IMG/VR virus record: IMGVR_UViG_3300046329_000062 | Coordinates: 1-22,181 of that record | DNA from: a virus | DNA: 22,181 bases | Direction: 5' to 3' (one strand) | Part shown: piece after piece, positions 1 to 22,181 of the stretch | How the letters are laid out: each line of letters starts with the position of its first letter | How positions within the stretch are numbered: position 1 is the first letter of the stretch | Notes under the pieces: generated by a model | Told to the model about the DNA's origin: nothing | The model's database searches: none | The model's input: the letters and a program-made list of their open reading frames with translations, nothing else | Program-made: the position numbers and the translations under genes

Positions 1-164
1 TACTAATATACAACCCTAAATTAGTACACAGTAAAAATCTTGACATATTAGAAGTCGGGCAGGGATTTTATAAAGATGATGGCATACAATCTGCGAACAA
101 CAAAAAGATGTACCCAAAAGAGTTCAGCAGATATAGAAAAAAATTAATAGTTAGAATTAAATAA
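1..164 (+). CDS. C-terminal fragment of a small protein, paralogue of the next gene
   Basis: An open frame enters from the left edge (codons in phase with base 3) and stops with TAA at 162-164. The visible ~53 residues contain VGQGFYKDDG and end in KKLIVRIK. The next gene has VGQGYYNKDG and ends NKLIVRVQ at the same relative places, so the two are tandem duplicates. The family is not recognised. The gap to the next start is only 9 bases and includes an AAAGGGA ribosome-binding site, so the two are probably co-transcribed. The start lies outside the window. Confidence 0.75.
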   Translation, partial: LIYNPKLVHSKNLDILEVGQGFYKDDGIQSANNKKMYPKEFSRYRKKLIVRIK

Positions 165-173
165 AGGGATACT

Positions 174-473
174 ATGAAAAAAGCACATTGGGCAGATATA
201 CTACAAAATTTACAACCTAAGCCAAAAATCAAAATATACGGTTCAGGACTTAAAAAAATATATAAAAATCGCGTCGCGACCTATGAAGCAGCATACGCAT
301 CAACAGAATTGTTGCAATACAACACTGAATTAACAGCAAAAATAAATTTTGATAGTTTAAAGGTGGGCCAAGGTTATTACAATAAGGACGGGGTGAACTG
401 CAGTTCGCGGTTTTTATTAAAACCAAAAAAATTTATGACTTTTATGAATAAATTAATTGTTAGAGTGCAATGA
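174..473 (+). CDS. Small protein of unknown function, paired with a Panacea-domain gene
   Basis: This 99-residue, lysine- and tyrosine-rich basic protein has no signal peptide or membrane segment. Its C-terminal half repeats the pattern of the upstream fragment (LKVGQGYYNKDG, then a KKF block, then KLIVRV). The start ATG follows AAAGGGA at a suitable distance. Its stop overlaps the start of the downstream Panacea gene in an ATGA junction, so translation is probably coupled. Panacea (DUF4065) proteins are known antitoxin domains that neutralise unrelated small toxins encoded next to them, which makes this protein a candidate toxin. That role is inferred from position only. The tandem paralogue is unusual for a simple two-gene toxin-antitoxin locus. 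Confidence 0.8.
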   Translation: MKKAHWADILQNLQPKPKIKIYGSGLKKIYKNRVATYEAAYASTELLQYNTELTAKINFDSLKVGQGYYNKDGVNCSSRFLLKPKKFMTFMNKLIVRVQ

Positions 474-949
474 AAAAAACGTACAGCCCCGTTTTAATTG
501 CCAATAAAGTTTTAGAACTTGCGGCGATTAAAAATATGGCAGTTTCTAAAATAAAGCTTTTAAAACTGGTTTATTTTTGTCATGGTTGGCATCTTGGGCT
601 TACAGGTAAACCGCTATCTTCAGAACCTGCCGAAGCGTGGCAATATGGCCCAGTATTTAGCAGTTTGTACAATGCTTTAAGTCAATATAAAGGGGCGGAT
701 TCAATTGTTTATCCAATTGTTAGCCGTGGCATTGATGATAATGCTATATTTGACGGGTATCAAGTGGCATTAATTAACAAGGTGATTGATGAATACGGCA
801 ATTTAAATGCGTTTCAATTAAGTGATTTAAGCCATGAAGACAATGGACCATGGCATAAAACAGTAACGACTAACATTGCACGGTTTAGTAAAATAAGCAA
901 TGATGATTTGGCTAAACACTTTAATGAAAAAATGAAACTTTCTAAATAA
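470..949 (+). CDS. Panacea-domain (DUF4065/SocA-like) protein, putative antitoxin
   Basis: The 159-residue protein matches the Panacea/DUF4065 pattern: an N-terminal helix with IANKVLELA, the core LLKLVYFCHGWHLGLTGKPL at about residues 30-50, then AWQYGPVFSSLYNAL, and near the end LSDLSHEDNGPWHKT. Family members occur in phages (GepA-like) and as the antitoxin half of PanAT systems. It overlaps the 99-residue gene by 4 bases. A second member in this window (11944-12456) shares the same core (LVYYAHGWYVGMTGKRL). The assignment to the family is firm; the antitoxin role is inferred. Alternative roles include proteolytic adaptor functions like that of SocA. Confidence 0.87.
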   Translation: MKKTYSPVLIANKVLELAAIKNMAVSKIKLLKLVYFCHGWHLGLTGKPLSSEPAEAWQYGPVFSSLYNALSQYKGADSIVYPIVSRGIDDNAIFDGYQVALINKVIDEYGNLNAFQLSDLSHEDNGPWHKTVTTNIARFSKISNDDLAKHFNEKMKLSK

Positions 950-961
950 TCAAAATTAGAG

Positions 962-967
962 TATAAT
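962..967 (+). promoter_or_regulatory. -10 element TATAAT driving kissing-hairpin RNA A
   Basis: A perfect TATAAT lies 12 bases after the stop of the Panacea gene. The first hairpin of the downstream RNA starts 9 bases later, so transcription would begin nearly at the structure. It lacks the TG extension seen at the other sites, and no clear -35 hexamer is visible. Confidence 0.5.
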
Positions 968-975
968 ATAAAAAT

Positions 976-1048
976 AAACAGCGGCAACTGTTAAAAAAAC
1001 TTTTTACGCCCAGTTAGAACCTTTGCCGAGGTTTTAACTGGGTTTTTT
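976..1048 (+). ncRNA. Kissing-hairpin RNA A: two hairpins with complementary hexaloops, ending in a terminator
   Basis: Hairpin 1 is AACAG (977-981), hexaloop CGGCAA (982-987), CTGTT (988-992). Hairpin 2 has a 14-bp stem (1009-1022 with 1029-1042, one G-U pair) closing hexaloop TTGCCG (1023-1028), followed by six T. The two hexaloops are exact reverse complements. A second element at 7039-7135 has the same layout with different, again exactly complementary, hexaloops. The RNA precedes the Rha/KilAC gene, whose ATG is at 1067. It could be a free small RNA of about 75 nt or an attenuating leader. No named RNA class is recognised. Confidence 0.7.
1009..1048 (+). terminator. Intrinsic terminator hairpin upstream of the Rha/KilAC gene
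   Basis: A 14-bp stem whose 5' arm begins CCCAGTTAGAACC and whose 3' arm is GGTTTTAACTGGG is followed directly by TTTTTT. It ends 18 bases before the next start codon, so it must either terminate most transcripts (attenuation) or end a separate small RNA. Confidence 0.75.
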
Positions 1049-1066
1049 ATTATATAAAGGTTAAAA

Positions 1067-1744
1067 ATGAATTTAATTAATTCAACTAAAACAATGAGTA
1101 GTCTTGAGATAGCAGAACTCACAAACAAAGAGCACAAAAACGTGCTTGCAGATATTCGCAGGGTGTTTGTTGAGGCGGAAATAGAAGATGCTAAGTTTTT
1201 AGCACCTTACAAAATGCCATCAGGGCAGACTGCAACCGTTTACAACTTACCTAAACGCGAGTGCGATTTGGTTGTTAGTGGTTACAGCGTTAAATACCGC
1301 CTTGCTATTATTGACCGTTGGCAAGAACTAGAGGCACAACAGCAAACTTTTAAAGTACCACAGACATTATCAGAGGCATTGTTGCTGGGTGCTGAACTTG
1401 CTAAAAAAGTAGAGCAACAAGCAGAGCAACTTGCATTACAAGCACGAGCAGTTGCTTATGTTGAAAACTTCGTTAAGTGCGATGGTTTAATAGGCATACG
1501 TGAAGCAGCAAAGTCGCTGGGGTTACAACAGAATGCTTTTGTACAGATGCTTATCGCTGCAAAAATAATGTTTCGTGAAAACGGTCATTTACAATCGTAT
1601 CAATCTAATATTGACGCTGGGTATTTTACTGTAAAAATAAGCAAAGATATAAACGGTAAAGCCCGTAGCAGTACAATGTTTACGGCAAAAGGTATAAGAT
1701 GGGTTGCTAAAAAATTAGAATTAGATAAATTATTTTTAGATTAA
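1067..1744 (+). CDS. Phage antirepressor: Rha N-terminal domain plus KilAC C-terminal domain
   Basis: The protein has 225 residues. Residues ~8-95 match the phage regulatory Rha domain (SSLEIAELTNKEHKNVLADI, then YNLPKRECDLVVSGYSVKYRLAIIDRWQELE). Residues ~130-222 match the phage antirepressor KilAC (ANT) domain (DGLIGIREAAKSLGLQQNAF, FRENGHLQSYQ, FTAKGIRWVAKKL). A short helical linker rich in Gln and Ala (KKVEQQAEQLALQARA) joins them. Such proteins act in the cytoplasm, typically by binding or displacing phage repressors or by binding DNA. The ATG follows AAAGGTTAAAA. A terminator-tailed kissing RNA sits directly upstream and probably limits expression. The exact target is unknown. Confidence 0.9.
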   Translation: MNLINSTKTMSSLEIAELTNKEHKNVLADIRRVFVEAEIEDAKFLAPYKMPSGQTATVYNLPKRECDLVVSGYSVKYRLAIIDRWQELEAQQQTFKVPQTLSEALLLGAELAKKVEQQAEQLALQARAVAYVENFVKCDGLIGIREAAKSLGLQQNAFVQMLIAAKIMFRENGHLQSYQSNIDAGYFTVKISKDINGKARSSTMFTAKGIRWVAKKLELDKLFLD

Positions 1745-1758
1745 TTATATTCTAATTA

Positions 1759-1769
1759 TATGCTATAAT
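1759..1769 (+). promoter_or_regulatory. Extended -10 promoter TATGCTATAAT ahead of the ParB-like operon
   Basis: The 11-mer TATGCTATAAT occurs just after the antirepressor stop. It contains the TGnTATAAT extended -10 form and recurs at 9898, and with one change (TATGGTATAAT) at 7017 and 10351. No convincing -35 is visible. It would drive the ParB-like, helicase and primase genes through the palindrome at 1815. Confidence 0.7.
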
Positions 1770-1814
1770 AAAAATATAGGTAAAATACACAATAAATAAT
1801 TTTTTGGTAAATCA

Positions 1815-1845
1815 TAGAGTGCTACTAAATAGCACTCTAGGAATA
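1815..1845. repeat. Palindromic repeat copy 1 (candidate operator or centromere-like site)
   Basis: Arms TAGAGTGCTA and TAGCACTCTA flank a CTAAA centre and are followed by GGAATA. The same 31-base sequence recurs at 5006-5036. This copy lies between the extended -10 promoter and the ParB-like start codon. A protein bound here would block transcription, so autoregulation by the ParB-like protein is a reasonable guess. As RNA it would form a 10-bp hairpin just before the ribosome-binding site. Confidence 0.8.
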
Positions 1846-1866
1846 TAATAATATAAGGATAATTAA

Positions 1867-2655
1867 ATGTACGAATTACACCCACTTTGCACTTTATTCC
1901 CGCGAATGTCACCCGAAGAATTTAAAAATCTAAAAAATGACATTGAAGTATTTGGGTTAAGAGAGCCAATAATTACATATCAAAATATGATTTTAGACGG
2001 CGGAAACAGATATAAAGCTTGCATTGAAATTGGTTTAAGTCCAACTTTTAAAGAATATGAAAATGAATATGGAAACATTGGAGACTTCATTTTGAGTAAA
2101 AACTTATATCGCAGACATATTACGTTAAGTCAACAAGCTGCAATAGTTGCAAGCGTGTCAAATTGGGCTGGTACAGCTACTCACGGTACAAATAGGCATA
2201 ATAATCATGGCGTTGAAACAGTAAAAGACCGTGCATTAAAAAGTGGTGCAAGTATTGCGACACAGCGTAAAGCTGACGCAGTGGCTAAAGTTTCTTTAGA
2301 GTTGGCAAAAGAAGTAGCAAAAGGAAGCATTAGTTTAAATGAGGCAACTAAACAAGTCGCTCCGCAGTTAGTAGCGATAAAAAAAGATTATTCAGAAACT
2401 CAAATTCTAAAAGACGAAGTTAATGAACTAAAAGATTTTATAGCCGAGCAACAAATTCAAATAGCAACTAATACATATACAGGCGAAGAAATAGGATTAA
2501 CAGACATTATAGAATCGTTAAGGATTGAGTTAAGAGATGAACAATTATTAAGAAAAACAGTAGAATCACAGCGTGACTCGTACCTAAAAGAAAATCAAGA
2601 ATTAAAAAAACAAGTCGCATTTTGGCGTAAAAAATCAGAAAAAAACGGAGAGTAA
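1867..2655 (+). CDS. ParB-like DNA-binding protein with C-terminal coiled coil
   Basis: The 262-residue protein starts with a ParB/sulfiredoxin-fold domain (residues ~1-85): LKNDIEVFGLREPI and the signature GGNRYKA, followed by a conserved-looking NLYRRHIT stretch. A helix-turn-helix-like middle follows (LTLSQQ-type helix, then ALKSGASIATQRKADAVAKV, with EVAKGSISLNEA near 160). Residues ~180-262 are a heptad-rich charged coiled coil. The ATG follows AAGGAT. Identical palindromes flank the block from this gene to the primase, which suits a sequence-specific DNA binder that organises or regulates the replication module. It could equally be a ParB-fold nuclease or CTPase with another role; no partner ParA is present. 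Confidence 0.85.
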   Translation: MYELHPLCTLFPRMSPEEFKNLKNDIEVFGLREPIITYQNMILDGGNRYKACIEIGLSPTFKEYENEYGNIGDFILSKNLYRRHITLSQQAAIVASVSNWAGTATHGTNRHNNHGVETVKDRALKSGASIATQRKADAVAKVSLELAKEVAKGSISLNEATKQVAPQLVAIKKDYSETQILKDEVNELKDFIAEQQIQIATNTYTGEEIGLTDIIESLRIELRDEQLLRKTVESQRDSYLKENQELKKQVAFWRKKSEKNGE

Positions 2656-2658
2656 ATC

Positions 2659-4146
2659 GTGGAATTAATCTTAAGAAAACATCAGTCAAAAGCAGTTGAA
2701 CTTTTGCGAGAAGGATTTAAAAACGGCAAAATGAAACAGTTATTTGTAGCCCCAACCGGGGCAGGAAAGACCGAGCTTTCAATTGCAATGATGGAAGCAG
2801 TTATGCAAAAAGGTAAACGTGCAGCAATGATACTTGATCGCATAACGCTTTGCGACCAAACTAGCCAACGTTTATCAAAGTATGATTTAGACCACGGGGT
2901 TTTACAAAGTGGGCATTGGAGATATAAGCCCAGCGAACAAATACAAATTTGTTCTGCACAAACATTAGAAAAACGCGGTTCATTCCCGGCTATGGATTTA
3001 CTAATTGTAGACGAAGCACACTGCACTAGAAAAACAACGGCAGAATTTATTAAAAACAATCCAAATTTACGAGTTATTGGATTGACTGCAACACCTTTTA
3101 CCAAAGGTTTAGCTGATATTTACGAAAGCGTCGTCCAAACAATTACAACTTCTGAATTAATAGAGCAAGGATTACTTGCACCGCTTAGAGTTTATGTTGC
3201 CAAAGAAATTGATATGACGGGGGCAAAAAAGGTTGCTGGCGAATGGAGCGGAGACGAAGTTACAGAAAGAGGCATAAAAATTAGCGGCGACATAGTAAGC
3301 GAATGGCAAAAAAAGACTTATGAACATTTTGGTAAGCCAGAAAAAACAATAATATTTGCATCGGGAGTTGAACACTCAAACGACTTAGCCGAAAAGTTTC
3401 AAGCCGCTGGTTATAACTTTTTAGCATTGTCTTACAAAGACGACAGCGAATTTACTCAACAAGCGATTGAAGAATTTAGTAAACCAAACAGTGATATTAT
3501 TGGACTAATTAGCACCGATAAGCTAACCAAAGGGTTTGATGTATCTGATATCAAAATTGGTATTTCAGCACGTCCATTTAGTAAATCATTGAGTAGCCAT
3601 ATTCAACAAATGGGGCGGGTTATGCGTTCTCATAAAGACAAAGAATATGCACTATGGCTTGACCACAGTGGTAATTACTTGCGGTTTATGGACGACTGGG
3701 ACGATGTAAGAGAAAATGGAGTAGAAGAGCTATCGTCAAAAACAAAAAAAGATGTTGTCAAAAAAGAATTAAGCGACAAAGAAAAAGAAGCTGCTAAATG
3801 CCCTGTATGTAGTGCAGTATGGGCTAGAGGTGCTGATTCGTGTTTAAGCTGCGGGTTCGTACATAAAGGTAGAAATACTGTTGAAGTAGTACCCGCCGAG
3901 ATGCAAGAGATAGGCGAAAAAACAAAAGCAACAATAGTTGATAAGCAAGATTTTTACTCATCATTGCTAACTTACGCCCATTTTAAAAAATACAATGACG
4001 GCTGGGCAGCTAATACATACAAAGATAAATTTGGAGTGTGGCCCAGAAATCTTGAGAAGGTTTTAGCTGCCGAAGTATCATTTGATGTTAGAAATTTTAT
4101 AACCCACAAAAATATTGCTTTTAAATTTAAAAAAAATAAGGTGTAA
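2659..4146 (+). CDS. Superfamily 2 DNA helicase (DEAH box) with a zinc-binding C-terminal region
   Basis: The 495-residue protein starts with GTG, preceded by GGAG, 3 bases after the ParB-like stop. Motifs appear in order: RKHQSKAVELL (Q-like, residue 6), Walker A APTGAGKT (31-38), DEAH (118-121), TATP (143-146), and motif VI QMGRVMRS (317-324). Four cysteines (381, 384, 395, 398) in a CPVC-x10-CLSC arrangement form a probable zinc ribbon. The C-terminal ~80 residues (FKKYNDGWAANTYKDKFGVWP) form a segment often seen in phage helicases of this kind. It is likely to unwind DNA during phage replication together with the adjacent Toprim primase. Confidence 0.93.
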   Translation: MELILRKHQSKAVELLREGFKNGKMKQLFVAPTGAGKTELSIAMMEAVMQKGKRAAMILDRITLCDQTSQRLSKYDLDHGVLQSGHWRYKPSEQIQICSAQTLEKRGSFPAMDLLIVDEAHCTRKTTAEFIKNNPNLRVIGLTATPFTKGLADIYESVVQTITTSELIEQGLLAPLRVYVAKEIDMTGAKKVAGEWSGDEVTERGIKISGDIVSEWQKKTYEHFGKPEKTIIFASGVEHSNDLAEKFQAAGYNFLALSYKDDSEFTQQAIEEFSKPNSDIIGLISTDKLTKGFDVSDIKIGISARPFSKSLSSHIQQMGRVMRSHKDKEYALWLDHSGNYLRFMDDWDDVRENGVEELSSKTKKDVVKKELSDKEKEAAKCPVCSAVWARGADSCLSCGFVHKGRNTVEVVPAEMQEIGEKTKATIVDKQDFYSSLLTYAHFKKYNDGWAANTYKDKFGVWPRNLEKVLAAEVSFDVRNFITHKNIAFKFKKNKV

Positions 4147-4148
4147 AA

Positions 4149-4976
4149 ATGGACTTAATAACTTTTTGTAAAATGCACGAAATACTAATTGATTATACCC
4201 CGCCAATAGGCGTGTGGAAAAGATATGGCACTGTAGACCACCCAAATAAAAAAAATGGGGCGGTTAAATTTATGGGTGACTATGCACACGTACAAAACCA
4301 CGCAACTATGATTGAGCCTGTAACCTGGTTTATTGATAAAAACGAAAAAATAGATTATGAAAAAATAAAAAAAGATATAAAAAAAGCAGAAATTGACCGC
4401 CAAGAAATGCAACTAAAAGCAAAACTAAAAGCAAACTTTATTTTAAAATGCTGCAAAAATGACACACATCAATACCTAATAAATAAAGGCTTTAAAGATG
4501 AGCAAGGGCTTATATATACAGTAAACGACGAAAAATTATTAGTAATACCCATGCGTATTAGCAATGAATTGTGTGGGGTTCAATTAATAAATGAGCAAGG
4601 CGAAAAAAAGTTTTTATTTGGGGCTAAAACAGCGGGAGCTACTTACAAAATTGGAAATGGTGAGTATCATTTTATTTGTGAAGGCTATGCAACTGGCTTA
4701 AGCTTAAAAAGGGCGTTAAACGCTTTTAAAATAAAATATACTATACACGTATGCTTTAGTGCTGGAAACGCCTTAAACGCTTCAAAAACAATATTTAAAC
4801 CTATTTTTATAGCAGACAATGACAAAAGCGGTACAGGCGAAAGAGTAGCACGTGAAAGTTGTGCAAAATGGTGGATGCCTCCAGAAATAGGTTTTGATGC
4901 AAATGACTATGAGGTGTTGCACGGAACTTTTAGTTTAGGACTACAGTTAAAAAAATTAATTATTCAAAAAAATTAA
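4149..4976 (+). CDS. Toprim-domain primase-like protein
   Basis: The 275-residue protein begins 2 bases after the helicase. Toprim hallmarks are visible: the glutamate motif FICEGYATGLSLKRAL (Glu178) and the DxD motif IADNDKSGTGE (Asp223, Asp225), followed by a conserved-looking FDANDY. This resembles the Toprim_3/TraC-type primases found beside phage helicases. The N-terminal ~90 residues show no CHC2-type zinc finger, so template recognition must differ from DnaG or be supplied by the helicase's zinc ribbon. The operon ends here; a palindrome and an AT-rich inverted repeat follow. Confidence 0.88.
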   Translation: MDLITFCKMHEILIDYTPPIGVWKRYGTVDHPNKKNGAVKFMGDYAHVQNHATMIEPVTWFIDKNEKIDYEKIKKDIKKAEIDRQEMQLKAKLKANFILKCCKNDTHQYLINKGFKDEQGLIYTVNDEKLLVIPMRISNELCGVQLINEQGEKKFLFGAKTAGATYKIGNGEYHFICEGYATGLSLKRALNAFKIKYTIHVCFSAGNALNASKTIFKPIFIADNDKSGTGERVARESCAKWWMPPEIGFDANDYEVLHGTFSLGLQLKKLIIQKN

Positions 4977-5002
4977 ATTTTTGTTGTTTTTTTTATACAA
5001 TA

Positions 5003-5036
5003 TCCTAGAGTGCTACTAAATAGCACTCTAGGAATA
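5003..5036. repeat. Palindromic repeat copy 2
   Basis: The same palindrome as at 1815-1845, here with arms extended to 12 bp (CCTAGAGTGCTA with TAGCACTCTAGG, centre CTAAA). It lies 29 bases after the primase stop. No T-run follows it, so it does not look like an intrinsic terminator. Together with copy 1 it brackets the ParB-like, helicase and primase genes exactly. Confidence 0.8.
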
Positions 5037-5070
5037 GCATTTAAATTAACAAATAATATATTTATTTTGA

Positions 5071-5115
5071 ATATTTTAATAAAAATAATAAATTCAATGA
5101 TTTTTATTAAAATAT
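5071..5115. repeat. AT-only 16-bp perfect inverted repeat (possible origin element)
   Basis: ATATTTTAATAAAAAT (5071-5086) and its exact reverse complement (5100-5115) flank a 13-base spacer. Every base in the arms is A or T. It follows the primase gene and the second palindrome, a position and composition compatible with a replication origin or unwinding element. No iterons or DnaA boxes were recognised, so the origin call is an inference. Confidence 0.5.
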
Positions 5116-5135
5116 GATGTACAATTTAGTTGTTG

Positions 5136-5510
5136 TTTGATTAGTAGCTGGCACTTGCAATTATTATGAATAATCATAAGCCCGCAAGCAAAGTAAAAAG
5201 TAAACGATTAGACGAACTGGTGAGACCGCAACAGCCACCGTAACCAGTTTTTAAGCACACGGGGTGACCATAACAGTGCAATACCAAATGAGTGTCCGTA
5301 AAGGGCTAGAGAGACGGTAAATGGGGCGTAATACAACGCGTAACTCTCTAAATGTTAGATTTGTGTTAATACTAACATCCGTATAAAGCTCCGAAGTTTT
5401 GTCTGAATTGAATAAAAGACTACTTTTAGCTATCGGCATACACTAATCAATACTTATGTATTGCTTGGGTGAGTATTGCCGATTTTGCAACCGAGTTTGA
5501 ACTGATTGAA
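5136..5510 (+). ncRNA. Candidate large structured RNA (~375 nt) upstream of tRNA-Pro
   Basis: This stretch is richer in G and C than its flanks and has no credible ORF. A closing stem pairs 5136-5145 with 5501-5510 (10 bp, three wobbles). Inside are AACTGGT (5215) with ACCAGTT (5243); TAGAGAG (5307) with CTCTCTA (5344), enclosing GCGT/ACGC; ATGTTAG (5352) with CTAACAT (5372); and ATCGGCA (5432) with TGCCGAT (5477), enclosing CAATAC/GTATTG. A weak -10 TACAAT (5120-5125) lies 10 bases before the closing stem. Large phage RNAs next to tRNA genes (GOLLD, ROOL) are known, but membership cannot be shown here. Strand is inferred from the neighbours. Confidence 0.5.
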
Positions 5511-5516
5511 TATACT

Positions 5517-5528
5517 TACTATATAGTA
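5517..5528. repeat. 12-base perfect palindrome TACTATATAGTA
   Basis: A self-complementary 12-mer in an AT-rich stretch between the large RNA candidate and the micro-ORF at 5569. It could be a small operator or part of a promoter (TATA-rich run 5521-5534), but nothing decides between these. It could also be chance in such AT-rich sequence. Confidence 0.3.
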
Positions 5529-5568
5529 TATATATACGGGGAAAATAAAAATAATTTACAAGGTAATT

Positions 5569-5664
5569 ATGAAAAAAATAAAATCAAACAAAGAACTAAA
5601 AACAGACGTATTTATTGCTTATTTACTAATTTGCTTATTTATTAATAATAAGCTAAAATATTGA
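5569..5664 (+). CDS. Possible 31-residue micropeptide with a hydrophobic C-terminal segment
   Basis: ATG at 5569 is preceded by AAGG at a 5-base spacing, a credible ribosome-binding site. The peptide starts with a basic, lysine-rich MKKIKSNKELKTD and continues with a short hydrophobic stretch (VFIAYLLICLFI) before a lysine-containing end, so it could insert in a membrane. The stop is 5 bases before the tRNA-Pro gene. No family is recognised, and an AT-rich chance ORF is possible. Confidence 0.4.
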   Translation: MKKIKSNKELKTDVFIAYLLICLFINNKLKY

Positions 5665-5669
5665 TTGTT

Positions 5670-5746
5670 CGGAGTGTAGCACAGCCCGGTAGTGCGTCTG
5701 CTTTGGGAGCAGAAGGTCCAAGGTTCGAATCCTTGTACTCCGACCA
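5670..5746 (+). tRNA. tRNA-Pro (anticodon TGG)
   Basis: A 77-nt cloverleaf with encoded CCA. The acceptor CGGAGTG pairs with TACTCCG (one G-T). The anticodon stem TCTGC/GCAGA holds loop TTTGGGA, with anticodon TGG at 5704-5706. The T-arm CAAGG/CCTTG has the standard loop TTCGAAT, and the D-loop contains GG. All stems are sound, so the tRNA should work and read CCN proline codons, mainly CCA. It may be processed from the same transcript as the large RNA upstream. Confidence 0.95.
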
Positions 5747-5846
5747 ATTTTTTTATTTAAAGCTCCCTAGCTTGAACTCAATTTATTAATAAAACTTATT
5801 TATTTAAAACTTTAACTGCACAGTGTGTTACCTATCAACAGATGGC

Positions 5847-5873
5847 AAAAAATATAAAAAATATAAAAAATAT
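5847..5873. repeat. Three exact 9-base direct repeats AAAAAATAT
   Basis: AAAAAATAT is repeated three times without interruption. The array falls in a possible 25-codon ORF (5842-5919) that would encode KNI three times (MAKNIKNIKNIKDRLQAPQI...), but there is no ribosome-binding site before its ATG, so coding is doubtful. The rest of 5747-5929 holds only a small AAGCT/AGCTT hairpin at 5759-5772 after the tRNA and nothing else I can identify. Confidence 0.6.
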
Positions 5874-5929
5874 AAAAGATAGATTACAAGCCCCGCAAAT
5901 TCTTATAAAAACGCACTGAGTAAATTAAA

Positions 5930-6196
5930 ATGACTAATAAAAATAAATACGAGCATTTAGTAACCAGATTGCCATCTTTAGAAATTGCCAAAGAAGAGGC
6001 TAATTTAAAAGAATTATCAAAACTTTTAAGCAGTATGAGAATTGGTGATACTATAAAAGTAAATCATCATATCGCTTATGAGATAGGCTTATCATACGAA
6101 CAAGCAGTTAAGTTTGTAGATATGTCTATAGGTTATGGTAATCTACCATTGACTAATTTAGATGTTTGTACTCACATAACTAAACAAAGAGTATAA
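5930..6196 (+). CDS. Small phage protein of unknown function
   Basis: An 88-residue soluble protein with a charged N-terminal helix (LEIAKEEANLKELSKLLSSM) and a short middle with IGDTIKVNHHIAYEIGLSYEQAVKFVD. There is no membrane segment, cysteine cluster or known motif. The ribosome-binding site is poor (GAG 12 bases before the ATG). It stands alone between the tRNA region and a promoter that starts almost at its stop codon. It is probably real, because its amino acid composition is normal and no competing frame exists. Confidence 0.6.
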   Translation: MTNKNKYEHLVTRLPSLEIAKEEANLKELSKLLSSMRIGDTIKVNHHIAYEIGLSYEQAVKFVDMSIGYGNLPLTNLDVCTHITKQRV

Positions 6197-6199
6197 CTG

Positions 6200-6208
6200 T
6201 GTTATAAT
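6200..6208 (+). promoter_or_regulatory. Extended -10 promoter TGTTATAAT for pseudoknot RNA leader A
   Basis: TGTTATAAT fits the TGnTATAAT extended -10 form. The closing stem of the leader starts 9 bases downstream, where transcription is expected to begin. No -35 hexamer is evident. Confidence 0.65.
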
Positions 6209-6217
6209 ATTGTTTTA

Positions 6218-6284
6218 CAAGGCTAGGTGGATACACCGAAAAGCGGACTTCGCCCCCGCCTGCCTTGATATTTTTAAGGGCGAA
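6218..6284 (+). ncRNA. Structured leader A: three-way junction with pseudoknot, upstream of a Rha gene
   Basis: The closing stem CAAGGC (6218-6223) pairs with GCCTTG (6262-6267). Inside are hairpin GGTG-GATA-CACC (6226-6237), joiner GAAAA, and hairpin GCGG (6243-6246)/CCGC (6256-6259) with a 9-base loop. Loop bases TTCGCCC (6249-6255) are exactly complementary to GGGCGAA (6278-6284), giving a 7-bp pseudoknot. That strand ends 3 bases before the AAAAGG Shine-Dalgarno. The same architecture recurs at 9915-9978 with compensatory changes in the closing stem, the first hairpin and the pseudoknot. It most likely controls translation of the Rha gene. No named class is recognised. Confidence 0.8.
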
Positions 6285-6302
6285 TTTAAAAGGCGATTAA
6301 AT

Positions 6303-7013
6303 ATGAATTTAGTAAATAAAAACGTAACAATAACAAGTCTTGAACTTGTAGAATTTATCAATGCTAGTCGTACTGAAGGGGCTTCTGAACTTCGGCACGA
6401 TAACTTTATGGCTAAAGTACCACAAGTGTTAGGTGAAGCTAACGCTCCTAAATTTTTAGGAACGCAAACTTATGGCAATAACAACATCAGAAGTATATAC
6501 AACTTCCCAAAGCGTGAAGCGTGTTTAATGGCGATGTCATATAGTTATGACTTGCAAGCTAAAGTATTTGATAGAATGACAGAACTTGAGCAGTCTAATA
6601 AGCCATCGTTATCCATACAGCCAGTAGATTTACCAATTTTAGAAAAACTTAATATTATTGAGAAAGCAAAATTAACTTTAGGTAACGAAGATACAAAGCA
6701 GTTATTCCCATTAATTTGGCAGTCAATAAGCGATGGAATACAAAACGATATTGTCGCTATGTTTGGTAATACTACACCACTTATAAAATCTAATATAACA
6801 GTTCCACTTGATATTGTAGAAATTGCTAAACGAAATAACATTACAATACCACAAAACTTAAAAGGCCCTTTAGGTAAGTATGTTAAAGCAAACTCATCAG
6901 TACCATCAGTAGTTACAGAGCGTGTAATTAATGGTAGTATTAGACAAAGTAATGCTTATACTAATTATGACGAAATATTAAAATTAATCAAACAAAAGTT
7001 AAATTTAACATAA
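6303..7013 (+). CDS. Rha-family phage regulatory protein
   Basis: A 236-residue protein. The open frame reaches back to 6210, but those codons lie in the structured leader; the ATG at 6303 after AAAAGG is preferred. Residues ~1-100 form a Rha domain (TSLELVEFINASR, LRHDNFMAKVPQVLGE, then YNFPKREACLMAMSYSYDLQAKVFDRMTELE). The C-terminal ~50 residues (LKGPLGKYVKANSSVPSVV, TERVINGSIRQSNAY) resemble a small domain common at the ends of phage Rha and antirepressor proteins. There is no KilAC domain, unlike the 1067 gene. It probably acts in lysogeny or host-range control; the target is unknown. Confidence 0.85.
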   Translation: MNLVNKNVTITSLELVEFINASRTEGASELRHDNFMAKVPQVLGEANAPKFLGTQTYGNNNIRSIYNFPKREACLMAMSYSYDLQAKVFDRMTELEQSNKPSLSIQPVDLPILEKLNIIEKAKLTLGNEDTKQLFPLIWQSISDGIQNDIVAMFGNTTPLIKSNITVPLDIVEIAKRNNITIPQNLKGPLGKYVKANSSVPSVVTERVINGSIRQSNAYTNYDEILKLIKQKLNLT

Positions 7014-7016
7014 TTA

Positions 7017-7027
7017 TATGGTATAAT
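7017..7027 (+). promoter_or_regulatory. Extended -10 promoter TATGGTATAAT for kissing-hairpin RNA B
   Basis: The 11-mer TATGGTATAAT starts 3 bases after the Rha stop codon and is identical to the one at 10351. The first hairpin of the RNA starts 11 bases after the -10. A weak TTAAAT sits at the -35 position, so the extended -10 probably carries recognition. Confidence 0.7.
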
Positions 7028-7038
7028 ATATATATAAT

Positions 7039-7135
7039 ATTAGAAATTGATGCACGAACATCTATAGTTTCTAATCTATTTTTTAGCCCGTTAGTTTATG
7101 CGTTCGTGCGCATAGACTAGCGGGTTTCTTTTTTT
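7039..7135 (+). ncRNA. Kissing-hairpin RNA B: complementary hexaloops plus terminator
   Basis: Hairpin 1 has an 8-bp outer stem ATTAGAAA (7039-7046)/TTTCTAAT (7068-7075) and an inner stem GATG/CATC closing hexaloop CACGAA (7053-7058). Hairpin 2 has a 16-bp stem (7087-7102 with 7109-7124, two G-T pairs) closing hexaloop TTCGTG (7103-7108), followed by a T-rich run. The two hexaloops are exact complements, as in RNA A but with a different sequence. The transcript would be about 100 nt. It precedes the accessory cassette starting at 7150. Confidence 0.75.
7087..7135 (+). terminator. Strong intrinsic terminator ahead of the accessory cassette
   Basis: A 16-bp stem with CCCG at its base and CGGG on the 3' side is followed by TTTCTTTTTTT. 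It ends about 15 bases before the ATG at 7150. Transcripts reaching the cassette must pass it, so either attenuation or a separate small RNA is expected. Confidence 0.85.
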
Positions 7136-7149
7136 ATAAAAGTAAATTT

Positions 7150-7617
7150 ATGAAAAATAAACGTATAAAAAAGTATAAACCAAAGTCAATAGATTTGACT
7201 GGCGGTATATTCAAGTTACAGCAAATTGACTTATCAAACACTTATGTATCAAAAGAGTATGCTTTGGCAGAGTATACAAGGTCAAACAATGCGTTTATAA
7301 AACTTAAATCAAACACTTGTACGACTAGTGATTTTGATGATTTAGTGAACGGTTTGCATTTAATCAAAGAATTAACTAGGTTCGTTGAAGTTGATCTAGA
7401 TATTAACGAAAGATACAGCAATGTTGCACGTCGGCTTAGTTTAGTATTTGAAACTGCACAGAAGGTATGTATGTATATATGCCCGCCAGATATGTTTGAC
7501 GATATTGATAAGCTACTGATTTACTTATTAAAAGTTTTACCGAAAATCTATCTTGCTGAATATTACACAGCATACGCAAATATTAAAGTAATGATTGAAA
7601 ATTCTAAGGAGTTATAA
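7150..7617 (+). CDS. Hypothetical phage protein, first gene of the accessory cassette
   Basis: A 155-residue protein with a basic N-terminus (MKNKRIKKYKPKS). Helical segments follow (ELTRFVEVDLDINERYSNVARRL, DDIDKLLIYLLKVLPKIYLAEYY). No family is recognised, and there is no signal peptide or clear membrane segment. The ribosome-binding site is weak (AAAAGT). A strong terminator sits just upstream, and four further genes follow within a few bases of each other, so it opens a small operon. Confidence 0.75.
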   Translation: MKNKRIKKYKPKSIDLTGGIFKLQQIDLSNTYVSKEYALAEYTRSNNAFIKLKSNTCTTSDFDDLVNGLHLIKELTRFVEVDLDINERYSNVARRLSLVFETAQKVCMYICPPDMFDDIDKLLIYLLKVLPKIYLAEYYTAYANIKVMIENSKEL

Positions 7618-7620
7618 AAA

Positions 7621-7752
7621 ATGGATTATTTAATAGTTTTTAATTTGATAATGTTGGTTTGGATAACATTTATTGCTTATTTAATTTTAATATTATTAAG
7701 TCAAGAGAACGAAGAGTTCTTTAATGAAATAACCGATTTTTACGAGTATTAA
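7621..7752 (+). CDS. Small single-pass membrane protein (43 residues)
   Basis: ATG at 7621 follows AAGGAG with good spacing, one of the best ribosome-binding sites in this cassette. The peptide has a long hydrophobic segment at residues 3-27 (YLIVFNLIMLVWITFIAYLI and onward) and an acidic tail (SQENEEFFNEITDFYEY). It lies 3 bases after the previous stop and 1 base before the next start. The function is unknown. A membrane-anchored accessory or exclusion factor is possible but not shown. Confidence 0.75.
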   Translation: MDYLIVFNLIMLVWITFIAYLILILLSQENEEFFNEITDFYEY

Positions 7753-7753
7753 A

Positions 7754-7999
7754 ATGGAAAAGATAAACAATATACAATTTACACTTAAACGTGTTGAGCA
7801 AGTAGAGTTATTAAGGCGGCTACTTTATAAAGTACAGGAGCTTAAACATAAAGGGGTTATGGATATTCAAAACGAAATATTAGTTTTAGAAACTATGGCT
7901 TTAAATTTAACTAATTTTAATAGTAAAACTTGTGAAAATTCATTCATAGGTTTTTTAGAAAATAAAGCAATAGAAGAGGTGGAAGAATGGCAAAAGTAA
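7754..7999 (+). CDS. Small helical phage protein of unknown function
   Basis: An 81-residue protein, largely helical, with a leucine-rich amphipathic first half (VELLRRLLYKVQELKHKGVMDIQNEILVLE, seen as heptad-like spacing) and an acidic end (AIEEVEEWQK). It starts 1 base after the micro membrane protein and overlaps the next gene by 13 bases, so it is translated within the cassette. No family is recognised. Confidence 0.7.
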   Translation: MEKINNIQFTLKRVEQVELLRRLLYKVQELKHKGVMDIQNEILVLETMALNLTNFNSKTCENSFIGFLENKAIEEVEEWQK

Positions 8000-8466
8000 A
8001 ATTTATAATTCAGATGGGGAAATACAAGGTTTATGATTTTCCGTGTAATATAAAAATGCTGCCTAGTACTTTATACTTAACAGCTAATCAAATAGAAGAT
8101 GAGACGTTAGACTTTATAAAAAATGTTATCATAGGCAGTACAGCAATAGTATTTACTAATAACCCATACGCTCTTAACACATTTATGTTAGTTGATAAAG
8201 CGATGAGGTTAATAACAACTGATTCGCTTTCAAACCCTGACATAGACATAGAACGCTATGTGCAAGGTGGTCTATTGGATTGTGTAAAAACTCTTCTTGC
8301 ATTAGGTATTTATAGTATAGATGTACAGGCATATCAAGATGGTGTGGAGATACCGAAAGAGTATGATGTTATATCAGATGATAATATACTTAACAATCAT
8401 TTAAAATCATTCAACGATAGGTACACAGATTTACTTGAATTAGAACTGCTATTAAATAATGAATAA
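7987..8466 (+). CDS. Hypothetical protein paired with the downstream ATPase
   Basis: A 159-residue protein starting at an ATG preceded by GAGGTGG. The N-terminus looks like beta-strands (KVKFIIQMGKYKVYDF), and the rest is mixed with an acidic C-terminal half (DDNILNNHLKSFNDRYTDLLELELLLNNE). No catalytic motif was found and no family is recognised. It is separated by 5 bases from the ABC-type ATPase gene, so the two may be partners, but this is positional inference. Confidence 0.75.
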   Translation: MAKVKFIIQMGKYKVYDFPCNIKMLPSTLYLTANQIEDETLDFIKNVIIGSTAIVFTNNPYALNTFMLVDKAMRLITTDSLSNPDIDIERYVQGGLLDCVKTLLALGIYSIDVQAYQDGVEIPKEYDVISDDNILNNHLKSFNDRYTDLLELELLLNNE

Positions 8467-8471
8467 AAAAA

Positions 8472-9080
8472 ATGGAAAATGAAAAAATAAACAGGTCAAA
8501 AGGCAAGGCACAACGTAAAGCGATTAATTTTGACGAACTTTATGCTGAGGTAAAGGCTGGTAAATTAATTGCACTAACCGGTAAAAATGGAATTGGTAAA
8601 ACTTATTCTCTTAATATTTTAATATACAACCTATGTAAAAATACAATGGAATTTGACAATAGAAGTGTATTATTTAATACAAGAAGTATGGGGTCTGATA
8701 AAAGTGGTTATGTTGGATACGCTTCAGTTAGCAAAGCTATAGGCGGTGAAGCTCTTGCTACATTTTTAGAAAGAAAATTTCATAGTTCACATGGACAATC
8801 TATAGCATCAGATATTGTTGAATTTTTACTAATGACGAAAAACGAGGATGTTATATTTTTTGATGAGCCTGAAACCGCTTTGGATTTAAACGCAAAAAAT
8901 GAGATATTAAAAATATTTAATCGGGACAAGAAGTTTAGACCAATTATTATCGCTACAAACTGTCCTTTCTTTATATTAAAATCGGACGTTATTTTTGAAT
9001 TAACTAAAAAAGAATGTAGAAAAATTAGTGCTATAGAAAGAGTTGTTTTAAAAAACAATATTATAAAAATGATTGATTAA
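8472..9080 (+). CDS. Single-domain ABC-type ATPase (AAA, COG3910-like)
   Basis: A 202-residue protein. Walker A is GKNGIGKT (37-44). A signature-like SHGQS lies at 106-110, and Walker B with the catalytic acid is VIFFDEPETALD (DEPE 131-134). The order and the SHGQ...DEPE spacing match predicted ATPases of the COG3910 type, found singly in bacteria and phages. The usual H-loop (ATHSP) is ATNCP here, so the switch histidine is replaced by Asn163. There are no membrane segments, so it is not a transporter on its own. Stand-alone ATPases like this appear in defence, exclusion and DNA-repair settings; its role here is open. The gene ends inside a terminator-like hairpin. Confidence 0.85.
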   Translation: MENEKINRSKGKAQRKAINFDELYAEVKAGKLIALTGKNGIGKTYSLNILIYNLCKNTMEFDNRSVLFNTRSMGSDKSGYVGYASVSKAIGGEALATFLERKFHSSHGQSIASDIVEFLLMTKNEDVIFFDEPETALDLNAKNEILKIFNRDKKFRPIIIATNCPFFILKSDVIFELTKKECRKISAIERVVLKNNIIKMID

Positions 9081-9102
9081 GTAAACAGGCTTACTTAATT
9101 TT
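9076..9102 (+). terminator. Hairpin with T-run at the end of the ATPase gene
   Basis: ATTAAGTAA (9076-9084) and TTACTTAAT (9091-9099) form a perfect 9-bp stem with hexaloop ACAGGC, followed by TTTT. The stem is AT-rich, so termination may be partial. It overlaps the ATPase stop codon and closes the cassette that begins after the terminator at 7087. Confidence 0.6.
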
Positions 9103-9131
9103 AAAGTAATGAATAAACAAGGAGAAATAAA

Positions 9132-9380
9132 ATGAGAGGTTTAATTTTATTAATTTGTGCTACTTTACTATTTGGTTGTGGTGAAAAAGATGATACTAAA
9201 TGGAAGCAGGCTGGCTGTCCGATTTACAAAGCGATTTACAAAGATTATGCTGGGGTTTGGCTTCGTGCCTATGAATTTCTTGTGGAAGAAGGGAAAACTT
9301 TTATTGAACAAAAAGGTGCGGGTGGTCTTTATTATGTTGAAGCTGAAGTAAAATATACTTGTAAAGGAATAACAAAATGA
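9132..9380 (+). CDS. Small phage lipoprotein
   Basis: An 82-residue protein with a short lipoprotein signal peptide: basic start MRGL, hydrophobic LILLICATLL, then lipobox LLFGC with Cys16 as the acylated residue. The mature part has about 66 residues and two further cysteines (C29 and C77), which could form a disulfide in the periplasm. The ATG follows a strong AAGGAG. The stop overlaps the next gene in an ATGA junction. Phage lipoproteins of this size often mediate superinfection exclusion or serve as lysis spanins. Its place outside the lysis block favours exclusion, but that is inference. Confidence 0.8.
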   Translation: MRGLILLICATLLFGCGEKDDTKWKQAGCPIYKAIYKDYAGVWLRAYEFLVEEGKTFIEQKGAGGLYYVEAEVKYTCKGITK

Positions 9381-9907
9381 GTAATAACAAAGTAGACGAA
9401 GTAAACAATCCGCCGTGGTATGAATCTGAAGGTGGCGTGAAGTGTATAGAGATAACAAGACACATGAATAGTAACCTAGGACACGTTATTAGATACGTAT
9501 GGCGTGCAGGTAAAAAAGGTGAGGGCGTAGAGTTTGCAATTAAAGATTTAAATAAGGCAATGGTTTATTTAAAAGACGAAATACAAAGGCTAAAAGATAA
9601 CGAGGCTAAAAATAAAAAGGCGGAGGAGATAAAAGAAGTTAGCAGTGAAAATGAAATTTGCTATGAAAGATTGAAGATAATCTATAATGATATAAATGAC
9701 CTGCAAAAGCAAAAACTATACTTTATGAGTATTGATGCAGAGTTCACAACAGACCCAACTATGTTAAAGTCCGATGCAATTAAAAGACTTGATGAAAAGT
9801 TATATAAGTTAGAAAGTGAGGCTATTACAGAGCATAAAAAGATCAATAAAATATATAATAGGCTATTATATAAACAAAAGATAGCCTTAACACAATCTAT
9901 GCTATAA
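9377..9907 (+). CDS. DUF3310-domain protein with coiled-coil C-terminus
   Basis: The N-terminal ~70 residues match DUF3310 (often annotated as phage nucleotide kinase-like): NPPWYESEGGVKCIEITRHM, then GHVIRYVWRAGKKGEGVEFAIKDLNKAMVYLKDE. In typical members the first motif is NPxHY, so the histidine is replaced by Trp-Tyr (PPWY) here. The remaining ~100 residues form a charged helical extension not typical of the short family members (176 residues in all). It overlaps the lipoprotein gene by 4 bases. Its biochemical role is unproven in the family. Confidence 0.85.
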   Translation: MSNNKVDEVNNPPWYESEGGVKCIEITRHMNSNLGHVIRYVWRAGKKGEGVEFAIKDLNKAMVYLKDEIQRLKDNEAKNKKAEEIKEVSSENEICYERLKIIYNDINDLQKQKLYFMSIDAEFTTDPTMLKSDAIKRLDEKLYKLESEAITEHKKINKIYNRLLYKQKIALTQSML

Positions 9908-9908
9908 T
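9898..9908 (+). promoter_or_regulatory. Extended -10 promoter TATGCTATAAT for pseudoknot RNA leader B
   Basis: This 11-mer is identical to that at 1759. It overlaps the stop codon of the DUF3310 gene. The leader's closing stem begins 6 bases after the -10, so the transcript should start at the first paired base. No -35 hexamer is evident. Confidence 0.7.
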
Positions 9909-9914
9909 CTATAT

Positions 9915-9978
9915 TAAGGCTAGGGGGATACCCCGAAAAGCGGCTTCATTCACCGCCTGCCTTATTTAACTTGAATGG
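9915..9978 (+). ncRNA. Structured leader B: three-way junction with pseudoknot, upstream of a Rha gene
   Basis: The closing stem TAAGGC (9915-9920) pairs with GCCTTA (9959-9964). Hairpin GGGG-GATA-CCCC (9923-9934), joiner GAAAA (9935-9939) and hairpin GCGG/CCGC with a 9-base loop (9944-9952) follow. Loop bases CATTCA (9947-9952) pair with TGAATG (9972-9977), with one further T-G pair. The layout, loop size, GATA loop and GAAAA joiner equal those of leader A (6218-6284), while paired bases differ in a compensatory way. The pseudoknot strand ends 5 bases before AAAGGAA, the ribosome-binding site of the Rha gene at 9998. Confidence 0.8.
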
Positions 9979-9997
9979 TTTTTAAAGGAATGATTAA

Positions 9998-10348
9998 ATG
10001 AAACTATTAATGAGTAGCCGCAGGATTGCGGAATTGACAGGTAAAAAACATTCTAATGTATTGCGTGATATTCGTAATATGTTACAAGTGCTTGGCATAG
10101 AAAAATCAACTTATAGCTGCACTTATTTAGGTGGTAACGGTAGTAACTGGGCAATGTATCTTTTACCGTATAACGAGACTATTTGCTTGCTTACTGGTTA
10201 TAATATGGATATGAAAATGGCAGTAATAAATGCTTTGCAACAGGTAAATAAATCTAATAAACCAGCCTGCATAGAAACTTATATTAAAGAGTTAGAAAAA
10301 TTAATTAAAATTAAAAAATATTATAAATATATATACCTAAAATTATAA
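9998..10348 (+). CDS. Short Rha-family protein (Rha domain only)
   Basis: A 116-residue protein consisting almost only of the Rha domain: MSSRRIAELTGKKHSNVLRDIRNML, then a YLLPYNETICLLTGYNMDMKMAVINALQQV block. A short basic helix (YIKELEKLIKIKKYYKYIYLKL) replaces the C-terminal domains of the other two Rha proteins. The ATG follows AAAGGAA, directly after the pseudoknot leader. It could act as a competitor of, or dimer partner to, the longer paralogues; that is inference. Confidence 0.85.
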   Translation: MKLLMSSRRIAELTGKKHSNVLRDIRNMLQVLGIEKSTYSCTYLGGNGSNWAMYLLPYNETICLLTGYNMDMKMAVINALQQVNKSNKPACIETYIKELEKLIKIKKYYKYIYLKL

Positions 10349-10350
10349 GA

Positions 10351-10361
10351 TATGGTATAAT
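10351..10361 (+). promoter_or_regulatory. Extended -10 promoter TATGGTATAAT for the tRNA-like RNA and tRNA cluster
   Basis: Identical 11-mer to that at 7017. The 5' end of the tRNA-like acceptor stem lies 9 bases after the -10 (10370), where transcription would begin. The tRNA-Trp, tRNA-Arg and ninB genes follow on the same strand and may share the transcript. Confidence 0.7.
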
Positions 10362-10369
10362 ATCTTTGT

Positions 10370-10472
10370 TGGTGCGTAAGATGATATATATCATATGAGT
10401 AAAGAAACCCGCTGAATAGGACTACACATCCAGTCGGAGGCGGAAGTTGCTGGTGAAAACCCAGCCGCACCA
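10370..10472 (+). ncRNA. tRNA-like structured RNA of unknown class
   Basis: TGGTGCG (10370-10376) pairs with CGCACCA (10466-10472), a 7-bp acceptor-like stem. It stacks directly on GCTGG-(TGAAAAC)-CCAGC (10449-10465), a 5-bp stem with a 7-base loop, exactly the size of a tRNA T-arm but without the TTC loop start. The middle holds ATGAT/ATCAT (10381-10394), CCGC (10409)/GCGG (10440) and, inside it, GACT/AGTC. No CCA is encoded. Normal tRNAs follow at 10540 and 10621. The remaining spacer 10473-10539 shows only a weak CGCCA/TGGCG pairing. Confidence 0.55.
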
Positions 10473-10539
10473 CTTACAAAACACAGTCGCCACGCCTAAT
10501 TCTTTACAGAAAATGCGAAGCCTTGGCGGTTATTACATA

Positions 10540-10614
10540 GGTGGGTAAGTGTTACGGTAGCACACGGGATTCCAAATCCTTGAAGAGGTAGTTCAATTCT
10601 ATCACCCACCGCCA
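10540..10614 (+). tRNA. tRNA-Trp (anticodon CCA)
   Basis: A 75-nt cloverleaf with encoded CCA. The acceptor GGTGGGT/ACCCACC is perfect and the discriminator base is G, as in bacterial tRNA-Trp. The D-stem is GTG/CAC. Anticodon loop TTCCAAA carries CCA at 10572-10574. The T-arm GGTAG/CTATC holds loop TTCAATT. The outermost anticodon-stem pair (27-43) is C-T, a mismatch, and the next is G-T, so this arm is weaker than usual. Confidence 0.92.
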
Positions 10615-10620
10615 AACAAT

Positions 10621-10695
10621 ACGGCGTTCGTATAAAGGATAATACATTGGTCTTCTACACCTATAATGGGAGTTCAATTCTCTCACGCCGTACCA
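10621..10695 (+). tRNA. tRNA-Arg (anticodon TCT)
   Basis: A 75-nt cloverleaf with encoded CCA and a perfect acceptor ACGGCGT/ACGCCGT. The D-stem is GTA/TAC. Anticodon loop CTTCTAC carries TCT at 10654-10656, reading AGA/AGG, codons favoured in AT-rich phage genes. The T-arm GGGAG/CTCTC holds loop TTCAATT. The anticodon stem has one T-T mismatch (28-42), and the variable loop has four bases. It lies 6 bases after tRNA-Trp. Confidence 0.92.
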
Positions 10696-10707
10696 ATAAA
10701 GAATAAT

Positions 10708-11118
10708 ATGAAACGTAAAATTATTATCAATCAACAAACTTTAAACGATGTAAAAAATTTAATCAGTTCTTTTTTAAAATTAAAGATTAATAATAATGTT
10801 GCACTGTATCTTGAAGAAGATAAATTAACAGTTAAAAAACAAACTAGAAGTCTTGAACAGAATGATAAGATGTGGGCGATGCTAACTGACGTTAGTAATC
10901 AATGCGTACACTTCAATAAAAAGTATTCTCCTGAAGACTGGAAAGATATATTTACGGCTTCAATCAATGATGAATTAAGAGTTACACCTACAATTAACGG
11001 CGATAAGATGATTTTATTGGGGTTAAGTACAAGTAAGATGAATAAGGTTCAACTATCTAATTTAATAGCGTTTATTCAAGCACATGGCAATTTAAACTGT
11101 GTAAAATGGACGGCGTAA
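10708..11118 (+). CDS. ninB: NinB-like recombination protein
   Basis: The protein has 136 residues from the ATG at 10708; the frame stays open to 10666, but that part lies in tRNA-Arg. It matches lambda NinB (Orf): TRSLEQNDKMWAMLTDVSNQ, then YSPEDWKDIFTASI and GLSTSKMNKVQLSNLIAFIQAHG, ending CVKWTA. NinB binds single-stranded DNA and SSB and supports Red-type recombination in place of RecFOR. It overlaps ninG by 13 bases. The ribosome-binding site is poor (AAAGAAT), so expression may depend on processing of the tRNA-bearing transcript. Confidence 0.92.
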   Translation: MKRKIIINQQTLNDVKNLISSFLKLKINNNVALYLEEDKLTVKKQTRSLEQNDKMWAMLTDVSNQCVHFNKKYSPEDWKDIFTASINDELRVTPTINGDKMILLGLSTSKMNKVQLSNLIAFIQAHGNLNCVKWTA

Positions 11119-11684
11119 AAAAGCATACTTGCAAGGTATGCAAAGTAAAGTATATTAAGACTAAGCCATTGCAGTCTGTTTGTGGTTTTGAATGTTCGTT
11201 AGTTTTAAGCAAAACAAAAACTAAAAAAGAAAAATCAATCAAATTAATAATTAAAGACGATAAAAAAAATACCAAACAAAAACTTGAGGCACTAAAAACT
11301 AAGCCCGAATTAGTCAAAGAATTACAAATAGTATTTAATGCTTATATCAGACAGCGAGACTACGGCAATGACTGTATCAGTTGTCAAAAGCCAATTTTAT
11401 GGGGTTTAAGAAGCACTGGAGGGGTTTGTGATGCTGGACACTATCTAAGTATAGGTTCACGTCCTAATCTTCGGTTTAACAAAGATAACGTAAATGCACA
11501 GTGCAAACACTGTAATAACTTTTTAGCGGGCAATGTTTTAGAGTATCGCAAAGGTTTAATAAATAAAATAGGACTGCAAAAAGTTGAAGCGTTAGAGTGT
11601 GATCAATCAGTCAATAAGTATTCGCGAGAAGATTTAAAAACTATGATTAGCGAATACAAGTTAAAAATTAAAAATAAACTATGA
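11106..11684 (+). CDS. ninG: NinG (Rap) recombination endonuclease
   Basis: A 192-residue protein. An N-terminal zinc site has C9, C12, C26 and C30 (CKVC ... CGFEC). A lysine-rich linker follows. The C-terminal core matches NinG/Rap: CISCQKPILWGLR, DAGHYLSIGSRPNLRF, NVNAQCKHCNNFLAGN, then YRKGLINKIGLQKVE. Rap is a Holliday-junction and branched-DNA endonuclease in lambda-type phages. It overlaps ninB upstream and the HigA-like gene downstream (ATGA). Finding the lambda nin pair next to a Mu-type tail block shows the mosaic nature of this phage. Confidence 0.94.
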   Translation: MDGVKKHTCKVCKVKYIKTKPLQSVCGFECSLVLSKTKTKKEKSIKLIIKDDKKNTKQKLEALKTKPELVKELQIVFNAYIRQRDYGNDCISCQKPILWGLRSTGGVCDAGHYLSIGSRPNLRFNKDNVNAQCKHCNNFLAGNVLEYRKGLINKIGLQKVEALECDQSVNKYSREDLKTMISEYKLKIKNKL

Positions 11685-11947
11685 AAAACCAATTACCAAA
11701 CAATAAATTGCCAGCCGTTCACCCCGGTGAATTTTTAGCGGAAATATTAAAAGATACTTCAATGACACCAACTGTTATTTCACGTAATATTGGCGTACCA
11801 GTTGTTAAAATAATTAGTATTTTAAAATGTAAAAGCCCGATTAATGATCAATTAGCTTTATCTTTTGGCAATTATTTTGGTCAGTCTAAACAATACTGGT
11901 TAAATTTACAAACTGCTTATGACTTAAAAGTTAATTCATCAAAATGA
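11681..11947 (+). CDS. HigA-like helix-turn-helix protein (orphan antitoxin-type regulator)
   Basis: An 88-residue protein with the HigA/VapI layout: VHPGEFLAEILKD near residue 14, an XRE-type helix-turn-helix (TPTVISRNIGVPVVKIISIL, then INDQLALSFGNYFG), and the family ending YWLNLQTAYDLK. HigA normally sits next to the HigB ribonuclease, but no HigB-like ORF is adjacent. Instead it overlaps ninG upstream and a Panacea-domain gene downstream, each by 4 bases. It probably binds DNA as a regulator, or works together with the Panacea protein. Confidence 0.9.
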   Translation: MKNQLPNNKLPAVHPGEFLAEILKDTSMTPTVISRNIGVPVVKIISILKCKSPINDQLALSFGNYFGQSKQYWLNLQTAYDLKVNSSK

Positions 11948-12456
11948 TTTATTCGGCAAAATCAATTGCTAATGAGTTTCTTAATCTTGCTCAAGAAAAA
12001 GGAGAGGAAATTAACTTAATGAAACTTCGCAGTTTGGTTTACTATGCCCACGGTTGGTATGTAGGAATGACGGGTAAAAGATTAATCAACGAAGAGATAA
12101 AAGCAGGTAAATTTGGTATTGTTATTAATTCTTTATATCAAGAGTTTATAAAATATGGTGCAAGTCCAATTGAAAAAAAAGCAGCTGAAAAAGTAATTCA
12201 GTTTGGTGGTTTTACTATAAATGAAGTGGGCACTCCAACAGACAATGAAATAAAAAAGTTTATTAAAAATGTTTGGAATGCTTACGGTAAATTTACTGCT
12301 ATTGCATTGTTTGATATGACGCACGCTGTAGGAACTCCGTGGGACAATACTATTAAAGATAGCGAAACAATTAATTGTGATATTCCTTTTGAATTAATTA
12401 AAAGTCATTTTGAACAGGCAGTTGAAAATTTAAGGAATAAAAAATCTATTGTTTGA
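11944..12456 (+). CDS. Second Panacea-domain (DUF4065) protein
   Basis: A 170-residue protein with the Panacea pattern: SAKSIANEFLNLAQEKGEEI, core LRSLVYYAHGWYVGMTGKRL, FGIVINSLYQEFIKYG, and the late motif LFDMTHAVGTPWDNT. It is a clear paralogue of the protein at 470-949. It is translationally coupled (ATGA) to the HigA-like gene, so the pair could act as a split form of an HTH plus Panacea antitoxin. No candidate toxin lies immediately downstream, because the next gene is convergent. Its last 27 bases overlap the end of the M15 peptidase gene on the other strand. Confidence 0.87.
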   Translation: MIYSAKSIANEFLNLAQEKGEEINLMKLRSLVYYAHGWYVGMTGKRLINEEIKAGKFGIVINSLYQEFIKYGASPIEKKAAEKVIQFGGFTINEVGTPTDNEIKKFIKNVWNAYGKFTAIALFDMTHAVGTPWDNTIKDSETINCDIPFELIKSHFEQAVENLRNKKSIV

Positions 12457-12840
12457 TTTTGGTACTACTTTTTGTAAGTGTACCCAAGTCTTAGTGTATT
12501 TAAAGTCTTCAACATAAAGCCCGTTATCTTCCAATGCTTTTAAACCCGCTGGTGTTTTTAGCCAACGTTGTAATATTTGTTGTCTGTCTTGAATGTCCAC
12601 TGCATTGCCCATCATGTGATGGCTTCGTTTAGCCGAGCCTTTAATACTTGCATTAATTGCTTTAGTACGATATCCACTAGATACCACCAATAGTATGTTG
12701 CCGTTGTCTTTCTCAAAAGCTACCCATAATGCATTAACTTTAATAATCAATACTTCGGCATTAATTAAGTGTTCTTCTAGTATTTCGCTGGCAGCAATAG
12801 GTTTTTTATTACGTGAGAAATATTCTTGTTTAGTAATCAT
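12430..12840 (-). CDS. M15-family peptidase, endolysin
   Basis: A 136-residue protein with the M15 zinc-peptidase signature SxHxxGxAxD (Ser73, His75, Gly78, Ala80, Asp82) after SSGYRT, and a distal WVHLQ with His121; His75, Asp82 and His121 are the expected zinc ligands. M15_3 enzymes cleave peptide stems in peptidoglycan, so this is the likely endolysin. There is no signal peptide, so release would depend on a holin, and the gene directly upstream is a holin candidate. The ribosome-binding site is weak, and the start overlaps the preceding gene's stop. Confidence 0.9.
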   Translation of the reverse strand: MITKQEYFSRNKKPIAASEILEEHLINAEVLIIKVNALWVAFEKDNGNILLVVSSGYRTKAINASIKGSAKRSHHMMGNAVDIQDRQQILQRWLKTPAGLKALEDNGLYVEDFKYTKTWVHLQKVVPKSNNRFFIP

Positions 12841-13073
12841 TTTTGTTTAAACAGTTCAAATAACGAAACAATGCCTGCACCTAATCCTGCACAGACTGTA
12901 CCCACGGTAACAAGCATACGCCAGCCACCTTGTGCTTTGTCTAATACTTCTTTCATAGACTTAAGCGTTTCGTTTTGAGCATCAAGTTTATTATTTACAA
13001 TATCGTTTTGTTTTGTAAGCATTGCGACTTGTGCTTTCAATTCGCCAAAGTCTTGGGGATTTATTTCCGACAT
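12837..13073 (-). CDS. Putative holin with N-terminal coiled coil and one membrane segment
   Basis: A 78-residue protein. Residues ~8-48 form a charged helix (LKAQVAMLTKQNDIVNNKLD, LKSMKEVLDKA). Residues ~50-74 form one hydrophobic segment (WRMLVTVGTVCAGLGAGIVS), with a short lysine-ended tail. This layout resembles XhlA-type holin-associated proteins. Its place between two cell-wall-related genes supports a lysis role. It could instead be a spanin-like or accessory protein. The ATG follows AGGACT and overlaps the end of the gene before it. Confidence 0.7.
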   Translation of the reverse strand: MSEINPQDFGELKAQVAMLTKQNDIVNNKLDAQNETLKSMKEVLDKAQGGWRMLVTVGTVCAGLGAGIVSLFELFKQK

Positions 13074-13474
13074 AAAAAAAGTCCTGCTAAAATAGTTTCA
13101 GGTGTGTAGCGGTGTTGAACGGGTAAGTCTAAAACATAACTAACTAGTTCGTGGCAGTAAAAATAACGCGGGTCATTCTTGCGATTAGGTAATATGAATA
13201 CTGTTAAACCAAATAAATCATACGCTGCACCATCTACTAAACCGAACCTTGCAAGTACATCGTCGGCTTTAGAAGGTACAGGACACCAAAGAAATTGTTT
13301 GTTGTACTCATCATCTACTGACGATAAGAACACTCCTTTAAATGGTGACGCTTGTAGTACTTTATCACCCACACGTACTGCACTGTGTGAGTATTGCGAC
13401 ACAAGGCGTTCACGATTTATCGTTGCAGACAAACCCGTACCCTTTTTAAAGCCGACGTATACTCGCGTACTCAT
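13061..13474 (-). CDS. Permuted-papain (NlpC/P60-like) cysteine hydrolase
   Basis: A 137-residue protein. The order His then Cys marks a circularly permuted papain-like fold: YSHSAVRV with His30, then YDLFGL, then RYFYCHELVSYVL with Cys107, and a closing YTPETILA. Proteins of this kind (DUF830/YiiX/YebB-like) cleave amide bonds, in phages most likely in peptidoglycan or during tail penetration. It sits between the fibre genes and the holin, suggesting a second lysis enzyme or a virion hydrolase. The ATG follows AGAGGTTAAG. Confidence 0.75.
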   Translation of the reverse strand: MSTRVYVGFKKGTGLSATINRERLVSQYSHSAVRVGDKVLQASPFKGVFLSSVDDEYNKQFLWCPVPSKADDVLARFGLVDGAAYDLFGLTVFILPNRKNDPRYFYCHELVSYVLDLPVQHRYTPETILAGLFLCRK

Positions 13475-13924
13475 TTACTTAACCTCTAACTTTTCCGCTT
13501 CGTCAAACAATGCGTCCACTTGCTCTGGCGTCATTTTTAAAGCAGTCGTCATTTTAATTAAGAACGGATTGTTACGCATATAGACTTGTGAATACTCAAG
13601 CCAGTTTTTAGCCAGTGCTTTTTCTTTAACATCAGTCATTGAGTTAATAGCCGCTTCAATCTTATCTAAAACCCCAGCAGCTATCAATGCTTCACGTCCC
13701 GCACGGATACTTACAGACCGTGTTGCACGTCGTGCAGCAATGGCTTCCGCTTCTTTCTTTTTATATTCAACTTCGTATGCTTTGTATTCAGCACTACCTT
13801 CAGCAAAGTGAACTGGAGCATTGGGTTGTGCAGTAATTTGTGCGTGATGCTCATCACTCATTAAAGTTTTAATAAAGCCGTTTACTGCAAATGGTAAGTT
13901 TGATTTTGTAATGTAGTTTTTCAT
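13475..13924 (-). CDS. Fibre-associated small protein (tail fibre assembly-type)
   Basis: A 149-residue protein from ATG 13924; the frame could begin at a TTG at 13936, but the ATG has a GGATAA upstream. The C-terminal half (SIRAGREALIAAGVLDKIEA, WLEYSQVYMRNNPFLIKM, ALKMTPEQVDALFDEAEKL) matches a pattern found in small phage proteins encoded just after tail fibre genes. They are thought to help fibre folding or attachment. The middle is a charged helix (YEVEYKKKEAEAIAARRATR). It lies directly after the second fibre gene. Confidence 0.7.
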   Translation of the reverse strand: MKNYITKSNLPFAVNGFIKTLMSDEHHAQITAQPNAPVHFAEGSAEYKAYEVEYKKKEAEAIAARRATRSVSIRAGREALIAAGVLDKIEAAINSMTDVKEKALAKNWLEYSQVYMRNNPFLIKMTTALKMTPEQVDALFDEAEKLEVK

Positions 13925-13928
13925 ATAA

Positions 13929-14681
13929 TTATCCAATGTAGGTTATTGTCATTTTACCTGTGCCTGCAATTGTATTGTTTTGTGCACCAATATAGATACC
14001 TGCATTTATTACTTGACCTGCTGATACATTTATTGTTGCTGAGTTTTTAACAAAACCCGCAGTAGCAGAATCTAAAGAATAAGAAATACTTCCGAAGCCA
14101 AAACTATCTACTGCAAGTGTATACATATTTGGGGTAGTACTCGCCCAACTTGCAATCGCTGAAGTCTCTACAATAATTTTACCCGCTCTCTGTGCTGTAT
14201 AAGTTGAATAAATTGCAGTTGAATTAAAAGTGCTGTTTGTAAAAGAACCCGATAAATTTTCAGAATAACCGTTCGCAATTAACGCCCAATTCGTACCTGT
14301 CCAAGCAAACACTTCTTGATTACTATTCGTTAAAATTACTTTTGGGTTAGCTTCTGTGGGGGCTAATGTTGGTGCGACTACTGATGCGAATGTGCCGTAA
14401 CTTTGTGGTGAGTAATTCGGTAGTTTTTGAATAGCACGTAATAACTGACTATTATCGGCTGGGTCAAAAGTAAGCCCTGCTTTTTCAATGATTATTCTTT
14501 TATCAAAAATAATTTCATTGTAAATTTCTGCGACGTTTTTTGATGCTGTTGCTGCTGATGTACCATCTGTTAAACCAACAACTGATGTTCCAGCATACGG
14601 TGCGATTGTATTCGGCCCGATTAAAAATTGACCCGTCGGCCCGACACCTGTAATACCATCAACTAATGATGTAATTGCCAT
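13929..14681 (-). CDS. Tail fibre or receptor-binding protein
   Basis: A 250-residue protein rich in Thr, Ser, Ala and Asn. The N-terminal ~95 residues (ITGVGPTGQFLIGPNTIAPY, IYNEIIFDKRIIIEKAGLTF, SQLLRAIQKL) resemble the region of phage fibre proteins that lists initial settings before a beta-rich tip. The C-terminal ~120 residues are strand-like (STAIYSTYTAQRAGKIIVET, GKMTITYIG) and could form a trimeric receptor-binding head. The ATG follows AAAGGAAAG. It is the last fibre gene of the operon, so probably the distal part. Confidence 0.75.
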   Translation of the reverse strand: MAITSLVDGITGVGPTGQFLIGPNTIAPYAGTSVVGLTDGTSAATASKNVAEIYNEIIFDKRIIIEKAGLTFDPADNSQLLRAIQKLPNYSPQSYGTFASVVAPTLAPTEANPKVILTNSNQEVFAWTGTNWALIANGYSENLSGSFTNSTFNSTAIYSTYTAQRAGKIIVETSAIASWASTTPNMYTLAVDSFGFGSISYSLDSATAGFVKNSATINVSAGQVINAGIYIGAQNNTIAGTGKMTITYIG

Positions 14682-14713
14682 ATTTGCTTTCCTTTTTAAA
14701 ATTTATTAATTTA

Positions 14714-15475
14714 TTAATTTGCTGATAATTCTATCCACTGTTGAATTTGCCCACCCGCTGAACTGTTGTATAAATAAGTACCACCGGCAGGGATAGTCGC
14801 TTCCAGTGTGCCATAGTATACATATCCTGCCGATGTTGCCGCATAACGACTACACACAATAAGCCCACCGACATAAAGCGAATGTATAAAATTAACACCG
14901 CCCACAACATTAACAATAACGATTAAGTCAGTATTTGTTGTATTTGTATAGGTAACGTCCTGTTGTCTTGTTGCTGTTACATCTTTATATGTTCTAACTG
15001 GCAGAGCGTTAGCTATTTGCGTATTTGCAATGGTTGTTGCAATATTTGATACTGCCGTTTTAATTGCACCAGTATTGTTTATTGCGTTTAATAAACTGCT
15101 AGGTGTTACTAATTTAGTAGCAGATACGCCATCAATTACTTCTTGATTAGTTGCTATTGCACTTGATATTTGGTTATTTGATATATTTTTAATTGCAGTA
15201 TTAACTGTACCTGTGCTATTTATTGAACTTAATAATGAAAACGGTGTTACTAATTTATAAGTATTAACGCCGTCGGACACTTCGGTAGGCGATGCTATGT
15301 TATAATTATATTTACTATCAAATGAATTATTAGATAAGTTCGTGATAGCAGTATTAACATTGCCATTGTTTATAGAATACAATAATCCGCTAGGCGTAAC
15401 TAACAAAGTAGTAGATACGCCATCGGCAGTCTGCTGGTTGCTTGCATTTGAATCGGGTGTATGTACTTTAGTCAT
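14714..15475 (-). CDS. Tail fibre protein with three internal repeats
   Basis: A 253-residue protein. Three repeats of roughly 33 residues occur at ~18-50, 68-101 and 115-145. They share the form DGV-x-T-x-K-LVTP-x-SLL-x-SIN-x-TG-x-V-x-TAI-x-NISNN, with period ~47-50. The DGxxTxxxVTP core is typical of phage fibre shaft repeats. The C-terminal ~85 residues (RTYKDVTATRQQDVTYTNTT, then a Gly/Tyr-rich end) look beta-stranded. It overlaps the gp48-like gene by 4 bases. A 32-base AT-rich gap separates it from the next fibre gene. Confidence 0.85.
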   Translation of the reverse strand: MTKVHTPDSNASNQQTADGVSTTLLVTPSGLLYSINNGNVNTAITNLSNNSFDSKYNYNIASPTEVSDGVNTYKLVTPFSLLSSINSTGTVNTAIKNISNNQISSAIATNQEVIDGVSATKLVTPSSLLNAINNTGAIKTAVSNIATTIANTQIANALPVRTYKDVTATRQQDVTYTNTTNTDLIVIVNVVGGVNFIHSLYVGGLIVCSRYAATSAGYVYYGTLEATIPAGGTYLYNSSAGGQIQQWIELSAN

Positions 15476-16464
15476 TCTTGAGCGTATCCAACAATTGTAT
15501 TATTTATTTCAATCGGTATATTAAAATTAAATGGATAATAAGACAAGTCTATTGATTGTGTCAATTTGTAAATAGTTATAATATTGTCGTTTATATCAGT
15601 CAAATAATCAAAATCAGCGGGTAATGGGTCATTAAACGCAATTAAGCGAACTTTTGAGAATAATTTAATATTGTTTATATCGGTTACGTCGCCGTGATTA
15701 TAAAATATAGGTTGATATACTTTAGGCTGTGGTTGTTCTGGTAGATTGTATCCGTTACAAAGACTGTAATTAATAGAAGCTGGCAAGTGTTTACTCATTA
15801 AACACTCAATGATATTAATTTTTGTTTCGTCTTGAATAGTCAATGACTGCCCCACTCCACCCGTCCACCCGCCGACTGTACTATGATAAATAATAGGGCA
15901 GTAAGGCAAATTAGTGGGTATTAGCGGTTCAGTAATACCAGTAACACACACCCCACCTGATACCATCAATGGATTTCCAGCACCTCCAGTCCAGCCTCCA
16001 ACTGTTGAATGAATTGTAGACTCTGTTATTTTTAAATTAGTGCAAGCCGTTGCTGTTTGTAATAAATCCTCTAATTGACTAATTGTACTGATACCAATGC
16101 TTTTACGTGCAGTACATACTTGTGCCTGCCTACCTGCTAAATCCGTCGGATAAGACTTAGCACACCCGCTGGGCAGTCCATATTCAGCTTCAAACTCATT
16201 GATTAATTCAATTGAACCACACGCCAAACTTTCTTTTTGAAGTTTACACATAGCACTTTCAAAACCGCTTAAAAGAGAACCGAAAGCAGTGTGTAAAGCC
16301 ATTTTTAAAGGACTTAAGCAGTCCCACAGTTTACCCGTGGGTTCTAATCTTTTAGCAACTAAAGCATAATCACTGGGCTTTTTTACTTCGCATAAATTAT
16401 ATTCTTGTGCTTTAGCAAAACTGTTGCAGTCGCTTTGTTGTTTATTGCAGTCATTTATTGCCAT
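15472..16464 (-). CDS. Mu gp48-like (YmfQ/DUF2313) baseplate protein with extended C-terminus
   Basis: A 330-residue protein. Residues ~30-140 match Mu gp48/YmfQ (LVAKRLEPTGKLWD, then ELINEFEAEYGLPSGCAKSY, then GRQAQVCTARKSIGISTISQ). It links the baseplate wedge to the fibre. The Mu protein is near 200 residues, so the last ~150 residues are an extension. It contains a duplicated HSTVGGWTGG motif (residues 152 and 194) and ends in strand-rich sequence. The ATG overlaps the J-like gene by 10 bases. Confidence 0.85.
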   Translation of the reverse strand: MAINDCNKQQSDCNSFAKAQEYNLCEVKKPSDYALVAKRLEPTGKLWDCLSPLKMALHTAFGSLLSGFESAMCKLQKESLACGSIELINEFEAEYGLPSGCAKSYPTDLAGRQAQVCTARKSIGISTISQLEDLLQTATACTNLKITESTIHSTVGGWTGGAGNPLMVSGGVCVTGITEPLIPTNLPYCPIIYHSTVGGWTGGVGQSLTIQDETKINIIECLMSKHLPASINYSLCNGYNLPEQPQPKVYQPIFYNHGDVTDINNIKLFSKVRLIAFNDPLPADFDYLTDINDNIITIYKLTQSIDLSYYPFNFNIPIEINNTIVGYAQE

Positions 16465-17522
16465 AGAATTACTCCTAAAGCTCCAATTTCAAATACTGGG
16501 GCTTGTGCAATAAAAGTTAAAGGCGAAGTCGGCATATTTAAAGTGTGGTCAAACTCACCTTGTCCGCTACTAATTGCCTCTGATATATGAGACAAAGGCA
16601 CAGTAGCAGCGGGGGAGGCTTCACGATAAAGCAAGTCTTTTAATTCTTCGGTTACATTATTGCGAACATTTATATCAGCATTCTGGTTTAATGTAATGTT
16701 AAAATCAATCGTTTTTAAAGTCGGCGGAAACACGTAAACATTTGAACCCACTGGCGTAAATTGTGCTAAATGTATCAGCATTTGATTGATACGCGATTGA
16801 GTGGGTACAATGCCGTCGTTATCCTCTGCAAAGACTAAACCGACTGTACCATTACCGTAAACCGTCGGTAAAATCCACACTCGCGTAACACTTGCACTTA
16901 AACTAAACGCCCAGCGTTCCCAGTCTGATTTAGTACCTGCACCGGGCGGATTTCTTAATCTTAATAAAGTTCTTGCACGTAATCCATCGTCGCTTTCTTC
17001 TTCGCTGCCTCCACTTATTCCGCTAGTACATACTGTTGAATTAGTCAATCCAACGATAGGCTGTAAAGGCGTTAATTGGGCTGTGTATGTAATGTTTCCG
17101 ATACTGCCAACGTTTAAACAAATTACGTTTATATTTGCAGTTAGTGTATTGTCTAAAATAATTGATTGTGTTGTTTGGTACTGAATACCACTTGTTGAAG
17201 TGAATATTGTACCTAATGGTATACTTGTACCACTTAAACCATCTACTTTTACACACCCGATAGCAGCGGTCGCTGGTAAACGATTAACGCCGTAACTTTC
17301 AGCAATTTGTGTTAAATATTTGGTTGTTGCAGTCGTAACAAATAATTGACGACTTAACCAGTTTAACGTACTGTATAAGCCATCAATTAATCCAGCCCAT
17401 ATTTTAGCAAAAACACCCAAGACACTAAACCGCATTCTTGCGTCGGTATTAGGTATTAATGCCTCAATTTGACTAATTGCTTGGTTGTTTAGTTCTGTTA
17501 ATGTGGGTCTGATAATTGGCAT
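16455..17522 (-). CDS. Baseplate J-like protein (Mu gp47/P2 J family)
   Basis: A 355-residue protein matching Baseplate_J. The N-terminal helices RPTLTELNNQAISQIEALIP and FAKIWAGLIDGLYSTLNWLS are followed by LTQIAESYGVNRLPATAAIG. Next come strand-rich repeats (GTIFTSTSGIQYQTTQSI) and the conserved GGSEEESDDGLRARTLLRLR and GAGTKSDWERWAFSLSASVT. It forms the baseplate wedge of contractile tails. Spacing to the Z-like gene upstream is 3 bases. Confidence 0.95.
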   Translation of the reverse strand: MPIIRPTLTELNNQAISQIEALIPNTDARMRFSVLGVFAKIWAGLIDGLYSTLNWLSRQLFVTTATTKYLTQIAESYGVNRLPATAAIGCVKVDGLSGTSIPLGTIFTSTSGIQYQTTQSIILDNTLTANINVICLNVGSIGNITYTAQLTPLQPIVGLTNSTVCTSGISGGSEEESDDGLRARTLLRLRNPPGAGTKSDWERWAFSLSASVTRVWILPTVYGNGTVGLVFAEDNDGIVPTQSRINQMLIHLAQFTPVGSNVYVFPPTLKTIDFNITLNQNADINVRNNVTEELKDLLYREASPAATVPLSHISEAISSGQGEFDHTLNMPTSPLTFIAQAPVFEIGALGVILWQ

Positions 17523-17525
17523 AAT

Positions 17526-18167
17526 TTATTGTGTTAGTCGTTTTAAATGATGTGCTAAACGCTTTGGTAAATGCTCGGCTGTTTTTAATCTAAGGTTGTT
17601 TATTACTTTTTCACTGCTAAACGCTTTAGAAACACTCGGTCCAGTCAGTAATTTAATATCGTCTTTATATAACTCAAAACCGCCTTTAAATTTTATTTGT
17701 TTTTTAGTTTTAATTGATAAGCCATTTTTTTCTTTTGCGTGTCTTGCACGAATAACAACTAAACCTTTCATAAAAAAAGCGTGTGGTATTTTTTTACGTC
17801 CATTTTTTACTTTTACTGATATACCACCGCCTGATACTAAGTTTATTTTACCGCGTACCCGTTTAATTATCTGCCTTTTACCATATCGTAGTGGTGAAAA
17901 TTCTTTTAAGTTTACTCGTTTTGAATTAGATGTAATTTTAGCTTTTAAATTTGTTTCACTTGCAAAGTTTTTAGTTAATGTTTTACCGATTTTAGGTACA
18001 CTCATATTGTACCCCTCGGCTTTAATCAATCTTGACGTTGCTGTACTGGATACTCTAACTGTATCGTTGATTGATAGCTTTATTACTTTTGATTTAATAT
18101 TTTTACTAATAAAAATAACGTTTTTAAATACTTGATCAATGTTTGATTTTATTGACACATTAGGCAT
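17526..18167 (-). CDS. Minor tail protein Z-like
   Basis: A 213-residue basic protein. A TTG at 18179 would add four residues, but the ATG at 18167 has GAGGTG just upstream and is preferred. The general layout resembles phage minor tail protein Z (GPZ): an N-terminal helical part with TATSRLIKAEGYNMSVPKIG, a middle VNLKEFSPLRYGKRQI, a strand with GGGISVKVKNGRKKIPHAFF, then RARHAKEKNG and LLTGPSVSKAF. Z proteins help join or finish tails. In Mu-like phages such a gene is usually not found between gp46 and gp47, so its place here is unusual. Confidence 0.7.
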   Translation of the reverse strand: MPNVSIKSNIDQVFKNVIFISKNIKSKVIKLSINDTVRVSSTATSRLIKAEGYNMSVPKIGKTLTKNFASETNLKAKITSNSKRVNLKEFSPLRYGKRQIIKRVRGKINLVSGGGISVKVKNGRKKIPHAFFMKGLVVIRARHAKEKNGLSIKTKKQIKFKGGFELYKDDIKLLTGPSVSKAFSSEKVINNLRLKTAEHLPKRLAHHLKRLTQ

Positions 18168-18639
18168 TGCACACCTCAAAATTACTTACGTCCCACGCGT
18201 ATTTAAACCGCCAAAACTGGCTAGTATTATTAGGTTGTTGAACCTCAATTTTAAGTTTTAACTGTTTACTACCACACCCATCGTAACTGGCTTCTACAAC
18301 TACATCGCTGGCTATGCCGTCATCAATTAACCAGTCCAGTGATTTTTTAGCATACTGTTTAGCTTTATTGAGTGTTTCTTGTGTTGTATTACTGTTTTTT
18401 AATAACCATAAATAACTGCCAAACTCGCCATCATTGCCGATTTTACTGCCCCACCAGCCTTGCTGGTCGCTGGCTTCACCATTGGGTAAAGTATCACCTG
18501 CCCTTGCCCTTGCGTTCGTAAACAATGACAATGCAATGGCATTTTGTAAGTCGTTACCCAGCACTAAATCACCGCAAGATACTTTTAAATCAAAGCATTG
18601 TTCTTGAGTGCAATTGATAATTAAAGCTAAATCACTCAT
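18160..18639 (-). CDS. Mu gp46-like baseplate protein
   Basis: A 159-residue protein matching phage GP46: an N-terminal strand, DLQNAIALSLFTNARARAGD, QQGWWGSKIGNDGEFGSYLW, then AKKSLDWLIDDGIASDVVVE. The GWWG and GSYLWLL motifs are diagnostic. It belongs to the W/gp25-type baseplate wedge proteins. It overlaps gp45-like upstream by 4 bases and the Z-like gene downstream by 8 bases. Confidence 0.92.
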   Translation of the reverse strand: MSDLALIINCTQEQCFDLKVSCGDLVLGNDLQNAIALSLFTNARARAGDTLPNGEASDQQGWWGSKIGNDGEFGSYLWLLKNSNTTQETLNKAKQYAKKSLDWLIDDGIASDVVVEASYDGCGSKQLKLKIEVQQPNNTSQFWRFKYAWDVSNFEVCNA

Positions 18640-19124
18640 TGAGACGCCCCAGTATTCACTCCACCGCCGTAATCGTTGCCGTTGTTTTGTGGGTGTGTAT
18701 GGTTTTGTAAACTAATTGAACCCGCTTTTACATCGCCTGTAGCCTCAATTCTACCGTTTACTTGAATATTTGAATTAATAATTAATTTATTACTGGCTGG
18801 GTTTATTTCAATATCACCGTTCTTTTTAAACGTAATTGTAGTAATCCCCGCGTCTGTTTTAGCGTACATTTGTGCTTCACCTTTATTAATCAAAGGTCTG
18901 TTTTGCTTATCAATAAAACTAATTAGTACGCTGTGGTCGCTATGCCCATTTACATTTAATACAATCGCTTCGGTTACATTGTCAGGCGGGACTGCATTAA
19001 ATCCATAAGTCTGTACAACTTCTACATCGTCTTGTATGTCATCGCTGGTACACTCAATAGACGCTTGAATGCTAGGCGTGTCTAGTTTTAACATTCTTAA
19101 TATTGCACGTTTAACGTAATTCAT
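18636..19124 (-). CDS. Mu gp45-like baseplate spike protein
   Basis: A 162-residue protein with a gpV/gp45 layout: an N-terminal OB-like region (VVQTYGFNAVPPDNVTEAIV, SVLISFID), a beta-helical middle (ITFKKNGDIEINPASNKLII) and the C-terminal LQNHTHPQ, whose HxH motif binds iron at the tip of the P2 V and Mu gp45 spikes. It pierces the outer membrane at injection, fitting a Gram-negative host. The ATG follows AGGGGTGA and overlaps the hub gene by 4 bases. Confidence 0.9.
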   Translation of the reverse strand: MNYVKRAILRMLKLDTPSIQASIECTSDDIQDDVEVVQTYGFNAVPPDNVTEAIVLNVNGHSDHSVLISFIDKQNRPLINKGEAQMYAKTDAGITTITFKKNGDIEINPASNKLIINSNIQVNGRIEATGDVKAGSISLQNHTHPQNNGNDYGGGVNTGASQ

Positions 19125-20329
19125 CGTTCACCCCTAAAATATAACGCCGTTGTTTCTTTTTTACTGGTAGTCTTTTTAACTACTTTTGCTTTCTTTTTTA
19201 CCGCTTCTTTTTCGGGTATCTCTTCTAAAATATCAAAAGATAACGAGCTTATTAATGTAATTGTACACGTTGAACCGCTGGTATCAATACTAAAATCAAT
19301 GGCAGATATTAACCAATTCACAGTTATATCTGTATATTCTGATTGTACTGTTGTTAATGTGTTTATCTCCCACAGTTGATTATTTGACTGCCTCCAGCCT
19401 TGAACCTTTGCAGTTATTTTTCTACTGTTTGATTGTCTATTGCCGACTTCCCATTGCGCTCGTTTTAAGCAGTCTGTTTGTGTGCTTTGTTGTTCAGCTT
19501 CAATAATCAGCGGTCTGTATCTGTTTAATTTTCCTATACTATTTTTAGATATTACTGCTGCATTAGGTTTAACTCTATTTTGTAAATCAGCAGTTGAATA
19601 TTGATTTTGACTGTTTACGTCTTGAACTGCACCGCTTGACTGCCCTTTAACTGATATTTCACTAAATAAATTCGTAAAGTCGTCGGCTATTTCAAGTGAT
19701 AACAAATTACCGCCCAGTACTAAGCCATCATAAGATGATCCATTTAATCCTGCGCGAGTAACAATTAAACCGCCATTTCTATCACTAACTAATAAAACAC
19801 CTTGCGACTTGCACACTTCTTTTAGTGTTTCGTGTGCAGTTTGTGAACCTTCACCAGTAGTTTTTTTCTTAAACTTACCACCGCCGTTTAAAGCCAGTTT
19901 TTTTGGTACTTTAAGTTTAGTTGCTTGTTTTTTTAAATACCCAGTACTATTACTGTCTAACTGGGTATACAATAAAATATTAAAAGGCTTAAGAATATCA
20001 ATTGCAACTGCTTCAAAAGATAAGTTTTGCCATTGTTTAGGCTTTACGCTACAGTCTACTAAATCGCCCGTTTTATCGCGTCCTTGTACATTTATTGCCG
20101 TGCTGTTGGCTTCTAGTCTTAATGTTTTGCTATCAATATAACCACTAATTAATACGTCTTTACCAAACTTTAAAACGCATTCATCACCTGCAGTAATTTC
20201 CCACGCGTCCAACATATTGGCTATTTCTAAACTAAACGAACCCGCTAAATTCTCAATAGAATGATTGACGCTAACACTTAACCAGTTATCGTAAACTTTA
20301 TTATTAACGATTAATTCTACTTTATCCAT
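19121..20329 (-). CDS. Baseplate hub protein, Mu P (gp44)-like
   Basis: A 402-residue protein. The start (VELIVNNKVYDNWLSVSVNH, SFSLEIANMLDAWEITAGDE, VLISGYIDSKTLRLEANSTA) matches the Mu gp44/P2 gpD hub family, and WQNLSFEAVAIDILKPFNI and the later RYRPLIIEAEQQSTQTDCLK fit as well. It sits between the circularization protein and the spike, as in Mu. A lysine-rich tail (EKEAVKKKAKVVKKTTSKKE) at the C-terminus looks like a local addition. The gene follows its neighbour without a gap. Confidence 0.9.
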   Translation of the reverse strand: MDKVELIVNNKVYDNWLSVSVNHSIENLAGSFSLEIANMLDAWEITAGDECVLKFGKDVLISGYIDSKTLRLEANSTAINVQGRDKTGDLVDCSVKPKQWQNLSFEAVAIDILKPFNILLYTQLDSNSTGYLKKQATKLKVPKKLALNGGGKFKKKTTGEGSQTAHETLKEVCKSQGVLLVSDRNGGLIVTRAGLNGSSYDGLVLGGNLLSLEIADDFTNLFSEISVKGQSSGAVQDVNSQNQYSTADLQNRVKPNAAVISKNSIGKLNRYRPLIIEAEQQSTQTDCLKRAQWEVGNRQSNSRKITAKVQGWRQSNNQLWEINTLTTVQSEYTDITVNWLISAIDFSIDTSGSTCTITLISSLSFDILEEIPEKEAVKKKAKVVKKTTSKKETTALYFRGER

Positions 20330-21610
20330 TTAATTTATAATCGCTATTTTTTGATTGTGTGGTACAAATAAAGGATTGGCTATTGCATTACGCTCAATCA
20401 ATAACTCATCGTTCAACTCGCCATAGTGTCTATATGCCGTTACAATCAAGGGCGTAAATGTTTGGCTCATTGTCGTATCACATAAATTAGTGTAATTAAT
20501 TCTTGATAAATAATCACTTTGACTAGTCAAATATTGCAATATATCAGTACGCGTGTTTACTAGTTTTGATTGTGTCTCATCAAAAATGTATTGACTGCTT
20601 AAATCATAAATTTGATTAGTAATTAATTCGCTAAAATCAGTACGCAACACTTTCATATCATCAATTGTTAATACTGTAACTTCGTTAAAGTTTAAATCAC
20701 GTTCACTTACTTTATTAATAATTAGTTCGCCCTGCCTAACTACTGATGCAGTTTGTATTAAGTTTTTTATTGCGTTATTATTAATTTCTTGTTGTTTACG
20801 TGATTTTGTTTTATAGGTCGGTAACGGAGCGACTGCCCAATTTTTGATTGCTGTTACGTCATTAATTGATTTAATAATATTAATAATATTTAAACTTAAT
20901 AGCACTGCCGACAAATTTGCACCAAATACAATTTGTCTTAATTGTTGTTTGGCATATTGAATAGTTTGATAAGTTTGTAGGGCTACATTGTTAATATTAC
21001 TGGTAAATGACTGGGTACTAACAACATTGTTTACTTTTTCTAAAAATGAATTGATTTGATTAATTGCACTTTCACGCACAAAACCCGCCGTATTCTCAAC
21101 AGTAAATAAACTATTAAAATCAGTCTGCATAGCCTCATAACTGGCTAAACAAGACAATTCAGCACTAGCCTTTTTATCAAATAAATTATTTGAGTTTGAA
21201 TTACCGTTAAATACTTTTTTACCAGCTTCGATAAAAGTAAACGTAAACGCAACTAATCCACCTTCTTTAGTAGAAGTTTCAGTAATATTAAAATCGGTAA
21301 TATGCCCTGTCAGTTCACCATAAAATGGGTTAGTAAATACGCCTTCGCCATCTGTCTCTATCAGTTTAATTAAAAAATCACGTTCTAAAAATGGATTAAA
21401 ATTATTCTCTTTGTTAGCAACTAAAAAGCCATTAATTGTTTGTGATCTATTTTTACGTCCTAAATCTTCAACGAACGGATTATCACGCTGTACAAATTCG
21501 TGTACAACCACGCGGCGGCCTAAATTAAAATCGCTACTTTCAACGTTAAACTGAATGCTACCTGCCCTATTTTGAAACTTAGCAATAAACAATTCTTTTA
21601 AGTAATTCAC
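20330..21610 (-). CDS. DNA circularization protein N-like (Mu gp43)
   Basis: A 426-residue protein starting with GTG that overlaps the tape-measure stop (GTGA). The N-terminal ~130 residues match the DNA circulation family N-terminus: FQNRAGSIQFNVESSDFNLGRRVVVHEF (residues ~12-39), LGRKNRSQTINGFLV, then LTGHITDFNITETSTKEGGL. The rest is helical. Despite the name, it is a virion tail protein between the tape measure and the hub in Mu. The order and size fit the Mu gene. Confidence 0.9.
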   Translation of the reverse strand: MNYLKELFIAKFQNRAGSIQFNVESSDFNLGRRVVVHEFVQRDNPFVEDLGRKNRSQTINGFLVANKENNFNPFLERDFLIKLIETDGEGVFTNPFYGELTGHITDFNITETSTKEGGLVAFTFTFIEAGKKVFNGNSNSNNLFDKKASAELSCLASYEAMQTDFNSLFTVENTAGFVRESAINQINSFLEKVNNVVSTQSFTSNINNVALQTYQTIQYAKQQLRQIVFGANLSAVLLSLNIINIIKSINDVTAIKNWAVAPLPTYKTKSRKQQEINNNAIKNLIQTASVVRQGELIINKVSERDLNFNEVTVLTIDDMKVLRTDFSELITNQIYDLSSQYIFDETQSKLVNTRTDILQYLTSQSDYLSRINYTNLCDTTMSQTFTPLIVTAYRHYGELNDELLIERNAIANPLFVPHNQKIAIIN

Positions 21611-22181
21611 GCTGTCATACTCCCTGTTTTGGCGTTAAGCACAAAGTTTTTATTGTTTGATTGTAACGCTGTAACACTCGGTTTACCGTTTTGATTAATA
21701 TTTATATCAATCTTTCCCGATACTGCATTGTTGTTATTTGCCATTAGGTTTTTATTCTGCACTGCTTTATTTTGAGACAGTAAATTGTTTATATTGTTTG
21801 TATTTTTTACATTATTTAAATTGGCTATGTTTTTTATATTACTAACATTGTTAATATTACTTGTACTTTTTATGTTTGAAGAATTAAAAGTAGGCATTTT
21901 TAAAGGTTTTGTCGGGGTAATAGCTGGGGCAATATTTAGCGGTTTTGTTGCGTCAGTTGCTTTTTGCGTATCAGCCCACAACGCTTTAGTTGCTGGGAAA
22001 GCCATTGAAGCGTCTATTTTTTTGCCTGCTAATCTATCCCATATTAAACCTGCTAAATGCAGCCCATCAATAAATAATGTAAGCACAGTCATAACGCCTT
22101 TAATTGCACCGCCGACAACTTCACCCGCCAATTTACCTGCCGCTGCCCAACTTGCAAAGCCGTCTTTAGATTGTGTTGTAA
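21607..22181 (-). CDS. C-terminal part of the tail tape measure protein (Mu gp42-like)
   Basis: The frame is open to the right edge; codons upstream of 22131 read TTQSKDGFASWAAAGKLAGEVV, and the codon at 22131 is an internal TTG, not a start. A hydrophobic helix (MTVLTLFIDGLHLAGLIWD region) follows. Then comes an Asn-rich stretch with many NIxN/NINN units (SNIKSTSNINNVSNIKNIAN and onward), and a final strand KIDININQNGKPSV. Position before gene N and this ending agree with a tape measure. The Asn-rich stretch is low-complexity and probably flexible. Confidence 0.75.
   Translation of the reverse strand, partial: TTQSKDGFASWAAAGKLAGEVVGGAIKGVMTVLTLFIDGLHLAGLIWDRLAGKKIDASMAFPATKALWADTQKATDATKPLNIAPAITPTKPLKMPTFNSSNIKSTSNINNVSNIKNIANLNNVKNTNNINNLLSQNKAVQNKNLMANNNNAVSGKIDININQNGKPSVTALQSNNKNFVLNAKTGSMTA

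Follow-up and report, generated by a model that had tools for sequence, protein, structure and literature searches.

Leader RNAs of the int-alpA Family in a Viral DNA Stretch: Candidate C4-like Anti-Shine–Dalgarno RNAs

Introduction

In a stretch of viral DNA of 22,181 nucleotides (positions 1 to 22,181 of IMG/VR record IMGVR_UViG_3300046329_000062, called here the window), two short leaders with the same fold stand in front of anti-repressor-like genes. These leaders, designated A and B, raise the question of which RNA they carry, what the loop of this RNA pairs with, and whether the RNA belongs to one kind of gene. The RNA family itself is already known, and both leaders are members of it. 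What appears to be new here is a candidate, testable function, represented by the match of the loop to a Shine–Dalgarno sequence, the hairpin around that sequence, and the three-way co-variation of the loop with its two partners.

The Two Leaders of the Window

The features of leader B and of the gene presumed to be its target are the following.

9900..9908, + strand: predicted extended -10 promoter of leader B, TGCTATAAT (sequence, pattern scan)
9913..9978, + strand: int-alpA RNA, copy B, Rfam span including site 1 (RF02996, 46.8 bits)
9915..9964, + strand: three-way-junction core (sequence, covariance-model alignment, fold of the isolated RNA)
9915–9920 / 9959–9964, + strand: closing stem, TAAGGC / GCCTTA (sequence)
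9923–9934, + strand: hairpin 1, GGGG-GATA-CCCC (sequence)
9940–9956, + strand: hairpin 2, GCGG-CTTCATTCA-CCGC, with its stem at 9940–9943/9953–9956 (sequence)
9944..9952, + strand: loop of hairpin 2, CTTCATTCA, the specificity segment (complementary to sites 1 and 2; swap tests)
9972..9978, + strand: site 1, TGAATGG, the pseudoknot partner of an earlier note on this DNA (6.5/7 paired with the loop)
9981..9998, + strand: small A-U hairpin, TTTAA / TTAAA, with the loop AGGAATGA showing the Shine–Dalgarno sequence (family test; weak alone)
9988..9993, + strand: site 2, GAATGA, overlapping the Shine–Dalgarno sequence AAAGGA (6-bp Watson–Crick match to the loop)
9998..10348, + strand: Rha-domain gene of 116 aa, presumed target of leader B (Phage_pRha, PF09669, E 4.2e-14; PHROG anti-repressor)

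The plan of leader A (6218–6284) is identical to that of leader B.

6200..6208, + strand: predicted extended -10 promoter of leader A, TGTTATAAT (pattern scan)
6216..6280, + strand: int-alpA RNA, copy A, Rfam span (RF02996, 48.5 bits)
6218–6223 / 6262–6267, + strand: closing stem, CAAGGC / GCCTTG (sequence)
6247..6255, + strand: loop of hairpin 2, ACTTCGCCC (sequence, register test)
6278..6284, + strand: site 1, GGGCGAA (7/7 paired with the loop)
6285..6301, + strand: Shine–Dalgarno hairpin, TTTAA / TTAAA, with the loop AAGGCGA (family test)
6292..6296, + strand: site 2, GGCGA, overlapping the Shine–Dalgarno sequence AAGG (5-bp Watson–Crick match to the loop)
6303..7013, + strand: anti-repressor-like gene of 236 aa, presumed target of leader A (PHROG phrog_63, E 1.5e-13)

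Direct reading of the sequence confirms what the earlier note had put forward, namely that the two leaders share a fold with compensatory differences. The outer pair of the closing stem is C-G in A and U-A in B, and hairpin 1, GGTG-GATA-CACC in A and GGGG-GATA-CCCC in B, differs by one double change, in its third pair. The stem of hairpin 2 (GCGG/CCGC), the GAAAA joiner, the GATA loop and the length of the nine-nucleotide loop (ACTTCGCCC and CTTCATTCA) are unchanged. The loop pairs with site 1 as TTCGCCC/GGGCGAA in A and as TCATTCA/TGAATGG, with one G-U, in B; when these pairings are aligned from the 3' end of the loop, five of the seven pairs differ on both sides. The spacing to the start codon, which had been described as equal, is 35 nt after the closing stem in A and 33 nt in B, so the claim is right within 2 nt. 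The pseudoknot partner of the loop also stands as described, but a second partner of the same loop, at the Shine–Dalgarno sequence, had been overlooked in both leaders.

In fold prediction, isolated leader B RNA adopts the three-way-junction structure. The minimum-free-energy fold of leader A alone is a different structure, which counts against the explanation preferred below.

The TGnTATAAT boxes at 6200 and 9900 would put the transcription start at the closing-stem base; for leader B, the start site is predicted at about 9914–9916, which is this base. Altogether, five extended -10 boxes of this form lie on the + strand of the window, at 1761, 6200, 7019, 9900 and 10353. Several of them directly follow the end of a gene and are succeeded by a structured leader or RNA region, and the box at 9900 overlaps the stop codon of a DUF3310 gene.

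Membership in the int-alpA Family

Both leaders are recognized by the Rfam model of int-alpA (RF02996), with scores of 48.5 and 46.8 bits against a gathering cut-off of 35.8 and with matches over model positions 1–71. The covariance-model alignment places the closing stem around two hairpins, with CUAG and GAAAA as junction segments. The consensus of RF02996 extends to the complement of site 1 (AgGG facing CCuU in the loop), and since it already holds this loop-pairing tail, the pseudoknot is probably part of the original motif. Thus, the real RNA family with a conserved pairing of loop and tail that had been postulated from the two copies is already present in Rfam. Leaders A and B agree with int-alpA in the closing stem, the two hairpins, the GAAAA joiner and a 3' tail that reaches site 1, and no difference in the RNA is seen; the Rfam model ends before the Shine–Dalgarno site and the hairpin around it.

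The original description of int-alpA is reportedly that of Weinberg and colleagues from 2017. In the searchable open-access literature, no function of int-alpA and no account of the Shine–Dalgarno site and hairpin was found, and subscription literature may already describe them; among the open-access full texts searched, a single paper mentions int-alpA, as a genome match only, and none mentions RF02996.

Relatives were collected with a pattern made of the conserved junction and the stem of hairpin 2, which excludes every site tested later. This search yielded at least 120 stretches from IMG/VR and at least 120 from GTDB, and the sample drawn from the matches listed comprises 204 non-redundant loci with 150 distinct loops. 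The hosts of the GTDB matches include Pseudomonadota, Planctomycetota, Chloroflexota, Nitrospirae, Hydrogenedentes and a relative of Bacillus. In three taxonomic samples, int-alpA is present in 55 of 125, 20 of 198 and 26 of 294 genomes. A pattern of the window's own type, with GATA, gave no matches in IMG/VR, and therefore no close relatives of leaders A and B were found. The excess of promoter-like sequences is family-wide, as -10-like boxes occur at positions -26 to -15 from CUAG in 69 of the 204 loci, compared with 15 in a control stretch.

Most phage contigs carry a single copy of int-alpA, and some genomes carry several. A Planctomycetota genome (L480, G312:C35:150-337) has seven matches, two of them about 50 nt apart. 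At another locus (L469:1430-1590), two int-alpA RNAs are arranged in tandem at a distance of 8 nt; the first of them keeps site 1 but lacks a separate gene, and the Shine–Dalgarno region of the second RNA is matched by its loop as well.

One Loop and Two Downstream Sites

Across the family, the loop of hairpin 2 has two partners downstream, and both change together with it. At least two separate 5-bp Watson–Crick sites for the RNA's own loop lie within 50 nt downstream for 96 of 146 distinct loops, compared with 11.1 ± 2.9 when loops are swapped. When only one locus is kept for each unrelated downstream protein and loop core, both sites are found in 57 of 86 loci, compared with 4.4 ± 2.0 after swapping (maximum of 13 in 1000 shuffles), and the control region of 50 nt upstream gives only 2 of 86. 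In an independent set found by the covariance model, in which the RNAs were located within the loci by a looser pattern that missed about half of them, both sites occur in 22 of 27 cases, against 4.4 ± 1.7 in the swapped control. The earlier note had asked whether homologues lose the pseudoknot pairing; it is kept, with a loop's own sites far above the swapped-loop controls.

A test in a fixed 7-nt register gives z = 22.5 for site 1 and z = 15.4 for site 2, and every position of the 7-mer shows all four types of Watson–Crick pairs. Register-free swap tests were used in place of column-based covariation; the MAFFT alignment of the Shine–Dalgarno hairpin region was out of register. Shine–Dalgarno sequences are biased in composition, for which the swap controls allow. 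Counted back from the start codon, the two sites peak at about 26 and 13 nt, and 97 of 101 matches at site 2 overlap the purine core of the Shine–Dalgarno sequence. The pairing with site 1 as a rule extends to the last 3' nucleotide of the loop; in the pairing with site 2, a single nucleotide mostly stays unpaired. In leaders of orthologous genes, all three elements change together; an example is given by two loci in front of the same downstream protein, where loop, site 1 and site 2 are TTTCGTCAC, GTGACGA and GACGAGG in one (L009) and TTCCTTCAC, GTGAAGG and TGAAGGG in the other (L028). The pairings of the loop are short (5–8 bp), which is a point against the preferred explanation.

The second site is also structured. 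In 91 of 130 leaders, the flanks of site 2 form a stem of ≥5 bp around it, compared with 29.7 ± 3.8 when the 5' flanks are exchanged. Because this stem encloses site 2, the RNA loop would pair with another loop, an arrangement known from kissing complexes. In the window, the A-U Shine–Dalgarno hairpins gave no stable fold alone in ViennaRNA, a further point against the preferred explanation.

Genes Behind the RNA

Both leaders had been thought to precede Rha-domain genes. This is correct for leader B, whose gene carries Phage_pRha; for leader A it is not, as its gene has no Pfam match, Rha included, and is only a relative of the anti-repressor phrog_63. Counts made from both sides led to the rejection of a general link to Rha genes: Phage_pRha is found in 3 of 110 downstream ORFs, and in the fetched flanks around 96 relatives of the two Rha-type proteins encoded in the window, the pattern detected an int-alpA-like leader in none.

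The downstream proteins form about 150 clusters among 195 ORFs. Those named by Pfam and PHROGs include DUF1376 or primosomal proteins, endonuclease VII, HNH and Dam proteins, and others. Among annotated phages and in an E. coli prophage, int-alpA stands in front of a small ORF, and the RNA with its gene either separates the lysis genes from the terminase genes or is flanked by structural genes. The RNA and its gene therefore look like a self-contained accessory cassette.

Comparison with C4, CI and IsrK

The closest parallel in architecture is offered by C4 of phages P1 and P7 and CI of P4. The C4 RNA blocks translation of ant by pairing around the ribosome-binding site (PMC12197685). In the annotation of the P1 record, C4 occupies 48343–48419, its target a2 (48423–48429) lies directly behind, and b2 (48452–48459) precedes icd. 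CI of P4 scores as a member of the C4 family (RF01695) and has the same layout, in which the loop CCTGTG faces CACAGGAGG before the next gene and TTCTCAC faces GTGAGAA behind the RNA. Like these RNAs, int-alpA is a leader upstream of the gene it is proposed to control, it consists of a closing stem with two hairpins, the loop of its second hairpin matches the Shine–Dalgarno sequence of the next gene, and another target follows immediately after the RNA.

Unlike C4 and CI, int-alpA addresses both targets with a single loop, and its sequence is unrelated. It has no a' linker; the linker after hairpin 2 measures 2 nt, and it is the loop of this hairpin that also matches site 1. The genes differ as well, since ant of P1 and kil of P4 belong to immunity or killing loci, whereas int-alpA serves very diverse genes. 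A search of positions 1–12500 of the window with the covariance model of RF01695 gave no match at E ≤ 1, and direct membership in the C4 family is rejected on this ground and by the missing a' linker. Thus, int-alpA would work like C4 and is not filed as C4, because it has one loop for both targets and a different sequence. Upstream targets corresponding to a1 and b1 are not expected in the window because the promoter adjoins the RNA.

IsrK, a leader RNA of the Gifsy-1 prophage, regulates translation of the downstream operon orf45-anrP by base pairing (PMC4825925). It resembles the int-alpA leaders (IsrK is RF01394) in being a prophage leader RNA above the operon that it controls, and it differs in its fold, its terminator and its activating role in trans. 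No match to RF01394 was present in the window.

Proposed Function and Alternatives

The arrangement described above suggests that int-alpA is a C4-like anti-Shine–Dalgarno RNA which, as a short RNA acting in trans, represses translation of the downstream gene of a phage cassette (probability roughly 0.6, judged from sequence). Taken by itself, translational control of the downstream gene through pairing of the loop with the Shine–Dalgarno sequence is quite probable; by analogy with C4, action of a short RNA in trans may be added as the least certain step. A short transcript would have its 5' end at the closing-stem base, and the loop of hairpin 2 would serve as an anti-Shine–Dalgarno segment matched to the gene directly downstream. 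By pairing with site 2 in the loop of the small hairpin, it would block ribosome entry and turn the gene off. The two pairings draw on the same loop nucleotides, so that a loop can engage only one site at a time. In a full-length transcript, site 1 would capture the loop as a pseudoknot and leave the Shine–Dalgarno sequence free; as a competitor for these nucleotides, site 1 may serve in cis as a decoy and so shield the full-length message. A truncated RNA that stops short of site 1, through termination or cleavage, would have its loop free and could repress in trans, as C4 does. The sequences show the fold, the two pairings, the way they co-vary and their location at the Shine–Dalgarno sequence; translational repression, the role of site 1, the release of a short RNA and its action in trans are deduced from these. 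Intrinsic termination directly after the RNA was rejected as a general rule, as TTTT is found there in only 26 of 130 leaders.

The loops of A and B show no match to each other's sites beyond background, as would be expected if both acted in trans without cross-talk. In some other genomes, co-resident copies carry identical loops, and divergence of the loops is therefore no firm argument for trans action; the orthogonality of co-resident copies, once considered as proof of it, gave a mixed picture and was set aside.

Much of this evidence could also be read without a trans-acting RNA. In a purely cis-acting leader with two states, the loop would switch within one mRNA between site 1 (gene on) and site 2 (gene off), and a protein or ligand on the conserved unpaired CUAG, GAAAA and CUG segments would bias the switch. 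Such a device would suit the use of the same loop nucleotides by both sites within about 40 nt of one transcript, the promoter-like boxes that adjoin the RNA, and the junction nucleotides, conserved even among members found by the covariance model. However, part of the conservation of CUAG and GAAAA is imposed, in the first set by the search pattern and in the covariance-model set by the way the RNAs were located. Moreover, the sequence suggests no ligand or protein partner, and the architectural analogues, C4 (PMC12197685) and CI (PMC4825925), are trans-acting antisense RNAs. A switch confined to one mRNA is judged rather unlikely.

It is improbable, too, that int-alpA is a small RNA with its main targets elsewhere, in the host or a rival phage, and that the downstream matches are a by-product of autoregulation. 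The typing of int-alpA as an sRNA gene in Rfam and the diversity of its loops (150 distinct ones in 204 loci, among the matches listed) would accord with distant targets, but in most relatives the loop co-varies with the adjacent downstream sites. As it does so regardless of the gene, these sites are taken to be the selected partners. An RNA specific to Rha genes and functional through the pseudoknot alone, as the earlier note proposed, could explain why both copies in the window precede Rha or anti-repressor-like genes; given the very diverse downstream genes elsewhere and the absence of a leader beside the 96 Rha relatives, this is highly improbable.

The C4-like reading gives the loop a concrete partner, the Shine–Dalgarno sequence of the next gene, which makes the function of int-alpA directly testable, and targets could be predicted from about 9 nt of loop sequence. 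It would widen the type of control known from C4 and CI beyond immunity genes, to many accessory genes of phages. A broader and more tentative proposal is that int-alpA may act as a portable translational lock, in which a single loop would pair either with a decoy directly behind the RNA or with the Shine–Dalgarno hairpin, one pairing excluding the other, and which moves with very diverse phage genes while the loop and both partners are rewritten together. If this is true, the lock would amount to the C4 principle realized with one loop and an integral decoy.

Other Structured Regions of the Window

Further structured regions were observed in the window. At 961–1069, a promoter and a leader with a strong terminator-like hairpin precede the Rha-ANT gene at 1067, forming a third combination of promoter and leader. 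In it, AACCTTT (1018–1024) is complementary to AAAGGTT (1056–1062) at the Shine–Dalgarno sequence of the gene, and no Rfam match was obtained for this leader. Another leader, at 7022–7149 before the gene at 7150, contains a hairpin with GCACGAAC (7052–7059), which is complementary to GTTCGTGC (7102–7109). The latter segment lies in and beside the loop of a strong terminator-like hairpin, and kissing loops are possible.

An identical hairpin, TAGAGTGCTACTAAATAGCACTCTA, occurs in two intergenic positions, 1815–1839 and 5006–5030; the former copy precedes a ParB-like gene at 1867, and the latter follows a gene that ends at 4976. About 450 bases at 5100–5560, just upstream of a tRNA (5670–5743), are without a convincing ORF and show extensive predicted structure, with no Rfam match at E ≤ 1. 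Finally, a structured non-coding stretch at 10356–10540 separates the Rha gene from two paired tRNA genes (10540–10611 and 10621–10692).
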